Below, piece by piece: positions 1-64,000 of a stretch of 64,000 nucleotides of DNA. Within the stretch, counting starts at the first letter, position 1. Each line of letters opens with the position of its first letter. Under the pieces are notes generated by a model, which was not told the DNA's origin, made no database searches, and saw only the letters and a program-made list of their open reading frames with translations. The DNA lies in contig NZ_SNZH01000003.1 in the NCBI RefSeq assembly GCF_004363655.1, positions 1 through 64,000 of the forward strand, in the 5' to 3' direction. The DNA is from Tahibacter aquaticus (GTDB taxonomy: Bacteria > Pseudomonadota > Gammaproteobacteria > Xanthomonadales > Rhodanobacteraceae). The position numbers and the translations under genes are program-made.

Positions 1-293
1 CGCTTCAACGTGACGGCGCCAGAAGGCTTCGGTCTTCGATGCTTGCACGCTTGGCGCTCCGAGAAGGTGAGCGACAAGCATTGCTCTGATGATCGGGTTC
101 GAGAATGTGGCGGCGCCGGACGCTTACTTGGGGTCAGGTTACCTTCCACTTGCTCAAGGACAACGGCACAGTTTCGCCTGGCGCCATGAAGCGTGGCCCA
201 GCGCCCGTTCCTGCTCGCAGCAGCCGGCGTTCCTTGGGGGCTGGCCCGCCCAGTCGCGTCAGCTCAGGGATTACCCCGCTGAGCCTGTTCCCT
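1..293. other. Leading intergenic stretch
   Basis: I see no convincing gene here. Open frames run through it but have no ribosome binding site or recognisable protein pattern. The only structured element is a copy of a dispersed GGGTCAGGTT-type motif at 130-147, described separately. The gene upstream of the window edge cannot be inferred. Confidence 0.5.
130..147 (+). repeat. Dispersed GGGTCAGGTT element, copy 1
   Basis: The sequence GGGGTCAGGTTACCTTCC resembles three further stretches in the window, at 4203-4220, 5136-5153 and 21564-21580. The shared core is GGGTC-A/C-G/A-GTT-x-ACTTCC, with differences between copies. All four are in the same orientation and lie outside intact genes. The function is unknown. 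Confidence 0.4.
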
Positions 294-1172
294 ATGCTGC
301 CGTCGATACGATTCGCCTGTGCTGCTGTCGTTCTTGTTGCATCCCCGGTCGCGCTTGCCCAGCAGGTCCAGTTCACGGCGGTGACCGGGTCGGCAACGCG
401 GCTTGCGCCAGGCGAAACCGGCACGCTGCGCTTACGCGTTCAATCGGAGTGGCCTGTCTGGGCGCGTGTCTATTCGGCGGATGCGGCAGATGGGGAATAC
501 GAGGTCAGTCGGGTCGGCGCGTCGGCGGGGTGTCCGGCGCTGGAGCCCCAGTCGTATGGAGCCAGCGTCACGTTCGACCCGACGGTAGCTGGCGGCGATC
601 TTGAGTGTGCCTATTCCGTTCATCGCGCCGGTTCTTCGATCAACGATCTGTCGGTCGACGTAACGCCCATGAACAGCAACGGATGGCCGGCCAGTGGCGG
701 TGTCGGACTGCGCTTCGGGGCTGTGCCCGATATGCGGCTTGATGTGCGGCAGGACTCAGTACGTTGGCTTCCGGATGGTCGCGCGCAGAACGAGCTGACG
801 ATCACGGTGCAGCAGTCGTCGACAGTAGCGCTATCGCAGGCCGCGGCGGGGTTCTGCCTGCTGATGCCTCTGCGCTTTGAGATGAGCGGAAGCCTTCGCA
901 ACGGTTGCGTTGGCCCTATGCCGGGCGGCGGTTTCTGCTTCAACGGTGGCTACCAGTTCCAGCTACCCGATATCCCGGTGCAGCAGGCCGTCACGTGCCG
1001 TGTGCAGTTGACGAGCAGGGAAGCCTATACAGCACCGCTGTACTACCCCATCAAATTCATCACGATGTCTATGCGGGATGCGGCAACCGGCGGACGGGTT
1101 TTGGCGCCGGAAGGCCCCTTCACCAATCTGGTGCTGGACATGGATCTGGTTTTCACCGGTCGGTTCGAGTGA
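294..1172 (+). CDS. Secreted protein of unknown function
   Basis: The product has 292 residues. I chose the ATG at 294 because it opens directly onto a signal peptide (MLPSIRFACAAVVLVASPVALAQQ, cleavage probably after ALA). The same frame is open upstream to 105, but that part is arginine-rich and does not look like protein. The mature part is rich in beta-strand patterns (for example TGTLRLRV and FEMSGSLRNGC) and has several cysteines that could form disulfides. It resembles the repeated extracellular DUF11-like or CARDB-like domains loosely, without a firm match. The C-terminus is DMDLVFTGRFE, similar to the IF-x-x-G-x-E tails of two other secreted proteins in this window. The role is unknown; export to the periplasm or beyond is well supported. 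Confidence 0.75.
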   Translation: MLPSIRFACAAVVLVASPVALAQQVQFTAVTGSATRLAPGETGTLRLRVQSEWPVWARVYSADAADGEYEVSRVGASAGCPALEPQSYGASVTFDPTVAGGDLECAYSVHRAGSSINDLSVDVTPMNSNGWPASGGVGLRFGAVPDMRLDVRQDSVRWLPDGRAQNELTITVQQSSTVALSQAAAGFCLLMPLRFEMSGSLRNGCVGPMPGGGFCFNGGYQFQLPDIPVQQAVTCRVQLTSREAYTAPLYYPIKFITMSMRDAATGGRVLAPEGPFTNLVLDMDLVFTGRFE

Positions 1173-1647
1173 GCGCCACCGTTTTCGAATCTGAATGATG
1201 GGCGCGGCAAGTTCGCTTTCAGTCATCCGACGACACGAGCTTGATCCAGTTTGCACACTCGCCCCAAGAAACCGACCGGGATAACGAGCCGCGTTCGAAG
1301 GGGGGGGCTTACATGGCGCGATCGAAAAAAACTGACCGGTACGCGTCATGCAAGGACGGCTGCGGGCGAATTGTCCGGGCTTGCATTTCACCGGGCACAC
1401 CGCCGCGCTACGCTGGTAGGCGGTGCTCCCAACAAGCGCATTGCAGCGCGGTTCGATCGCGGTGCAGTCATCCATGCAAACCCTTTCAGCGCTCGACGAA
1501 CTGGCGGCCTGCGTCGACGTCGGTTTCATGACATGTGGACCTGCACTCGCTGCCATGCCGAGCTGACCACCGACCAGATACCGCGGAATGTCGGCGCGCT
1601 GCTCTACCAATAAGAGTATTCGCTCGTCGACAACAGCAGAACGCCCT
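1173..1647. other. Intergenic stretch with repeat and micro-ORF
   Basis: There is no convincing gene. At 1211-1230 lies a 20-base sequence repeated exactly at 20737-20756. At 1533-1613 a 26-codon ORF begins MWTCTRCHAEL, with a CxxC pair like the start of a zinc-ribbon protein; it may be the truncated remnant of a small metal-binding gene, but it is too short to call. Confidence 0.4.
1211..1230 (+). repeat. 20-bp dispersed repeat, copy 1
   Basis: GTTCGCTTTCAGTCATCCGA occurs exactly here and at 20737-20756. Partial similarity extends upstream in both places (GAATGATGGGCGCGG against GATGAATGCGGCCG). Both copies precede small orphan genes by a few hundred bases. The function is unknown. Confidence 0.6.
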
Positions 1648-1881
1648 ATGAAATTCGGAGACGGCACCGATATCGAGCCCAGCGACTGGTTGCTCATTGC
1701 CGGACGCTATCGCGGGCGAGTGATCGCCTCGATGGACACGAGCAAATATCTGCCTGGATGCTCTGACTGGGCCTATCTCGGCACGGGCATCATGGTCGAC
1801 ACAGACTTTGGTGGCTTGGTTCATTACACAAACGAGACTGCTGAAGACTTCGTTCTGCTCAGGCGTGAGGAAAGTGCGTAA
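1648..1881 (+). CDS. Small conserved orphan protein, immunity-like
   Basis: The product has 77 residues. The start at 1648 (MKFGDGTDIEPSDWLL) is preferred over an upstream frame extension that is serine/threonine-rich and non-protein-like. The body (GRYRGRVIASMDTSKYLPG, then GIMVDTDFGGLVHY) reads as a compact beta-rich cytosolic domain without a signal peptide or TM segment. From memory, similar short proteins occur near contact-dependent toxin and immunity clusters, but I cannot name a family firmly. No toxin partner adjoins it: the upstream gene is a secreted protein in the same direction, 475 bases away. Its job is therefore open, with an orphan immunity protein as the leading guess. Confidence 0.6.
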   Translation: MKFGDGTDIEPSDWLLIAGRYRGRVIASMDTSKYLPGCSDWAYLGTGIMVDTDFGGLVHYTNETAEDFVLLRREESA

Positions 1882-2259
1882 TTGTAAACATTGACCGCAA
1901 CGCGCCTATCGACATGACCCAACAGGATCGGAATTCCGAGGTCGGGGAGGGGCCGGTGATCCGCCGATCCCTTGGGTCAGGCCGATACGACAATTCCCGT
2001 ATGGGCTCGATACATCGTATGTGCAATGCCTGCGTACGATAACGGAACGCGCTAGTGCCCGGTTTTCGTTCGATTGACGCGTATGTTTTCTTCGACCCAA
2101 CTGGCGGCGCAAGCATCGCCGCCGCTACGTTGGCTGAAGGGTGGAAGCCGAGCGCATGGGCCGTAACTCGTTCTCACAAACGTGTTTGTTTTAAATGCGG
2201 CAACGTCGTGTCGCGACCGGCGCTGGCCCGGTGCCGCGGCTTTCGTCTTCCTGGGGAAG
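1882..2259. other. Intergenic stretch between convergent genes
   Basis: I see nothing firm in it. A + strand frame from 2055 starts plausibly (PGFRSIDAYVFFDPTGGAS) but becomes cysteine/arginine-rich and runs antisense into the lipoprotein gene, so I do not call it. No strong terminator hairpin was recognised. Confidence 0.4.
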
Positions 2260-3123
2260 TCAAAGTTCTCGTGTCGTTATCAGCTGATCGTTGCCGTGGA
2301 TATCGAATGTGCGGATTCGCCCGTTTAGCTGTGGTCCCGAGCTGCGCATTTGTGCACCGGTAAGATCGACGGTGACGTCCAGCGACACCGTGCGGCCCGG
2401 ATGGCGTTTCAGTAGTGCCTGCGCCGCCGCTGGCTCCATCGGCCATGCCTGAGCCTGGGAAAGGTTGTCCAGCTGCAACGTGACCTGCTCGCCGCTGTAC
2501 TTGCCGCTTCGGAAGGTCAGCGTATTGCCGGGCGAGAACGCCGTGAGGTAATAAATCTTGCGGTCCGCATCGTACTGGCTGAACTGGCTGCGCAGGCGAA
2601 GTCGCAAGACACCGATGTCGGCGGTAGCGGCGAACATGGCCTCGAACGGCTTGCGCGCCTCGGCCAGCAGCCGTTCCCGGTCGGTAAATTCGTCGGCTTC
2701 TCGCCGGGAAACTGCAGCGGCAGCCCAATCATCGAATGGCGGGTTCCTGCCGAGGATGCGGTCGACGAGAAGCTCTATCTGGAAGTCGTCGGGATAGGAC
2801 AGCGTGCCTGTCCCCAGCGACTTCCCTGCCGGCTTCTCCGCGGCGACGGGAATCGGAGCGCCTGCGGGCGGCCCGGATGGCGGCGGAGCCGGCGGTGGCG
2901 ATGCGACTGTGGCCGGTAGCGGAGCTGTCGCCGACTCCGCGGACGCCGCAGTGGCAGAGCCTGCGTCGGCGGGTACAACTTTCGTCGACGAATCGTCGGC
3001 TTTTTTCGCCGCAGATGCCGGTGCGTCAGCATTGCCGCCGCATGCCGGCAGCGTCATGCAGACCAGTACGGCCCAGATGCCCGGCAGGCCAATGCCGGCA
3101 AAGCCCCGGCGCACAGGGTTCAC
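2260..3123 (-). CDS. Lipoprotein of unknown function
   Basis: The product has 287 residues. The N-terminus has a lipoprotein signal peptide with lipobox LPAC (Cys at about residue 28), followed by a low-complexity Ala/Pro/Ser/Asp linker to about residue 95 that would span part of the periplasm. The C-terminal globular part starts near YPDDFQIELLVDRILG and contains predicted helices and strands; it loosely resembles the DUF4852 family, which I cannot confirm. It starts with GTG, and its start overlaps the stop of the upstream lipoprotein gene by 4 nt (GTGA), so the two are translationally coupled and probably act together at the membrane. No enzyme motif is visible. Confidence 0.75.
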   Translation of the reverse strand: MNPVRRGFAGIGLPGIWAVLVCMTLPACGGNADAPASAAKKADDSSTKVVPADAGSATAASAESATAPLPATVASPPPAPPPSGPPAGAPIPVAAEKPAGKSLGTGTLSYPDDFQIELLVDRILGRNPPFDDWAAAAVSRREADEFTDRERLLAEARKPFEAMFAATADIGVLRLRLRSQFSQYDADRKIYYLTAFSPGNTLTFRSGKYSGEQVTLQLDNLSQAQAWPMEPAAAQALLKRHPGRTVSLDVTVDLTGAQMRSSGPQLNGRIRTFDIHGNDQLITTREL

Positions 3124-4112
3124 AAATCCACCTTGGAGGCATCAGCCTTTCTGAGCTTTGCCTCGCGCTGCTCGCGAGCAAGTGTTTCGGCGCGTTCCTG
3201 CATCGTCCTACCCAGGGAAAACAGCTTGTCCTGGTCGATCATCGCGACATGCAGAACGCCGACCAAGTCATGGTTGAACGGCTCACGGTCGATTCGTGCC
3301 TGGATAGTCAGGCCGCAGCCGGCACGCCATCCCTGGCTCCGCATCGCATCGGCGTTGAGCCCGGACTGCACGCAGGCTTCCAGCAGCGGATTCGCCTTGC
3401 TCAATGCGGTGCCGCTGGTGTCCATCGCCCAGGCCATGACCAGCCGGTCGCTGTTCTTGCTGCCACTCTCGAATTGAGGTGCGCCGTATTTTTCGCGCAG
3501 CGCGGCGCGCACGGTATTCACCGACGGTCTCTCGCCATCGTCGTAGTATTGCGAACGCCAGATTGCTGTCACGGTCTCCTTGCCGTGCAAGCCGGGCGTG
3601 GCGACCTTTACGCGCTCATCAAGGAACCACTGTCGCCCATTCGGTTCGCAGTCTTTGTCGCCGCCGCCCAAGTAGAAGTTGTAGTGGCATGGACTGCTGA
3701 CGCCTTCCCGTGCCATGAATGCCTGCGGCCCCAGCGCCTCTCCGTTGACAGAAACGCCGCTGAGGAAATCCTCGTGCAGCTCGATCGTCGACTTCGGCAA
3801 GCGGCAACGCACGTGAGTCAGCGCCTCATTCAACGTCATGCCTAGGTACAGCCCGGCAATGTCGATTGCCGCGGGTTTTGCCGCAAGAATCGCCTCGCAA
3901 TCCGGTCCGCGCGGTTCGATGCTGGCCGGCGCGGGCGGTGCCTCCTCCGGCGTGGCGGCGACGGATTCTGCTGCCACGGGTGGAGTAATGATCTTCGCCG
4001 CGGATGGTGGGGCAGCGGCCGCAGGTTGCGCGGGCTCCGGCGCCTTTCCACAGGCGGCAAGAATTCCCAGCAGCCCGATAGAAACAGATAGCCGCAAGAA
4101 TCTGCGAATCAT
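3120..4112 (-). CDS. Lipoprotein of unknown function, first of a pair
   Basis: The product has 330 residues. A lipoprotein signal with lipobox LAAC (Cys at about 21) is followed by a Pro/Ala-rich linker to about residue 68 and then a globular region. That region starts GPDCEAILAAKPAAIDIAGLYLGMTLNEAL, a pattern common in periplasmic proteins of the 'GM-x-LNEA' type that may bind ligands by pairs of strands. Conserved-looking cysteines (HVRCRL, SSPCHYN, DKDCEP, AGCGL) suggest disulfides. A strong Shine-Dalgarno (GGGGAGGTGA) sits before the ATG. It heads a two-gene unit with the overlapping lipoprotein gene at 2260-3123. The role is unknown. Confidence 0.78.
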   Translation of the reverse strand: MIRRFLRLSVSIGLLGILAACGKAPEPAQPAAAAPPSAAKIITPPVAAESVAATPEEAPPAPASIEPRGPDCEAILAAKPAAIDIAGLYLGMTLNEALTHVRCRLPKSTIELHEDFLSGVSVNGEALGPQAFMAREGVSSPCHYNFYLGGGDKDCEPNGRQWFLDERVKVATPGLHGKETVTAIWRSQYYDDGERPSVNTVRAALREKYGAPQFESGSKNSDRLVMAWAMDTSGTALSKANPLLEACVQSGLNADAMRSQGWRAGCGLTIQARIDREPFNHDLVGVLHVAMIDQDKLFSLGRTMQERAETLAREQREAKLRKADASKVDL

Positions 4113-4202
4113 CGCGTCACCTCCCCGAATGCGTCGGCTCAGATGTGTCGACAGAGTCCGAAATCTCTCACCGCCGGTGCCACCGCTATTCCTGGGATGA
4201 AC

Positions 4203-4220
4203 GGGGTCCGGTTAACTTAC
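4203..4220 (+). repeat. Dispersed GGGTCAGGTT element, copy 2
   Basis: GGGGTCCGGTTAACTTAC lies 52 bases before the broken HEAT-repeat gene. It matches copy 3, at 5136-5153 just after that gene, over GGTTAACTT. The two copies therefore bracket the gene in the same orientation. Confidence 0.4.
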
Positions 4221-4271
4221 ACTCAATCGAAGACTACAAAGTCGCTTTGCTTGCGTTCTCCGGGCGAACTC

Positions 4272-5114
4272 ATGAAAACACTACGCAAAACCCGATTTCA
4301 GAAAGCGTCACTGCAACATCTGACTCGCATCGCAGTGCGACACTGGTCGACGGAAGACAGCTCGAAAGCCATTGCGGAGCTGCAAATGCGCGGATCGCCG
4401 CAAACGCTGGAGCTGGCCCGCAATCTGTTCAGGAGCAGCGGTTGGCGCCGACGTGGGCTGGGCCTGTAAATCGTGTCGCAATTGTTCCGGCGTGAGCGCG
4501 GTCGGTGTGTCGAATACGCTACCGATGCCTGCCACACGCTGTCGTTTGCCGGCCTGCACGACCCACATCCCGAGGTCATTACTGCTGCCGTAACCGGTTT
4601 TTCCCATCGCCATCATCCTGCCGCTTTGGACGACTTGGTGCGGCTGTCGACGCATGCCAGCGACACTGTTCGCTGGGGCGTTGCCTTCACCCTCGCCGGC
4701 TATGCACAACCCGCAGCCATCAGCACAGTGCTGCGCCTGATGGCCGACCAAGACGACGATGTGCGCGACTACGCGACCTGGGCATTGGGCGAGATGCACG
4801 AGGCCGACACGCCGGAAGTCCGCGCGGCACTCTGGCGCAACATCGACGACAGAAACGAACACGTGTGTGGCGAAGCACTGAAAGGCTTGGCCGCGCGTGG
4901 CGACGAAGACGTAATTCCTCACCTGATTTCACGCCTGAAGCCGGACTGCCGTGTCTTCGAACTGCACGCTGCGGAATCGCTGGCTGCCCCCGCCCTGCTG
5001 CCGGCATTGCTGGCGCTGGACGCCCAGTGCGGCGAACCGGCAAGGGGCGAATCGCACTACTGGAGGAACCGGTTGGGTGACGCCATTGCGGCTTGCCAGC
5101 CGAAGCACGCCTGA
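4272..5114 (+). pseudogene. HEAT-repeat protein, interrupted by an in-frame TAA
   Basis: Read through, this is one frame of 280 codons from ATG 4272. The first 65 codons end ...RRRGLGL, then TAA at 4467-4469, then the same frame resumes IVSQLFRRERGR and continues to 5114. Related HEAT proteins, as I remember them, have a GLY-V/I-x-SQL pattern here, so TAA probably replaces a tyrosine codon by one base change. The downstream part holds at least four HEAT-like helical repeats (DPHPEVITAAVTGFSHR, SDTVRWGVAFTLAGY, DDVRDYATWALGEM, DEHVCGEALKGLA-like), which form protein-binding solenoids. A GTG at 4473 directly after the stop could restart translation of 213 residues, lacking the N-terminal helices. 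Either a pseudogene, a restarted shorter protein or a sequencing error. Confidence 0.75.
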
Positions 5115-5135
5115 GTTGGTCGCCCGAGACGAGCG

Positions 5136-5153
5136 GTATCAGGTTAACTTCCG
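5136..5153 (+). repeat. Dispersed GGGTCAGGTT element, copy 3
   Basis: GGTATCAGGTTAACTTCC lies 22 bases after the HEAT gene stop. It shares TCAGGTTA-x-CTTCC with copy 1 and GGTTAACTT with copy 2. Confidence 0.4.
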
Positions 5154-5332
5154 GCCGCTCGATGATTACATCGTAGCTCCGCCTGACGCGATGAAAGTGA
5201 GCCTGGCCCCGCTGCTGCAAAACCGCAAGCCGTGCCGGCCCGGTCAACGTGCGGGGCGAAACGCCTCGGCACTGCGACTACCCACACAGCGCCGCCCACC
5301 ATCGGCAGGCGATGCCGCACAACCGCCACTGC

Positions 5333-5364
5333 ACGCAAGGGCCGGCAGCAGCCGGCCCTTGCGT
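5333..5364 (-). terminator. Hairpin terminator after the RTX gene
   Basis: A perfect 14-bp stem (ACGCAAGGGCCGGC / GCCGGCCCTTGCGT) with a 4-nt AGCA loop starts 7 bases after the RTX stop. There is no clear U-tract on the minus strand, so termination may rely on other factors, or the hairpin may protect the mRNA 3' end. Confidence 0.6.
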
Positions 5365-5371
5365 AACCCGC

Positions 5372-8300
5372 TTACGCTACCCAGGTGTCCGGCGACGGGT
5401 AGCTTGTAATCGGCCGCATGTCCAACGCGCCCGCACCGCCAGGCGAGAGCGCCATGAGGTCGATCAGTCGCTGGCAGTGGGAAGCGACCGGGGCGTTTTC
5501 CAGCAGCGGTTTGGTAATGAAGGGCGCCCACGGAGCCTCCCCGCATTCCATCGGGCGCCGCCGGTCGGTGCTGGTGTCCATCGCGGTGTCCAGCGCCGCA
5601 AGCGGCCGGCGGCCTTCGCGGTAGATCGGAGCACGATCCGCCATCGACGCATCGCGTCCCCGGTGCTGCCCGCGGTCGTCATTGGTGATCGTGGCCCGCA
5701 CTGGCGCGGAGCGCGCGTTCGCTGCGTCGGCCGACCCAGCATCGAATCCGTCGTGGACGCGGAATTCTCCGTTCCACAGCGCTGCGGACACCGGGCGCTC
5801 ACGGATGCTGTCGCCGGAAATCGGTGCTGCAGGGTCGATGACGTTCCCGGACAGCGGTGCCGGATCGCCCTGGCCTTCCTTGGCCCCAGGGCCGTGCGTG
5901 AGCGCGGCGGAATCCTGCACGTGCAGCGGCTTGGCGGCCGCACGGGTTTCGGCGGATACGGTGACCTCGTCTGCGCTGGACATACCGCTCCCCGTCTTCC
6001 AGGCCGACGTGAATGCGGCCGTCAACGCGTCGCGCTGGGCGGTGGTCAGCGTGGTCTGCCCGGCTGGCGGTGGCGTCATGCCGGCCATGGCATTGACCAG
6101 TGTCTGCACGTCGGCGGCCAGCAGGTAGCGGTTTCCATCGGCTACCTGGATCTCTTCGGCACGGTACTGCGTGCCGAGGTACCAGTCCTTGATCACCAGC
6201 TTGTCGGTGGTGCCAATGATGCTGATCTCCAGGTTGTTGCTGCCGCTCGGGCGGCTGAACCACAGCTGGTCATAGGCAACGCCGGAAAGGAACCGGGCGA
6301 TGTCGTAGTTGCCGGCGGTCGAATCGGTCTCGATCACGGTATCGATGCCATGCCCGCGTGCCATCCGGTAGCTGTCGTTGCCCGTTCCGCCGGTCAAGGT
6401 ATCGGCGCCGGTGCCACCATCGAGAATATCGTTGCCGGCACCGGCGCTGATGGCGTTGGCGCCGCTGTTGCCGACCAGCGTGTTGGCCAGCGCATTGCCG
6501 GTGGCGCTGTTGCCGGCGGTGCCGGTCAGCGTCACGTTCTCGATGTACTGGTTTGCCGTCAGCGACAGGTTGAACGACACCGCCGCATTCACGGTATCGG
6601 TGCCGCTGTCGTTGGCTTCGTTGATCACATCGGTGGAGACATTGACGTGGTACGTATCGTCGCCCGCGCCGCCGGCCAGGGTGTCGTTGCCCAGTCCACC
6701 ATCGAGCACGTCGTTGCCGAGACCGCCATTGAGCGTGTTGTTGCCGCTGTTGCCGGTCAGGACATTGTCCAGGCTGTTGCCCGTGCCGTTGATGGCGTTG
6801 CTGCCGGTCAAGGTCAGGTTCTCGATGTTGTTGCGTGATGTGAGGTCGAAGGTGACGCTGCTGCTGACCGTGTCGGTGCCTTCGCCGGCCAGCTCGGTGA
6901 GGGTGTCGGTGGTCGAATCGACGGTGTAGGTATCGTCGCCCGTGCCGCCGATCAGCGTGTCGGTACCCGCACCGCCGTTCAAGGTGTCGTTGCCCGCATC
7001 GCCCGTCAGGGTGTTGTTGCCGGAATTGCCCGACAACTGATTGTTGAGTGCGTTGCCGGTGCCGGTCACATTGCCGCTGCCCGTCAGCGACAGGTTCTCC
7101 ACATTGGCGGCGAGGGTGTAGTTGAAGCCCGCCTGGACGGTGTCGCTGCCTTCATTGGCCAGCTCGTTGACGGTATCGCCGATGACGTCGACGACGTAGA
7201 TGTCATCGCCAGCGCCGCCCGACAGGGTGTCGGCACCGCTGCCGCCATTGAGCGTGTTGTTGGCGGCGTTGCCGGTGAGGGTATTGGCAAGGCTGTTGCC
7301 GGTGCCGTTGATGGCGTTGCTGCCGGTCAGGGTCAGGTTTTCCACATTGGCAGCCAGCGTCGGCAGCGTGACGGAGGTCTGGATGGTGTCGATGCCGTTG
7401 CCGGTCGACTCGGTCACCACATCCGAGGTGGCGTCGACGACGTAGGTATCGTCGCCGGCACCGCCGATCAGCGTGTCGGCACCGGCGCCGCCGTCGAGCA
7501 CGTTGTTCAGCTCATTGCCTTCGATGCGGTTGGCCAGCGTATTGCCGGTGCCGCGTACGGCGCTGTCGACCAGATAAAGCCGTTCGATATTTGCGGCGAG
7601 GGTGTGATCGACCGTGGCGTAGACGCTATCGGTGCCGGACGCGGCATTCTCCACAAGAAGATCGAGCGCATCGTTCACGTAGTACGTGTCATTGCCCGCA
7701 CCCCCTTCAACAATGTCGCTGCCGTCGTTGCCCGAAAGGCTGTCGTCGCCCGCATCACCGTACAGGTGGTCGTTGCCCACGCCGCCATAAACCTCGTCAG
7801 CACCATCGCCGCCACGCAGGGTATCGTTGCCGCCGTTGCCGAGGATGACGTCGTTGCCTGCAAGACCGTCGATGGTGTCGTCGCTGCCGAATCCATTGAC
7901 ATAGTCGTCGCCGGGCGTCGTTGTGAGCGCCTGCGCGCGGATCGACGCGCTGGTCCAGACGGTGCCATCCGACAGACGAACCTCGTGCGCCGGCGCACCC
8001 GCCCGCATGAAACCCACCAAGGTCACAGTGCCGACCGTGCTGCCATTGAAGCTGGTCAGGATCAGGTCGTCGTTCTCGTTGATCTGCCACGACACGTTGC
8101 CAGCCGTGTACGGCGCATCGAGCTGAATGACGTCGATGCCAGAACTCGCCGCATCCAGGCCGAGTACACGATCACTGCCGAAGTCGCCGTTGAACACGTG
8201 CGTGTCGTTGCCGGCACCGCCGTCGAGCGTATCGTCGCCAGCGCCCCCTTCCAGGCGGTCGTTTCCGCCGTTGCCGAGCAGGGTGTCATAACCGCTTCCG

Positions 8301-11300
8301 CCGGTGAGCGTATCGTCGCCGCTGGTGCCGGTCAGCGTAACGGCATTGAGCCGGCCGATGACCGCTGCCGTCGTCCAGCTTTCCTGCGTGACGCCCTGGC
8401 TGTCCAGGAACTCGATGAATTTCACGGGCGACACGATCGTCTCATCCGACCAGTAGTTTTCGATCGTGATGCGATCGACGCTGTCGTTACCGATATCGAT
8501 CACCAGTGCATCGCCGACGCGTGACAGATGGACCTGTCCCGGTGCGACCGTTGCGTCAAAACGCAGTCTGGCTGTGCCTGCATTGCCTGATCCGACGATA
8601 GTGTCGTGTCCATCGCCGCGCGAAAAGACAAATGTCGCCGTGTTGCCGCTCAGCCGGTCATTGCCGCGGCCGCCCACCAGCAGGTCATTGCCACGCATGC
8701 TGATCAGTGTGTCATTGCCGTCACCGCCCAGCAGCTGGTCGTCGTCGTTGTAGTTGGTCCAGTTCAAGCGGTCGCTCAGTGTGTCGTTGCCGGCACCGCC
8801 GTCGAGGATATTCTGCGCGGTATTGCCGACCAGATCGTCGTTGCCGGACGTGCCGGTCAGCGACGAATTGCCCAGTGATTCGCCGAGGCGATACTGCTCG
8901 ATATGCGCGTAGAGCGACGCCGAGTACGACCCGGTGCCATCGCCTTCGTAGACCACGGTATCGCTGCCTTCGCCTGCCGATTCGACGACGACATCGCCCG
9001 CGCCGACCACGTAGGTGTCATTGCCAAGTCCACCGGTGAGCGTATTGGCGCCGGACGATGCAGAGCCATCCAGATGGTTGTCGAACCGGTTGCCCGTCGC
9101 CGTCGTGGCTTGGCTTCCGGTCAGCCGCACATTCTCCAGTTCGGAGCGGTCGGCAATGCTGTAGCTGAAACCGGTTTCGACGGTATCGATCGACGTGTAT
9201 CGCTGATCTTCGATGACCTGGTCGCTCGCGGAATCGAGCACGTAGGTATCGTTGGACACGCCGCCGATCAGGATGTCCGCTCCCGCGCCGCCATCCAGGC
9301 GGTAACCGCTGGGATACGCGCCACCGGCGCTGACATCGATGATGTTCGACAGGGAATTGCCGATGAAGGTCCGCGGCGTGGGGTAGTAGGTGTCGCCCCA
9401 TTCGGTTGCCACGAGATTTTCCACATTGTCTGCCAGGGCGATGTACAGGCTGTCGCTGTAGACCGTGTCGGTTCCGCCGCCCTCGAGTTCGATGACATTG
9501 CCCTGTCCGACATCGAAGTAGCGATCATCGCCGGCGCCGCCGGCAAAGGTGTTCGATGCGTTGCCGATAAAATCGTTCGACAGGCCATTGCCGTTGACCG
9601 TGGCACTGGTGCCGTCGCCGTAGAACTGGAGTTGTGGAGGTTCCGGCAGTGACAATGCTTCGATCTGTGCCGCCGTCAGCGTGCTGCCGTCGGCGAAGCG
9701 GATCAGGTCGACCGCCTGGTCTGTGGCGCCAGCCATCCAACCGGTCTGCACGTAGTTGCCGGTCGCATTGATGACGACAATCAGCGAGGAGGCCGAGCGG
9801 TAGAGCGTCACATCGCTCTGGTTGATGCCGCTGCCCAGTTCGAGCGTGTCGAAACCTGCGCCGTCCGCCGGGCCGCCATAGATGAAGTCACGTCCATCGC
9901 CCAGCCCGTAGCGGAAGACATCGTCGCCGGATCCGCCGTACAGCTTGTCCATGCCGGCGCCGCCGATCAGCAGGTCGTTGCCACCACCACCCCGCAAGGT
10001 GTCGTCGCCGCCACCGCCGTCGAAGGTGTCATTGCCACTGCCGCCCGCGAGGGTGTCGGCTCGCAACGTGCCCATGCGCGTCGCGAACATCGCACTCTGC
10101 GCCGGGCTCAGCACACTGCCGTCATCGAACAGGAATTCGATCGATGCCCCTTCCCGCGTGTTGAAGTTGACGATGGTCAGGCGGTCCGATCCGCTGTCGA
10201 TGACCAGGTCATTGCCGGCCAGGCTGAAGGAAAGCGACGACGCGCTGATCCCGGGAAGGAACCGGAGCACTGCCGTTTCTGACGGATGGCCGTGCTGCGC
10301 GAGATACCCCAGCGCTTCCGTCAGCTGCAGTTGATCGTGACCGAAACCCGCGCCAAAAACGTAGGTGTTCTGGCCCAGCCCGCCGATGAGCGTGTCGTTG
10401 CCTTCGCCACCCAGCAGCAGGTCGCTGGACGTCTCCTGGATCAGGCCGACACTCGCCGGAAAAAACCCACCGGCGTCCAGCACGTCATTGCCCGCACCGC
10501 CGAAGAGCTGGTCGACGCCATCCCCGCCACGCAGCGTGTCGTTGCCGTCTTCGCCGTAGAGGAAATCGTCGCCGCGCTGGCCATCGAGCGTATCGTCGCC
10601 GGTGCCGCCGAACAGGGCATCGTTGTCCGTGGCGGCTCCGGTGTAGTCGTTGTCCATGCCGCCGTAGAGCACATCGTTGCCGCTGCCGCCGATGAGAACG
10701 TCGTCACCCAGATCGCCGTTGAGCGTGTCCGCACCGGTTCCGGCCACGTAGACATCGTTCGATGCCGTGCCGACGCCACCGGAGGGCGGTGCGAAGCGCT
10801 GCAGCAGGCTGGCCGTGGTCCAGGCCGTGCCATCGGCGAACTCGATGCGATGATTCGCGTCCGTGCGGCTGAAGAACGCATCGAGCACCAGCGTGTTGGT
10901 GCCATCGGGGGTGCGCAGTACCAGGGCTCCCGTCGAATTGATGCTCACGAGCATCGTTGCCGGGTCTATGCCTGTGCCGAAGCGGATCGTATCGGCGCCG
11001 GCATGGGCCGCGCCCAGGCCCTGGATCGTGTCGTTGCCCCAGCCCTGGTCGAACAGGTACAGGTCATTGCCGCCGACACCGTCCATCACGTCGTCGCCGC
11101 GGCCACCTTCCAGTGTGTCGTTGCCGTCGGCCGCGTACAGGCTGTCGTTGCCGTCGTTGCCACGAAGAATGTCGTCGCCGGCATCGCCATCCAGCGTGTC
11201 GTTGCCGGCACCACCGTCCAGGGTGTCGTTGCCGTCGCTGCCATCGAGCGTGTCGTTGCCGTTGCCGCCTTCCAGGAAGTCGTCGCCGAGTTCGCCGCCG

Positions 11301-14227
11301 AGTAAATCGTCACCGTCTCCGCCCGACAGGGTGTCGTTGCCGATTCCGCCACTCAGCTCGTCTTCGCCGTCTCCGCCGCTCAGCTGGTCGTTGCCGGCCT
11401 CGCCAAACAGCTTGTCGTTGCCGGCATCGCCGTTGAGGGTATCGATGCCGTCATTGCCGCGGAGCCTGTCGTTGCCGCTGCCGCCGAACAGCGTGTCGTC
11501 GCCGTCGCCACCTTCGGCCTGGTCATCGTCGTCGCCTGCAGCGATGACATCGTCGCCTTTCTCACCCAGGATGATGTCGTTGCCGGCGTCGCCATTGAGG
11601 AAGTCGTTGCCGCCGTTGCCGGCGATCTGGTCGTTGCCCGATCCGCCATAGACGACGTCTTCGCCGTGCTCGGATTCGGCGAGGGAGTAGTGATCGCCGT
11701 TGATGATGTCGTTGCCCGCGTCGCCGTAGAGGGTGTCGTGTCCACCCATGCCGACGATGGCGTCGTTGCCATCGCCGCCGTGCAGTTCGTCATCGCCCTG
11801 CGCAGAGCCCGGCTGGCCCTGGGTCTGCGCCGTGTACAGATAGTCGCCCTGGAGGAAGTCATCGCCGGCATCACCCCAGACCCGGTCGTTGCCGGCACCA
11901 CCGATAACGGAGTCATTGCCTGCGCCGCCATTGATGGTGTCGTCATCCGGCACCAGCCCTTCGCGGTTGATCTCGTCATCGCCGTGAATGACATCGTCGC
12001 CCTCATCGCCGGAAATGCGGTCCTTGCCACCGCCGCCGATGATCAGGTCATTGCCAGCACCGCCATTCAGCGTGTCATTTCCATTGGCGCGCGCGCCGGC
12101 AGGAATAGGTGGATCGGCGCAGAGTTCCGCCAGATTCCCGTTCTGGAAGACGTTGTCCTTGTACGAGACATCGTCCACCTCGCGGTAGACGAGATCGCCG
12201 AGAATCAGATCATGGCCAGAGCCGCCGTCGATCACGTCGTCGTCATGCCCGCCGATCAGAAGGTCATTGTCGGCACCGCCGTCGATCAGGTCGTTGCCGT
12301 CGCCGGAGTACACGACGTCGGATCCGTCGCCCGCATCGATCCGGTCGCTCCCGCTTGCGAACACGCCGCTGACGCGTGTCGTCGCCGGGTCAGTGACGTA
12401 CAGGTTCAGCCGGTGCAGAAGATCACGCGCATCGTTGACAGGGGCATTGCCGCGTACACCGGCAATGAATCCGTAGCCGGCGGAGAAGTACGACGTGATG
12501 AGGTCCGGGGTCTGGTTGTCTTCGCGCCACCCGGTGATTAGTTCCAGCTGGTCGATGATTTCTTGATTGCCCGGCGTGGCGCCCGAGGCCGCACCGAAAT
12601 AGTCGTCTCGGCCACTGTCCAGGAGGATGTCGTTGCCGCTGCCGCCGCTGATGATGTCGTCGCCGGATCCTCCCTCGACCCAGTCATCGCCCGTGCCTGC
12701 ACGAATCCGGTCGTCTCCTGCACCGGCGTAGACCATGTCGTTGCCGTTGCCGGCGACGACGGCATTGTCGACGTCCCTGGATCGCAGGAACGCCAGTCGA
12801 TCCATCGGGTCGGAGAATATGACTGCCAAGTCCGCCTCAGAGGCAGACGACCAGATATCGTCGTTGTTGGTCAGCGTCGGCGTTGGCGTGGGCGGTGGGA
12901 TGATGGGGTCGCCAAATCCCGGCAACGTGATACCGAGTTCGCCGATGCTCCAGTCCTGGACCACGATCCGCGCGCCGGACTCGAGGTGGGTCAGGGTCAA
13001 GGTAACGCCCGATCCGCCATTGGCGGAAGCCAATACAGCAACGCCGATCTCGTTGACCCACGTACCCTCGCCCGTGCGTTCGAACGTCGTCAGCGACAGT
13101 GAATCACTGCCGATCCTCAAGCCGCCATCGCCATCGGAATCCTGGACGGTATCGACACTGCCATCAACGAAGTCGGCCAGATCGAACTCGTAGTTGTCGA
13201 AGCCGTCTCCACCTTTGAGTGTGTCGTTTCCTTCCCCGCCATAGAGAATATCGTTGCCGCTGTCGCCAACCAGCGTGTCGTCATCCTCGAAGCCGTGAAG
13301 GGTGTCGTTCCCTTCGCCTCCCCTGAGGAAATCCACGTTGCTTCCGCCGATCAGGTCGTCGTTACCTTTATCGCCGTAGAGGAACGTTCGTCCATTGAGA
13401 TTTCCGTCATAGACGTCTCTCTGCAAGATGTCGTTCTCAACGGTGCCGAAATTGATGTAGTCGTTCAGTGCAGGCAGGTGAGCACGTCCCCTCTCGCCGA
13501 TCGCCTCGGCGATCATCCGGGTGACTACGCGCTGGTGATCTCCGTACTCAAGCGGTTCTATCTGGAAAAGGTCTGTGTCGAAAACGACCGGGTAATTGTC
13601 TTCCAGCCAGGAATCCAACGGTTCAGTTACGTAAGCGGCAGCACAGCCAATCAGCACAGTCATGCCTGCGATAAAAGCGGCAGGTGCGCCCACCGCTGCG
13701 CCAGCCGCGGCAGCAATAGACCCGCCAATGATCGCCACAAACCCCATCATCATGGACGCGTAGGCGGCGGACAAGTCGCCCTCTGAGGCTTTCCACGCGG
13801 CAATACCCACAGTGGCGGCGCCGCCCAACGAGCGAGAAAGAGCCTTGCTCTCGATATGGATGATCCTGGCTCCTTCGAGAGCATCCCAATTTTTGGAGAC
13901 GTAAGAGAGGATCTTTGCCTTGTTCAACTCCAAATCCGCTTCAGGAATGAGCAGATTCAGGTCCTGCGCAATGGACTGTTTCCAGGTTGTAACAAGCGAA
14001 AGTAGCGTGGCGTCGCCGGTATCGCGAAATCTGTCCTCATAAAATTGGATGACATCCAGCTGCTTCTGCGTGACAGAGCGCATGATCTCCAGCATTTCGG
14101 CGGGTGGAATGTTGGTCGACTGAAACGTAAGCCCTCTGGAAACGAGCTCCTGTTGCTGAATGCTGCTGAGAACGGCCGCGATCTCGGAAGCCAGCATTAC
14201 GGCTTTCTTTTGCAAAGAATTTTCCAC
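5372..14227 (-). CDS. Giant RTX calcium-binding exoprotein
   Basis: The product has about 2,951 residues. I chose GTG 14227 because AAGGA lies 6 nt before it; TTG 14245 in the same frame is weaker. Residues 1-280 are helical and non-repetitive, with a hydrophobic, Ala/Gly-rich segment near 160-200 (GGSIAAAAGAAVGAPAAFIAG). From about 285 to 2617 the protein is a chain of RTX nonapeptides (GGxGNDxLx), which bind Ca2+ and fold after export. They are interrupted by HCBP-type linkers ending in 'IEFADGTxWTxxSL' motifs. Near 6.4-7.7 kb, five tandem modules of about 90 residues share NENL-LTGS-xx-GTGN-xL-NxLxGN. The last 334 residues are non-repetitive and may carry the type I signal. Exporter and adaptor genes lie just upstream on the same strand. 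A role in adhesion, S-layer or toxicity cannot be distinguished; no enzymatic domain was seen. Confidence 0.92.
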   Translation of the reverse strand: MENSLQKKAVMLASEIAAVLSSIQQQELVSRGLTFQSTNIPPAEMLEIMRSVTQKQLDVIQFYEDRFRDTGDATLLSLVTTWKQSIAQDLNLLIPEADLELNKAKILSYVSKNWDALEGARIIHIESKALSRSLGGAATVGIAAWKASEGDLSAAYASMMMGFVAIIGGSIAAAAGAAVGAPAAFIAGMTVLIGCAAAYVTEPLDSWLEDNYPVVFDTDLFQIEPLEYGDHQRVVTRMIAEAIGERGRAHLPALNDYINFGTVENDILQRDVYDGNLNGRTFLYGDKGNDDLIGGSNVDFLRGGEGNDTLHGFEDDDTLVGDSGNDILYGGEGNDTLKGGDGFDNYEFDLADFVDGSVDTVQDSDGDGGLRIGSDSLSLTTFERTGEGTWVNEIGVAVLASANGGSGVTLTLTHLESGARIVVQDWSIGELGITLPGFGDPIIPPPTPTPTLTNNDDIWSSASEADLAVIFSDPMDRLAFLRSRDVDNAVVAGNGNDMVYAGAGDDRIRAGTGDDWVEGGSGDDIISGGSGNDILLDSGRDDYFGAASGATPGNQEIIDQLELITGWREDNQTPDLITSYFSAGYGFIAGVRGNAPVNDARDLLHRLNLYVTDPATTRVSGVFASGSDRIDAGDGSDVVYSGDGNDLIDGGADNDLLIGGHDDDVIDGGSGHDLILGDLVYREVDDVSYKDNVFQNGNLAELCADPPIPAGARANGNDTLNGGAGNDLIIGGGGKDRISGDEGDDVIHGDDEINREGLVPDDDTINGGAGNDSVIGGAGNDRVWGDAGDDFLQGDYLYTAQTQGQPGSAQGDDELHGGDGNDAIVGMGGHDTLYGDAGNDIINGDHYSLAESEHGEDVVYGGSGNDQIAGNGGNDFLNGDAGNDIILGEKGDDVIAAGDDDDQAEGGDGDDTLFGGSGNDRLRGNDGIDTLNGDAGNDKLFGEAGNDQLSGGDGEDELSGGIGNDTLSGGDGDDLLGGELGDDFLEGGNGNDTLDGSDGNDTLDGGAGNDTLDGDAGDDILRGNDGNDSLYAADGNDTLEGGRGDDVMDGVGGNDLYLFDQGWGNDTIQGLGAAHAGADTIRFGTGIDPATMLVSINSTGALVLRTPDGTNTLVLDAFFSRTDANHRIEFADGTAWTTASLLQRFAPPSGGVGTASNDVYVAGTGADTLNGDLGDDVLIGGSGNDVLYGGMDNDYTGAATDNDALFGGTGDDTLDGQRGDDFLYGEDGNDTLRGGDGVDQLFGGAGNDVLDAGGFFPASVGLIQETSSDLLLGGEGNDTLIGGLGQNTYVFGAGFGHDQLQLTEALGYLAQHGHPSETAVLRFLPGISASSLSFSLAGNDLVIDSGSDRLTIVNFNTREGASIEFLFDDGSVLSPAQSAMFATRMGTLRADTLAGGSGNDTFDGGGGDDTLRGGGGNDLLIGGAGMDKLYGGSGDDVFRYGLGDGRDFIYGGPADGAGFDTLELGSGINQSDVTLYRSASSLIVVINATGNYVQTGWMAGATDQAVDLIRFADGSTLTAAQIEALSLPEPPQLQFYGDGTSATVNGNGLSNDFIGNASNTFAGGAGDDRYFDVGQGNVIELEGGGTDTVYSDSLYIALADNVENLVATEWGDTYYPTPRTFIGNSLSNIIDVSAGGAYPSGYRLDGGAGADILIGGVSNDTYVLDSASDQVIEDQRYTSIDTVETGFSYSIADRSELENVRLTGSQATTATGNRFDNHLDGSASSGANTLTGGLGNDTYVVGAGDVVVESAGEGSDTVVYEGDGTGSYSASLYAHIEQYRLGESLGNSSLTGTSGNDDLVGNTAQNILDGGAGNDTLSDRLNWTNYNDDDQLLGGDGNDTLISMRGNDLLVGGRGNDRLSGNTATFVFSRGDGHDTIVGSGNAGTARLRFDATVAPGQVHLSRVGDALVIDIGNDSVDRITIENYWSDETIVSPVKFIEFLDSQGVTQESWTTAAVIGRLNAVTLTGTSGDDTLTGGSGYDTLLGNGGNDRLEGGAGDDTLDGGAGNDTHVFNGDFGSDRVLGLDAASSGIDVIQLDAPYTAGNVSWQINENDDLILTSFNGSTVGTVTLVGFMRAGAPAHEVRLSDGTVWTSASIRAQALTTTPGDDYVNGFGSDDTIDGLAGNDVILGNGGNDTLRGGDGADEVYGGVGNDHLYGDAGDDSLSGNDGSDIVEGGAGNDTYYVNDALDLLVENAASGTDSVYATVDHTLAANIERLYLVDSAVRGTGNTLANRIEGNELNNVLDGGAGADTLIGGAGDDTYVVDATSDVVTESTGNGIDTIQTSVTLPTLAANVENLTLTGSNAINGTGNSLANTLTGNAANNTLNGGSGADTLSGGAGDDIYVVDVIGDTVNELANEGSDTVQAGFNYTLAANVENLSLTGSGNVTGTGNALNNQLSGNSGNNTLTGDAGNDTLNGGAGTDTLIGGTGDDTYTVDSTTDTLTELAGEGTDTVSSSVTFDLTSRNNIENLTLTGSNAINGTGNSLDNVLTGNSGNNTLNGGLGNDVLDGGLGNDTLAGGAGDDTYHVNVSTDVINEANDSGTDTVNAAVSFNLSLTANQYIENVTLTGTAGNSATGNALANTLVGNSGANAISAGAGNDILDGGTGADTLTGGTGNDSYRMARGHGIDTVIETDSTAGNYDIARFLSGVAYDQLWFSRPSGSNNLEISIIGTTDKLVIKDWYLGTQYRAEEIQVADGNRYLLAADVQTLVNAMAGMTPPPAGQTTLTTAQRDALTAAFTSAWKTGSGMSSADEVTVSAETRAAAKPLHVQDSAALTHGPGAKEGQGDPAPLSGNVIDPAAPISGDSIRERPVSAALWNGEFRVHDGFDAGSADAANARSAPVRATITNDDRGQHRGRDASMADRAPIYREGRRPLAALDTAMDTSTDRRRPMECGEAPWAPFITKPLLENAPVASHCQRLIDLMALSPGGAGALDMRPITSYPSPDTWVA

Positions 14228-14521
14228 GACATTTCCTTCTATCAATTAGTGTGTGTGACGGTTTTCCGCTTTGCCGAGCCGTCATTCTTCTCCGGACGTC
14301 GGAGCGCGGTTCTCATGAAGCGGTTGCCATTCCGGCGGTCTGGTGAATTTCGGATGTCATGGGGCAGCATCGGCGCCTATCAGCACTGCCAATAATTGCT
14401 CACACAATGGATCTGCAGCCGCATTCACCGGGTGGGGCTCACAGGAAACAGCTTTTCTTTTCCCTTGCTCGAGCGAGCACTGTTGTGGCGCTGCGGCCAG
14501 ACTTCGTCTTGGTGTCGTGCA

Positions 14522-15943
14522 TCACTGTTCTCTCGCAGACTCAGACAATCCCTTCTGGATCGGACTCAGGAGGTACGAGATCACCCGCCGCTGTCCGGTC
14601 ATGATCTCCACACTCAAACTCATGCCCGGCGTCATCGCCACGCGCACGCCATCGATATTCAGGTGTGCGTTCTTCAAGCGGACCCGTGCCGGAAACACGG
14701 CGCCCAGACGCTCGTCCTGCGCGGCGTCGTGCGAGATCGATTCGACCGTGCCTTCGAGATAGCCAAAGCGCGTGTACGGAAAACTCTCGACCTTCACCGC
14801 CACGTGCTGGCCCGTGCGGATGAAGCCGATGTCCTTGTTCAACACGGTTGCTTCGACTTCCAGCGCGTCGTCGCTGGGCACGATCGCCAGCAGCGGCTGT
14901 GCCGGCGTGACGACGCCGCCGACGGTATGGATCGCCAGCTGCTGTACCGTGCCGTCGACCGGCGCGCGCAGTTGCATCAGCTGATTGCGCTGTCCGGTCT
15001 TGCTGACTTCGGGCGCGAGCTGTGCCACCTGTTCGCGCGCCTGGCGCAGGCCGTCCAGGGTCTGCTGGCGCATTTCGGCCGCGAGCACGCGCTGCTGTTC
15101 CTGTGCACCATCGAGCGCGGATTTCAGCTCGCTGATCCGGTCGCGTTGTACGGCAAGATCGCGCTCGGCGGAGATGCGTTCCTGTTCGCGCAGCAAGTAG
15201 TCGTGACGGCTCACGACCTTGCGTTCGAGCAGCTGCGCATAGTCGGCTACGCGCAATCGCGCGATCTTCGCGCTTTCTTCCAGCGAGGCGATGCTGCCTT
15301 GCGTGGTCTGCAGTTCCGCCCGGCGTTGGGCGATGGCAGCGACCAGGCTTTCGTTGCGCGCGCGATACGCCTCGTGTTCGCTGCGTACCAGGCGCTGCTC
15401 CGAGGCATGCAAGGCTTGCGGCAATTCCGGGTCGGGCGCAAGTACCGGAGCGCGGCCGTGGTCGAGCGCATCGGCCATGGCCGTGTGGCGCAGTTCTGCC
15501 AGGCGTGCATTGATCAGTGCTTCTCCGGCCTTGGCGTAGTCCGCGCCGGTACCGGTGGCATCCAGTTCGATCAGCAGATCGCCGCGCTTCACGGTCTGGC
15601 CGTCGCGCACCAGGATCTGCTTGACCACGGCGGATTCCGCCGGCTGTATCACTTTCGTGCGCGAGCCGACCACGATCTTGCCGGGAGCCACCGCAACAAT
15701 GTCCAGTTTTCCCAGGCACGCCCACAGCAGCGCGACGCAGAAGAACGCCATGACGATCCGCATGAACCAGCGCGCGGCCGGGGACGTGGGCGTCTCGATC
15801 AGTTCCAGATGCGCGGGCAGGAAGGCGCGCTCATCGCCGCTGAGCGGCGGTCGCTGCAGGGTGTGGCGGCCAGTCCAGGCGCTGCGCACGATGGCGCCAT
15901 AGCGCGACAGCATGTCCTTGATGGCCAGAAGGGTGTGCTTCAT
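14522..15943 (-). CDS. HlyD-type type I secretion membrane fusion protein
   Basis: The product has 473 residues. The ATG at 15943 overlaps the stop of the ABC exporter gene by 4 nt (ATGA). After a cytosolic N-terminus of about 55 residues there is one TM helix ([20 protein letters not shown]). Then come a lipoyl-like half-domain ([44 protein letters not shown]), a long coiled coil (about 135-290, rich in [15 protein letters not shown] and [16 protein letters not shown]) and the second lipoyl half plus beta-barrel ([28 protein letters not shown]). The C-terminus ([30 protein letters not shown]) matches the HlyD family. It would bridge the inner-membrane exporter to an outer-membrane TolC, which is not in the window. 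Length and layout are normal for the family. Confidence 0.95.
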
Positions 15944-18183
15944 GCGGCACCTCCGCCTTGCTGCAGGCGGTTGAGATGGGCGAACAGGCCGTTGGGACGG
16001 GCCAGCAGTTCCGCCGGCGTACCGCATTCGGCGATGCGGCCTTTCTCAATCACTGCAATACGATGGGCATGCCGGACGGTGGACAGTCGATGGGCGATGA
16101 TCAGCACCGTGCGCCCCTTGCAGATCGCACGCATGTTGGCCATCACTGCATGTTCGGACTCATAGTCCAGCGCGCTGGTGGCTTCGTCGAAGATCAGGAT
16201 TTTCGGGTCGCCCACCAGTGCGCGCGCAATCGCGATGCGCTGCCGCTGCCCACCCGACAGCCCCGTGCCCTGTTCGCCGACCGTGGTGTCGTAGCCTTCG
16301 GCCAGTTCGCCGATGAACTCGTGCGCGCCGGCCAGCCTGGCGGCATGGATGACCCGCTCCAGCGGCATGCCCGGGTCTGACAGCGCGATGTTCTCGCGGA
16401 TGCTGCGGTTGAACAGGAAGTTCTCCTGCAGCACGACACCGATCTGCCGGCGCAGCCAGGCGGGGTCTGCCAGCGCGAGATCGTGACCGTCGACCAGCAC
16501 GCGCCCGCGCTCCGGTGCGTACAGGCGCTGCACCAGCTTGGTCAGCGTGCTCTTGCCCGAACCGGAGCGTCCGACGATGCCGATGATTTCGCCGGCGGCA
16601 ATATCCAGATCGATAGCCGACAGCACGGGCGCTGTGTCGGCGCGATAGCGGAAGACGACGCCGTCGAACGTCACGCGCCCCTGGATCGGCGGCAGCGCCA
16701 TGCGGCTGCCCGGCAGCTCCGTGCGTGTATTGAGGATGTCGCCCAGCCGTTCGACCGAAATCCCGACTTGCTGGAAGTCCTGCCATAACTGGGCCAGGCG
16801 AATGATCGGCGCCGACACCTGTCCGGAAAGCATGTTGAAGGCGATCAACTGGCCCAGCGAGAGCTTGCCGTCGATGACGAGCTTGGCGCCGAAGAACATC
16901 ACGATGATGGCGACGAGCTTCTGCACGAACTGCACACTGAGCTGCCCGACCATCGCGACCCGCGTGACCTTGAAGCCGGCCGCGACATACCCGGCCAGCT
17001 GGTTGTCCCAGGTGCGGGTGGCGCGGGGTTCGACGGCGAGCGCCTTGACCGTGCCGATGCCGGTGACGGTTTCGACCAGGAAGGACTGGTTGTCCGCACC
17101 GCGTTTGAACTTTTCGTCGAGTCGCCTGCGCAGCAACGGCGTGATCGCGAAGGAAATCAGCGCATAGACCGGCAGCGACAGGACGACGATCAGTGTCAGC
17201 CAGACGCTGTAGTACATCATCACCGCGATGAAGACGACGGTGAACAGCAGGTCGAGCACCGAGGTCAGTGCCTGCCCGGTGAGAAAGTTGCGGATGTTTT
17301 CCAGCTCGCGTACCCGGGCGATGGAGTCACCCACCCGCCGGGATTCGAAGTAGGACAGCGGCAGGGCCAGGATATGCCGGAACAGGCGCCCGCCAAGCTC
17401 GGCGTCGATCTTGCTGGTGGTATGCGAGAAGACGAACGTGCGCAGGCCGGTCAACAGGATGTCGAACACCGCCATCGACATCAGTCCTATCGTGATGACG
17501 TGCAGCGTGGTCATCGCGCCGTGCGCCAGCACCTTGTCCATCACCACCTGATAGAACAGCGGCGTCAACAGCGCGAACAGCTGCAGGAACAGCGATGCCA
17601 TGAAGACTTCGCCCAGCACCTTGCGGTACTTGATCACTGCAGGAATGAACCAGGTGAAGTCGAACTTGGACAGCGTGTTCGCCACCGATGCACGCGATGC
17701 CATCAGCAGCAGGCGGCCGTCGTAGCGCGACTCGAACTCCTCGCGCGACATCGTTCTCGCCCGTTGCTCTGCGATGTCGTGGACTAGCACGCCGGCCTCG
17801 TCGACGCGGGCGACGATGAATGCAGTGCCATCCGCGGGCAGCGCCAGTGCAGGCAGGGCCACCTTGCCGATGCGTTCCAGCGGCTGCGTGACGATTCGGG
17901 CTTTCAGGCCCAGCTGTTTGGCGGCGAGCAGCAATACCGTGATGTTCAACGGCGCATCGCCTTGTCCATGCTCATGCAGGAGTTGGCGGGCGTCGACCGC
18001 TACACCATGGAACTGTGCCAGCAGGATGAAGCCTTCGAGCGCGGGGTCGAGGCGGCGGCTGCCATCCTCCGCGTTGTTCTTCGGAACGACGGACAGGTGA
18101 GGCGAAGAGGATGCTTGCACGGGTAGGTCAACTTTGAGTGGTTTCGATGGGGCCGGCGAGAGCGCTGTCGGGCTTGCGTGCAC
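15940..18183 (-). CDS. HlyB-type type I secretion ABC transporter
   Basis: The product has 747 residues. The N-terminal domain (about 45-180) is C39-peptidase-like, but the catalytic Cys position falls in [14 protein letters not shown] and no Cys is present. It is therefore a non-cleaving C39-like domain, as in HlyB, which binds RTX substrates. A six-TM exporter domain follows (about 195-490). The ATPase has Walker [10 protein letters not shown], signature LSGGQRQR and Walker [13 protein letters not shown], with the switch His in [12 protein letters not shown] hydrolysis drives unfolded RTX protein through the HlyB-HlyD-TolC channel. It is the first gene of the secretion unit; the HlyD gene follows with a 4-nt overlap and the RTX gene after a 294-base gap. 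The substrate is most likely the RTX protein. Confidence 0.95.
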
Positions 18184-19198
18184 CCGCGGCTGAAGGCGTC
18201 GGCATCCCGCTGCGGATGCTGGCTGTTAGTGGATAAGTGAACAGGCAATCTGGCCGCGACATGACGCGAAGAGCGGCAGTACGCGCTAGGCGCGTCAGCT
18301 TCTCGCGGGGCCACGCGCAGCAGACACTGGCATGTGCCGCTTCGAGCGGCAGCGCCGCGATCGGCACAGCAGCTGTCGGATGATGTGTTCGCATACGTTC
18401 TCGCTTTGACGACGACCTGTCGCGGCTTGCACAGAAGTCGTGCGCTGCCTGCTCGGTGGTTCTGTGGCAATTGCCGGCGAAAGGCATTCAACGCCAGCGC
18501 AATTGCCGCTTCCACGGTGTTTGGGACCAACCGCGGGAATAGGGGCATGAATGACGCGCCGAGGGCGCGATCACCGGATGTCCACTACGGTCCGGCACCT
18601 TGGTTCGTCCTGACTCCCGCGTGGACGGACCGCAGCTTTTCCAGGCCGAGGATCGGGTGAGCTTCCTGCGCAACGCGGGCCAGTCGATCACGCTGCCGGC
18701 GGTGTTGCGTGGGCGTTCCGCAGCGCGTTGAAGGCTTGTACTTGTACTGGTCCGGACCGCCATGGCTTGCCGTCTGGCGGTCACGTGCGGCAGCGACAGC
18801 GTGGCGGGTATGGGCAAGTGCTTCATGAGCAGTTCCTCGGATCACGCATGGCGTCCTCGCAGGGGGGGCATCGGGAGTTGACCTCGACGCGTGCGGGACT
18901 CGGCGAGGGGCTTCGATGTGGACGCGTACTCCAGCGCCGAACTCGATCATTTTTTTTCGAGGCATAGGGCGATTCGAGGCTGCCCGCGCCAAATGCCTGC
19001 CTGGCCATGGCGCATTGCGGGCTGGAACACGAACGGAACATAGTTGGAATCGCCAGCAGCCAATGCAGGATCGCCGGGACCTCAGGGAGTGGCGGCGGAA
19101 CTCAATCGAGCGGGGTCTGTAGTCTGAACGGCGCAACTGCCTTACCGTTGCGCGTTCAGGCGCTAGAATTTCTTCGCATAACCGGAGGCTGTGAGGCT
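18184..19198. other. 1-kb stretch without a convincing gene
   Basis: Frames exist on both strands, but none has a good start and protein-like composition together. On the plus strand 18621-18731 reads VDGPQLFQAEDRVSFLRNAG and continues for 17 more codons to a stop, which looks protein-like but has no start of its own; it may be a gene remnant. On the minus strand an ORF from 18826 begins MKHLPIPATLSLPHVTARRQ, upstream of the exporter operon, and is Arg/Ser-rich. The promoter of the secretion operon should lie in the left part, but I could not place it. Confidence 0.45.
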
Positions 19199-20074
19199 AT
19201 GGAATACCTTGACGTCGCGTGGAAGCACGACAGCGCCGACTACTCGATCCGCACCGTCTCGGAGATCGACGCGCAGCGCTACGAAATCCGCAAGCTCGAC
19301 TATTTCCCGGACGGCCGCATAGGTTTTGCCACCGAACACCAGCACACACCCGGCACGGGGCTGAGTGACGTGCCCATCCCGCCGCCGGACATCAACGACC
19401 CCGAAGAATTTGTCGTAGCCGTCATCAGTGCCGACGTCTTCGAGCGCTTGTGGCAGTTCAGGATGGCCGCCGACGACGAGAAGACCTCACTCGCGGTGGC
19501 CGAACTGCTACGCCTGGCGCATGCGCATCGTTGGGACGAGGCGTCCGGCTTTTTCGAGACGCTTTGCCAGCACCATTGTGAGTGGCGCCCGCTAGACAAT
19601 CTCGTCGCGGCGCTCAGAGCTCCGTTGGAGGCGGTGTGTCCCCGTGATGTCGTGCGGGAAATCGACACCTGCCTCGGAGGTACCCGCGCCTTCGAGGCCG
19701 GATTGCAGGCTGCACTGGAGCTGGCGATTGAACGCGCCATTCATCGCAGCGATATCGCCGCGCTGTATTGCGAGTATTTTTTCGACGGCAGCGAGGCGTC
19801 TTCGGCGGACGTCTTTCTTTGCCAGTCGTTTACTCGCACCGACGACGATTGGGCCTCGCAATTTCGACAATCCGACGTGATTTCCGGTCCGAGCATTCAC
19901 GCCCTGCTGAACTACGATCCCGAGCGTGGGCTGGACCCGGTAGCCAACGTCATCGCCAGCGTCTATGCACACGCCGTACTCCTGCGGTGCTTTTGCCGGG
20001 TCATGAATGTGAGCCGACAGACCGGCCTGCCGATAGGCTTTGCGCAGCGCGACTTTCCCGTGACATACCTCTGA
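19199..20074 (+). CDS. DUF6881-like protein with a C-terminal extension
   Basis: The product has 291 residues. The ATG at 19199 starts MEYLDVAWKHDSADYSIRTV and continues SEIDAQRYEIRKLDYFPDGRIGFA, a pattern I associate with DUF6881, a small (about 90-residue) domain common in immunity-gene arrays. From about residue 80 a second part follows, with predicted helices (FERLWQFRMAADDEKTSLAV; RAFEAGLQAALELAIERAIH) and several cysteines, ending FAQRDFPVTYL. I do not recognise this part. No signal peptide or TM helix is visible, so it should be cytosolic. It stands alone on the plus strand, with the small CxxC gene 223 bases downstream. Immunity-like function is an inference from the first domain only. 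Confidence 0.7.
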   Translation: MEYLDVAWKHDSADYSIRTVSEIDAQRYEIRKLDYFPDGRIGFATEHQHTPGTGLSDVPIPPPDINDPEEFVVAVISADVFERLWQFRMAADDEKTSLAVAELLRLAHAHRWDEASGFFETLCQHHCEWRPLDNLVAALRAPLEAVCPRDVVREIDTCLGGTRAFEAGLQAALELAIERAIHRSDIAALYCEYFFDGSEASSADVFLCQSFTRTDDDWASQFRQSDVISGPSIHALLNYDPERGLDPVANVIASVYAHAVLLRCFCRVMNVSRQTGLPIGFAQRDFPVTYL

Positions 20075-20204
20075 ACCCACGATCGTTGCGTGCCCACGCG
20101 GCGGTTGCCACAACCTCACGCAGCACGAGCACCGAGACTTCTGCGAAGCCGCGCACCTGGCGAGCGTTCCATTCGATCTGCCATGCAATATCCGGTACCG
20201 ATCT

Positions 20205-20260
20205 GCCGGCATCGACAGACCTGACAACAGCGCCCGGAACACAAAATTTCAGGCAGTCCC
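20205..20260 (+). repeat. 56-bp direct repeat, copy A
   Basis: This stretch begins GCCGGCATCGACAGAC and contains ACAACAGC, GGAACACAAAA and TCAGGCAGTCCC. It is about 75-85% identical by eye to 20634-20690. It ends 37 bases before the CxxC gene, and copy B lies just after that gene. Confidence 0.65.
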
Positions 20261-20297
20261 GCCGGTCGGTGACAGCGGTCTTACAGAGGTAGCGCAG

Positions 20298-20576
20298 ATG
20301 GCAATCCTGATACTCGGCAAAAGCGCCTGCGCACTGTGCGGCGAGGTGATCGTCACTGAGCACGAGCTCGTGGCAACCTCGCATTTCATTTCCGATCCCT
20401 CCCATCCGCTGTGGCGCTATTCGGATGCGGCAATGCACTGCGACTGCTTTCAGCGCTGGCCGCATCGCGAGGAATTCGTCGCCGAATACAACCGCATCAT
20501 CGGACAAATCGTCTGGGGCAACGGCAGTCAGCACACCATGCGGGCCGATGGAACGGTAACCACTGCGCAGGCCTGA
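20298..20576 (+). CDS. Small CxxC/H-x-C protein, possible zinc binder
   Basis: The product has 92 residues, starting MAILILGKSACALCGEVIV. The CALC pair near residues 11-14, with the later MHCDC cluster near 46-50, would make a treble-clef-like zinc site (C-x2-C ... H-x-x-C type). The middle (ATSHFISDPSHPLWRYSDAAMHCDCFQRWPHREEFVAEYN) is strongly patterned and probably a conserved family. I recall similar short proteins beside DUF6881 and DUF6959 genes in polymorphic-toxin regions, but cannot name the family. There is no export signal. The gene is bracketed by two imperfect 56-bp direct repeats, suggesting it moved or was duplicated as a cassette. The function is unknown. Confidence 0.7.
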   Translation: MAILILGKSACALCGEVIVTEHELVATSHFISDPSHPLWRYSDAAMHCDCFQRWPHREEFVAEYNRIIGQIVWGNGSQHTMRADGTVTTAQA

Positions 20577-20633
20577 CGGATTCCGCCTCGTCGGATCCCG
20601 GCTGGTCGATGCGACGCGGGCGGCCGGACTAGC

Positions 20634-20690
20634 GCCGGCATCGGCAGACGCCTAACAACAGCACCTCGAACACAAAAAATCAGACAGCCC
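20634..20690 (+). repeat. 56-bp direct repeat, copy B
   Basis: This stretch begins GCCGGCATCGGCAGACG and contains TAACAACAGC, CGAACACAAAA and TCAGACAGCCCC, in the same order as copy A at 20205-20260. It lies 57 bases after the CxxC gene stop and 225 bases before the DUF6959-like gene. Confidence 0.65.
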
Positions 20691-20736
20691 CCAACAGGTA
20701 CGTTTGCTCAACCACTCCGGACGATGAATGCGGCCG

Positions 20737-20756
20737 GTTCGCTTTCAGTCATCCGA
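20737..20756 (+). repeat. 20-bp dispersed repeat, copy 2
   Basis: An exact copy of the 20-base sequence at 1211-1230, lying between the CxxC gene and the DUF6959-like gene. Confidence 0.6.
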
Positions 20757-20914
20757 TGCGACAACATGCCGGTGCCAGACGCGATCGAAGCGAAAGCACG
20801 AGCGCGCTACACGTCCAGCACGCACAGCCCAGGCGAATTGTTCGGGCTTGATAACGGCGAGCACACTGCCGCGTTACCCTGCCCTCTGACTCATCGAAGA
20901 TATCAGCGCCTATC

Positions 20915-21247
20915 ATGAAGACGGTTGAAATCGAGCTGTACTCCGAAGCTTCAAACAATGCGATTGTCCGCGTTCCGGGGCGGAGTTTTCCGGGCGTCGT
21001 GATTCAAGGCGATTCGCTGTCCATCCTGCACGAGAACGCGAAGACGCTTTCTCTGCGCGTGCAGCAGCTGGGTATTCAGGACGAAGAACTGCTTTACGCG
21101 GCCCAGGAGCTGCAGGGGCAGTTGCTCGACCGGTTGCTGCACGATCAGAAGACGCTGGCCGCACACGACATCTCGCTGCCATACACGCGGGCGGCGAGCG
21201 GGTCTGATCTCGTGTCTCTGGTTCCCAACGAAGACGACGAGCACTGA
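20915..21247 (+). CDS. DUF6959-like small protein
   Basis: The product has 110 residues, starting MKTVEIELYSEASNNAIVRV and continuing PGRSFPGVVIQGDSLSIL, the pattern I associate with DUF6959. That short domain is found mostly as single genes in Proteobacteria and in immunity-type arrays. A helical middle part (ENAKTLSLRVQQLGIQDEELLYAAQELQGQLLDRLLHD) is followed by an acidic tail (SLVPNEDDEH). It has no signal peptide, TM segment or catalytic motif. It follows the CxxC gene on the same strand after 338 bases, which is too far for a tight operon. The function is unknown; immunity-like is a guess from context. Confidence 0.72.
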   Translation: MKTVEIELYSEASNNAIVRVPGRSFPGVVIQGDSLSILHENAKTLSLRVQQLGIQDEELLYAAQELQGQLLDRLLHDQKTLAAHDISLPYTRAASGSDLVSLVPNEDDEH

Positions 21248-21411
21248 GGCTGCGGGATCACCGTGAACCTGGCTGCGTTGCCGCTTTGGAATTCGTTGTC
21301 GCTCGCGAAGGTTCACCCGTAAGGCCGCCGCCCTGTCTGACGCCATCCGGCTTGCGGTGCGCAGCGGCTATCTCCAGACTCCCGTGCTCGCGCAGGGGAG
21401 TTGGAAAAAGA

Positions 21412-21555
21412 ATGGATCTGTTAGAGTTTCTCGCGTCGATGGCCTTGCTGATGTTTGTTACCGCAGGTGGCCTGACGATCGTGTTGTGCGCGCTGGTTGC
21501 CGTGGTCGTGACGGTTGGCGCACTGATCGTGTGGCGATACCAGCGGCGTTCGTAG
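21412..21555 (+). CDS. 47-residue single-TM protein
   Basis: MDLLEFLASMALLMFVTAGG opens a 47-residue product that is almost entirely one long hydrophobic stretch, ending in the positive tail VWRYQRRS. This suggests one or two membrane helices with the C-terminus inside. A purine-rich stretch (GGGGAGTTGGAAAAAGA) precedes the ATG. Small hydrophobic proteins of this sort act as toxins, regulators or complex subunits; nothing visible decides among these. The gene stands alone between the DUF6959-like gene and the convergent zinc-ribbon gene. Confidence 0.5.
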   Translation: MDLLEFLASMALLMFVTAGGLTIVLCALVAVVVTVGALIVWRYQRRS

Positions 21556-21563
21556 GGGTGCGC

Positions 21564-21580
21564 AGGGTCAAGTTCATTCC
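21564..21580 (+). repeat. Dispersed GGGTCAGGTT element, copy 4
   Basis: AGGGTCAAGTTCATTCC resembles the elements at 130, 4203 and 5136 (GGGTCA, GTT and ATTCC/ACTTCC in register). It is the most diverged copy and could be chance. Confidence 0.25.
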
Positions 21581-21683
21581 CCTCGCTCGATGGCGGCGAT
21601 GTCGGTTTGCCTGAGGCGATCGACCTGAGCCCGGTGCTGTTGCTGGCCATGGGGGGCGCGGTTGGAAATTCCGGCGCCTGCTC

Positions 21684-22064
21684 TCAGGCCGCCGCTTCGA
21701 CGAATGAAATGTCGAGTCCGCGTCGCGCGGATTCCGCGGTTATGCGTTCCACCTCGGACAGACTGAAATTGCCGAGATTCCAGACCGCGTCGTTCTGCGA
21801 ATAGTGGGCTTCGAGCCGGCTGGGCTGAAAATGCGTGCAGGACGAAAGCATGCGCTTGAGCAGGATGAAGGCTTTGGCGGGCGTGATTTTGTCGCTGGTC
21901 GCATAGCGCCCGAGGTACGTCGTGACCCGTGGCAAGCCGACGTCGTAGTTGCAGCGCACATCCATGGCTTCGCCGCACGCGGGGCAGACAAATCGCTCCG
22001 TGGACGCCGGTTCGGCTTGCGCGCGAACCACGGCGGAGGCGCAGGCCAGGCACGGGATCGTCAT
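21684..22064 (-). CDS. Zinc-ribbon protein of unknown function
   Basis: The product has 126 residues. Two CxxC pairs (CLAC at residues 5-8 and CPAC near 27-30) form an N-terminal zinc ribbon. A helical part follows (VTTYLGRYATSDKITPAKAFILLKRMLSSC) and ends in SLSEVERITAESARRGLDISF. The family is not known to me. It begins 20 bases after the LacI-family gene on the same strand, so it may be cotranscribed with the regulator, but its content does not suggest a sugar role. It has no signal peptide. DNA, RNA or protein binding are all possible. Confidence 0.65.
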   Translation of the reverse strand: MTIPCLACASAVVRAQAEPASTERFVCPACGEAMDVRCNYDVGLPRVTTYLGRYATSDKITPAKAFILLKRMLSSCTHFQPSRLEAHYSQNDAVWNLGNFSLSEVERITAESARRGLDISFVEAAA

Positions 22065-22084
22065 CGGGATTGCCCCGAGTCGAG

Positions 22085-23131
22085 CTAGGACGCCGCCCGC
22101 GCCGGCCCCGTCGATCCGCGGATCACCAGCTGCGGGCTGAACCCCTTGTTGCTCACGACGGTCAGCTTCTCGACGTCGTTTTCTTCGCGGTCGATTTCCG
22201 AGATCAGCAGCTGCGTGGCATGCCGCGCGATTTCCTCGGTAGCCTGCTTGGCCGTGGTCAGGGTTGGCCAGGATTGCTTGGAGAACGGGCTGTCTTCGAA
22301 GCCGGCGATGGAGAGATCGTAGGGCACTTCCAGTCCCGACGACTTGGCGGCGGCGAGCACGCCGGCGGCGATTTCGTCGTTGGAACCGAAGATGGCCGTG
22401 GGCCGTTCCTTCAGCGCGAGCAGCTTGCGCGCGCCGCGGAAGCCGTCGTCGAAGCTGTAGTCGCCGTGGATGATGAGTTTCTTGTCCAGCGCGATGCCGT
22501 AGTCCTTCAGCGCGCTTTCGTAGCCGCGGTAGCGCTCGGGGCTGGAGCGGTGGGCTTCGCCGCCCCAGAGGAAACCGATGCGCTGGTGGCCGAGCTGGAT
22601 CAGGTGCTTGGTGATGTCGTAGGCCGCGTCGCGGTCGTCGACGTAGACGCAGGGAAAGCCGTCCTGTGGATCGGCCGCGGCGGAGATGATGCGTACGACC
22701 GGAATGTTGTTGGCGCGCAGGTGGCGGATCAGTTCCAGCCGCTCGGACATCGGCGGCGCCAGTACCAGGCCGGCCAGGCGCGAGTGGCGCGCCAGGTGCA
22801 CCAGTTCGCCGGCCAGGTTGGCCGAGTTGGAATCGCAGGGGTGGATCTGCAGGCCGTAGCCCGATTCGCGGCAGACCGACAGCACGCCGCTCTGCACGGC
22901 GATGACGTAGTAGGGATTGGGGTTGTCGTAGACCAGGCCCAGCGCGTAGGAGCGCGCACTGCGCAGGCTGCGGGCGGACAGGTCGGGCTGGTAGCCCATT
23001 TCGGCGATCACGCGCAGCACCTTGTTGCGGGTGCCTTCGCGAACGGTCGCTTCGTTGTTGATGACGCGGGAAACGGTTTTCAGCGATACCTGGGAACGTT
23101 CTGCGACGTCTTTGATCGTCGGACTGCGCAT
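22085..23131 (-). CDS. LacI-family repressor, NagR-like
   Basis: The product has 348 residues. I start at ATG 23131 (MRSPTIKDVAERSQVSLKTV), 7 nt after AAGG; the frame is open to 23188 but lacks a ribosome site there. Residues 1-50 form the LacI helix-turn-helix plus hinge (SLKTVSRVINNEATVREGTR). The rest is the periplasmic-binding-protein-like sensor (YALGLVYDNPNPYYVIAVQSG; SNDEIAAGVLAAAKSSGLEVP; IAGFEDSPFSKQSWP). It follows the sugar permease gene on the same strand. Two palindromic sites with central CG between the permease and kinase genes fit its family. In Xanthomonas the related NagR responds to GlcNAc metabolites; that effector is inferred here. Confidence 0.88.
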   Translation of the reverse strand: MRSPTIKDVAERSQVSLKTVSRVINNEATVREGTRNKVLRVIAEMGYQPDLSARSLRSARSYALGLVYDNPNPYYVIAVQSGVLSVCRESGYGLQIHPCDSNSANLAGELVHLARHSRLAGLVLAPPMSERLELIRHLRANNIPVVRIISAAADPQDGFPCVYVDDRDAAYDITKHLIQLGHQRIGFLWGGEAHRSSPERYRGYESALKDYGIALDKKLIIHGDYSFDDGFRGARKLLALKERPTAIFGSNDEIAAGVLAAAKSSGLEVPYDLSIAGFEDSPFSKQSWPTLTTAKQATEEIARHATQLLISEIDREENDVEKLTVVSNKGFSPQLVIRGSTGPARAAS

Positions 23132-23282
23132 CGGCGGGCCTTGCAAGGTGCTGCGGTTGCTGTTCGCGGTCGGCGCCCGCAGGCGCATACCAGGCAGGAT
23201 TGTGACCAGAAACCGTGCGGGAGGCCAGACGCCTTTGGGCGTAGGCGAAGAGAAGCGTCGAACACTGCGGCGCGCCGCACGG

Positions 23283-23315
23283 GCGCCTGCGCCGGCCGGT
23301 CGGCCGCGCAGGCGC
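23283..23315 (-). terminator. GC-rich hairpin after the permease gene
   Basis: GCGCCTGCGC and GCGCAGGCGC form a 10-bp stem, extended by GGCC/GGCC with one bulged base. It lies 27 bases after the permease stop and before the regulator gene. No U-tract follows, so it may be an attenuator or mRNA-stabilising hairpin that lets some transcription pass into the regulator gene. Confidence 0.4.
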
Positions 23316-23341
23316 TCGCGCTGTGGCGTGTTTCTACGGCT

Positions 23342-24655
23342 TCAGGCCAGTGCTGTCTTGGCGGGTGCGGTGGCGTGCCGGCCCAGCGAATGGCCTTTCA
23401 GCGAGTAGAAAAGAATATACAAATAGCAGGGTACGGCGATCAGCAGAAACACCAGTTGAAAGTTGTACACGTCCTTGTACACGGCAAATACGCGCGGAAT
23501 CACCGCGCCACCGGCAATACCCATGACCAGCAGGGCCGAGCCTTTCTCGGTGAAACGGCCGAGGCCGGCGATGGCCAGCGGAAAGATTGCCGGCCACATC
23601 AGCGCATTGGCCAGGCCCAGCGCGGCGACGAAGCCGACCGAGACATAGCCGTGGGTGAGGTAGGCGGCGAAGCTGAAGATCACGCCCAGCACGGCGGAAA
23701 TCGCCAGGCCGCGCTCCTGCGAGATGATCTTGGGAATGGTGGCCAGGCCGATCAGATAGCCCAGCAGCATGGCGGCCAGGGTGAAGGCGGTGAAATACGT
23801 GGTCTCCTCGCTGGGAATGCCGAAGCTCTTGCCGTAGGTGCCGATGGCGTCGGCGGCCAGCACTTCCACGCCGACGTACAGGAAGATGCACAGCACGCCG
23901 AGCAGCAGATGCGGGAACTGCAGCACGTTGCGCTTGCCGCCAGCGGTGGCGCCGGTATCGACGGCATTGGCTTCCGACGACTTCAGCTCGGGCAAGGGCG
24001 AGCGCAGTATCCACACGGCCAGCGCGGCGAGGATCAGCGCCATGGTCATGTACGGCCAGTAGATCTGTGCGGCGAACTGGTCGAGCAGCTCGTGCTTGAT
24101 TGCCGGCGTTGCCGCGGCGGCGACCTTGGCTTCCAGCGCACCCACGTCTTTCATCACCAGCACGCCGATGACGATGGGGCTGAGAATGCCGGCGACCTTG
24201 TTGCAGATGCCCATGATGCTGATGCGCACGGCGGCGCTGTCGATGGGGCCGATGATGCTGATGTACGGGTTGGACGCGGTCTGCAGCACGGCGAGGCCAG
24301 AGCCGATCACGAACAGGCCGGCCAGGCAGGCGGGATAATTGCGCATTGTTGCAAACGTGCCAAATATCACCGTGCCCACGGCCATGGCGCCGAGGCCCAG
24401 TGCCATGCCCTTCTTCATGCCGGTGCGTTCGAGGATCAGCGACGAGGGCAGGGCCAGGAACAGGTAGGCCATGTAGAAGGCAAAGGTGACCAGGAACGCC
24501 TTGGCGTCGGTGTCCAGGTCGAAGGCCAGCTTGACGAAGCCGATCAGCGGGCCGTTGATCCAGGTGACGAATCCAAAAATGAAAAACAGCACGCCGATGA
24601 TGACGATGGAGCTGCGGTAATTGGCGGATGACGCCGCCGTAGTGGCGCTGGACAT
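23342..24655 (-). CDS. FHS-family sugar permease, NagP-like
   Basis: The product has 437 residues and about 12 TM helices, of the fucose/glucose/GlcNAc:H+ symporter branch of MFS. Family signatures are visible: FGFVTWINGPLIGFVKLAFDL in TM1, LPSSLILERTGMKKGMALGL in the first loop and LQTASNPYISIIGP in TM5, as in GluP and NagP permeases. An expanded loop between helices (about 190-230) is Ala/Lys-rich. Its ATG follows GGGGA. The gene is divergent from the sugar kinase, with two LacI-type operators between them, and the LacI-family gene follows on its strand. Inner-membrane uptake of GlcNAc, glucose or chitobiose-type sugars is the likely role. Specificity cannot be read from sequence, but the hexosaminidase and receptor nearby favour GlcNAc. 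Confidence 0.9.
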   Translation of the reverse strand: MSSATTAASSANYRSSIVIIGVLFFIFGFVTWINGPLIGFVKLAFDLDTDAKAFLVTFAFYMAYLFLALPSSLILERTGMKKGMALGLGAMAVGTVIFGTFATMRNYPACLAGLFVIGSGLAVLQTASNPYISIIGPIDSAAVRISIMGICNKVAGILSPIVIGVLVMKDVGALEAKVAAAATPAIKHELLDQFAAQIYWPYMTMALILAALAVWILRSPLPELKSSEANAVDTGATAGGKRNVLQFPHLLLGVLCIFLYVGVEVLAADAIGTYGKSFGIPSEETTYFTAFTLAAMLLGYLIGLATIPKIISQERGLAISAVLGVIFSFAAYLTHGYVSVGFVAALGLANALMWPAIFPLAIAGLGRFTEKGSALLVMGIAGGAVIPRVFAVYKDVYNFQLVFLLIAVPCYLYILFYSLKGHSLGRHATAPAKTALA

Positions 24656-24725
24656 GCCTGTATTCCCCGTCTGCTTGCCTGGCTGGTAACCCGTCGACCG
24701 CGGCAGATGCGCCGGGACGCGGGAC

Positions 24726-24739
24726 TAGTAACGTTGTCA
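24726..24739. promoter_or_regulatory. LacI-type operator, imperfect
   Basis: TAGTAACGTTGTCA keeps the right half-site and centre (AACGTTGTCA) of the perfect palindrome at 24958-24971. The left arm differs at three positions. It lies 71 bases upstream of the permease start codon and next to a possible -10 box. Confidence 0.65.
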
Positions 24740-24957
24740 TATCTTGCCCCGGAAAGCGCGCAATTGCACCTGCTGGAAATGTTGCGCTGCAAGGTGGAAA
24801 TCGGTCAGGTCGTGGCCACGTGACCGGTTCGGTGATTTCGTCAATTGTTGTTATTAAACATCGTTCTACGCGCCATGCTGCAGACCAGTTCGGCGCCGCG
24901 GCCGGCGCGCCGGCGGGGCGCGGATGCAGTCCGGACAATTGGGTGTACAAATGCGGT

Positions 24958-24971
24958 TGACAACGTTGTCA
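24958..24971. promoter_or_regulatory. LacI-type operator, perfect palindrome
   Basis: TGACAACGTTGTCA is a perfect 14-bp palindrome with the central CG typical of LacI-family operators. It lies 76 bases upstream of the sugar kinase GTG and overlaps a TTGACA -35-like hexamer, so a bound repressor would block that promoter. Confidence 0.8.
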
Positions 24972-25046
24972 GAAAAGTTTCAGACTCGGCCCCCGTTGGG
25001 GTAGCCGTGGTGGGACATGGCATTCCCGGGAGCTTGGGAGGAAGGC

Positions 25047-26078
25047 GTGGCAGCAGCAGCCAGTCAGCGATTTGCCGAGGTCACGAATGCGCCGGCTGCG
25101 CCCTTCGTCGCGGCCGACGTGGGCGGAACCCATGCGCGGGTAGGCCTGGTACGCCAGTCCAGCCCGGGCTCTTCCGCCGTTACCGTCGAGCGCTACGACA
25201 AGTTCGTCTGTGCCGATTTTCCGAATCTCGGCGTGTTGCTGCGCCAGTTCCTGCAGTCCATGGGCGATGTGCACGTACAGCGCGTGGCCATTGCCTGTGC
25301 CGGCGTCGCGGTTGGCGACAGCCTGGTCAATGCCAATCTGCCCTGGTCGGTGTCGCTGGCGGAAATCCGCCACGAGATCGGCGTCAACGAGGTCTACCTG
25401 GTCAACGATTTCGAGGCCGTCGCCTGCGCCACGCACTATCTGCGTGCGAGCGAATGCGTGCTGCTGCCGGGTGACGCGGAACATGCGGCGCAGGGGCCGA
25501 CGCTGATCGTCGGTCCGGGCACGGGCCTGGGTGCGGCGGTGCGCATTCCGGGCAACCGCCATCCGCTGGTGCTGGCGACCGAGGCCGGCCAGGCTTCGCT
25601 GGCGCCGGGCAACGAGCTGGAAATCGAGATCCTGCGCATCCTGATGCGCCATTCCGCCCATGTCAGCAACGAAACGGCTTTGTCCGGGCCGGGGCTGGTA
25701 CAAATCTACACGGCGCTGTGTTCCCTTCGCGGCGTGCCGGCGGTATTGCGCGCGCCGGCTTCGATCACCGAGGCGGCCCTGGGCGCACACGATGCGCTGG
25801 CCATCGAAACCCTGAATCTGTTCTGTGCCTGGCTGGGCAGCGTGGTCGGCGACCTCGCGCTGAGCTGCGGCGCCCGCGGCGGCGTGCACCTGGCCGGCGG
25901 CATCCTGCCGCATATCCGTCAGTTCCTGCTGCACTCGAATTTCAGCGCGCGCTTTCTCGCCAAGGGCGTGATGCGCCCGGTGCTGGAGCGCATTCCGGTA
26001 AGCCTGATCGACCACGGCCAGCTCGGCGTCGTCGGCGCGGCCTGCTGGCTGCTGGATTCGCGTCACGGCGAAACCTAG
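25047..26078 (+). CDS. glk: Glucokinase-family sugar kinase
   Basis: The product has 343 residues. I start at GTG 25047 because GGGAGG lies just before it; an ATG at 25017 adds ten residues but has no ribosome site. The Glk family (PF02685-type) is recognisable: the ATP-binding phosphate-1 motif FVAADVGGTHARVGLV, the sugar loop VNANLPWSVS, the catalytic Asp in LVNDFEAVA, IVGPGTGLGAAV and the second ATP motif GGVHLAGGILPHI. It would phosphorylate a hexose from the permease. Glk proteins prefer glucose, but in this GlcNAc-type locus it might accept GlcNAc. It is divergent from the permease and precedes the TonB-dependent receptor gene by 159 bases on the same strand. Confidence 0.9.
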   Translation: MAAAASQRFAEVTNAPAAPFVAADVGGTHARVGLVRQSSPGSSAVTVERYDKFVCADFPNLGVLLRQFLQSMGDVHVQRVAIACAGVAVGDSLVNANLPWSVSLAEIRHEIGVNEVYLVNDFEAVACATHYLRASECVLLPGDAEHAAQGPTLIVGPGTGLGAAVRIPGNRHPLVLATEAGQASLAPGNELEIEILRILMRHSAHVSNETALSGPGLVQIYTALCSLRGVPAVLRAPASITEAALGAHDALAIETLNLFCAWLGSVVGDLALSCGARGGVHLAGGILPHIRQFLLHSNFSARFLAKGVMRPVLERIPVSLIDHGQLGVVGAACWLLDSRHGET

Positions 26079-26091
26079 AAAAATTGAATTT

Positions 26092-26111
26092 GGCATTCCG
26101 CGCGGAGTGCC
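26092..26111. other. Small hairpin after the sugar kinase gene
   Basis: GGCATTCCG and CGGAGTGCC pair over nine positions with one G-T wobble and a very tight CG loop. It lies 13 bases after the kinase stop, without a U-tract. It may be a weak terminator or processing site between kinase and receptor genes. Confidence 0.3.
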
Positions 26112-26237
26112 ACCTTATGGAAGACGTGGGTCACAGGATGCGTAGGCAAGCTGTACTGAACCGGGATCCGTAAGGCGAGGTTGCGCGCGCAGCCAGCACC
26201 AGGCGGCAACAACTAAACGGTAGGGAAGGGGAACACC

Positions 26238-28925
26238 ATGATTCATCGTAGAAACCTGCTCGCCCTGAGCATCGTCACTGCACTGAGCTTCTACGGCGTG
26301 GCGCACGCCGAAACCGCGGCGACCACCGCGACGGAAAATGCCGTCAATACTGACGCAGCCGGCCCGGCCGGCACCGCGCAGGAGCTGGAGGAAGTCGTCG
26401 TCAAGGGCATCCGCCAAAGCCTCAAGGCCTCGCTGGATACCAAGCGCGAAGCCGATGCGGTGGTCGAGTCGATCACGGCCGAGGACATCGGCAAGTTCCC
26501 CAACACCAACGTCGCCGAGGCGATGGCGCAGATTCCGGGCGTCACCATCGACCGCCGCTTCGGCCAGGGCGAGCGCGTCAGCATCGACGGCACCGATCCT
26601 TCGCTCAACCTGTCGTTCATCGACGGCCACCCGGTGGCGCAGTCGATCTGGCTGTACGGCGAGCAGCCCAATCGCGGCTTCGACTTCACCCTGATTGCGC
26701 CGGAAATCCTCGGCCGCCTGGAAATCTACAAGTCGCCCGAAGCGCGCCTGCCGGAAGGTTCCATCGGCGGCACCATCCTGATGCATACGCGCAAGCCGCT
26801 GGATCTGGAAAAGAACACGCTGAGCGGCTCGGTCGGCTACAGCTACAGCGAGCAGGCGTCCAAGGGCAAGCCCAACGCCTCGCTGCTGTACAGCGTGAAG
26901 AACGACGCGGAAACCTTCGGCCTGGCCATCGCCGCGCAGCATTACGAAGAGCAGGTCGACCGCCAGGGTATCGAGATCTTCGGCTACGTGCCGGCGTCGA
27001 CCTTCGCCAACGCCACCGGCGTATCGCCGACGACGATGGTGCCGAACTCGGTCAATGCGGCCTGGTTCCAGCAGACACGCAAGCGCAACAGCGCTGTGGT
27101 CAACCTGGAATTCAAGCCGAGCGACCAGCTCCATATCAACCTGAACGGCATGTACATTCGGGAAAATTTCAACAATTACAACCAGTCGGTATACAGCTTC
27201 ACCACCTGGCTGCCGAGCACGGTGGCGGCGGTGGACCGTCTCGGCGACGTGCGCGGCGGCGTGGCCCAGAGCGGCCATTCCAATGCCAACGGCGGCGCGG
27301 TGATCTACGACAACCAGGCACGCGAGTCGGAAGTCACGACCAAGGGCCTGGACCTGAACGCGAAGTACTCCGGCGATGGCTGGGACCTGGGCGGCCAGAT
27401 CGGCCGTTCCAAGTCGGAAAACCCGAACATCACCCAGTGGTTCATCGAACCGGTGTATTTCGGCGGCTTCAGCTGGAATACGCGCACCGGCGTGACCTTC
27501 GACGACCCGACCGCCGCACGCAATCCGGCCAACTGGCGCGATGCGGGCTGGATGGGCAACCGCGGCATCTTCTCCTCGGAAGGCGAAGACACCTACGGCC
27601 AGCTCGATTTCAGCAAGAGCTTCGACGGCATATTCCATCAGCTGCAGCTGGGCTATCGCCACAACAAGCATGAAGAGTCCTACGGCCTGGCCGTGTACGG
27701 CGGCGTGCGCCTGGGTTCGCTGGCCGACGTGGGCACCATCGGCTATGCCGACACCATGGACGCGTTCAACGGTTTCTCCAGCGGCCACGGCCAGCACATC
27801 TATGTCGGCCGCGACAACGTGATCCGCTGGGTCAGCGGCTCGCCGATCAACTACGCGGCGCCGGACCCGGGCTCGACCATCAACAACACCTGGGCGCTGG
27901 ACCAGACCACCGACGCGTTCTACGCCCAGCTGAACTTCCAGACCGACGGCAATTTCCACGGTAACTTCGGCCTGCGCTACGTCGATACCGAAACCAATGC
28001 CACGGGCTACAACCCGGGTGGCGCGGCGCCGGTGCTGCCGGCACCGGTGTCCTGGTGGCAGACCAAGACCAGCCAGTACGACAAGGTGCTGCCCTCGTTC
28101 AACCTGATCTACGACGTGGCGCCCGACGTGGTGCTGCGCTTCACCGGTGCGGAAGTCATCGCCTGGGCGCCGTACAACCAGATGGTGAACAACACCTTCC
28201 TCAACGATTCCACCCAGACCGGCGCCGGCGGCAATGCCGACCTGGGTCCGTACGAGTCGAAGAATTTCAACTTGTCGGCAGAGTGGTATTTTGCTGAATC
28301 GTCGGTGCTGGCGGCCTCGGTGTTCTACAAGGACGTGTCCAACTACATCGACCGCGTGGCGCGCATCGAACGCCAGTACAACTCGATCCGCGACAACAAC
28401 CCGGACCAGTGGGGCGGCATGGTCGGTTTCCGCGGCTGTACTGCCGACGGTTTCTGCGACTACAGCATCAGCCGTCCGTACAACGCCGGCAGCGCGACGA
28501 TCAAGGGCTTCAACCTGAACTACCAGCAGCCGTTCTCCGACACCGGCTTCGGCGTGGTCGCCAACTACACCTTTGCCGACGGCGAGACCGACCAGGGCAA
28601 TGCGATGCCGTACCAGTCGAAGAACTCGCTGACGGTGAGCCCGTATTACGAGAAGGGCCCGCTCAGCGTGCGCATCAACTACAACTACCGCAGCAAGTAC
28701 CTCGCCGGCGGTTACGTAGCGGGTGCGGCACCGGCCAGCGTCGACGACTACACCGAAATCGGCGCCACCTTCGGCTGGAACTTCACCGAGCACCTGGGCA
28801 TGACCTTCGACGCGTCGAACCTGACCGACGAAAAGTACACCCAGTACCTCGGCACCAAGGACTACATGGCTGGCCAGTACTCCACCGGCCGCCGCTACAT
28901 GCTGACCCTGCGCGCGAACTTCTGA
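26238..28925 (+). CDS. TonB-dependent receptor, oligosaccharide type
   Basis: The product has 895 residues. The ATG has a strong ribosome site (GGGAAGGGGAAC). The signal peptide is MIHRRNLLALSIVTALSFYG-VAHA. A TonB-box-like stretch (ELEEVVVKG, near residue 52) precedes the plug domain (GIRQSLKASLDTKREADAVV; IGKFPNTNVAEAMAQIPGV; ERVSIDGTDPSLNLSFIDG). The 22-strand barrel ends YSTGRRYMLTLRANF, with the terminal Phe required for outer-membrane assembly. The plug is of the type seen in Caulobacter/Xanthomonas receptors for plant and chitin sugars. It lies between the kinase and hexosaminidase genes, so uptake of chito-oligosaccharides across the outer membrane is the likely job. A clear terminator follows the gene. 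Confidence 0.93.
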   Translation: MIHRRNLLALSIVTALSFYGVAHAETAATTATENAVNTDAAGPAGTAQELEEVVVKGIRQSLKASLDTKREADAVVESITAEDIGKFPNTNVAEAMAQIPGVTIDRRFGQGERVSIDGTDPSLNLSFIDGHPVAQSIWLYGEQPNRGFDFTLIAPEILGRLEIYKSPEARLPEGSIGGTILMHTRKPLDLEKNTLSGSVGYSYSEQASKGKPNASLLYSVKNDAETFGLAIAAQHYEEQVDRQGIEIFGYVPASTFANATGVSPTTMVPNSVNAAWFQQTRKRNSAVVNLEFKPSDQLHINLNGMYIRENFNNYNQSVYSFTTWLPSTVAAVDRLGDVRGGVAQSGHSNANGGAVIYDNQARESEVTTKGLDLNAKYSGDGWDLGGQIGRSKSENPNITQWFIEPVYFGGFSWNTRTGVTFDDPTAARNPANWRDAGWMGNRGIFSSEGEDTYGQLDFSKSFDGIFHQLQLGYRHNKHEESYGLAVYGGVRLGSLADVGTIGYADTMDAFNGFSSGHGQHIYVGRDNVIRWVSGSPINYAAPDPGSTINNTWALDQTTDAFYAQLNFQTDGNFHGNFGLRYVDTETNATGYNPGGAAPVLPAPVSWWQTKTSQYDKVLPSFNLIYDVAPDVVLRFTGAEVIAWAPYNQMVNNTFLNDSTQTGAGGNADLGPYESKNFNLSAEWYFAESSVLAASVFYKDVSNYIDRVARIERQYNSIRDNNPDQWGGMVGFRGCTADGFCDYSISRPYNAGSATIKGFNLNYQQPFSDTGFGVVANYTFADGETDQGNAMPYQSKNSLTVSPYYEKGPLSVRINYNYRSKYLAGGYVAGAAPASVDDYTEIGATFGWNFTEHLGMTFDASNLTDEKYTQYLGTKDYMAGQYSTGRRYMLTLRANF

Positions 28926-29004
28926 TCGCCGCCGGTGCCGCCGCTCGCCGTGGGTGCGTCGAGCGGCGGTGGTTTTGGCAAAGACTCCAACGTGGTGGTG
29001 TTTT

Positions 29005-29035
29005 AGGGCCGAGAGTGGATCTCGGCCCTTTTTTT
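29005..29035 (+). terminator. Rho-independent terminator after the receptor gene
   Basis: AGGGCCGAGA and TCTCGGCCCT form a perfect 10-bp stem with a GTGGA loop, followed by a run of seven T. This is a textbook terminator 80 bases after the receptor stop. A weaker GC stem (GCCGCTCG/CGAGCGGC) precedes it. Confidence 0.95.
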
Positions 29036-29162
29036 AAGCGCGCATCCGGCACTGGCCGCTGCGGCGGCAACTGGCCCGCCGCGCGAGCGTTTCGTGATCG
29101 CCGCCCTGTCGCCGGGCGCGTTGCCGATGCGAAGATCCGGGCGATGATTTTCCGAGGTGATG

Positions 29163-31505
29163 ATGATGTCCTTGCGCAGATCGGTTTTCCTTGCTGCCGC
29201 CGCGACCCTGCTGGCCGCGTGCGCGCACAGTCCCGACAAGCCGGCGGCCGTGGCCAAGGCCGGCGCCGACAGCGTGACGCTGGATTCGATCGTGCCCCTG
29301 CCGGCGCGCGTGCAGCCCGCGGCCAAGCCCGCGACCGTGCGCGTCGATGCAGCGACACCGCTACAGGCCTGCGGCGAACCGGCCCAGGCGGCAGCGCAGT
29401 ATTTCGTCGAACTACTGGCGCGCACGCGCCAATGGAATTTGGTTTCGGGCTGCGTGGACAAGCCTGCCGACGGCATCCGCTTTGTGCTCGACGCGGCCGC
29501 CACGACGGCCGACGAGGGCTATAGCCTCAGCGTACAGGCCGGCGTCATCGACGTGCGCGCGCGCAGCGAGGCCGGGCTGTTCTACGGTGCGGTGTCGCTG
29601 TGGCAGCTCATCAGCGCGCGCGACGACGCGGCAGTGGAACTGCAGGCCGGCCGCATCGACGATGCGCCGCGCTATGTCTGGCGCGGGCTGATGCTGGATT
29701 CGGCGCGTCACTACCAGCCGCCGGCCTTCATCGAAAAACTCATCGATGCGATGGCGCTGCACAAACTCAACACCTTGCACTGGCACCTGACCGACGACCA
29801 GGGCTGGCGCATTGAGATCAAGAAATACCCGCGCCTGACCGAGGTTGGCGCCTGGCGCGTGCCGCCCGGCCCGGCCGCGGCCAAGGACATCGACGCGGCC
29901 ACCGGCAAGCCCCGCCTGTACGGCGGCTTCTATACCCAGGACGAGATCCGTCATCTGGTCGCTTACGCGGCGCAGCGCCATATCACCATCGTGCCGGAGA
30001 TCGACATGCCCGGCCATGCGCAGGCGGCCATCGCGGCGTATCCCAAGCTCGGCACCGGCGACAAGCCCAAGGTGTCGGTGGACTGGGGCGTGCATACCTA
30101 TTTGCTGAATGTGGACGAATCCACTTTCGAGTTCATCGACGGCGTGCTCGACGAAGTGGTCGACCTGTTTCCCTCGACATACATCCATATCGGCGGCGAC
30201 GAGGCGGCCAAGGACCGCTGGGCCGCCTCGAAAAGCGTGCAGGCCAAGCGGCGCAAGCTGGGTCTTGCCGACGATGCGGCGCTGCAGTCCTGGTTTGTGC
30301 ACCGGCTGGAGCAGTCGCTGGAGCGGCACGGGCGCAAGCTGATCGGCTGGGACGAGATCCTCGAAGGCGGCAAGCTGCCGGAAAGCGCCAGCGTCATGTC
30401 CTGGCGCGGCACCAAGGGCGCGATCGATGCCGCCCGTGCCGGCCACGACGTGGTGCTGTCGCCGTCGCCGGACCTGTACATCAACAACCTGCAGAGCGAT
30501 GCGCCGGACGAACCGCCGGGCCGCTACGACGCGGTGGTGACGCTGGAGAAGCTCTACGGCTTCGAGCCCACGCCGGCCGAACTCGATGCGCAGCAGGCGC
30601 GCCACGTGCTGGGCGCGCAGGCGAATCTCTGGGTCGAGCACATCCGTACGACCGAGCGGGTAGAGCATGCGGTGTTCCCGCGCCTGGCCGCGCTGGCCGA
30701 GGTCGACTGGAGCCCGCGCGAACGGCGCGACTGGAACGGTTTCCTGCAGCGCCTGCCGGCGCAGCTGCGGCGGTACCGCAGCCTTGGCATCGACTACGCC
30801 GATTCGGCCTTCGCCGTGCGTGCCGCGGTGCAGACCGACGCGCAGGCGGCCGATGCCGTGACGGTGACCCTGGCGAACCAGACCGGCTTCGGCAGCATCC
30901 GCTATACCCGCGACGGCAGCACGCCGCAGGCGGATTCGCCGGCCTATACCGCGCCGCTGCAACTGCCGTTGGGAACGACGCTGCAGGCGACGGCCTTTGC
31001 CGGCAGCCAGGCGCTGGGCAAGCCCCTGCAGCTGAGCCTGGACGCGAGCACGCTGCGCCGCCGTAGCAGCGGCGAGCTGAAACCCTGCCGCGACAACGGC
31101 CTAGTGCTGCGCCTGGAAGACGACGCGCCGCTGCAGGGTCTGCGCAAGTTCTATAGCGTGGACATTTTCGATGCCTGCTGGATCTGGCCGCAGGCGCCGC
31201 TGGCCGGTGCGCGCGAGATCGCCATCGATGTCGGCAGCATTCCGTACAATTTCCAGTTGTGGCATGACATCAAGCACGTCAAGCGGCGCAAGCCGGCCAC
31301 GGCCCAGGGCGAGCTGGAAATCCGCCGCGGCAGCTGCGAGGGCAAGCCCTGGCTGCGGCTGCCCTTGAAACCGGCGCTGGGCAACCCCACGACCACCACG
31401 CTGCGCGCCACGCTGCCGGAAGGCCTGGCCGCGCAGGATCTTTGTTTCGTGTTCACGCGGCCGGATACCCGGACGCTCTGGACGATCGACGCCGTGCAGC
31501 TGTAA
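29163..31505 (+). CDS. GH20 beta-N-acetylhexosaminidase lipoprotein
   Basis: The product has 780 residues. GTG 29157 is followed by three ATG codons in a row; I chose 29163, 5 nt after GAGG. A lipoprotein signal with lipobox LAAC gives anchoring in the periplasm or outer membrane. The GH20b domain (about 40-165) precedes the catalytic barrel: YVWRGLMLDSARHYQPP; LNTLHWHLTDDQGWRIEIK; HIGGDEAAKDRW, where Asp-Glu near 346-347 is the catalytic pair; and WDEILEGG. The C-terminal region (about 560-780) has a chitobiase-type FN3-like fold (RYTRDGSTPQADSPAYT). It cleaves terminal GlcNAc from chito-oligosaccharides, giving substrate for the permease and kinase. It lies after the receptor terminator, so it has its own promoter. 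Confidence 0.95.
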   Translation: MMSLRRSVFLAAAATLLAACAHSPDKPAAVAKAGADSVTLDSIVPLPARVQPAAKPATVRVDAATPLQACGEPAQAAAQYFVELLARTRQWNLVSGCVDKPADGIRFVLDAAATTADEGYSLSVQAGVIDVRARSEAGLFYGAVSLWQLISARDDAAVELQAGRIDDAPRYVWRGLMLDSARHYQPPAFIEKLIDAMALHKLNTLHWHLTDDQGWRIEIKKYPRLTEVGAWRVPPGPAAAKDIDAATGKPRLYGGFYTQDEIRHLVAYAAQRHITIVPEIDMPGHAQAAIAAYPKLGTGDKPKVSVDWGVHTYLLNVDESTFEFIDGVLDEVVDLFPSTYIHIGGDEAAKDRWAASKSVQAKRRKLGLADDAALQSWFVHRLEQSLERHGRKLIGWDEILEGGKLPESASVMSWRGTKGAIDAARAGHDVVLSPSPDLYINNLQSDAPDEPPGRYDAVVTLEKLYGFEPTPAELDAQQARHVLGAQANLWVEHIRTTERVEHAVFPRLAALAEVDWSPRERRDWNGFLQRLPAQLRRYRSLGIDYADSAFAVRAAVQTDAQAADAVTVTLANQTGFGSIRYTRDGSTPQADSPAYTAPLQLPLGTTLQATAFAGSQALGKPLQLSLDASTLRRRSSGELKPCRDNGLVLRLEDDAPLQGLRKFYSVDIFDACWIWPQAPLAGAREIAIDVGSIPYNFQLWHDIKHVKRRKPATAQGELEIRRGSCEGKPWLRLPLKPALGNPTTTTLRATLPEGLAAQDLCFVFTRPDTRTLWTIDAVQL

Positions 31506-31520
31506 GCCGCGTCGCGCTGG

Positions 31521-31545
31521 CGGGACTGCGAAATTCGCGGTCCCG
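31521..31545 (+). terminator. Hairpin after the hexosaminidase gene
   Basis: CGGGACtGCGAA and TTCGCgGTCCCG pair as a nearly perfect 12-bp stem (one T-G wobble) around a single A; the innermost A-T pairs would open to form the loop. It starts 16 bases after the stop. The U-tract is poor. Confidence 0.5.
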
Positions 31546-31686
31546 TCGGCGTTTCTGGCGAATCCGGCATCGGCGCCGTGGCGGAAATCCCCTGGCGGAT
31601 TTCGCCATCAGGATTGCGATTCCGCCACCGGTGCGGCAGTCTGCCCAGGCCTAGCATGGACACACCCTCCCCCAAGGACGCGTGCC

Positions 31687-32193
31687 ATGAAATCCCTGAA
31701 ACGTCTTGCTCTGCCGCTCAGCCGTATCGCCGTGCTGCTGTTCGCGTTTGCCGCCACCGGCGTACAGGCCGCGCCACCCGCGGCCGACAACCCCATTCTT
31801 ATCGACAGCGCCAGCGTGGAACCGCTGCCCGGGCGCGACTACAGCATGCGGCTGGACCTGGCGGCCGCACGCTTCGAGCAGATCGATGCGCAAAGCGGCG
31901 AAGTGCATGGCCGCGTGTTCAGCGCCGAATGCGCCGCCAGCCTGGCCGAAGGCCTGTGGCTGGCCGTTCCGGCCGGCGAAGGCCGCCTCGACCTGCTGCC
32001 GCTGGGTGCTACCGAGGCCGCTGCAACGGCTACCGCTGTCGCGGCGGGCTGCCGCACCTTGCCCTCGCAGGGCGCCACCCTGCCGCCGGCGCTGGTAGCG
32101 CAGATCGCCGGCAGCGGCGGCGGCGTGATCTTTGTCGATAATTCCACATTGAACAATGCCGGACAGGTCGCCGCGCGCGAGGTCGCGCGCTGA
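31687..32193 (+). CDS. Secreted protein of unknown function
   Basis: The product has 168 residues. A signal peptide (MKSLKRLALPLSRIAVLLFA, ending VQAAP) is preceded by AAGGA. The mature part (ILIDSASVEPLPGRDYSMRL; two Cys in FSAECAAS and AAGCRTL that could pair) has no recognised domain. Its stop overlaps the start of the regulator gene by one base (TGATG), so the two are translationally coupled. A periplasmic partner or target of the regulator is possible but not shown. The C-terminal region is Ala/Gly-rich (ALVAQIAGSGGGVIFVD). Confidence 0.75.
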   Translation: MKSLKRLALPLSRIAVLLFAFAATGVQAAPPAADNPILIDSASVEPLPGRDYSMRLDLAAARFEQIDAQSGEVHGRVFSAECAASLAEGLWLAVPAGEGRLDLLPLGATEAAATATAVAAGCRTLPSQGATLPPALVAQIAGSGGGVIFVDNSTLNNAGQVAAREVAR

Positions 32194-33182
32194 TGACACT
32201 GCGCATCGGTCTGCTGATCCACGAGGCCGCGATGGTGTCGACGGTGGCAGCACCGCTGGACACCTTGCGCACGGCGAACAAGGTGGCACACCTGCTCAAC
32301 CCGGCGGCGCCACCGCCGGTATCGGCGCGCGTCGTCGCCACGCGCGCCGGACCGGTGCGCCTGACCGGCGGCATCACCTTCGAGGCCGAGCTGTGCCGGC
32401 CGGACGAATTCGATGTGCTGCTGGTCAGCGCGATCGACTATTCCAATATCGGCGAGCTGGTGCGCCGGCTCGATGCGCTGGTGGCCGAACGCGTACTGCT
32501 GCGCCGCTGCGCCGAAGCCGGCGTACGCCTGGCCTCGTCCTGCAATGCCTCGCTGCTGCTGGCCGAGGCCGGCCTGCTCGACGGTCGCCGCGCCACGGTC
32601 AGCTGGTGGCTGGCCAACCTCATGCGCGAACGCTATCCGCTGGTAGACCTGGCCGCGGAGGAGCTGCTGGTCGACGAAGGCGACATCGTCACCGCCGGCG
32701 CGGCGACGGCGGGTTATGAGCTGGTGATGCAGATGCTGGAATGGGCCGGCGGCAAAGGACTGGCGCATAACGTGTCACGCCTGATGCTGGTCGACCGCGA
32801 ACGCCAGAGCCAGGCGCCGTATATCAGCCTGGCGCTGACCCAGCGCCCGCGCCAGGGCCTGTCCGAGCGGGCGGAAAAATGGCTGCAGAAGCGCCTGCAC
32901 GAAAGCATCAGCGTGCGCGATCTGGCCGACCACTGCCGCGTCAGCGAACGCACCCTGCTGCGCCGCTTCCACGAAGATTTCGATGCCACGCCATTGGAAT
33001 ATGTACAGAAATTGCGCGTGGAGCGGGCCAAGGCGCTGCTCGAAACCACGCACCTGTCGTTCGAGGAAATCGTCGGCCGCTGCGGCTACCAGGATGTCTC
33101 CAGCTTCCGCCGCCTGTTCAAGCACGTGGTCAGCATGACGCCGAACGACTATCGCGAGCGCTATCGCCTGCGCGGGCGTTGA
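32193..33182 (+). CDS. GlxA-type AraC-family regulator
   Basis: The product has 329 residues. An N-terminal DJ-1/PfpI-like domain (about 1-185; RIGLLIHEAAMVSTVAAPLD; the nucleophile-elbow-like ASSCNASLLLAEAG; ELLVDEGDIVTAGAATAGYE) is joined to a C-terminal AraC DNA-binding domain with two helix-turn-helix motifs (SVRDLADHCRVSERTLLRRF; LSFEEIVGRCGYQDVSSFRR). This matches the GlxA/ArgR-type regulators, whose first domain senses small molecules without being an active amidase. A single-base overlap couples it to the secreted protein gene upstream. What it controls is unknown; that gene, itself and the nearby reductases are candidates. Confidence 0.92.
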   Translation: MTLRIGLLIHEAAMVSTVAAPLDTLRTANKVAHLLNPAAPPPVSARVVATRAGPVRLTGGITFEAELCRPDEFDVLLVSAIDYSNIGELVRRLDALVAERVLLRRCAEAGVRLASSCNASLLLAEAGLLDGRRATVSWWLANLMRERYPLVDLAAEELLVDEGDIVTAGAATAGYELVMQMLEWAGGKGLAHNVSRLMLVDRERQSQAPYISLALTQRPRQGLSERAEKWLQKRLHESISVRDLADHCRVSERTLLRRFHEDFDATPLEYVQKLRVERAKALLETTHLSFEEIVGRCGYQDVSSFRRLFKHVVSMTPNDYRERYRLRGR

Positions 33183-33203
33183 TGCGGCTGCCCGGCAGAG
33201 CGT

Positions 33204-34040
33204 CTACAACAAGGCCGTGACGCGGGCGCAATCGGCCTCGCTCAGGGCGAAATCGAATATGGCCTGGCTTTCGCGCAGATGAGTCAGCGACGTGGTGCCG
33301 GTCAGCGGCACCACGTCGTGCTGGATCAGGTAGCGGAACAGGATCTGCGCCGGCGTGCGCGCATGTGCCGCTGCCAGATCGAGCACGGCCTGGCTGCGCA
33401 ACAGCTGCGGATTCGCGCTGAGCGTCCAGAAGCTTTGATAGACCACGCCGTTGGCGCGGCAGAAGGCGCGGATCTCGCGGTCATGGCCGGTGTCGGCGTA
33501 GAAGCGGTTCTGCACGATGGACGGCTTGATGCGCGCGTCGCGCCATAGCCGCTGCAACTCGTCCGGGTCGTAGCAGTTGCTGATGCCGATCAGGCCGACG
33601 CCGCCTTCGTCGACCAGGCTTTCCAGCGTCGCCCAGGCGTGGCGCATGGCGCTGCGGTCGCGCAGCGGGGAATGCAGCAGCAAGGCATCTAGATACGTCG
33701 TGCCGAGGTTGCGCTGCGACACGGCGAAGGACTGGCGAATCTGCTGCGCGATATCGGCGGTTGCGTCGTAGGGAATGCGGGCGGGATCCTGCCCGGACAG
33801 CGGCGTGAACTTGCTCTGCAGATAGAGCGTTTCGCGCGGCAGTGCTGCCGCGGCAATGCCTGCACCGACGCCGGCCTCGTCGTAGTGCTTGGGCTGGCAG
33901 GCGGTGTCGATGCCGTCGAAGCCGTGGCGCAAGGCCGCTTCGACCCAGCGCGCCGTCTGCGCCTTCTTCCAGGCAGTGCCGTAGAGCAGGCGCGGCATGC
34001 GGCGGCCGTTGGCGAGCAGGCGGTGGCGGGTTTCGCTCAT
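33204..34040 (-). CDS. Aldo/keto reductase, short type
   Basis: The product has 278 residues. I use ATG 34040 (MSETRHRLLANGRRMPRLLY), six codons inside the longest frame. AKR fold marks include GFDGIDTACQPKHYDEAGVG with the catalytic Asp and Tyr, LQSKFTP with the catalytic Lys, LLLHSPLRD with the catalytic His, and GLIGISNC. The C-terminal NADPH motif (VVPLTGTTSLTHLRES) is present. It reduces aldehydes or ketones with NAD(P)H in the cytosol; the substrate is unknown. It is convergent with the GlxA-type regulator and only 22 bases from it. It resembles plant- or fungus-type AKRs slightly more than bacterial ones in the 'KHYDEAGVG' region, which may be nothing. Confidence 0.88.
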   Translation of the reverse strand: MSETRHRLLANGRRMPRLLYGTAWKKAQTARWVEAALRHGFDGIDTACQPKHYDEAGVGAGIAAAALPRETLYLQSKFTPLSGQDPARIPYDATADIAQQIRQSFAVSQRNLGTTYLDALLLHSPLRDRSAMRHAWATLESLVDEGGVGLIGISNCYDPDELQRLWRDARIKPSIVQNRFYADTGHDREIRAFCRANGVVYQSFWTLSANPQLLRSQAVLDLAAAHARTPAQILFRYLIQHDVVPLTGTTSLTHLRESQAIFDFALSEADCARVTALL

Positions 34041-34157
34041 GGGCGGATCAGCCTGCAAAGCCCGTGGCAGGAACGGGGTGGCCGCTGCCGCGGCTGGCCG
34101 TCAAATAGACAGCAATCTGGAAATGGCTGCGTGTGCGCAAATGGATACGTCCGGCGT

Positions 34158-35231
34158 TCATTCGTGCCCGTCCAGGAAGATCGTGTCCGCACTGACCGCG
34201 GTACGCGCGCACTGGTAGGTTTCGGCGATGCGCGGGCCGGTGTCGATGATCTGGAAGTCGCTGGCCAGTACGTCCTGGGCGTTCGGGGTCTGGTCGAACA
34301 CGCGCGAGCCGATGCCGAGTTCGGCCCAGCTGTGCGTGGTATAGCGGTCGCTTTCCGCCGTCAGCGCGATATTGCCGCCGTCGGCCAGCACGATGCCGTA
34401 GCGCTGCATGGTGCGCAGGATCACCTGCGCGGCAGCCGAGTAACCGGTCATGGGGAAATCCGCGCGCAGGCGCAGGCGCGAGCCGTAGGGCACGCTGCCG
34501 GCCGGACCGCTGGGCCCGCCCGCATGCGTGGCCGGGCGCACGTATAGCTTGCCTTCGTCGCCGCCCAGGGAAATATCGCTGGCCATGCGGGCATTCGGCA
34601 GGATGAAACGCAGCGCATGGCCGATGTCGCCGTCGGGCAGCTGCATCGCCGCATGCACTTCGTCGGCGTTGAACAGCAGCGGTGCGATCGGAAAACCGGC
34701 CGCGTCGGCGCTGGTGCAGTGATCGCCGCGGCCGGTGCCCGGATAGTTGGTACGCAGATGCCATTTGACCAGGCACTGTGCTTCCAGCGAGCCGCTGCCG
34801 CTGGCGGTGACGTGATAGGCCTCGAACACGGTGTCGCCCTGCACCACGAGCAGATGGCAGTCGTCGTTCTCGTTGTCGCAGGTCAGTCCGCTGTTGCCTT
34901 CGATGGCCGCATTCGCCGGCACTGGCATGCTGCTGCCCAGCGGCTCGCAGTCGGGGCTGTAATAGTCGTCGTAGGGATAGTCGACGATGCTGCGCGTGGG
35001 GCTGCCCGCCGCGGCGCGCACCACGTTCATGGCGAAATCGATCTGCAGCCGGCCGAAGCCGAAGCCGCCCAGGCCGGACAGCGTGGCGATCATGTCGGCG
35101 GACTGTGGATGCAGCGCCGCGCCGGCGATGTTGCGGTTCCAGGTGGAACTGGGCGGAAAGCGCGGCAGCGTCTCGGCGCTGGCGACGCTGGCGCAGGCCG
35201 CGAGTGTGGCGATCAGAAACAGGCGTTGCAT
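34158..35231 (-). CDS. Secreted protein of unknown function with IF-x-x-G tail
   Basis: The product has 357 residues. The ATG at 35231 follows GGGGGA and opens a signal peptide (MQRLFLIATLAACASVASAE). The mature protein starts TLPRFPPSSTWNRNIAGAAL. Its beta-rich patterns (GFGFGRLQIDFAMNVVRAA; CDNENDDCHLLVVQGDTVFE) and paired Cys suggest an extracellular beta-sandwich or jelly-roll fold. Part of it (SMPVPANAAIEGNSGLTCDN) resembles exported proteins annotated as hypothetical in other bacteria, without known function. The C-terminus is SADTIFLDGHE, which belongs with the IF-x-x-G-F-E-like tails of two other secreted proteins here. It lies alone on the minus strand between two reductase genes. 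Confidence 0.72.
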   Translation of the reverse strand: MQRLFLIATLAACASVASAETLPRFPPSSTWNRNIAGAALHPQSADMIATLSGLGGFGFGRLQIDFAMNVVRAAAGSPTRSIVDYPYDDYYSPDCEPLGSSMPVPANAAIEGNSGLTCDNENDDCHLLVVQGDTVFEAYHVTASGSGSLEAQCLVKWHLRTNYPGTGRGDHCTSADAAGFPIAPLLFNADEVHAAMQLPDGDIGHALRFILPNARMASDISLGGDEGKLYVRPATHAGGPSGPAGSVPYGSRLRLRADFPMTGYSAAAQVILRTMQRYGIVLADGGNIALTAESDRYTTHSWAELGIGSRVFDQTPNAQDVLASDFQIIDTGPRIAETYQCARTAVSADTIFLDGHE

Positions 35232-35423
35232 ACATCCCCCGCACGGTTGCCTGGTGCCGGCGCATTCTGCGCCAGGCGCGGGGGTCGCGCTGCGGCAGGT
35301 GCAACAGTTGTGTCTGGCGGACGGGTTTCGCGGGATGGCCGACGCTGCCCGCCGGACGGCGGACAGCGCGGCAGATTGCGCCCGGAGCGGCGACTGTCGC
35401 CGCGCCACCGGGCGGGGCGGTTA

Positions 35424-36452
35424 TCAGACTGGCGTCGGATTGCGGTAGGCAAACCCCGCCTGGTGCCAGTACGGGTAAGGCTTGGTGGTCTGGCTTGCGG
35501 CATCCAGCCTGGCCACCTGTTCGGGGGTCAGATTCCAGCCGACCGCGCCAAGGTTCTGCTTCAGCTGTTCCTCGTTGCGCGCGCCGATCACGACGGTGCT
35601 CACCGTGGGGCGCTGCAGCAGCCAGTTCAGCGCGATCTGCGGAATGCTCTTGCCGGTTTCCGCGGCGATTGCGTCCAGTACGTCGACGACTTTGTACAGA
35701 TATTCCTCGTCCACCGGCGGGCCGTAGTCGGCGGTCGCATGCAGGCGGCTGGTCTCGGGCAGTGCCGCACCGCGGCGCAGCTTGCCGGTCAGTCGGCCCC
35801 AGCCCAGCGGACTCCAGACGACGGCGCCGACGCCCTGGTCGGCGGCCAGCGGCATCAGCTCCCATTCGTAGTCGCGTCCGATCAGCGAGTAATAGGCCTG
35901 GTGCGCCACATAGCGCGACCAGCCGTAGCGGTCGGCCAGGGCCAGCGATTTCATCAGATGCCAGCCGCTGAAATTCGACACGCCGAGATAGCGCAGCTTG
36001 CCCGCGCGCACCAGATCGTTGAGCGTGGACAGGGTTTCCTCCAGCGGTGTGCGCGCGTCGAAGCCGTGCAGCTGGAACAGGTCGATATAGTCGGTGCCCA
36101 GGCGCTTGAGGGCGGCGTCCACGGCGTTGATCAGGTGATAGCGCGACGAACCGACCTGGTTTTCGCCGTCGCCGAAGCGGAAGGTGGCCTTGGTCGAGAG
36201 GATCAACCCGTCGCGGGGGCGGCCCTTGATCGCTTCGCCGAGAATCGATTCGGCCGCGCCCTTGGAATACACGTCGGCGCTGTCGAACAGGTTCAGGCCG
36301 GCATCGAGGCAGACATCGACCAGGCGCCGCGCCTGGGCCACATCGGTATTGCCCCAGGCACTGAACAGCGCGCCCTGGCCGCCGAAGGTGCCGGTGCCGA
36401 AACTCAGAACGGGTACACGAAAGCCGGAATTGCCCAGGTAGCGGTATTCCAT
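35424..36452 (-). CDS. Aldo/keto reductase, IolS/YajO-like
   Basis: The product has 342 residues. The start MEYRYLGNSGFRVPVLSFGT is typical of the AKR11/12-like group. The catalytic set is visible: Asp and Tyr in LFDSADVYSKGAAESILG, Lys in LILSTKATFRF, His in DLFQLHGFDA, and the N/Q cofactor contacts in LGVSNFSGWH and VAHQAYYSL. The C-terminal NADPH binding motif is VSTVVIGARNEEQLKQN. It reduces carbonyl compounds in the cytosol; the substrate is not inferable. A ribosome site (GGAG) precedes the ATG. It is followed after 192 bases by the secreted protein gene on the same strand, with no obvious functional link. Confidence 0.92.
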   Translation of the reverse strand: MEYRYLGNSGFRVPVLSFGTGTFGGQGALFSAWGNTDVAQARRLVDVCLDAGLNLFDSADVYSKGAAESILGEAIKGRPRDGLILSTKATFRFGDGENQVGSSRYHLINAVDAALKRLGTDYIDLFQLHGFDARTPLEETLSTLNDLVRAGKLRYLGVSNFSGWHLMKSLALADRYGWSRYVAHQAYYSLIGRDYEWELMPLAADQGVGAVVWSPLGWGRLTGKLRRGAALPETSRLHATADYGPPVDEEYLYKVVDVLDAIAAETGKSIPQIALNWLLQRPTVSTVVIGARNEEQLKQNLGAVGWNLTPEQVARLDAASQTTKPYPYWHQAGFAYRNPTPV

Positions 36453-36622
36453 GAACGCTCACTCCATGCAGAAAAGTGGGGGCGGCAACGCGGGCCCTGC
36501 GCCGCCGCCGAGCCAGCGAACTGGGGCTGCGGCGGCGGCGATTCACCAGCGACTTTGGTCGGCTTGCTTCGCTGCTGCGGCGCTGCTGGTTGTGCGCAGT
36601 TGCGCGGCGGGGGCGGCTGGGC

Positions 36623-37921
36623 TCACGCCGCCTCGCGCTGCGGCGGCGCCGGTGTCTCGTCCGTGGCGACGGCGGCGGCCAGCGCGCGGCTGCGGCTCAG
36701 GCTGCCCAGGCTCAGCGCTTCGATGGCCGCCGCGGCGAAGGCGGAGCCCTGCCGGCGCCAGCGCCGCCAGAGCAGGCCCATGGCCAGCAGCGCCAGCGTG
36801 CCCAGGCCCAGCCAGATCGCAAGGCCTAGCGTGCGCGCCAGGTCGACCGCGCCCAGGCCCAGGCCCAGCACCTGCAGCAAGGCCAGCACCAGCAGCGGCG
36901 TTGCGACCACGTACGACTGCAGCAGCACGCCGCGGCCCCGATTGAAGCCAGCCAGCCGTGCGGCCCAGGCCTGCAGGCCGGTACGGGGACGGGCGAGGAC
37001 GTCGTGGTGCCACACGCTGCCGATCAGCCAGCCTATGCCGCACAGGTGCAGGAAAATCCCGGGCAGCAGGGCGCTCAGCTGGCCGCCGTGGCGGGCGTTG
37101 AAGCCGCCGCTGCAGAGCACCAGCAGCGTGATCAGCGCGAGTCCTGCATCGATGCGCCAGCGCAGCCGGCGGCGCGCCTGGTCCAGCGGTGCCGGCAGCA
37201 CCTCGCCGCTGCGCTGGTGCAGGGCGGCGCCCGGGCCCAGTTCGCTGAGCTGGCGTTCGAAGGCCAGCTGCTGGTCCAGCCCGTCGCTGGCGCGCTGCCA
37301 GTCGCGGCCGGCGGTTTCGTCGACGAAGCGCCGCACGGTTGCCGATTGCGGTCTGGCCCGTGCAAACCAGCGGAAAATGCCGTCGAGGACGGGAATCGCC
37401 ACCAGACCCAGCGCGATGTTGCTGGCCACGACGCTGAAGGGCAGCCGCTGCAGCAGATCGACGCCGGCCAGCGCCTTCACCACCACCATCACCAGCGGCA
37501 GCCACAACAGCAGCGACAACAGGGCGATGCAGCGCGCCATCTGCACGCGGCGCGCACGCAGCACGTCGTATTCGGCGCGCAGTTGCAGCAGCGGCATGCC
37601 GAAGTCGAGCTGTTGCAGGCGCAGCCATTCGCGCAGATCGACGCTGAACTGGACCAGGCCCAGGCCGGCCAGCGGCAAGGCCATCAGCACATAGGCCAGT
37701 TCGTGACGCTGGGCGATCATGAAGGCGGCCAGCGCAGCCACCGCGATGGCGTCGAACAGCAGTGCACGCAGGCGGCTGCGTTTCTGCCGGTTCAGGGCGG
37801 TGGCCGTGTGCGCGGTCAGGCTGCGGCGCACGGCGTCCACATCCAGTTCCAGCTGTTCGTCCAGTTCGCGGCTTTGCGCCGCCCAGCGGGTTTTCAGCAT
37901 GTCCAGGTCGAGGGTGTTCAC
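36623..37921 (-). CDS. Polytopic membrane protein coupled to the sigma gene
   Basis: The product has 432 residues. A GTG start overlaps the sigma-factor stop by 4 nt (GTGA). The N-terminal about 55 residues are cytosolic, charged and helical (LDMLKTRWAAQSRELDEQLE), followed by about 8 TM helices in two clusters (near 55-95 and 135-195, then 265-385). A soluble stretch of about 65 residues (about 200-265) lies between the clusters. The N-terminal helix and membrane anchoring fit an anti-sigma factor, but there is no H-x3-C-x2-C zinc anti-sigma motif. I therefore infer the sigma antagonist role from coupling alone. The tail is Ala-rich (ALAAAVATDETPAPPQ). Confidence 0.75.
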   Translation of the reverse strand: MNTLDLDMLKTRWAAQSRELDEQLELDVDAVRRSLTAHTATALNRQKRSRLRALLFDAIAVAALAAFMIAQRHELAYVLMALPLAGLGLVQFSVDLREWLRLQQLDFGMPLLQLRAEYDVLRARRVQMARCIALLSLLLWLPLVMVVVKALAGVDLLQRLPFSVVASNIALGLVAIPVLDGIFRWFARARPQSATVRRFVDETAGRDWQRASDGLDQQLAFERQLSELGPGAALHQRSGEVLPAPLDQARRRLRWRIDAGLALITLLVLCSGGFNARHGGQLSALLPGIFLHLCGIGWLIGSVWHHDVLARPRTGLQAWAARLAGFNRGRGVLLQSYVVATPLLVLALLQVLGLGLGAVDLARTLGLAIWLGLGTLALLAMGLLWRRWRRQGSAFAAAAIEALSLGSLSRSRALAAAVATDETPAPPQREAA

Positions 37922-38436
37922 GGGCTTTCCTCCGCAGCGGCGTAGTCACGCTGCAATTTCTGCTTGATGCGATTGATGCGGGTGGCGACGTTGCTGGCGC
38001 TGAGGCCGACCATCGTGGCCATTTCGTCCTGCGAATAGCCTTCGAGATACAGCAGGATCAGCGCGCGGTTCACTTCATCCAGCCGCGCGATGAGCTGGTG
38101 CAGGGCGCGCAGGTCGTCGCCTTCCGCATCGAGCACGCGGTCGGCGGCGGCCAGGTCCATGCCGAATTCCTCCAGCGGCAGCGCATCGCGGATGCGCCGG
38201 CTTTCGCCGCGGTAGAAGGAAATCGCCACGTTCACGGCAATGCGCTGCATCCAGGCGGAAAACCGGCCGGCCGGATCGAAGCGCGGCCAGGACTGCCACA
38301 GCTCGACCACGATTTCCTGGATCAGGTCGCCGCGGTCCTCGCGCCGGTTGCAGTAGGCATTCGCCACTTTGTAAAGAATGGCTTTGTGCTGCTGCAGCTG
38401 GCCGAGGAAGGCGTGGTCGGTACGGGTTTCGCTCAT
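37918..38436 (-). CDS. ECF-type RNA polymerase sigma factor
   Basis: The product has 172 residues. I chose ATG 38436 (MSETRTDHAFLGQLQQHKAI); the frame runs up to 38508 but those codons lie in the promoter-like element. Sigma region 2 (about 12-80) contains NRREDRGDLIQEIVVELWQSW, the core- and -10-binding part. Region 4 (about 115-165) has ALILLYLEGYSQDEMATMVG with the SASNVATRINRIKQKL recognition helix. There is no region 3, as in ECF sigmas. It redirects RNA polymerase to its own promoters, and two copies of a conserved element upstream suggest autoregulation. The overlapping membrane-protein gene downstream is the candidate antagonist. Confidence 0.92.
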   Translation of the reverse strand: MSETRTDHAFLGQLQQHKAILYKVANAYCNRREDRGDLIQEIVVELWQSWPRFDPAGRFSAWMQRIAVNVAISFYRGESRRIRDALPLEEFGMDLAAADRVLDAEGDDLRALHQLIARLDEVNRALILLYLEGYSQDEMATMVGLSASNVATRINRIKQKLQRDYAAAEESP

Positions 38437-38479
38437 GATGGAGGCGGGCGGGGACGGAACCGGGCTGGTTCCGTAGAGC

Positions 38480-38510
38480 TTATTCGCCGGGACAAGGGGA
38501 AATATCACAG
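38480..38510 (-). promoter_or_regulatory. Duplicated sigma-promoter-like element, copy A
   Basis: Read on the minus strand: CTGTGATATTTCC, 7 variable bases, CCGGCGAATAA. It ends 43 bases before the sigma-gene ATG. Two conserved blocks at fixed spacing, with a free spacer, look like -35 and -10 boxes. A perfect 8-bp hairpin (ACGGAACC/GGTTCCGT) lies between it and the start codon. Confidence 0.6.
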
Positions 38511-38591
38511 TGACCTCCGTTGCAGGAAGCCACGTATGCGTACGGACTGGACCACCCGGCTAGCCGGACGGCTTGGATGGGAAAGGTGCAT
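38505..38591 (-). CDS. Possible 28-codon leader ORF
   Basis: MHLSHPSRPASRVVQSVRIR opens a 28-residue ORF with GGAG 8 bases before its ATG. It starts 43 bases after promoter-like copy B, and its TGA stop falls inside copy A. Its placement fits a leader peptide made from promoter B, but its composition (Arg/Ser-rich) is not convincing. It may be chance. Confidence 0.2.
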   Translation of the reverse strand: MHLSHPSRPASRVVQSVRIRGFLQRRSL

Positions 38592-38633
38592 GGTTCGCTC
38601 CGAAAAAACGGGACTGGCGCGGCGCTGTCCTGT

Positions 38634-38664
38634 TTATTCGCCGGAGCGGGCGGAAATATCACAG
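38634..38664 (-). promoter_or_regulatory. Duplicated sigma-promoter-like element, copy B
   Basis: This has the same 13-base and 11-base blocks as copy A (CTGTGATATTTCC and CCGGCGAATAA), separated by 7 different bases (GCCCGCT against CCTTGTC). It lies about 200 bases before the sigma gene and 154 bases from copy A. Identity in the blocks and none in the spacer implies selection on the blocks. Confidence 0.6.
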
Positions 38665-38783
38665 CCCGTCCCGAGGTCGCGATGGAGAGCCGGTACCGCA
38701 TCGCGACGCGGCGACCTGTAGGGCGCGATGAGCGCAGCGAATTGCGCCGCCCGTGCTGACAGGCGCCGGCGCGCACCCTGCTG

Positions 38784-40679
38784 TCAGCGATACCCCGCCG
38801 CCTGCAATTCGAACAATTCTGCATAGCGGCCGCCCTGGGCCAGCAGCTCGGCATGCGTGCCGCTGGCTTCGAGGCGGCCATCGGCCAGTACCAGGATGCG
38901 GTCGGCCATGCGCACGCTGGAAAAGCGGTGCGAGATCAGCACGGCCGTGCGCTGGTCGGACAATTCCTTGAAGCGCTGGAAAACCTCGAATTCGGAACGC
39001 GCATCCAGCGCTGCGGTGGGCTCGTCCAGGATCATCACCTGGGCGTCGCGCATATAGGCGCGGGCGATGGCGATCTTCTGCCACTGGCCGCCGGACAGGT
39101 CGATGCCGTTCTTGAAGCGCCGGCCTATCGGCTGTTCGTAGCCCAGCGGCAAGGCCTCGATCACGCTGTCGGCCATGGCGCGGCGCGCGGCTTCGCGCAC
39201 GCGTTCGCCGTCGTGCATGGCGTCGATCTGGCCCACGCCGATGTTTTCGCCCGCTGTCAGGTGGTAGCGCACGAAGTCCTGGAAAATGACGCCGATGTTC
39301 GCCCGCAGCTGGTTCAGGTCGTAGTCGCGCAGGTCGCGGCCGTCGAGCAGGATGCGGCCTTCGTCGGGGTCGTACAGGCGTGCCAGCAGCTTGACCAGGG
39401 TGGTCTTGCCGGCACCGTTCTCGCCGACCAGGGCCAGCACTTCGCCTTTGTGCAAGGCGAAATTCAGGCCGCGCAAGGCCCAGCGCTGCGCATCGGGATA
39501 GCGGAAGCCGACGTTCTCGAACACGAAGCCCTGCACGATGGGCTGCGGTACCGGCACGGCGTCGGCGGGCGAGACGATTTCCGGTTCGATGTCGAAGAAG
39601 GCGAACAGGTCGTCGAGATACAGCGCCTGGCTGGCGACCTGGGAGAAGCCGACCAGCAGGCCTTCCAGCAGCTGGCGCAGGCGGCGGAAACTGCCGGCCA
39701 GGAAGGTGAGGTCGCCGATGCTGAAATCGCCGCGCAAGGTGCGCCAGGCGATATAGGCGTAGGCGATGTAATAGCCCAGCGTGCCCAGCCCGGTCAGCAG
39801 CACGCCCCAGGCTGCGCGCCGCCGCGCCAGGGCGCGATTGGCCTGGAAAAACCCCTGTGCCAGGTCGCGATAGCGGGCGATCAGGTAATGGTGCAGATTG
39901 AAAATCTTTACTTCTTTCGCTGTCTCCGCGCTGGCGCCCATCTGGCGCACGTATTCGAGCTGGCGCCGCTGCGGTGTCCAGGCGTAGTTGAGCGAATAGC
40001 CCAGCGCATTGAAATGCGCCTCGCCGACGAAGGCCGGCACCAGCGCGACGATCAGCAGCAGGATCAGCCAGGGCGCGTAGACCAGCAGGCCGACGCCGAA
40101 GCTGGCGACAGTGATCGCGTCCTGCACCTGGTCGAACAGCTGGCTCATCAGGCTCATGCGGCCCATGGTCTGGCGCCGCGCACGGTCGAGCTTGTCCTGC
40201 AGTTCGGGGTCTTCGAAGTCTTCCAGGTCCAGTGTCGCCGCGTGCTCCATCAGGCGCACGCTGGTGGCATTGGTGAACAATTCCGACAGCAGTGAATCGC
40301 CGTAGCCGATCAGGCGGCCGAGCAGATCCGACACGATGGCCAGGCCGAATTCCAGCAGCAGCAACAGCAGCAAGGTATCCAGCTGGCCGCCGTGCCAGGC
40401 CGCTGCCAGCGAGTCGGATACGCCGCCGGCGCCGACCAGGCGCACGGCTTCGTCGATGATCAGCTTGCCCACGTAGAGCAGCGCCACCGGCACGAAGGCA
40501 CGCAGCAGGCGCAGCGCCAAGGTGAGCACGGTCAGCGCCGGGCTGGCCGTCCAGATCTGGCGCAGGAACGGCGGCAGGTTGCGCAGGGCCTTGAAGCGTT
40601 CGCGCAGGCTGGGTTTGCTGCTGCGCGCAGGCTCGGCGCCGCCGGGCTCGGCCGGCTTCGCGGGTGGGGCTTGTGGCAT
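38784..40679 (-). CDS. ABC exporter, permease fused to ATPase
   Basis: The product has 631 residues. A Pro/Ala-rich cytosolic leader (MPQAPPAKPAEPGGAEPARS) is followed by the six-TM exporter domain (about 45-340) and the ATPase. Nucleotide-binding motifs: Walker A GENGAGKTT, Q-loop IFQDFVRYHL, signature LSGGQWQK, Walker B VMILDEPTAALD and switch His in LISHRFSSV. It acts as a homodimer and exports a lipophilic compound, peptide or antibiotic across the inner membrane; no C39 domain is present. No adaptor or substrate gene adjoins it. The nearest genes are the sigma unit downstream and the M23 peptidase gene 123 bases upstream on the same strand. Confidence 0.93.
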   Translation of the reverse strand: MPQAPPAKPAEPGGAEPARSSKPSLRERFKALRNLPPFLRQIWTASPALTVLTLALRLLRAFVPVALLYVGKLIIDEAVRLVGAGGVSDSLAAAWHGGQLDTLLLLLLLEFGLAIVSDLLGRLIGYGDSLLSELFTNATSVRLMEHAATLDLEDFEDPELQDKLDRARRQTMGRMSLMSQLFDQVQDAITVASFGVGLLVYAPWLILLLIVALVPAFVGEAHFNALGYSLNYAWTPQRRQLEYVRQMGASAETAKEVKIFNLHHYLIARYRDLAQGFFQANRALARRRAAWGVLLTGLGTLGYYIAYAYIAWRTLRGDFSIGDLTFLAGSFRRLRQLLEGLLVGFSQVASQALYLDDLFAFFDIEPEIVSPADAVPVPQPIVQGFVFENVGFRYPDAQRWALRGLNFALHKGEVLALVGENGAGKTTLVKLLARLYDPDEGRILLDGRDLRDYDLNQLRANIGVIFQDFVRYHLTAGENIGVGQIDAMHDGERVREAARRAMADSVIEALPLGYEQPIGRRFKNGIDLSGGQWQKIAIARAYMRDAQVMILDEPTAALDARSEFEVFQRFKELSDQRTAVLISHRFSSVRMADRILVLADGRLEASGTHAELLAQGGRYAELFELQAAGYR

Positions 40680-40802
40680 GGCTATCCGGGTCGGGAGGGG
40701 CGCGGACTGGATAGCATCGATGGCGGTCAGGGCGCCAGCGGCGCGAGCCGGCGTGGGCGGTTGCGCATTGGCCCGTAGACCGTGCGGCGCAATTGGCCGT
40801 GC

Positions 40803-42029
40803 TTATCGCGTCCTGCGGGGCGACAGCAGGGTTGCGGCGGCGCGTTCGCGGCGCACGGCGGCGTCACGGGCCTGGGCTTCGCTGCCGACGAAGAATTCCA
40901 CGGCGTAGCGGCGGCCATGAAAGTCGGCGGCGAAGGTCCAGTAGCCCAATGGCGCATCGGCCGGCAGGTTCTGGCTCCAGCCCCAGGCCGTGCCCGCGTA
41001 GAACGGCCGCGGCAGGCTGGCTTCGGCGAGATCGTATTGCCAGTTCGTGAACACGCTGCCGTCGGGCCGCAGAATGGAAAATTGGCTAATGTCGCCATTG
41101 CGGTGGTCGCGAAACGCGGCGAATGCCAAGAAACTCTGGCCCGGCGCGACGCTGTGCAGCGCATAGGTTTCCTCGTTCACCGGCTGGCCGTCGACCAGGC
41201 CGCAGCGCAGCGACTGCGGCTCGGCCGCATGCAGCGACAAGGTGTTGATGGCCGGGTCTTCGTACGGCTGCGCGATCTGCCACAGATCGGGCGCGGCATT
41301 GCAGGCACCGTTCTTCGGATCGACGACGCGGCCGGCGGCGTCGTGCAGCTCGAAATGCAGGTGCGGGCCGGTGGACGAACCCGAGCTGCCGACCAGGCCC
41401 AGGTATTCGCCCGGCTCCACGCGTTCGCCGGGCTGCCTGGCGGTGACGCTGTCGCGTTTCATATGCCCGTACCAGGCCACGCTGCCATCGTCGTGGCGGA
41501 TGTACACGGCATTCCAGGGCAGATCGCCCATGGCGCAGGAACGATCCGGGTTGCCGTCGCTGCGCAGCACGATGACACCGGCCGCGGCGGCGACGATGGA
41601 AATATCGCCTGCGTCCATCGTGCGCCAGGGAAATGGCCAGATGAAGTAATCGGTGCCGCCGTGGTTGTAGCCGCCGGCATTGTCGTAGGTGCGGCTGCCG
41701 CAGACGTAGTCGCGTACGTGATTCGGAAACGCCGCGTCGTGATCGACGAAATTGGACACGCCGTGATAGCCGAAATAGCCCGCAGGATTGGCGCGCAGCG
41801 GCCATTGCAGGCGGGGCAGGCCGTCGGCCTTGCGCGACGGCAGCGCGGATTGCACGGCGGCCGAAGTCAGTGCCTGGTCCAGCTGTTGCTGGATCTGCAG
41901 GCGCTGCGATGGGCTGAGTTCATCGCCGAACGCGGCGGCCTCGGCCAGCCACTGCGCATCGGGCGGGCGTGCCGGTGCAGCCGGGGCGAGCAGCAGCAAC
42001 AGCGCGGTGGCGGCGGCGCGATATTTCAT
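40803..42029 (-). CDS. Secreted M23 (LytM-type) metallopeptidase
   Basis: The product has 408 residues. The frame is open far upstream, but ATG 42029 opens a signal peptide (MKYRAAATALLLLLAPAAPA) and is the likely start. An N-terminal helical part precedes the M23 fold: HGGTDYFIWPFPW gives the first zinc ligands (His and Asp), and HLHFELHD gives the H-x-H end. The middle motif SSTGPHLHFELH is diagnostic. The C-terminal part (about 270-400) looks like an added beta domain (GYWTFAADFHGRRYAVEFFV). M23 enzymes cut peptidoglycan cross-bridges or elastin-type peptides. All visible ligands are in place, so it should be active. It may serve cell-wall remodelling or bacterial predation. Confidence 0.92.
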   Translation of the reverse strand: MKYRAAATALLLLLAPAAPARPPDAQWLAEAAAFGDELSPSQRLQIQQQLDQALTSAAVQSALPSRKADGLPRLQWPLRANPAGYFGYHGVSNFVDHDAAFPNHVRDYVCGSRTYDNAGGYNHGGTDYFIWPFPWRTMDAGDISIVAAAAGVIVLRSDGNPDRSCAMGDLPWNAVYIRHDDGSVAWYGHMKRDSVTARQPGERVEPGEYLGLVGSSGSSTGPHLHFELHDAAGRVVDPKNGACNAAPDLWQIAQPYEDPAINTLSLHAAEPQSLRCGLVDGQPVNEETYALHSVAPGQSFLAFAAFRDHRNGDISQFSILRPDGSVFTNWQYDLAEASLPRPFYAGTAWGWSQNLPADAPLGYWTFAADFHGRRYAVEFFVGSEAQARDAAVRRERAAATLLSPRRTR

Positions 42030-42221
42030 CGGCGGGCGGGTTTCCCAGGTCGCCGCGACGATACCACTGCGGCCAGGCCGCACCGGCGATACGCGTGATT
42101 TCCGCAAACTGGCTGTGTCCTTGCGCACGCGGTCGGCGGTGTGCGGCGCTCTAGCCTGTGCACAGGGGCAGGCCGCCGCCACCGCGCTGCGGCACACAAT
42201 CACTCTGTCGAGGAGACCATC

Positions 42222-43742
42222 ATGCCAGGCATGCGTGCCAGGGCCGGGCTGCGCCTGTGCGGTGCAGACAGACAATTTTGCGGACGGATGCAGGCACTGC
42301 TGTTCGGCGTGCTCGGCCTGCTGGCGTGCTCGGCCAGCGCGGCCGGCAGTGCGGCGCGCGATCCGCTCGAAGGCAAATGGTGGGGCAAGGCGGGATCGGC
42401 GCGGGAGCAGATCGACGTCGGCCTGGAGTTCCGCCGCGGCGCCGACGGCAAGCTGGCGCTCTACCTGACCCAGCCCATCTCGAACTATTTCAGCGTCGAT
42501 ACGGGCGGCGACGTGCAGCGCGACGGCGACCGGGTCGTGCATGCAGGCCTGCATCTGTCGCTGCAGCTGCAAGGCGACGATCTGGTCGGAAACTACCCTG
42601 GTCCTAACAGCCAGGCGCGCTTGCGGCGTACTCAGTCATTGCCGCAGGAAATGCCGCCGCCCAGGCTGCCTGAAGGCCCGGCGCCGCGCTGGCAGACACG
42701 CCTGGGCGGACAGGTATACGCCTCGCCCGTAGTCGCCGATGGCATCGCCTATGTCGGCACCACCGGCGGTATCGTCAACGCAGTCGATACGCGCGACGGC
42801 AAGCTGATGTGGACCTTTGTCGTCGGCAAGCCGATCTACGCCAGCGTTGCCGTCACAGGCGATGCCGTCTTTGTGACTTCAGACAATGGTTATTTGTATA
42901 AACTGGAGCGTGCCGGCGGCAAGGAGCGCTGGCGCTACCGGCTGGGCGACGAGGAAACCCGTCGCGTACTGCCGCATCCCAGCGTGTTCGACTGGGACTG
43001 GCAAGGCGCGCAGCCGGTGGTGGCCGGCGATACGGTATATGCCGGTGCCGGCGACGGCGGCCTGCATGCGGTGAACAGCGAAGACGGTACGCGGCGCTGG
43101 CGCTTCGACACGCGCGGGCGCATCCGCAATGCCGTGGCCGTCGATGGCGAGCGGCTGTATCTGGGCAGCACCGACAGGTTCGTCTACGCCTTGGACAAGG
43201 CCAGCGGGCGCGAACTGTGGCGCCAGGATACCGGCGCCGAAGTCGATGCCGTGCCGGTAGTGCACGAAGGCCGCGTGCTGGCCGGCAACCGCGGCGCCGG
43301 CCTGTTGTCGCTGGATGCGGCCACCGGCGAGACCCGATGGCGCCTGTATTTCTGGGGTTCGTGGGTAGAGTCCACGCCGGTGGTACGCGACGGCGTGATC
43401 TATGTGGGTTCTTCGGATTTGCGCCGCGTCAGCGCGGTCGACCCGCAAGACGGGCGTGTGATCTGGCGCAGCGATGTATACGGCTGGACCTGGGGCACGC
43501 CGCTGGTTACCGATACGCATATCTACGTCGGCGCGGCCGGCGGCACGCCGTATTTCGTCAGGCATCAGGCAAGCTTCAGCGTGCTGGAGCGCAAGACCGG
43601 CAAATTGATCCGGCGCTGGCCGCTGGCGGATGACGGCGGGCATCAGTGGGGGATTGCGGGGTCGCCGGTGATGGGGGTGGGCTGCGTGGTGGTGGTTAGT
43701 TTGGCGGGGTCTATGTATGGGTTTTCGTTAGTGGATATGTAG
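42222..43742 (+). CDS. Exported PQQ-type beta-propeller protein
   Basis: The product has 506 residues. The ATG follows GAGGAG. Its N-terminus is long before the hydrophobic core (MQALLFGVLGLLACSASAAG from residue 23), so the true start may be that inner Met. The second part (about 160-505) has repeated PQQ/BamB-type blades: YASPVVADGIAYVGTTGGIV, DTRDGKLMWTF, ASGRELWRQDTGA, DGVIYVGSSDLRR and DGRVIWRSDVYGWTWG. These form an eight-bladed propeller for protein scaffolding or cofactor binding. The region before it (EGKWWGKAGSAREQIDVGLE) is a small beta domain. No PQQ-dehydrogenase catalytic residues could be assigned. The role is open; periplasmic location is likely. Confidence 0.85.
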   Translation: MPGMRARAGLRLCGADRQFCGRMQALLFGVLGLLACSASAAGSAARDPLEGKWWGKAGSAREQIDVGLEFRRGADGKLALYLTQPISNYFSVDTGGDVQRDGDRVVHAGLHLSLQLQGDDLVGNYPGPNSQARLRRTQSLPQEMPPPRLPEGPAPRWQTRLGGQVYASPVVADGIAYVGTTGGIVNAVDTRDGKLMWTFVVGKPIYASVAVTGDAVFVTSDNGYLYKLERAGGKERWRYRLGDEETRRVLPHPSVFDWDWQGAQPVVAGDTVYAGAGDGGLHAVNSEDGTRRWRFDTRGRIRNAVAVDGERLYLGSTDRFVYALDKASGRELWRQDTGAEVDAVPVVHEGRVLAGNRGAGLLSLDAATGETRWRLYFWGSWVESTPVVRDGVIYVGSSDLRRVSAVDPQDGRVIWRSDVYGWTWGTPLVTDTHIYVGAAGGTPYFVRHQASFSVLERKTGKLIRRWPLADDGGHQWGIAGSPVMGVGCVVVVSLAGSMYGFSLVDM

Positions 43743-43970
43743 TTTTCTATTCCGATGGGGTTGGCGATGTAAAGCTCCCTCTCCCCCGACTGCTGTCGGA
43801 GCGGTGAGGGGGCAGTGCTGGACTCTGCTTCACTATCCGGTTTTGGGCGAAGGAGTCCGCCGTTGGCGGATGCTGTTTGTGCGCATGGCGGCGCGTTTCG
43901 CGCGCCTGCAGGGGGCTGCTCCGGTTCGGCGCCCAAAGCAAAGGCGGTTTCGCCCGCCTGCGGCGCGCGA

Positions 43971-44007
43971 CCTTCTTTCTCTTTGGCTTGCCCAAAGAGA
44001 AAGAAGG
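43971..44007. repeat. Perfect 16-bp inverted repeat
   Basis: CCTTCTTTCTCTTTGG and CCAAAGAGAAAGAAGG surround CTTGC. It is the strongest hairpin of the repeat region and polypyrimidine/polypurine in its arms. No U-tract follows, so it is not an ordinary terminator. Confidence 0.85.
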
Positions 44008-44258
44008 CAAAGAGAAAGGGCCCCCCGGATGCCGCGTTTTTGGGCCATCCCTGGCCCAGAACGTCGTGAGGCCGCTACGGCGGTCGGCGCACGGGACATC
44101 CTGTCCCCTGCGCCGACTCGCGGCCATCCCTGGCCGCGACCCTTCGGGCTTTTCCCTACGCGGCCTCACCGCGGCCTACGGGGCCCCGGTAAGAAGCGCG
44201 CTTCCTGCGCGCAGAATCGACCGCAACAGCCAGGGCCAGGCCAAAGCACCATCACGAG

Positions 44259-44294
44259 CAATGGCAATGGCAATGGCAATGGCAATGGCAATGG
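44259..44294. repeat. Hexanucleotide repeat (CAATGG) x6
   Basis: Six perfect tandem copies of CAATGG occupy 36 bases, 150 bases upstream of the EamA transporter start. In one frame this reads Asn-Gly repeats, but no real gene uses that frame. Slippage could change copy number and so the spacing of a promoter. Confidence 0.9.
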
Positions 44295-44443
44295 CGCGGC
44301 GCCAGAAAAAAAGACAGGCAGTGCAACTAAGCGCCGCTGTTCAACGATTCGCCACTTCGCAATGCCCGCTCGCTGCGAATTTCGCAAGATCTGTGCGGTG
44401 CAAGCTGGCAAGCTAGGGTTCTTCGCTGCCGCTTCGGTGTCAC

Positions 44444-45322
44444 GTGCCGCTTTCTTCGCATTCCAAGGCTCTGCTGCAAATCCATTTCTGTGTGCTGCTG
44501 TGGGGCCTGACCGCCATCCTCGGCAAGATGATCAGCCTGCCGGCGGCGGCGCTGGTGTGGTGGCGGATGTTGCTGGTCAGTGTGACGGCGCTGCTGTTGC
44601 CGCGGGTGTGGCGCAATCTGCGGCAGTTGCCGTGGCGGTTGCTCGCGGTCTATGCGGGTATCGGCTGTGTGGTGGCGCTGCATTGGCTGACGTTCTATGG
44701 CGCGATCAAGCTGGCGAATGCGTCGGTGGCGGTGACGTCGATGGCGCTGTGTCCGATTTTCCTCGCCGTGATCGAGCCCTGGATTGCCGGGCGAGCTTTT
44801 GACAAGCGCGAATTGCTGCTTGGCCTGGCGGTGGTGCCGGGGGTGATGCTGGTCGTCGGCGGCACGCCGGCGGGTATGCAGTTGGGTTTGCTGGTCGGCG
44901 TGCTGTCGGCGTTGCTCGCGTCGACGTTTTCCGCCTTGAACAAGCGTTATGTGCACGAAGCGGATGCGCTGACGGTGACGGCGGTGGAACTGGGCGCCGG
45001 TACTTTGCTGATGACACTGGTCGCGCCGCTTTTGCCCCACGACGGGGTGCTGTTTCCGCTGCCGGGTCTGCGCGACGGCGTGCTGCTGGTTTTCCTCGCC
45101 TATGGCTGTACCTTGCTGCCGTTTGCGCTGTCGCTGGTCGCCCTGCGCCAGATCAGTGCGTTTACGGCGCAGCTGGCGATCAATCTGGAGCCGATCTACG
45201 CGATCGCGTTGGCGGCGCTGCTGTTCGGCGAGCAGCGCCAGCTCGACGGTTATTTCTATCTCGGCGTGCTGATCATCATTGCCGCGGTGATCGTGCATCC
45301 GCTGCTGGCGCGGCGGCGCTGA
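44444..45322 (+). CDS. EamA/DMT-family transporter
   Basis: The product has 292 residues, 10 predicted TM helices and two EamA repeats (about 10-135 and 150-288). Features: HFCVLLWGLTAILGKMISLP at the start of helix 1, WRMLLVSVTALLL, ALHWLTFYGAIKLANASVAV, and in the second half ALNKRYVHEADALTVTAVEL and AFTAQLAINLEPIYAIALAAL. It starts with GTG. Members export or import small metabolites, often amino acids or nucleosides, across the inner membrane. Specificity is not inferable. The gene stands alone after the hairpin-rich repeat. Confidence 0.92.
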   Translation: MPLSSHSKALLQIHFCVLLWGLTAILGKMISLPAAALVWWRMLLVSVTALLLPRVWRNLRQLPWRLLAVYAGIGCVVALHWLTFYGAIKLANASVAVTSMALCPIFLAVIEPWIAGRAFDKRELLLGLAVVPGVMLVVGGTPAGMQLGLLVGVLSALLASTFSALNKRYVHEADALTVTAVELGAGTLLMTLVAPLLPHDGVLFPLPGLRDGVLLVFLAYGCTLLPFALSLVALRQISAFTAQLAINLEPIYAIALAALLFGEQRQLDGYFYLGVLIIIAAVIVHPLLARRR

Positions 45323-45346
45323 CGCAGCGGGTCAGCCGGCTGCGTC
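45321..45346. terminator. Hairpin between convergent genes
   Basis: GACGCAGC and GCTGCGTC pair over 8 bp around a 10-base loop. It overlaps the stop codons of both convergent genes, so it may end transcription from both sides. Confidence 0.45.
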
Positions 45347-46105
45347 GAGTCTGGCCAGCATGCGTTTCAGGGCGAAATGCCGATAGCTGTGTATGGCCAG
45401 GCCGCGTATTTCCTTCCAGTTCGGTTTGCTGCCGATCTTCAGCGCAATCCAGCCGTTGTGTCCCATGTACGGCGGAATGAAAAAGCGCGTATCGCCGCTA
45501 TACAGACCTTGCTGTTCCACGCCGACCCAGAAACTGAAAGTGAGCTGCTGTTCGTAGCGGTAGGCAAACGCGAAGGTGCGTTTGCCGGCCTGCCACGAAG
45601 GTGCGCCGAAGCGCGGGTCTTCCTGCGCTTCGGGCAGCGACAGGCAGTAGTCGCGCAGGGGCTGGATCAGTTTCTGCAGCGCGGGCGAGGCGAGCGGGTC
45701 GCGTTCGTCCTCGGCCAGTTTGGGCTTGGGGGCGGCGATGACGATGGTCTTGCCGATGGTTGCGGCGAGGCTGGCGGGTGCGACTTTTTCGTAGGCTTCG
45801 CGCACCAGGGCGGCGATGCGTTTCCAGCTCAGGCCCTTGTCCAGTTCCACGCCCAGCCAGCCGCGCGGCCCGACATACGGTGGTATGAAGAAATACCCGG
45901 GTTCGTCGCGCACCCGTTGCTCCTGCGCGCCGGGCGGCGAGCCCAGCCACAGAGCGACCTTGCCGTCGCCGTGGTGGTTCACGAGGTAGCTCGCAAAGGT
46001 CTTGCCGCGCACGCGGAAATTCGGCGAACCGTGCGAGAGGTATTCCTCGGCTTCGGGAAACGACAGGCAGACATCGCGGACTGCCTCGGGAATTTCTTTG
46101 GCCAT
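45332..46105 (-). CDS. Tandem YjbR/MmcQ-domain protein
   Basis: The product has 257 residues, from ATG 46105. It contains two copies of the MmcQ/YjbR fold: residues about 8-110 (CLSFPEAEEYLSHGSPNFRV ... FFIPPYVGPRGWLGVEL) and about 150-250 (CLSLPEAQEDPRFGAPSWQA ... FFIPPYMGHNGWIALKI). The family normally has a single domain of about 115 residues; it is cytosolic, DNA- or nucleotide-binding by fold and of poorly known function. The linker between copies is Lys/Pro-rich (IVIAAPKPKLAEDERD). A fused duplication is unusual but the two copies are quite different, so it is old. Confidence 0.88.
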   Translation of the reverse strand: MAKEIPEAVRDVCLSFPEAEEYLSHGSPNFRVRGKTFASYLVNHHGDGKVALWLGSPPGAQEQRVRDEPGYFFIPPYVGPRGWLGVELDKGLSWKRIAALVREAYEKVAPASLAATIGKTIVIAAPKPKLAEDERDPLASPALQKLIQPLRDYCLSLPEAQEDPRFGAPSWQAGKRTFAFAYRYEQQLTFSFWVGVEQQGLYSGDTRFFIPPYMGHNGWIALKIGSKPNWKEIRGLAIHSYRHFALKRMLARLDAAG

Positions 46106-46173
46106 GGGCTGCTCCGCGGTGAATGCGCCGTAGCACAGCATTTCAGCGCGGCTGCAGCAAGCGTGTGCCGCGC

Positions 46174-46695
46174 TCAGGGCGCCTGGCTATGGGCGTAGCT
46201 GACGACACGCGCCAGGCGCCAGGTGCCGTTGTCGTTTTTCCAGACATGCGTGAAGCGCGCTTCGCCGGTCAGACGTGGCGGTTTGCCCGGGTCCAGCCGG
46301 TAGAAACGGTGCAGGCCGGTCTCGACGGCGCCGTAGTTACCCAGGGGCTGTACGAACAGGCTGCCGGGGACCAGCTCGCGGCGCGAACGGTAGTCTTCGC
46401 CACTGGCCTGGCGCGCGCACAGTTTGCGGATGGCGTCGGTGAAGGCATCGCCGGACTCGGCGTTCAGTCCCGACTGGTCGTGGAAGAATTCCATGTCGTC
46501 GGTGACCAGGCTGCGCACTGCCGCGATGTCGCAACGCTCGAACACGGCGGCGAACAGCGCCTTGTCGCGTGCTTCGATGGTGGCACTCAGTTCTGCAGAG
46601 CCGGGCCTGGACAAGGGGAATGTGCTGGCTTCCCCGGCGATGGCGTCGCCGGCAGTCAGCAGTGACAGCAGTGCGGCAGCAGTTCGATACAGCAT
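46174..46695 (-). CDS. Exported SnoaL/DUF4440-like protein
   Basis: The product has 173 residues. The ATG at 46695 opens a signal peptide (MLYRTAAALLSLLTAGDAIA). The mature part has the cone-shaped NTF2-like fold of DUF4440: LSATIEARDKALFAAVFERC, then LVTDDMEFFHDQSGL, and at the end RFTHVWKNDNGTWRLARVVS. Such proteins serve as small ligand pockets, sometimes as enzymes. A periplasmic location is unusual but not rare for the family. It lies on the minus strand 73 bases after the small membrane protein gene and may be cotranscribed with it. Confidence 0.85.
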   Translation of the reverse strand: MLYRTAAALLSLLTAGDAIAGEASTFPLSRPGSAELSATIEARDKALFAAVFERCDIAAVRSLVTDDMEFFHDQSGLNAESGDAFTDAIRKLCARQASGEDYRSRRELVPGSLFVQPLGNYGAVETGLHRFYRLDPGKPPRLTGEARFTHVWKNDNGTWRLARVVSYAHSQAP

Positions 46696-46767
46696 GGCAG
46701 GCTCCAGGACGAGCAAGGGCGCACCGGCGCCGGCAGGCACCGGCATGATGTCGATGCGGGGGCGGTG

Positions 46768-47094
46768 TCAGCGCAGGCGCTGCGAAACCAGGAAATAGGC
46801 GAGGTTGCCCAGGCCTACGGCGCCGGCCAGGATGGCGATGGTGCCGGCATTGATTTCGTCCCAGCCGCGGCCCTGGATAAAGGCGAAGCCCAGCGCGACG
46901 GCGACAAGGGTGATGCCGGAACGCAGCGAAGAGTGGCGGCGCCGGCTGACGTCGCTGTCGAGCAGGGAGCGCAGCAGCTCGTCCGAGCCGCCGGCACGCA
47001 GCAGCAGTACGCGCATGCGCGCCTCGACGATCAGCTTGATCACGTAGGTGATGCAGCCGAACAACACGATAGGTACCAGGTCTTGATGTTCCAT
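46768..47094 (-). CDS. Small membrane protein, DUF6249-like, divergent from sigma gene
   Basis: The product has 108 residues. The start MEHQDLVPIVLFGCITYVIK opens an N-terminal TM helix. A soluble helical part (LIVEARMRVLLLRAGGSDELLRSLLDSDVSRRR) and two more hydrophobic helices follow (SGITLVAVALGFAFIQG and AGTIAILAGAVGLGNLAYFLV). It resembles DUF6249-type small membrane proteins found beside ECF sigma genes, from memory. The gene is divergent from the sigma factor, and its promoter has the same TGCAACC-N14-CGTATCTG element. It is therefore probably part of the same regulon, perhaps as an extra sensor or modulator. Confidence 0.75.
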   Translation of the reverse strand: MEHQDLVPIVLFGCITYVIKLIVEARMRVLLLRAGGSDELLRSLLDSDVSRRRHSSLRSGITLVAVALGFAFIQGRGWDEINAGTIAILAGAVGLGNLAYFLVSQRLR

Positions 47095-47135
47095 GTTCTG
47101 CTCCAGCGATGGGCGAGTGGGCCAGTCGCGGCTTT

Positions 47136-47164
47136 CAGATACGGACGGGATGGCAGCGGTTGCA
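47136..47164 (-). promoter_or_regulatory. ECF-type promoter, minus strand copy
   Basis: On the minus strand: TGCAACC, 14 bases, CGTATCTG, ending 41 bases before the ATG of the small membrane protein gene. It is identical in both boxes and spacing to the plus copy at 47198-47226. Confidence 0.75.
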
Positions 47165-47197
47165 GCAATCGGGCAAGGCCGGTTTTTTGCACTCGCC

Positions 47198-47226
47198 TGC
47201 AACCGCGGCTGATCGCTCCGTATCTG
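47198..47226 (+). promoter_or_regulatory. ECF-type promoter, plus strand copy
   Basis: TGCAACC, 14 bases, CGTATCTG, ending 23 bases before the ATG of the sigma gene. The AAC-type -35 and CGT-type -10 boxes fit ECF promoters. It probably mediates autoregulation. Confidence 0.75.
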
Positions 47227-47249
47227 GGCCGGCATGGAGCGCTCCCCTC

Positions 47250-47816
47250 ATGAATGAAGACCGTGCCCTGGTCGAAGCGGTGCTGGCCGGGCGTGCCGGC
47301 GCGTTCGAGCGCCTGGTCAGCACGCACCAGGGGCTGTGCTGGCACATCATCCAGCGCCTGGTGCGCCACCCGGAAGATACGCGCGAGCTCTGCCAGGAAA
47401 CCTTCCTGCGCGTACATCAATACCTGCACCAATACCGCTACGAGAGCGCGCTGAAGTCATGGATAGGCCGCGTTGCCTATGCCGTAGGACTGCGTCACCT
47501 GGAGAAAAAGCAGGTGCCGCTGGTGGAGGCGGCCAGCGACCAAGAGCACGAACTGTGCCTGGAACAGGAAAGCGACGGCTTCGACCTGGAACAGGCCTGG
47601 GCCGACCAGGAACTGCGCCAGCATCTGCACCGGGCGATCGATTCGCTCGCGCCATTGCAGCGCACGGTGCTGACGCTGTATCACCTGGATGAGTTGTCGA
47701 TACCGGAAATCGGCCAGGTCACCGGCCTGGCCGCAGGTACCATCAAGAGCCATCTGTTCCGCAGCCGCCTGCGTTTGCGCGAGGCGTTGCAGGCCAGTGC
47801 AGGAGTCGAGGCATGA
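47250..47816 (+). CDS. ECF-type RNA polymerase sigma factor
   Basis: The product has 188 residues, from ATG 47250 (MNEDRALVEAVLAGRAGAFE), which lies just downstream of an ECF-type promoter element. Region 2 (about 10-75) has LVRHPEDTRELCQETFLRVH, with a typical -10 recognition segment. Region 4 (about 125-180) has LYHLDELSIPEIGQVTGLAA followed by GTIKSHLFRSRLRLREAL, the classical -35 recognition helix. A Glu-rich linker (DQEHELCLEQESDGFDLEQ) joins them. It overlaps the membrane-protein gene by 4 nt (ATGA), suggesting a sigma/anti-sigma pair. Targets probably carry TGCAACC-N14-CGTATCTG. Confidence 0.94.
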   Translation: MNEDRALVEAVLAGRAGAFERLVSTHQGLCWHIIQRLVRHPEDTRELCQETFLRVHQYLHQYRYESALKSWIGRVAYAVGLRHLEKKQVPLVEAASDQEHELCLEQESDGFDLEQAWADQELRQHLHRAIDSLAPLQRTVLTLYHLDELSIPEIGQVTGLAAGTIKSHLFRSRLRLREALQASAGVEA

Positions 47817-48256
47817 ACCACTCTTCCGATCACGAACGCGAATGGCAGTTGCAGGAACAGGCACTGCAGGCCGAGCGCAGCGGCGCCGGCGCAGCGGACA
47901 GCGTGCGGCTGCAGCAATACCGCCTGCTGGCGCGGGCGCTGGCCGAGCCCATGGCAGTTGGCCTGGCACCGGATTTTGCCCGGGAGATCGCGCGCCGGGC
48001 CGAGCGCGAACGCCTGCTCGACGGGCAGATCGAGCGGCGCATGCTGGCGATCAGCCTGGGGCTGTTCGGTCTGATCGGGCTGATTTGCCTGATGGCGCAG
48101 GGCCCGCTATGGCTGGGCCGGCTGTTCGACCTGCTGCCGGCCTTGTCCGGGCTGGGCGGCGACTGGTCATTGCTGGCCCTTGCCTGCCTGGCGGCGGTGT
48201 ATCTGCCCGGCTTGCTGTCATCGCATTCGCTACGCCTGCAGGCGGGGCAATCTTGA
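47813..48256 (+). CDS. Putative anti-sigma membrane protein
   Basis: The product has 147 residues. It starts within the sigma gene's stop (ATGA). Residues 1-85 are cytosolic and helical (SDHEREWQLQEQALQAERSG; ALAEPMAVGLAPDFAREIAR). Two hydrophobic helices follow (AISLGLFGLIGLICLMA and LLALACLAAVYLPGLL). The helical cytosolic part and the coupling fit an anti-sigma factor that holds the sigma at the membrane. It lacks the zinc anti-sigma HxxxCxxC motif and a long periplasmic domain, so signals may come from within the membrane or from the divergent small membrane protein. Confidence 0.75.
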   Translation: MNHSSDHEREWQLQEQALQAERSGAGAADSVRLQQYRLLARALAEPMAVGLAPDFAREIARRAERERLLDGQIERRMLAISLGLFGLIGLICLMAQGPLWLGRLFDLLPALSGLGGDWSLLALACLAAVYLPGLLSSHSLRLQAGQS

Positions 48257-48464
48257 GGCAGACATTCGGCTGGCTAGCGGAAAGCGCTTCGCTGGCGGCA
48301 CCGGAATTGGAAAGAATTGCGAAATTGTTCTAGTTCTATAGCCCTATGTTCAAATCGGCCTAAAGGTTGGTGACTTCTGGCCTATCGGATGCATTGCCAT
48401 CCGTCCTACGATCCGTTTATCGGCCTGCACAGCGCAGGCTCGACCACGTTTCGGGGAGTCTGGC

Positions 48465-51353
48465 ATGTCGAATACCGTACTGAGCTGGCGCGCACTAGGC
48501 GCGCTGGCGAGCTTGTTGTTGTTGCCGGCCTTGCCGGTGCTGGCTTCGCACGAAGAGGCCAAGCACATCGAAGACCTGATGGACGGTGGCGAGCACAAGG
48601 AAGGCGAGGAGCACAAGGAAGGCGAAGGCCGCGAGGAATCCTGGCAGATCGAACAGCGCCAGATCTGGTTCGAACGCACGCGCACGCTGCGTAGCACCCC
48701 TGATGCAGGCCGCGAGCGTGCCGCCGCAGTGGAGGCCCTGAAGGTGCAGCGTGCGCACAACGATGCGTCGCGCAGCGCGACCGGCGAGGTGTGGAGCCCG
48801 GTCGGCCCCTCGTCCATGAGCATGACCGACTGGATCATGGGCAAGGTCGCCGGCCGCGTGAACGCCGTCACACCGGTGCCGGGCAATGAAGACACGGTCT
48901 ATATCGGCAGCGCCGCGGGCGGTGTCTGGAAGACCACCAATGCGGGCGGCAGCTGGACGCCGGTCTTCGACCAGGTCGGCACCCTGCCGATCGGTGCGGT
49001 GACGCTGGGCCCGAACGACAGCAACGATGTCTGGGTCGGTACCGGCGACAAGAACGGCGGCGGCTGCGCCGGTTATTTCGGCCAGGGCGTGTATCTGAGC
49101 GAAGACGCCGGCGCGACCTGGACAGCCCGCAACGGCGCCGGTGCGACGGCGATGCCGCTGTCCATCGTCAATGCCGTGGCGGTGCAACCGACCGACAGCA
49201 ATGTGATCCTTGCCGGCGGTGCGGGCACCTGCGGCGCCACTGGCGCGCTCAGCGGCGCAGGCGTGTTCCGCTCCAGCGACCGCGGCCTGACCTGGACCCG
49301 CGTGCTCAGCACCAATGTGGAAGACATCATTTTTGTACCGGGCACCAGCACGGTATATGCGGGCCTGATCAATACCGGCGTATCCAAATCGACCGACGGC
49401 GGCGTCACCTGGACCTCGGTAAGCACGGGCTTGAATTCGGCCGGTTCGCGCCTGCGTCTGTCGATGGCGCCCAGCGACGTGAATACCCTGTACGCCCTGA
49501 TCGGTACACGCCTGTACCGCACCACCGACGGCGGCACCAGCTGGACGCAGACCAACACTGCCGCCTGCGAAGGCCAGTGCACCTACAACCTGACCATCGC
49601 CGTGCATCCGACCGATCCGGCTACGGTGCTGGTCGGCACCATCCGCCACTTCCGCTCCACCGCCGGCGGCGCCAGCCTGACGGCGATGACCAGCACCTGG
49701 GGCACGTCGCAGAAAGTCCACCAGGATACGCACGTCGTGCGCTATTCGCAGAGCAATCCGAACCGCTTCTGGGTCGGCACCGACGGTGGCCTGTGGCGCA
49801 CGGACGACGGCGGTTTGTCGTACGTGAACATGAATTCCAATCTCAATATCACCCAGTTCTACGACATTGCCGTGCATCCGAACGACGTCAATATCGTGTT
49901 CGGCGGTGCCCAGGACAACGGCTCTTCGGGCCGCCGCACCAGCCTGCAATGGGGCCTGACTTTCCCCAGCGGCGACGGCTTCATGAATGCGGTCGATCCG
50001 ACCACGCCCTCGCGCGTGTTCCAGACCAGCTACCCGTCCAGCAATCTGCCCAACATCGTGCGCTCCAACGACAGCGGCAGCCTGGGCAGCTTTGCGATGG
50101 TGCCGCGTACCGGCATGGTGGCATCCAGCACCTTCCCCTGGGTCACGCCGATGGCGGTAGCCGGCAACCTGCTGTTCGCCTCGTCCAATACGCTGTATCG
50201 CACGACGACCGACGGCAGCAGCTGGACGGCCGTATCGCCGAACATGGGCAGTGCCGCCTCGGTGGTGACGCCACAGCTGATCGGCGTGCTGATGCCGACC
50301 TATGTCGGCACTTCCGGTGGCCGCGTGTATTTCAGCCCGGACGCGTCCATCCCCACGCCCACCTTTACCAATGTGACCGGCGACTACCCGGGCGGCATCG
50401 TCTCCGACGTGGCGATGGACCCGATCAATGCGCAGCGCGTGTTCATCACGCGCTCGGGCTTCGGCGCTTCGCGCCTGTACCGCTCCACCACCGGCGGCAC
50501 CACCTGGGCGGCGGTCGGTACCGGCTTGCCGAACGTGCCGGCGAACAGCGTCGTGGTCGATCCGCTGAATACCAATCGGATCTTCGTCGCCACCGACATC
50601 GGTGTCTACGAAAGTACTGATGGTGGCGACAATTTCAGTGCCTATTCCGCCGGCCTGCCGCTGGGCCTGATCGTGAGCGATCTGGAAATCGACGATTCGC
50701 CGCACGTACTCACCGCCGGCAGCTACAGCCGTGGCGCCTGGCGCGTGGTACTGAGCGCCGCGTCCAATGCGCCGCCGACGCCGGATTTCACCGCCAGCAC
50801 GAGCGATCTCACCGCGACGTTCACCAGCAGCTCTATCGACCTGGACGGCACCATTGCCAGCTACAGCTGGAACTTCGGCGACGGCAGTCCGGCCGCGGCC
50901 ACGGCCAACCCCAGCCACACCTATGCGGCCTACGGCGCCTATTCCGTGGTGCTGAGCGTGACCGACGACGACGGCGCCAGCGCCAGCTTCTCGCGCGTGG
51001 TGCGTTTCTTCGCGCCGCCGACGCCGCTGACCAACGGCGTGACCGTCGCTGGCCTGAGCGCCGCGCAGAACGACGAGCTGCGCTTCAGCCTGGTGGTGCC
51101 GGCTGGTGCGACCAACCTGGTGTTCAACACGGTCGGTGCGGCCGGCGAAGACGCGGACCTGACCATCAAGCTGGGCGAGGAAACCATCTGCGAATCGGCC
51201 GGTGCGACGGCGAACGAATCCTGCACCACGCCGGCACCGGCGCCGGGTACGTATGTCGCCATCGTGCTCGCCTATTCGCCGCTGACCAACCAGTCGATCA
51301 CCGGCAGCTACACCGTGTCGGACGTGATCTTTGCCAACGGCTTCCAGCCGTAA
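48465..51353 (+). CDS. Secreted BNR/VPS10-type beta-propeller protein with PKD and PPC-like domains
   Basis: The product has 962 residues. A signal peptide (MSNTVLSWRALGALASLLLL) precedes a His/Glu/Lys-rich stretch (GGEHKEGEEHKEGEGREESW) that may bind metal. From about 110 to 765 repeated BNR/sialidase-like blades occur (AAGGVWKTTNAGGSWTPVF; GVYLSEDAGATWTA; RLYRTTDGGTSWTQ; RLYRSTTGGTTWAAV), forming one or two propellers as in VPS10-type exoglucanases. A PKD domain (about 770-850; PTPDFTASTSDLTATFTSSS, GSPAAATANPSHTY) and a PPC-like domain (about 860-950) follow. The C-terminus is VSDVIFANGFQP. A role as extracellular glycan-binding or hydrolysing protein is likely; no sialidase Arg triad was identified. 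A strong terminator follows. Confidence 0.88.
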   Translation: MSNTVLSWRALGALASLLLLPALPVLASHEEAKHIEDLMDGGEHKEGEEHKEGEGREESWQIEQRQIWFERTRTLRSTPDAGRERAAAVEALKVQRAHNDASRSATGEVWSPVGPSSMSMTDWIMGKVAGRVNAVTPVPGNEDTVYIGSAAGGVWKTTNAGGSWTPVFDQVGTLPIGAVTLGPNDSNDVWVGTGDKNGGGCAGYFGQGVYLSEDAGATWTARNGAGATAMPLSIVNAVAVQPTDSNVILAGGAGTCGATGALSGAGVFRSSDRGLTWTRVLSTNVEDIIFVPGTSTVYAGLINTGVSKSTDGGVTWTSVSTGLNSAGSRLRLSMAPSDVNTLYALIGTRLYRTTDGGTSWTQTNTAACEGQCTYNLTIAVHPTDPATVLVGTIRHFRSTAGGASLTAMTSTWGTSQKVHQDTHVVRYSQSNPNRFWVGTDGGLWRTDDGGLSYVNMNSNLNITQFYDIAVHPNDVNIVFGGAQDNGSSGRRTSLQWGLTFPSGDGFMNAVDPTTPSRVFQTSYPSSNLPNIVRSNDSGSLGSFAMVPRTGMVASSTFPWVTPMAVAGNLLFASSNTLYRTTTDGSSWTAVSPNMGSAASVVTPQLIGVLMPTYVGTSGGRVYFSPDASIPTPTFTNVTGDYPGGIVSDVAMDPINAQRVFITRSGFGASRLYRSTTGGTTWAAVGTGLPNVPANSVVVDPLNTNRIFVATDIGVYESTDGGDNFSAYSAGLPLGLIVSDLEIDDSPHVLTAGSYSRGAWRVVLSAASNAPPTPDFTASTSDLTATFTSSSIDLDGTIASYSWNFGDGSPAAATANPSHTYAAYGAYSVVLSVTDDDGASASFSRVVRFFAPPTPLTNGVTVAGLSAAQNDELRFSLVVPAGATNLVFNTVGAAGEDADLTIKLGEETICESAGATANESCTTPAPAPGTYVAIVLAYSPLTNQSITGSYTVSDVIFANGFQP

Positions 51354-51392
51354 ACGCACGGATTCGCGCACTCGCTTCTGATTGACCCCGAT

Positions 51393-51427
51393 CCGCCCAG
51401 GCCCTGCGGCCTGGGCGGGTTTTTTTT
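51393..51427 (+). terminator. Rho-independent terminator after the propeller gene
   Basis: CCGCCCAGGCC and GGCCTGGGCGG form an 11-bp perfect stem with a CTGC loop, then G and eight T. It lies 40 bases after the stop. Confidence 0.95.
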
Positions 51428-51551
51428 GTCGAAATGCCACTGCCGCAGGCCGCTGGCGAGATTCGGCCCGGGGCGCTGTCGCACACCAGGCAGTCTCGCG
51501 CTGAGCCGCACTGCCGTTTCCCGCCCGCCGCACGCATGGCAAGATGGCTGC

Positions 51552-51935
51552 ATGCTCAAGCGCCTGCACCATGTCGCCGTGATCTGTTCCGACTACGCCC
51601 GCTCGCGCCAGTTCTACGTCGAAGTGCTGGGCCTGGCGGTGATGGCGGAGAATTTCCGCGCCGAACGCGATTCCTGGAAGCTGGACCTGCTTCTGCCCGA
51701 CGGCGGACAAGTGGAATTGTTCTCTTTTCCTGGCCCGCCGCCGCGGCCTTCGTATCCCGAGGCCTGCGGCCTGCGCCATCTGTCCTTCGCCGTCGACGAC
51801 GTAGCCGCCTGCAAGGCCGAACTGGAACGGCGCGGCGTGGCCATGCAGGAGATCCGCGTGGACGAATATACCGGCCGGCGCTTTGTTTTCTTTGCCGATC
51901 CGGACGGGTTGCCGCTGGAGTTGTACGAGGCCTAG
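51552..51935 (+). CDS. VOC-family (glyoxalase-like) protein, YaeR-like
   Basis: The product has 127 residues, from ATG 51552. Two beta-alpha-beta-beta-beta units are visible (LKRLHHVAVICSDYARSRQF; CGLRHLSFAVDDVAACKAEL). Putative metal ligands are His in LHHVAV, Glu in GQVELFSFP, His in LRHLSF and Glu in LPLELYEA. The arrangement agrees with YaeR/Gloa2-type proteins, which are single-domain cytosolic VOC proteins of uncertain substrate. The gene stands alone after a terminator. Confidence 0.9.
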   Translation: MLKRLHHVAVICSDYARSRQFYVEVLGLAVMAENFRAERDSWKLDLLLPDGGQVELFSFPGPPPRPSYPEACGLRHLSFAVDDVAACKAELERRGVAMQEIRVDEYTGRRFVFFADPDGLPLELYEA

Positions 51936-51984
51936 GAAAAATCGGCCCGTGCAGTGGCGCCTCCTTACACGTGGCGCTGTTGTT

Positions 51985-52521
51985 TCAGAAGCGCATCGAC
52001 AGCCGGATGGCTGCTTCGGTCGCCTGCGCCGCCAGCCGGCGGATCAGGCGCAGGGGCAGGGGCAGGCTGGGTGCCCGGGCCATGGCGGCACCGTGGTCGC
52101 GATGTTCGCGCTCCTGCGCTTCTATCGCATCGATGGCTGCAATCAGTTCCGCGTCGCGTGCGCCGATACGTTCGCGCTGTTCAGCCAGGTGCTGCAGCAC
52201 GGTGGTTTCCACGCTCTGGGTGCAGGCCAGGATGCCGTTGCGTCCGAACAGCCCGGTGACCGTGCCGAGCAGCCAGCCACCGACGCGCCATAGCCGTAGC
52301 GCATAACAGCTGCGAATGCCGCGGCGTTGCAGCAGCGTTGAAAAAATCGCCAGATGTTCACGCTCGTGGGCGAGCATCTCGTCGATCAGCGCGATGCCTT
52401 GCGGCCAGGTCAGCCGCGCCAGCCAGCGCTGTGCCTGATAGATGCCGATGGCGCCGAACTCGCCGGACTGGTTGACGCGCAGGGTGCGCTGGATATCGGC
52501 GGGCCAGGCAGTGGAGGGCAT
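51985..52521 (-). CDS. coq7: Coq7-type demethoxyubiquinone hydroxylase
   Basis: The product has 178 residues. The start MPSTAWPADIQRTLRVNQSG leads into LRVNQSGEFGAIGIYQAQRW, the family signature with the first Glu ligand. Other di-iron ligands: Glu and His in ML-AHEREHLAIF, Glu in ACTQSVETTVLQHL and Glu/His in EAQEREHRDHG. It hydroxylates 2-polyprenyl-3-methyl-6-methoxy-benzoquinol in ubiquinone synthesis and binds the inner membrane by a surface helix (ALRLWRVGGWLLGTVTGLFG). The length is normal. Its neighbours, including ETF-QO (a ubiquinone user), are respiratory in part. Confidence 0.95.
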   Translation of the reverse strand: MPSTAWPADIQRTLRVNQSGEFGAIGIYQAQRWLARLTWPQGIALIDEMLAHEREHLAIFSTLLQRRGIRSCYALRLWRVGGWLLGTVTGLFGRNGILACTQSVETTVLQHLAEQRERIGARDAELIAAIDAIEAQEREHRDHGAAMARAPSLPLPLRLIRRLAAQATEAAIRLSMRF

Positions 52522-52615
52522 GAGTCGGGCTCGCTGGCGGCTCTACGGAACGAGTGCACAGCTTAGGCCGGGCATGCCGTCTGCTGCGGCAGCTGCGACA
52601 CTGCGTCCCGTTCCG

Positions 52616-53320
52616 TCAAGGCTGCAGCAGGCGTGCGCCGGCCAGCGCGAACAGGCGATTGGCGATGTCGAGGATGCGGCGGTCGTCTGCTTTGGTCGAA
52701 TCGGGATTGCGCCGCACAAAATAGCCGTATTGACCGTGCCAGCAGAATTCCAGCACGACGCGGCTGCCGTCGGCGGACTCTTCCCAGTGGATCGGCGCCA
52801 GCTGGTCGTGCCACAGGCCGAGGAACGAGGCTTCGATTTCCGCCAGCACGGCGGGTTCGAGTGCAATGACGCGTGCCCGCCGCGGTGTGGGTTGCGGCGG
52901 CACCGGTTCGCCGGGCCGCGGCGGCTCCGGCGGCGCCTGGATCGCCCCGCTCATGTGAAAGGCGGTCGCGCCGCTGTTGCCCGCGTTGCGGCGGATCTCG
53001 ACATACTCGTCTTCGGGCCGGCGGAAGGCATGCCCGCCCTCGGCGCTGAAGGTATCGGTGGAGCCTTCCCGGCAACTCAGATAGAGCGATTTCCGGCCGA
53101 CGGCTTCTTCCCGCGACGAGTAGTTGGCGAGATTGCGAATCGCCACGCGGGTATTCCAGTCGCGCAGGTCGGGGCCAGGCAAGGTTGTTGGCGCCGTTGC
53201 TACGGGTGGCGACGGCGGAAGTTGCTGCAGCCGCGAAAACGCGATTGCGGCCATGCCGGCGACTAGCAGGCAGGCCAGCGCCACTCGCAGCCCGCTAAGG
53301 CGGCGGGTTTTTCTTTGCAT
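52616..53320 (-). CDS. Membrane-anchored protein of unknown function
   Basis: The product has 234 residues. An N-terminal TM anchor (LRVALACLLVAGMAAIAF) is followed by a Pro-rich linker (QQLPPSPPVATAPTTLPGP) and a periplasmic domain. That domain contains WNTRVAIRNLANYSSREEAV, LSCREGS and FCWHGQYGYFVRRNPDSTKA. Two Pro-rich parts (PPEPPRPGEPVPPQPTPRRA) divide it. I do not recognise a family. It starts 25 bases after the ETF-QO gene end on the same strand and may be cotranscribed, but its link to electron transfer is unproven. Confidence 0.7.
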   Translation of the reverse strand: MQRKTRRLSGLRVALACLLVAGMAAIAFSRLQQLPPSPPVATAPTTLPGPDLRDWNTRVAIRNLANYSSREEAVGRKSLYLSCREGSTDTFSAEGGHAFRRPEDEYVEIRRNAGNSGATAFHMSGAIQAPPEPPRPGEPVPPQPTPRRARVIALEPAVLAEIEASFLGLWHDQLAPIHWEESADGSRVVLEFCWHGQYGYFVRRNPDSTKADDRRILDIANRLFALAGARLLQP

Positions 53321-53345
53321 CAGCCGCCCGCGCGGGCGGCGGCGT

Positions 53346-54950
53346 TCAGAGATTCTGATAATTCGGCCCCGCGCCGCCTTCCGGCGTCACCCAGTTGATG
53401 ATCTGGTAGGGGTCCTTGATGTCGCAGGTCTTGCAGTGCACGCAGTTGGCCGCGTTGATCTGCAGCCGCTTGCCGGTTTCGTCGTTGACGATTTCGTAGA
53501 CGCCGGCTGGGCAGAAGCGCTGGCAGGGGTTCTGGTATTCGGTGGCGCAGGTGGTGACGCAGATATTGGTGTCCAGCACCTTCAGGTGTACGGGCTGGTC
53601 TTCATCGTGTTCGGTGGCGGCGAAGTAGACCGAGGCCAGGCGATCGCGCGGCGGCAGGGTGCGTTCGAGGAAATCGCGCCGGGGCTGTTCGTACTCGCCG
53701 ATTTTCTTCAGCTGCTGCCAGTCGGCGTGGTTCTTCAGCGTCCACGGCGACAGGCCGTTGGTGACGGTTTCCCAGCCGGCGTTGGCCAGGCCGAACCACA
53801 GCCCCTTGTGGAAGCCCGGTTTGATATTTCTGACTTTGTGCAACTCTTTTACAACGGCAGAAGCGCGCAGTTTGGCGTCCCAGCCGGCCGCGGTATTGGT
53901 GGCGGCAATATGTTCGGCCGCGAGCATGCCCGAACGCAGTGCCTGGTGCGTACCCTTGATCTTGGGCAGGTTGAGCAGGCCGGCGGCGTCGCCGATCAGC
54001 AGGGCGCCGGGCATCTCGCAGTTGGGCAGGGATTGCCAGCCGCCGGCGGCGATGGCGCGCGCGCCGTAGGAGACGATGCTGCCGCCTTCCAGCAGCGGCT
54101 TGATATGCGGATGGTTCTTCAGCTGCTGGAACAGCTCGAACGGCGACAGCAGCGGGTCGGAATAATCCAGGCCGGTGACATAGCCGATGGCGACGCGGTC
54201 CTTGTCCAGGTGATAGAGGAAGCTGCCGCCATAAGTGGCGTTGTCGGCCGGCCAGCCCAGCGTATGCACGACCTTGCCCGGTTCGACCCGGCCCGGCGGC
54301 AGCTGCCACAGTTCCTTGATGCCGATGGACCAGGTCTGCGGATCGCAGTCCTTGTCCAGCGCGTATCGGGCGATCAGCTGCTTGGACAGGTGGCCGCGGG
54401 CGCCTTCGCCGAGCACGGTGATCGGCGCGGTGATGTCGATGCCCTGGGTATAGCCGGCCTTGTGCGAGCCGTCCTTGGCCACGCCCATGTCGCCGATGCG
54501 CACGCCGCAGACCGCGCCAGCTTCGTCGAACAGCGGTTCGGAGGCGGCGAAGCCGGGATAGATTTCCACACCCAGCGCCTCGGCCTGGGGCGCCAGCCAG
54601 GCGCACAGCGCGCCCAGCGAAACGATGAAATTGCCGTGGTTGTGCATCTGCGGCGGCACTACCGGCAGCTTTACCGCGCGATTCTTGTCGCGCATCCAGT
54701 ACATCTCGTCTTTCGTCACCGGTACGCAGATCGGCGGCGGGTTCTTGCCCCATTCGGGCAAAAGCTCGTTCAGCGGTTCGGGTTCGATCACGGCGCCGGA
54801 GAGAATGTGCGCGCCGACGGTAGAGGCTTTTTCGATGACGCAGACGCGGATGTCGGGCTTGAGCTGCTTGAGGCGGATGGCGAAGGCGAGGCCGGCCGGG
54901 CCTGCGCCGACGGTGACCACGTCGTATTCCATGACATCGCGTTCGCTCAT
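53346..54950 (-). CDS. Electron transfer flavoprotein-ubiquinone oxidoreductase
   Basis: The product has 534 residues. The FAD-binding start is YDVVTVGAGPAGLAFAIRLK. Family marks: HILSGAVIEPEPLNELLPEW, GEGARGHLSKQLI, TYGGSFLYHLDKDRVAIGYV, LIGDAAGLLNLPKIKGTHQA and the 4Fe-4S region NPCQRFCPAGVYEIV ... NAANCVHCKTCDIKDP near the C-terminus. Its Cys spacing (C-x2-C and C-x3-C style) matches ETF-QO. The enzyme takes electrons from ETF, the acceptor for acyl-CoA dehydrogenases, and reduces ubiquinone at the inner membrane. It is full length. The ETF alpha and beta genes are not in the window. Confidence 0.97.
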   Translation of the reverse strand: MSERDVMEYDVVTVGAGPAGLAFAIRLKQLKPDIRVCVIEKASTVGAHILSGAVIEPEPLNELLPEWGKNPPPICVPVTKDEMYWMRDKNRAVKLPVVPPQMHNHGNFIVSLGALCAWLAPQAEALGVEIYPGFAASEPLFDEAGAVCGVRIGDMGVAKDGSHKAGYTQGIDITAPITVLGEGARGHLSKQLIARYALDKDCDPQTWSIGIKELWQLPPGRVEPGKVVHTLGWPADNATYGGSFLYHLDKDRVAIGYVTGLDYSDPLLSPFELFQQLKNHPHIKPLLEGGSIVSYGARAIAAGGWQSLPNCEMPGALLIGDAAGLLNLPKIKGTHQALRSGMLAAEHIAATNTAAGWDAKLRASAVVKELHKVRNIKPGFHKGLWFGLANAGWETVTNGLSPWTLKNHADWQQLKKIGEYEQPRRDFLERTLPPRDRLASVYFAATEHDEDQPVHLKVLDTNICVTTCATEYQNPCQRFCPAGVYEIVNDETGKRLQINAANCVHCKTCDIKDPYQIINWVTPEGGAGPNYQNL

Positions 54951-55078
54951 GGCGGACTCCGGCTAGAGACGAGAAAGAGGCCGATTGTCGGCGGTCCGGA
55001 CTGAGCCGGCAATCCAGCGCGTGCCGGGGCGCTTATGCAAAACCGTTTCAGTGCTGCCGCGGATGGCGCGCGCCGCGG

Positions 55079-55876
55079 CTATACGCCGCGCATCACGTCC
55101 GAGCGCTCGTAGCGCGTGATGTAGGAGAACACGTCGCCGGGATGCAAGGTGACGGCAACCAGCAGGATGCGGTTCTTTGGATCGAAATAGCGCCGCAGCG
55201 TACGCAATGCCGGCGTACCGGCCTCCACTTCCAACTGGTCGGCCTGTTCTCGGTCCAGCGCGACGGCGGAAAGGCTTTGCTCGACCAGGCCGACGCGGGC
55301 GAACAGCTCGCCTTCGATCAGCGCGCGCATGGCGTCCTCGACGCGGGAGAAGCCCGGCGGCAGGCCCTGCATGCTGGCGCGGCGGTATACATCGGTAATA
55401 CAGAACGGCTTGAGCATGCGGCGCTGGTAGCGGATGCCGTGCAGCAGCACGCATTCGGTGCCGGCGCGGACGTCGAGCCAGCCGGCCAGGGTGGCGTCGG
55501 CCATCAGGCGGTCGCTGTGGCGCAGCTGGAAGCGCGTGGCCTGGGTGTATTGCAGCAGATCGTCGATGGAGCGTACGTACTGGTTGTAGCGCACCTGCGG
55601 TTCGGCGCTGCGTACCTTGGTGCCGGAGCCGCGGCGGCGTGCGATCAGGCCCATTTCCTCCATCGTGCGCAGCGCCTCGCGCGCGGTGTAGCGGCTGATG
55701 CCGAAGCGTTCGCAGAGCTGGGCTTCGGTCGGCAGCATGCCGCCGACGGGGTGGTCGCCGCGCTTGAGTTCGTCGCGCAGTTCGTCGGCCACCTGCAGAT
55801 AGCGGGGCTTGCGCGATGAGCGCAGGCCGCGCCGCGTGGCGGCGGCGGGCGGATCGTTACGCTGGCTGTCGTTCAT
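55079..55876 (-). CDS. GntR/UTRA-family regulator
   Basis: The product has 265 residues. The start ATG 55876 (MNDSQRNDPPAAATRRGLRS) gives an N-terminal winged helix (YLQVADELRDELKRGDHPVG; LPTEAQLCERFGISRYTAREAL; RRRGSGTKV). A C-terminal UTRA ligand domain follows (about 95-260; RLMADATLAGWLDVRAGTE; RRASMQGLPPGFSRVED). UTRA proteins bind small acids or sugars. It is divergent from the amidase/CaiB/AlkB genes, 136 bases away, and probably controls them. A weak palindrome (TCGGC-6-GCCGA at 55963-55978) between the two start codons is a candidate operator. Confidence 0.9.
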   Translation of the reverse strand: MNDSQRNDPPAAATRRGLRSSRKPRYLQVADELRDELKRGDHPVGGMLPTEAQLCERFGISRYTAREALRTMEEMGLIARRRGSGTKVRSAEPQVRYNQYVRSIDDLLQYTQATRFQLRHSDRLMADATLAGWLDVRAGTECVLLHGIRYQRRMLKPFCITDVYRRASMQGLPPGFSRVEDAMRALIEGELFARVGLVEQSLSAVALDREQADQLEVEAGTPALRTLRRYFDPKNRILLVAVTLHPGDVFSYITRYERSDVMRGV

Positions 55877-55962
55877 CGGCGGGCGGCGTGGTGCCTGGAG
55901 GGTCGCGTAGGCGGAATCGTAACGTCTGGCAGGGAAAAATACTGCGCGACGACTTGCGTTAA

Positions 55963-55978
55963 TCGGCATATGCGCCGA
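55963..55978. promoter_or_regulatory. Candidate GntR operator
   Basis: TCGGC and GCCGA are inverted around ATATGC, 34 bases before the amidase start and 86 bases before the GntR start. This could be a binding site for the divergent GntR-type regulator, but the arms are short. Confidence 0.3.
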
Positions 55979-56012
55979 CGCTTGAGGCTTACTATCGGAC
56001 GGGGAGGCATGG

Positions 56013-57425
56013 ATGAACACAGCGACGTCGCCGCAACTCGAACCAGCGCGCCTGCGCGCCGCGAGCACCTGCCAGACTTTGCATTGGCTGGCATCGGGGC
56101 GTATCGATGCGAGCGAGCTGGCCGAGATCTATCTCGACGCGATCGCCGCGGCCAATCCACGCCTGAATGCCTATATCGGCCTGGATGCAGAAAAAACCCG
56201 CGCCCAGGCGGCGCAAAGTTCGCAGCGGCGCAGTGCAGGCCGGCTCAAGGGCCGGCTGGACGGCATTCCGGTCGCGATCAAGGACAATCTTGATGTCGCC
56301 GGCTGGCCGACCACGGCCGGACTGCCCGCCCGGCGCGAGCACATTGCCGGCAACGATTCCGCCGCGGTCGCGCGCCTGCTCGCTGCAGGCGCGGTGATCC
56401 TGGGCAAGACCAACCTGGACGAAGGCGTACTCGGCGCCTCGACCAATAACCCGCACTACGGCGCGACGCGCAATCCCTGGCAGCCGGAGTATTCGGCCGG
56501 CGGTTCTTCCGGCGGCGCAGCCGCGGCGGTGGCGGCGGGGTTGTGCGTGGCGGCGGTCGGTTCGGACAGCCTGGGTTCGGTGCGTATTCCGGCCAGCCAT
56601 TGCGGCGTGTTCGCGCTCAAGCCGACGCACGGCGAAATTTCTGCGCGCGGCCTGGTGCCGGCAGCGCGGCGGCTCGATGCCATTGGCCTGATCGCGCGCA
56701 ACGTCAACGATCTGACCGTGCTGCTGCAGGTGCTGGCCGGCTACGACGCGGAAGACCCGCGCTCGCGCAAGCGCCGCGTCGCGCTGGCGCCGCCGGACTG
56801 GGAACCGGGCCGGCTGCGCTGCGGCATTCCGCAGGATCTGGCCGGCCTGGGCACCACGGCAGAAGTGCTGGCCGTGTTCGAGCAGGCGATTGCGAGCCTG
56901 CGCCAGGAGCTGGGTGAACAGCGCGGTGTGGATTTTTCCGACTACCCGCTGGCCCGCGCCCGCCGCGCCGGGCTGCTGCTGATGGAAGCGGAAATGTGCC
57001 AGACCTTCGCCGCGGACATTGCCGACACCGAACGGCCGATTTCGCCGGCGCTGCGCGCGATGCTCGACTATGCCGCGGCCAAGTCGGCGGCCGACTACGT
57101 GGCGGCGGACCGCATGCTGGATGCCTCGGTGCTGAAGGCGCGGCGCGTGTTTGCCGAGGTCGATGTGCTGGTCCTGCCGACCACGCCCGCACCGGCGGCG
57201 CGGCTGGATGCGGCGGAACCCGCCGACCAGGCCCAGTTCACCAGTTTCGCCAGCCTGGCCGGCTGCCCGGCGGTCACCATTCCCATGGGCCGCTGCAACG
57301 CCGGCTTGCCGCTGGGGCTGCAGTTCGTCGGCCCGCCGGGTTCGGACCTGCGCCTGCTGGAGCTGGCCGAGGTCTGTGCCTCGGCGCTGGACGGCGCGCC
57401 GGACTATCCGGCACCGGGCGCCTGA
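56013..57425 (+). CDS. Amidase-signature family protein
   Basis: The product has 470 residues. The ATG follows GGGGAGG. Amidase signature: DGIPVAIKDNLDVAGWPTTA gives the catalytic Lys (residue about 92), EYSAGGSSGGAAAAVAAGLC the middle Ser region and GSDSLGSVRIPASHCGVFAL the nucleophilic Ser. The GatA/AtzF-like fold continues to AGCPAVTIPMGR. It hydrolyses an amide; the substrate may be an allophanate-like, aryl or acyl amide. It lacks the GatB/GatC partners, so it is not part of the Asp/Glu-tRNA amidotransferase. It heads the amidase, CoA-transferase and AlkB genes, opposite a GntR regulator. Its N-terminus is Ala-rich and has no signal peptide. Confidence 0.93.
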   Translation: MNTATSPQLEPARLRAASTCQTLHWLASGRIDASELAEIYLDAIAAANPRLNAYIGLDAEKTRAQAAQSSQRRSAGRLKGRLDGIPVAIKDNLDVAGWPTTAGLPARREHIAGNDSAAVARLLAAGAVILGKTNLDEGVLGASTNNPHYGATRNPWQPEYSAGGSSGGAAAAVAAGLCVAAVGSDSLGSVRIPASHCGVFALKPTHGEISARGLVPAARRLDAIGLIARNVNDLTVLLQVLAGYDAEDPRSRKRRVALAPPDWEPGRLRCGIPQDLAGLGTTAEVLAVFEQAIASLRQELGEQRGVDFSDYPLARARRAGLLLMEAEMCQTFAADIADTERPISPALRAMLDYAAAKSAADYVAADRMLDASVLKARRVFAEVDVLVLPTTPAPAARLDAAEPADQAQFTSFASLAGCPAVTIPMGRCNAGLPLGLQFVGPPGSDLRLLELAEVCASALDGAPDYPAPGA

Positions 57426-57457
57426 GCCAGGCCTCGCCGCGGGCGCAATAAACGGAT

Positions 57458-57480
57458 GGCGCCGGCCTCGTGCCGGCGCC
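57458..57480 (+). terminator. Hairpin between amidase and CoA-transferase genes
   Basis: GGCGCCGGC and GCCGGCGCC pair perfectly around CTCGT, 33 bases after the amidase stop and 44 bases before the CaiB-type start. There is no U-tract. It may be a partial terminator or mRNA-stability hairpin. Confidence 0.45.
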
Positions 57481-57524
57481 AGTCTTCGTTGAAGTTTCCT
57501 CGCTATTTTCAGTGGGCTCTGGCC

Positions 57525-58745
57525 ATGCTCAGCGGCATTCGCGTCCTTGACCTGTCCCGCATTCTCGCCGGGCCCTGGTGTACCCAGCTGCTGGCCGACT
57601 ACGGCGCCGACGTGCTGAAGATCGAAAAGCCCGGCAGCGGTGACGATACGCGGCGCTGGGGACCGCCGTTCCTGCGCGGCGGGCAAAGTCCGGCCGTGGA
57701 TGGCGACGTGGCGGCGTATTTTCTCTGCTGCAATCGCGGCAAGCGTTCGCTGGCACTGGATTTCACCCAGGCCGAAGGCCAGCAGATCCTGCGCCGCCTG
57801 GCCGAAGCCAGCGATGTGCTGGTGGAAAACTATCTGCCGGGCACGCTGCAGAAATATGGACTGGACTACGCCAGCCTGGCCGCGCTGAATCCACGCCTGA
57901 TCTACTGCTCCATCAGCGGCTTCGGCCAGGACGGGCCGAATGCGGCACGGGCGGGCTACGACGCGATGATCCAGGCCGAAGCCGGCCTGATGTCGCTGAC
58001 CGGCGAAGCGGCGGGCGGGCCGATGAAGGTCGGTGTCGCCGTGAGCGACCTGATGTGCGGCATGTATGCGGCCAGCGCGATTCTCGCCACCTTGCACGAG
58101 CGTTCTCGCACCCAGCGCGGCGCGCAGCTGGACCTGGCCTTGTTCGACTGCCAGGTCGGCTGGCTGGCGAACCAGGGCATGAACTATCGGGTTGGCGGCA
58201 CGGTGCCGCCGCGGCATGGCACGGCGCATCCGAATATCGCGCCCTACCAGGTGTTCGCCACGGCCGACGGGCACCTGATGCTGGCGGTCGGCAATGACGA
58301 GCAGTTCCGCCGTTTCTGCGCGGCTGCCGATGCCGGGGCATTGGCCGCAGACGCGCGTTTCGGCAGCAACGCGCAACGTGTCGCCAACCGCGTGCAACTG
58401 GTTTCGGCGATGACGCCGTTGCTGGCGGCGCGCTCCACCCAGGACTGGCTGCAGCAGCTGGGCGAGGCCGGCGTACCGGCCGGACCGGTCAACGACCTGG
58501 CCGCGGTATTCGCCCATTCGCAGGTAGAGGCGCGCGGCCTGGCGGCCAGCCTGACGCATCCGCTCTGGGGCGAGGTGCCGCAGATTGCCAATCCGCTGCG
58601 CCGCGACGGCAAGCCGCAGCTCGCGCCGCTGGCGCCGCCGGACCTGGGCGAGCACGGCGAAGCGGTGCTCGCCGAGCTGGGCCTGGATGCGCAGCAGCGC
58701 GCCGACCTGGTTGCGCGCGGCATCGTCGGCGGCGGGCGCGGATGA
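57525..58745 (+). CDS. CaiB/BaiF family CoA transferase (class III)
   Basis: The product has 406 residues, from ATG 57525 (MLSGIRVLDLSRILAGPWCT). Class III marks: LADYGADVLKIEKPGSGDDT, NRGKRSLALDF, DVLVENYLPGTLQKYGLDY and YDAMIQAEAGLMSLTG, whose Asp forms the acyl-anhydride intermediate. The end (AAGVPAGPVNDLAAV-like; GEAGVPAGPVND) agrees. It transfers CoA between small carboxylic acids, such as carnitine, formate/oxalate or aryl acids; the donor is unknown. It has 99 bases between it and the amidase and overlaps the AlkB-like gene by 4 nt. It probably processes the acid released by the amidase. Confidence 0.95.
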   Translation: MLSGIRVLDLSRILAGPWCTQLLADYGADVLKIEKPGSGDDTRRWGPPFLRGGQSPAVDGDVAAYFLCCNRGKRSLALDFTQAEGQQILRRLAEASDVLVENYLPGTLQKYGLDYASLAALNPRLIYCSISGFGQDGPNAARAGYDAMIQAEAGLMSLTGEAAGGPMKVGVAVSDLMCGMYAASAILATLHERSRTQRGAQLDLALFDCQVGWLANQGMNYRVGGTVPPRHGTAHPNIAPYQVFATADGHLMLAVGNDEQFRRFCAAADAGALAADARFGSNAQRVANRVQLVSAMTPLLAARSTQDWLQQLGEAGVPAGPVNDLAAVFAHSQVEARGLAASLTHPLWGEVPQIANPLRRDGKPQLAPLAPPDLGEHGEAVLAELGLDAQQRADLVARGIVGGGRG

Positions 58746-59371
58746 GCGATACGGGAAACAATGCGGTGGTGTGGAAAACGCCGCAATGGCAGTCATTACC
58801 AGCGCTGCCCGGCGCGCAGCTGCGCCTGGCGCTGGACGTGCTGGACCGGCCGGCGGACTTGCTGGCGCAGCTGCAGCGCGAAATTCCCTGGGAGCAGCAC
58901 CGCCTGCGCCTGTTCGGCCGCGAGATTCCGGCGCCGCGCCTGTCCTGCTGGGTAGGCGATGCGGAGGCGGTGTATACCTATTCGCGCGTGCGCTTCGAGC
59001 CGCGACCCTGGTCGCCGCTGTTGTCTGCCTTGCGTTGCGGCATCGCTGAAATGGCCGGCGCGGATTTCAACAGCGTGCTGTGCAATCTCTATCGCAACGG
59101 CAACGATGCCATGGGCTGGCATAGCGACGACGAGGCCGAGCTCGGGCCGCGACCCGTGATCGCGTCGCTGAGCCTGGGCGCGCCGCGGCGCTTCCGCCTG
59201 CGCCACAAGCGCGATGCGGACGCACGGCTGGAGATCGAGCTGCCGTCCGGCAGCCTGCTGCTGATGGGCGGCGATACCCAGCGCCATTACCGCCACGACC
59301 TGCCGCGCGCCCTGCGTGTGCAGTTGCCGCGATTGAACCTGACTTTCCGCCAGATCCATGCATCGGCATAG
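58742..59371 (+). CDS. AlkB-like 2-oxoglutarate/Fe(II) dioxygenase
   Basis: The product has 209 residues. The ATG overlaps the CaiB-type stop (ATGA). The AlkB2/ABH2-like fold shows SRVRFEPRPWSPLL, the nucleotide-flipping loop CNLYRNGNDAMGWHSDDEAE with the iron motif H-x-D, the distal His in DTQRHYRHDLPR and the 2-oxoglutarate Arg in PRLNLTFRQIH. It removes alkyl groups from DNA or RNA bases by oxidation. All ligands are in place. It is unusual that a repair gene is coupled to a CoA-transferase gene; the GntR-type regulator would then also affect it, or the coupling is incidental. Confidence 0.94.
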   Translation: MSDTGNNAVVWKTPQWQSLPALPGAQLRLALDVLDRPADLLAQLQREIPWEQHRLRLFGREIPAPRLSCWVGDAEAVYTYSRVRFEPRPWSPLLSALRCGIAEMAGADFNSVLCNLYRNGNDAMGWHSDDEAELGPRPVIASLSLGAPRRFRLRHKRDADARLEIELPSGSLLLMGGDTQRHYRHDLPRALRVQLPRLNLTFRQIHASA

Positions 59372-59852
59372 CCTGCGCCGGTAGCCGCGCCGGCTGCATG
59401 CAAGCGACGCTGGTCCGCTTGCGACCGAACCGGACACGCTGACGCGACCAGCGCTGACCAGCGACGGCGGTGATGCGTCGAAGAAAGCCGGCAGGACAGG
59501 GGTGAAACACAGGACAATCGGGTTTTTCACGCGATAAAGCGGCGTTGGCCTGATCGTTTCGCCAGGCGTTTGTAGATAATCACGCCGGTCCGCCTGGCTA
59601 ATGCCTAACGATGGCCTGAACCTGTGTCGAGTGAATGGCTCAGGTGTTCGGCGACTGACTTGCCGCCGAAGCTGTGCCGGGCGCGTGCGTCGCACGGGCT
59701 TGGCTGCGCCCTTATTTCACGGGCGGCCGAATTCAATGCAATCTCTGATTTGTTCCGCGTTTCCTTGACCCAGCGAGTGTGTCGCCAAGCCCCATGCCTT
59801 CGAATTCTGCGGTTTCCCACGGCCAAGCGCGCTACTGTCGGCGAGTCGGCGC
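59372..59852. other. Intergenic stretch before the ThrE-type gene
   Basis: No gene is evident in 481 bases. Small AT-leaning patches (ATAAAGCGG, GTAGATAATCAC) may hold promoter elements. I see no strong hairpin or repeat. Confidence 0.4.
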
Positions 59853-61091
59853 ATGAACGACGCTGTGTCCGAATTGAAAGTCCGCGTCGGTTTCGTCATT
59901 GCCCTGGCGCGGCGCCTGCACGAGTACGGCACGGCCGCACCGCGCCTGGAAGAGGCCATAGGCAAGGTCAGTGCGCGCCTGGGCCTGGTCTGCGATGTGC
60001 TGTCTACGCCGACGTCGATCGTGCTGTCGTTCTCCGAGCAAGGCCGTGACCTGGATGCGGTAGCCGACATCACCCAGGTGATCCGCCTGGCCCCGGGCGA
60101 AGTGAATCTGCGCCGGCTGTGTGCCGTGGACCGCATCGCTGACGAGGTCATCGACGGCAGCCTGGATCTGAAAAAAGGCTATCGCCAATTGCTGGAGCTG
60201 GGCCGGCCCGCCAGTCCGCGTACGCGCTGGCTGACCGTGCTGAGCTTCGGCGTGGCCTCGGCCAGCGTGGCCAGCCTGCTCAAGGCCTCGTGGATGGATT
60301 TGCTGGTGGTCGCGCTGCTGGGCTGGATGATCGGCCTGCTCGCGCTGGGCGCGGAGCGGCGCGCGCGCCTGGCCCACAGTTTCGAGGCGGTGTCGGCGCT
60401 GCTGGCGACGACCATCGCGACGCTGTTCAGTGCCTTCGTCGCGCCGCTGACCTTGAACGCGGTGATCCTGGCCAGCCTGATCGTCTTGCTGCCGGGCATG
60501 ACCTTGACCACGGCGGTGCGTGAACTGTCCAGCCAGCACCTGGTTTCCGGGGTCGCGCGCATGGCCGGCGCCACGGCGACCTTGCTGAAACTGACTTTCG
60601 GCGCAGTGGCTGCGACCCAGCTCTGCCGCGTACTCGGCGTCGAGGTGCCGGCGACGGCGTTGCCGCCGGTACCGATCTGGGTGGAATGGCTGGGCCTGCT
60701 GGCGGCGGCGCTGTCGTTTGCCGTGCTGTTCCGCAGTGCGCCGCGCGACGGCCCGCTGGTGGTGGCCTCGGTGATGTTCGGCTACGCGCTGACGCGCCTG
60801 GGCGGTGCGCAGTTCGGGCCGGAGTTCGGCGTCTTCATCGCTGGCCTGGGCGTCGGTGCCGCGAGCAACCTGTACGCGACCCTGTACCAGCGCCCCGGTG
60901 CGGTGATCCGCGAGCCCGGCATCATCCTGCTGGTGCCGGGCAGCGTGGGCTTCAAGAGTCTGTCCTTCGTGTTCGAGCGCGATGTATTCCTCGGCGTCGA
61001 CACGGCGTTTTCCCTGATCGCGATTCTGGTGTCGCTGGTTGCCGGCCTGTTGTTCGGCGATCTGCTGGTGCCGCCACGGCGCAGCCTGTAA
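59853..61091 (+). CDS. ThrE-type threonine/serine exporter
   Basis: The product has 412 residues. The first part (about 12-250) is the DUF1212 region: RRLHEYGTAAPRLEEAIGKV, VSTPTSIVLSF-type strand and the soluble domain, with TM helices from about 130. The second half (about 270-410) is the ThrE_2 region: LVVASVMFGYALTRLGGAQF, FIAGLGVGAASNLYATLYQR and PGIILLVPGSVGFKSLSFVF, the family signature. About ten TM helices are predicted. Such fused proteins export threonine and serine by proton motive force. The gene stands alone, convergent to the H-NS gene. The N-terminal soluble domain resembles a hydrolase fold, as in other family members, with no known activity. Confidence 0.93.
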   Translation: MNDAVSELKVRVGFVIALARRLHEYGTAAPRLEEAIGKVSARLGLVCDVLSTPTSIVLSFSEQGRDLDAVADITQVIRLAPGEVNLRRLCAVDRIADEVIDGSLDLKKGYRQLLELGRPASPRTRWLTVLSFGVASASVASLLKASWMDLLVVALLGWMIGLLALGAERRARLAHSFEAVSALLATTIATLFSAFVAPLTLNAVILASLIVLLPGMTLTTAVRELSSQHLVSGVARMAGATATLLKLTFGAVAATQLCRVLGVEVPATALPPVPIWVEWLGLLAAALSFAVLFRSAPRDGPLVVASVMFGYALTRLGGAQFGPEFGVFIAGLGVGAASNLYATLYQRPGAVIREPGIILLVPGSVGFKSLSFVFERDVFLGVDTAFSLIAILVSLVAGLLFGDLLVPPRRSL

Positions 61092-61134
61092 CGCCAGCGT
61101 CACCGTCCTGGCATGGCCGGGACAGTGCCTGCGT

Positions 61135-61446
61135 TCAACCGATCAGCAACTCCTGTTCCTTCTTGCCGGCCCGCAGCGCGGCGCTGAACCAGCGCGGCTG
61201 CTTGCCGCGGCCGGTCCAGGTTTCGTCCGGTGCGGCAGGATTGCGGTACTTGGGCTTGACCCGGCGCTTGGCCGGCCGGGCGCCGAACAGCTGGTCGATG
61301 GTGAAGCCTTCCTTGTGCGCCAGCGCGAGGATTTTCTCGCGTACCTCGGCAGCGCGTTCGCGCTGGATTTCGTGCTGGCGCTGGTTGGCGCGATGAATGA
61401 GTTCGGACAGCTGTTTAGGGCTGAGAGAATCGAGGTCGATTGCCAT
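61135..61446 (-). CDS. H-NS family nucleoid protein
   Basis: The product has 103 residues. I chose ATG 61446 (MAIDLDSLSPKQLSELIHRA). The N-terminal coiled coil (about 10-45; ANQRQHEIQRERAAEVREKI) dimerises. The C-terminal DNA-binding motif KYRNPAAPDETWTGRGKQPRWF has the TWTGRGxxPxW core that binds AT-rich minor grooves. Xanthomonads carry such short H-NS/XrvA-type proteins. It silences AT-rich foreign genes. It is convergent with the ThrE-type exporter gene and divergent from the 288-residue protein gene. Its own upstream region is moderately AT-rich, suggesting autoregulation. Confidence 0.94.
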   Translation of the reverse strand: MAIDLDSLSPKQLSELIHRANQRQHEIQRERAAEVREKILALAHKEGFTIDQLFGARPAKRRVKPKYRNPAAPDETWTGRGKQPRWFSAALRAGKKEQELLIG

Positions 61447-61877
61447 GGCGGTCCTGTTGCCGTTTTTCTCAGTCAGAAGGCGCTGTTTCCGCCGGACGCG
61501 ACCGTGCGGAAGTACGGCAGGCTTCTGGTGGTAAGGTCCCTGTGCGGCAATTTTGTGCCAAACGGACTTCGTGCGCAAAATGTACACCTGGCAAAGTCTG
61601 GATAAGTGTCGGTTCCGTGGCCTGCATAGTCGGCCGCTTGCCCGGCAGCCGCGCAAAACCCTTGCGCCGCACGGGTTGGCAGCTCTGCCGCATCGGGCGG
61701 CCGGCGCAGGCAAAAAGGCAGATTGCGCCTTGTTCCCGGCCACCCAATGGCGCTCGTGTCGGCGCAAGCCTTCAATCCTGCCGGCAGGGGTGGTGCTCTT
61801 GAGGCGGTATACGGGCTAATATGCTTGGGTATGCGGGACTGGCGGGGGCTTGGTTCTACACGTCTCAGGGGTGAGCA
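61447..61877. other. Divergent intergenic region
   Basis: This 431-base stretch has no gene of its own. A candidate H-NS promoter lies at 61550-61578. A -10-like TAATAT at 61817-61822 might serve the gene at 61878, but I could not find a matching -35. Confidence 0.4.
61550..61578 (-). promoter_or_regulatory. Candidate promoter of the H-NS gene
   Basis: On the minus strand TTGCGC, 17 bases, CAAAAT match a sigma-70 promoter at 3-4 of 6 positions each with ideal spacing, about 104 bases before the start codon. Confidence 0.4.
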
Positions 61878-62744
61878 GTGGGTCTGCTGGACGAACTCGA
61901 ACAGGAAGCGCAGCGGCGCAAAGCCGGCGTAGACGACCAGGATCGCGCCAAACAGGAGCGCGAGGCGGCTTATCGCACGCAGATCGAGCCGGGCATGGCG
62001 GCATTGCATGAATACCTGTCCAAGCTCACGCAGAACCTCACCTTCATCAAGCCCAGGAAGATCATTCGCCATACACTCGCCGGCTATGGCGACGTCGTGT
62101 TGCAGGTCGAGCACGAATACGATCTGAAGTTCATCAACAACATGCCGAATGCACGCGAGATCCGGCTTTCCTTCCCCTGTCTCATCGTCACCGACGAATG
62201 CCCCAACGTTGAAGTGCTCGGCGTGACCAAGGTCAAGACGATCGCTGGCGCGTTCCAGCGCTTTCATATCGGCGGCGTCACGGTGACCAAGAAGGACAAC
62301 AACGGCGAAGTGATCGCGGCCAGCGTGCGTGCCCGCGGCCGCATCGTGATGATGGCGGTGTTCAACGGCGATGCGGAATCCGGCGCCGTGCGCATGCAGT
62401 TCAACAACTTCGACCAGATGGGCGGCCAGCAGACCAAGTCGTTCACGGCCGAGCTGTTCAACGAAGCGCTGTACGACGAAGTCGGCCGCTACGTGGCGCG
62501 TGAGCCGAACAATCTGTTCCGCGAAGCCTTGCCCGATGACTACCGCAAGCAGCTGCGCACCAAGGTGCAGCAGGAAGAGCTGAAGCGGCGCTGGGAAGCA
62601 CAGATGTCCGATCGCCAGCGCGAAGAGCTGGCCGAAATGGAACGCCAGCAAGGACTGGGCGGCAAGCTGAGCAAGGTTGTCGACCAGGTCAAGGGCGGTT
62701 CGTTCTTCGGCAGGCTGCGCGGCCTGGTCAAGAAAGACAAATGA
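61878..62744 (+). CDS. Conserved cytosolic protein of unknown function
   Basis: The product has 288 residues, starting at GTG 61878 (MGLLDELEQEAQRRKAGVDD) after an AGGGG-type site. The charged N-terminal helix is followed by EPGMAALHEYLSKLTQNLTF and a beta-rich middle (DVVLQVEHEYDLKFINNMPN; VTKVKTIAGAFQRFHIGGVT). The C-terminal 70 residues are a charged helix (VQQEELKRRWEAQMSDRQRE) ending in a basic tail (FFGRLRGLVKKDK). No signal peptide or TM helix is seen. I recognise this as a conserved protein in Xanthomonadaceae, without a named function. The basic end could bind nucleic acid or membrane. Confidence 0.82.
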   Translation: MGLLDELEQEAQRRKAGVDDQDRAKQEREAAYRTQIEPGMAALHEYLSKLTQNLTFIKPRKIIRHTLAGYGDVVLQVEHEYDLKFINNMPNAREIRLSFPCLIVTDECPNVEVLGVTKVKTIAGAFQRFHIGGVTVTKKDNNGEVIAASVRARGRIVMMAVFNGDAESGAVRMQFNNFDQMGGQQTKSFTAELFNEALYDEVGRYVAREPNNLFREALPDDYRKQLRTKVQQEELKRRWEAQMSDRQREELAEMERQQGLGGKLSKVVDQVKGGSFFGRLRGLVKKDK

Positions 62745-62822
62745 TCCGCCGCCGACGGCAGCCGCTTCCGGCGCCGTCGACATTCTTCAGAATGTGACGA
62801 GATTCACATTTTCCGCCTGCAG

Positions 62823-62847
62823 CGATGCCCGGCATGGCCGGGCATCG
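62823..62847. terminator. Hairpin between convergent genes
   Basis: CGATGCCCGGC and GCCGGGCATCG form a perfect 11-bp stem with a 3-base loop (ATG). It lies between the 288-residue protein gene and the end of proS and could terminate both. A short T-rich stretch follows on the plus strand only. Confidence 0.7.
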
Positions 62848-62854
62848 TCATTTC

Positions 62855-64000
62855 TCAGGCAAACAGCGCCAGCACTTCGTCGCGGCTGAGCTGGCGGCTT
62901 TCGCTGTCGCGGCGCGCACGGTATTCGAAAGTGCCGGCGGCGACGCCGCGTTCGCTCACGACAACGCGGTGGGGAATGCCGATCAGTTCCATATCGGCGA
63001 ACATGCCACCCGCACGCAGGCCGCGATCGTCCAGCGCCACGTCGACACCGCGCGCCTGCAGGTCTGCATACAGCGCATCGGCGACGGCGGCGACATTGGT
63101 GTCGTTCTTCGGGTTGATCAGGCACAGCACGACACGCCAGGGCGCCATCGGTTCGGGCCAGACGATGCCGGCGGCGTCGAAGTTCTGTTCGATTGCCGCG
63201 GCGACGATGCGGCTGACGCCGATGCCGTAGCAGCCCATGGCCAGCACCTGGCTCTTGCCGGACTGGTCGATCACGCTGGCATTCAGGGCTTCGGCATACT
63301 TGGTGCCGAGCTGGAATACATGACCGACCTCGATGCCGCGGGCCAGGCGGATCTGGCCCTTGCCGTCGGGGGATGCATCGCCGTCGACGACCTTGCGCAG
63401 GTCTTCCACCCGGCTCAGGCGCGCGTCGCGCAGCCAGTTGGCGCCGCGATAGTGCGAGCCGTCCTGGTTGCCGCCGCAGACGAAATCGGCCAGCACCGCG
63501 GCGTCGCGGTCGACGATGACGGGAATGGAGTCTGGCAGCCCTACCGGGCCGATGAAGCCGGGCTTGCAGCCCAGCGCCTTGACGATCTCGGCCTCGTCGG
63601 CGAGTACCGGTTCGCCCGGCAGTTCGGCCAGCTTGCTCGCCTTGATCTCGTTGATCTCGTGGTCGCCGCGTACGCACAGCGCGACCAGGCCGTCGTTGCC
63701 GCGCACCAGGATGGTCTTGAGGCAGCCGGCGGCGGCGACGCCGAGGAAGCCGGAAACCTCGTCGATGCTGCGCTGGGTCGGCGTGGCGACGCGCTCCAGT
63801 GCCGCAGCCGGCGCGGTACGCCCGGTGGCGGGCGCCATGGCTTCGGCTTTCTCCACATTGGCGGCGTAGTCGGAACCGTCGGAGAAGGCGATGGCGTCTT
63901 CGCCCGATTCGGCCAGCACATGAAATTCGTGGGTGACGCTGCCGCCGATCGCGCCGGCATCGGCCTGCACCGGGCGGAATTTCAGCTCCAGCCGGGTGAA
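62855..64000 (-). CDS. proS: Prolyl-tRNA synthetase, 3' part
   Basis: The 382 codons in the window give the C-terminal two-thirds of a bacterial-type ProRS; the start is beyond the right edge. Motifs: [20 protein letters not shown] (motif-2 region), the YbaK-like editing insertion (about 60-230 of this part; [20 protein letters not shown]), then [16 protein letters not shown] (motif 3) and the anticodon-binding domain ([30 protein letters not shown]-like [11 protein letters not shown]). It charges tRNA-Pro, and the insertion hydrolyses Ala-tRNA-Pro. It is intact to its stop ([11 protein letters not shown]). A terminator hairpin follows. Confidence 0.97.

Follow-up and report, generated by a model that had tools for sequence, protein, structure and literature searches.

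A C-terminal tail common to unrelated exported proteins of the Lysobacterales co-occurs with one clade of type II secretion systems

Three genes in the window, by which we mean the whole stretch of 64,000 nucleotides that was analysed (the first 64 kb of contig 3 in the 7.27-Mb genome of Tahibacter aquaticus), encode proteins that end in much the same way, which raises the question of what such an ending is for. The longest gene (48465–51353, plus strand) encodes an exported protein of 962 residues with Sortilin/BNR-repeat and PKD domains and a weak PPC match that lies below the Pfam cut-off. Its translation ends in VSDVIFANGFQP (tag at 51315–51350, plus strand), which, compared with the logo of tails described below, is a variant with Q for E and one extra residue, the final residues being GFQP. 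The second gene (34158–35231, minus strand) encodes an exported protein of 357 residues with no Pfam or NCBIfam match and ends in SADTIFLDGHE (34161–34193, minus strand), a variant with H for F; it is the only one of the three window tails that fits the strict pattern [IMV]F..G.E-stop. The third (294–1172, plus strand) encodes an exported protein of 292 residues, also with no match in either collection, and ends in DMDLVFTGRFE (1137–1169, plus strand), which reads VF-T-G-R-F-E and carries Arg where Gly is usual, as in the Arg dialect of one genus (see below). Position 105 is an alternative start of the latter open frame. All three proteins have the ends and the signal-peptide-like starts that a sequence-only reading had ascribed to them; for the second, the protein and its end were given correctly and the minus strand was missing. 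Pfam and NCBIfam, scanned with the three window proteins, gave no model of the tail itself, and a single-sequence AlphaFold2 prediction of the last 214 residues of the longest protein has a mean pLDDT of 41.5, too low to be informative.

In the order Lysobacterales (Xanthomonadales), the tail is a genuine feature that greatly exceeds chance expectation. In the genome of T. aquaticus, the pattern [IMV]F..G.E-TRR has nine matches, one of them ending in TGG, which the TRR ending of the search patterns admits besides stops, and [ILMV]F.[DN].FE-TRR also has nine, partly the same ones; neither pattern has a match when reversed. Among 61 genomes (this one and 60 relatives), [IMV]F..G[FY]E-TRR occurs in 28, with up to 32 matches per genome and a single reversed match in total. 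Across 220 genomes of the order, [IMV]F-x-[DN]-G-[FY]-E-stop has 910 matches in 89 genomes against two reversed. Elsewhere in the class, [IMV]F..G[FY]E-TRR is found in 46 of 271 genomes at no more than two per genome, and the 50 matches compared with about 38 reversed ones (hand count) place the tail at background there. A scan of named genomes gave at least 117 loci with the tail, 22 of which lie clearly outside the order by title and are chance-like; two come from Thermoanaerobaculia, and the other loci listed are titled with the order name, its genera or broad names such as Proteobacteria. Genera among the listed loci are Tahibacter, Dokdonella, Chiayiivirga, Aquimonas, Pseudofulvimonas, Wenzhouxiangella, Marinicella, Rudaea and Lysobacter, together with one Xanthomonas MAG. 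The residue before Gly, left free in the search pattern, is [DN] in 163 of 199 matches in the seven richest of the 61 genomes (G039, G040, G044, G047, G050, G051 and G056, with at least 26 each). Codons vary between copies of the tail, which indicates conservation of the peptide and not of the DNA. Among the publications listed, judged by titles or the beginnings of abstracts, we met no description of this tail.

The anatomy of the tail was derived from 140 proteins that remained after clustering at 45% identity. Their logo gives the consensus D-x-[IV]-F-x-[DN]-G-F-E-COOH, in which F, G, [FYWLH] and [EDQ] are fixed by selection (as is [DN] for loci from the named-genome scan); the selection left free the upstream Asp together with its following residue, the position x and, within three residues, the point at which the protein ends. 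The Asp two residues before [IV], which is thus a feature free of selection, occurs in 70 of the 140 tails, and information is low upstream of it. In 128 of the 140 the last motif residue is the exact C-terminus, with at most three residues beyond it in the remainder, and none of the 140 tails is followed by a transmembrane (TM) segment; the earlier description of a tail at the extreme C-terminus and free of a TM helix thus holds for the larger set. Alternatives at the Gly position are Ser, Asp, Asn and Arg. One genus of family f10 (g35) uses Arg as a dialect, with IFxDRFE in 34 of the 39 wide-pattern matches listed (six further matches were counted).

Whether the tail could be an ordinary structural ending depends on the proteins that carry it. 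Of 105 untruncated tail frames, 86 have a signal-peptide-like start, versus 268 of 560 other genes (P 5e-11), as called by a loose, home-made and crude heuristic that over-calls (hence the 268 positive controls); with a stricter score (≥25) the counts are 64 of 105 and 164 of 560. The 105-frame test left out the 22 loci (of at least 117) that are clearly outside the order by title and kept the two from Thermoanaerobaculia (L060, L131) and those titled only Proteobacteria. In the window and the 20-kb regions, 31 of 38 tail genes have such starts compared with 116 of 277 others. A tail no commoner on exported than on cytosolic proteins had been named beforehand as an outcome that would refute the idea, and this refutation failed, tail frames being enriched in signal-peptide-like starts.

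A family scan of 138 C-terminal regions (two of the 140 rows, haloarchaeal L042, were dropped) showed how varied the cargo is; its counts admit matches with E up to 0.01 rather than curated cut-offs, and cover the best 25 of 83 and of 109 families. On this basis, choice_anch_Q matches 22 of the 138 regions, choice_anch_J three and choice_anch_D two; rhombosortase-dependent and myxosortase-dependent M36 models match five each (probably the same proteins), rhombotarget A five and ExeM/NucH nucleases three. Other matches are to beta-helices, propeller repeats, FG-GAP, S8 and M36 peptidases and EEP nucleases. Because the tail follows so many unrelated folds, it is not the last strand of one fold, and the suspicion that ordinary beta-sandwich strands explain it fails, since regions matching beta-helices, propellers, S8 and M36 peptidases and EEP nucleases are all followed by it. 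To read the tail as just the last beta-strand of a fold, or as the inherited end of one domain family, with no recognition function, is therefore very improbable. Several tail proteins do belong to common families, as that explanation would have it, but 140 remain at 45% identity clustering, with many unrelated folds and low upstream conservation, and the tail is missing in nearly all genomes of most of families f1 and f2. That its bearers are otherwise unrelated and mostly exported, as first suggested from the three window proteins, is confirmed by these folds and starts.

Several of the cargo domains, as we take it from their NCBIfam names, precede GlyGly-CTERM, MYXO-CTERM, type IX secretion system (T9SS) or LPXTG ends in other lineages, and by analogy the tail seems to occupy the slot that those other C-terminal ends hold elsewhere. 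In the T9SS of Bacteroidota, a C-terminal signal directs proteins to an outer-membrane secretion machine, and the cargo types are similar to those of the tail proteins. Its signals are whole folded domains, in contrast to the nine-residue tail described here, and no T9SS sorting model is among the best 25 of the 83 families that match the 138 C-termini. The cargo also lends weight to the idea of a surface-retention or attachment tag, whose reader would be an order-specific receptor or transpeptidase acting after export, with type II secretion of the kind discussed below sharing its history or carrying the cargo without reading the tag. Cargo domains that bear anchors elsewhere (choice_anch_Q/J/D, M36 and rhombotarget A; E up to 0.01) and the abrupt stop of the patterned stretch at the C-terminus are consistent with such a tag. 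Against it, no such partner is apparent by eye among 95 same-strand neighbours of tail genes, no TM segment is present that would hold the precursor for a membrane sortase, and a PDZ-bearing GspC is at hand. We regard surface retention as unlikely, although it deserves more weight than the other alternatives considered here.

The tail had been compared with PEP-CTERM from the outset. PEP-CTERM and MYXO-CTERM tags include a TM segment and are paired with a membrane protease. Like the tail, the PEP-CTERM/exosortase and MYXO-CTERM/myxosortase systems have many substrates per genome, a lineage-restricted distribution and a C-terminal tag. Unlike PEP-CTERM, the tail has no Pro-Glu-Pro motif, TM helix or basic end; unlike MYXO-CTERM, it has no Cys in its consensus and no TM segment after it. 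Exosortase was tried as a partner and scores over cut-off in 15 of the 28 genomes with the tail and in 4 of the 33 without it. It is thus commoner where the tail occurs, but processing by a PEP-CTERM/exosortase-like system is refuted as a general explanation and is the least probable of the readings: 13 of the 28 tail-positive genomes, including the tail-rich G044, G050 and G056, have no exosortase over cut-off, the genome of T. aquaticus has no match, and the tail itself has neither TM helix nor basic end. What stands of the comparison is a sorting-type tag that, within the sampled part of the class, exceeds background in this order only; a PEP-CTERM-like partner is not supported. PF03934 (T2SSK), tried as a marker of type II secretion systems (T2SSs), was rejected as non-specific, since its 63-position model found matches in all 61 genomes and also in 7 of 14 controls. 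Inspection by eye of the 95 same-strand neighbours of tail genes revealed no common conserved partner. ECF-sigma-like and kinase-like proteins recur beside tail genes.

The search for a partner by phylogenetic profile, which had also been proposed at the start, pointed to a type II secretion system and not to exosortase. Two GspD proteins over cut-off (TIGR02517) are present in each of the 16 tail-positive genomes with which testing began, and tail-negative genomes mostly have one among the matches listed. A tree of 68 GspD rows, built after duplicate loci L168 and L179 had been removed, separates two old groups, type A and type B. The type A clade of the order comprises 29 rows (SH-aLRT 97), with type B rows elsewhere, and holds every tail-positive genome that has an A-type row in the tree. 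Six genomes in this clade have no tail by the strict pattern; five of them (G052, G365, G341, G334 and G045) have tails by a wider pattern and one (G380) has none. Distant A-like secretins lie outside the clade (G343, G057, G362 and G031), and their genomes have no tail matches. Type B is Xps-like, with the gene order E-F-...-D (by eye), and is present in most genomes of the order that were tested, whether tail-positive or tail-negative; its GspD does not track the tail.

In T. aquaticus, the type A genes lie outside the window, gspC at G000:C18:51281-52228 and gspD at G000:C18:52267-54279. The genes gspC, gspD and gspE stand together in nine type A regions, with gspF inside the region in four and adjacent in two. 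Four of the nine loci lie directly beside rho, trxA and DEAD-box helicase genes (by eye), and in two more some of these are a few genes away, a neighbourhood that suggests vertical descent of the type A locus. By eye, no pseudopilin, gspL or gspM gene was seen within the nine 20-kb regions; the pseudopilins and GspL/M of type A may be encoded elsewhere in the genome or shared with type B. Type A GspC proteins match T2SSC (PF11356) at 65 to 119 bits in all eight scanned, and all eight have a C-terminal PDZ domain, over a PDZ gathering score in five; from type B a single GspC was scanned, which matches T2SSC weakly and gives no PDZ match. Tail-like genes lie near type A gspCDE in two of the nine regions (L200 and L202), with the ends VIFANGFQ and IIFRYGHE in G036 and G011.

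How closely the tail follows type A was assessed by running the type A GspD profile on the same 220 genomes used for tail counts. At least two tails by either pattern occur in 83 of 106 genomes with type A (A+) compared with 9 of 114 without it (A-), a difference with a Fisher P of 3e-28 that is uncorrected for relatedness. In these counts, only the strict pattern was applied to genomes outside the wide-pattern test; the A- set includes G356, a type B match at E 5.6e-67, as well as 10 divergent Xcs-like genomes, and the A+ set includes six genomes with fragment matches only (G409, G422, G446, G460, G470 and G504). At genus level, 31 genera have both, 31 have neither, five have type A only and two have tails only, so that 62 of 69 are concordant; five of the seven discordant genera belong to family f8. 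Within f1, tails occur in all six A+ genomes and are absent from 31 of 33 A- genomes. In f2, the single A+ genome (Chiayiivirga) is the sole one of 40 with at least two tails, and in f9 one genome (G054) has neither a GspD match nor a tail. Loss of tail and type A together appears to be repeated: it affects core f1, the greater part of f2 and of f8, and G054 of f9. The co-loss is based on few independent events.

Exceptions occur in both directions. G394 and G464 of f8 are counter-cases, with four and two tails and neither GspD-A nor GspC-A. Seven more A- genomes with at least two tails (G351, G361, G413, G418, G471, G475 and G501) are fragmented or incomplete (73 to 96% complete); of these, G418 has GspC-A, and G351, G361, G413, G471 and G475 have PDZ-length GspC matches only. 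A single tail match is present in each of 15 further A- genomes. Conversely, 11 genomes (G380, G387, G421, G433, G449, G451, G469, G476, G490, G497 and G508) have type A and no tail by either pattern, seven of them in f10 and four in f8. In genus g35 of f10, apparent exceptions to the pairing are mostly the Arg dialect. The profile was compared with exosortase, the non-specific PF03934 and GspD/GspC, and other genes may share it. The new observation is that the tail tracks one T2SS clade, type A, by its GspD and, where it was sought, by its GspC. Genomes that use the tag nearly always have type A, so the tag may be its address label.

The tag represents a new form of sorting-type signal, and the best partner found for it is the type A T2SS. 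We consider it probable that the tail acts as a linear C-terminal recruitment signal for this system, most likely read by the PDZ domain of GspC. Tail proteins would be exported from the cytoplasm by means of their N-terminal signal peptides and would then fold in the periplasm with the C-terminal tail exposed. The type A machine would bind the tail, with the terminal PDZ domain of GspC as the most likely contact, and the folded cargo would leave by the type A secretin, either for the outside or for the cell surface. What the data show is the tag with its exact terminal position, its distribution over unrelated exported proteins and its co-occurrence with type A; carriage of these proteins by type A and reading by the PDZ domain are inferred. 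PDZ domains commonly have C-terminal peptides as ligands. The last residue of canonical PDZ ligands is hydrophobic and not Glu, which counts against a PDZ reading, and the role of reader could also fall to the N0 domain of GspD-A or to a separate adaptor. More tentatively, and as a possibility to which we give somewhat less than even weight, the GspC-A PDZ would bind dozens of unrelated folded proteins by their free carboxyl end and load them into the type A secretin, and tail and reader would have diverged in step, giving dialects such as the change from Gly to Arg in one genus. An alignment of GspC PDZ domains reveals no clear compensatory residue for the Arg dialect, with phylogeny as a confounder.

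Short tails at a free carboxyl end would also suit PDZ-bearing readers of another kind, namely a Prc/DegQ-like periplasmic protease or chaperone for which the tail would be a processing or quality-control signal. The GspC profile has matches in 56 of 56 genomes, mostly below 40 bits, covering the PDZ part only and lying in longer frames that may be PDZ proteases. We judge this improbable: such PDZ-part matches are found in tail-negative genomes too and so leave the presence and absence of the tail unexplained, and it is in this order alone that the tail exceeds background.

Recruitment by type A has partial counterparts among known T2SSs. GspC with a PDZ domain occurs in other bacteria, Vibrio cholerae and Dickeya among them, and the GspC of Xanthomonas (XpsC, formerly XpsN) has a helix in place of the PDZ, according to PMC11981180. 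Vibrio cholerae and Dickeya are not known to use such a tail, which counts against the proposed reading. Type B, of the Xps type, belongs to the same GspD family as type A and differs in that it does not track the tail. The GlyGly-CTERM/rhombosortase system, represented by VesB of V. cholerae, resembles the present case in placing a C-terminal tag on Sec-exported proteins with T2SS export (which in our case is inferred), and some tail proteins match M36, RbtA and SVAGG models named after rhombosortase/GlyGly-CTERM (E up to 0.01). Unlike GlyGly-CTERM, the tail has neither a Gly-rich cleavage site nor a TM helix in the 140-tail logo. PMC12369372 states that a subset of T2SS substrates requires the GspC PDZ; in V. 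cholerae, the EpsC PDZ is needed for one GlyGly-CTERM substrate, VesB, the only known substrate that fully requires it, and the information lies in an Ig fold. Here it would lie in a linear tail instead. In the Out T2SS of Dickeya and Pectobacterium, a nine-residue loop (loop 3 of PelI) interacts with GspC and GspD (PMC7949064); that loop is internal and belongs to one enzyme family, whereas the tail is terminal and common to unrelated proteins. If GspC-A reads a linear tag at the C-terminus, this would amount to a simpler form of PelI-loop or VesB recognition.

The choice of cargo by T2SSs is an open question. According to PMC12369372, no linear universal signal is present in T2SS substrates, which makes reading of the tail directly testable. 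A tag that can be read from sequence and is tied to a PDZ-bearing system, beside a second, non-tracking system in the same cells, would offer a direct test of how cargo is chosen. The tag would predict part of the secretome for a whole bacterial order and could perhaps be used as a nine-residue label to export folded proteins.

ECF-sigma-like proteins (~190 aa) and large kinase-like proteins (~900 aa) were seen by eye to adjoin repeatedly either tail genes, whose products end in the C-terminal tag D-x-[IV]-F-x-[DN]-G-F-E, or the locus of the type A T2SS, the type II secretion system clade that tracks this tail. Stretches with such neighbours are L038, L046, L072, L081, L107, L154, L156, L166 and L202, the last a 20-kb region around type A genes; the neighbours are possibly a shared regulator. 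In the window's own genome (G000) and in that of a relative (G022), the type A genes are interrupted by permease-like genes with 10 to 12 predicted TM segments, which lie between gspE and gspF (regions L198 and L199). The tail gene of stretch L019 encodes the motif twice in tandem at the C-terminus (AVFQDGFEGARTGVVFADGFE).

Some pattern matches carry titles from outside the Lysobacterales. Contigs of a MAG labelled Thermoanaerobaculia were matched in L060 (twice) and L131, and represent either mis-binned Lysobacterales sequence or occurrence of the tag outside this order. The DNA pattern of the tail also matched haloarchaeal contigs (L042, L045, L047 and L139), which have in common a family of ~362 aa with one member ending in FRFEDGFE; these matches are apparently chance resemblance within one family.

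Within the window, the 2957-residue ORF at 5372-14245 (-) encodes a giant RTX protein, which is probably exported by type I secretion. In domain searches it matched PF00353, the RTX calcium-binding repeat, in 26 stretches, and also HCBP_related. Domain searches also identified a TonB-dependent receptor gene at 26238-28925 (+). It adjoins a gene at 29166-31505 (+) for a beta-hexosaminidase of family GH20 whose C-terminal domain is of the chitobiase type, and this pair is perhaps a chitin/GlcNAc uptake locus.
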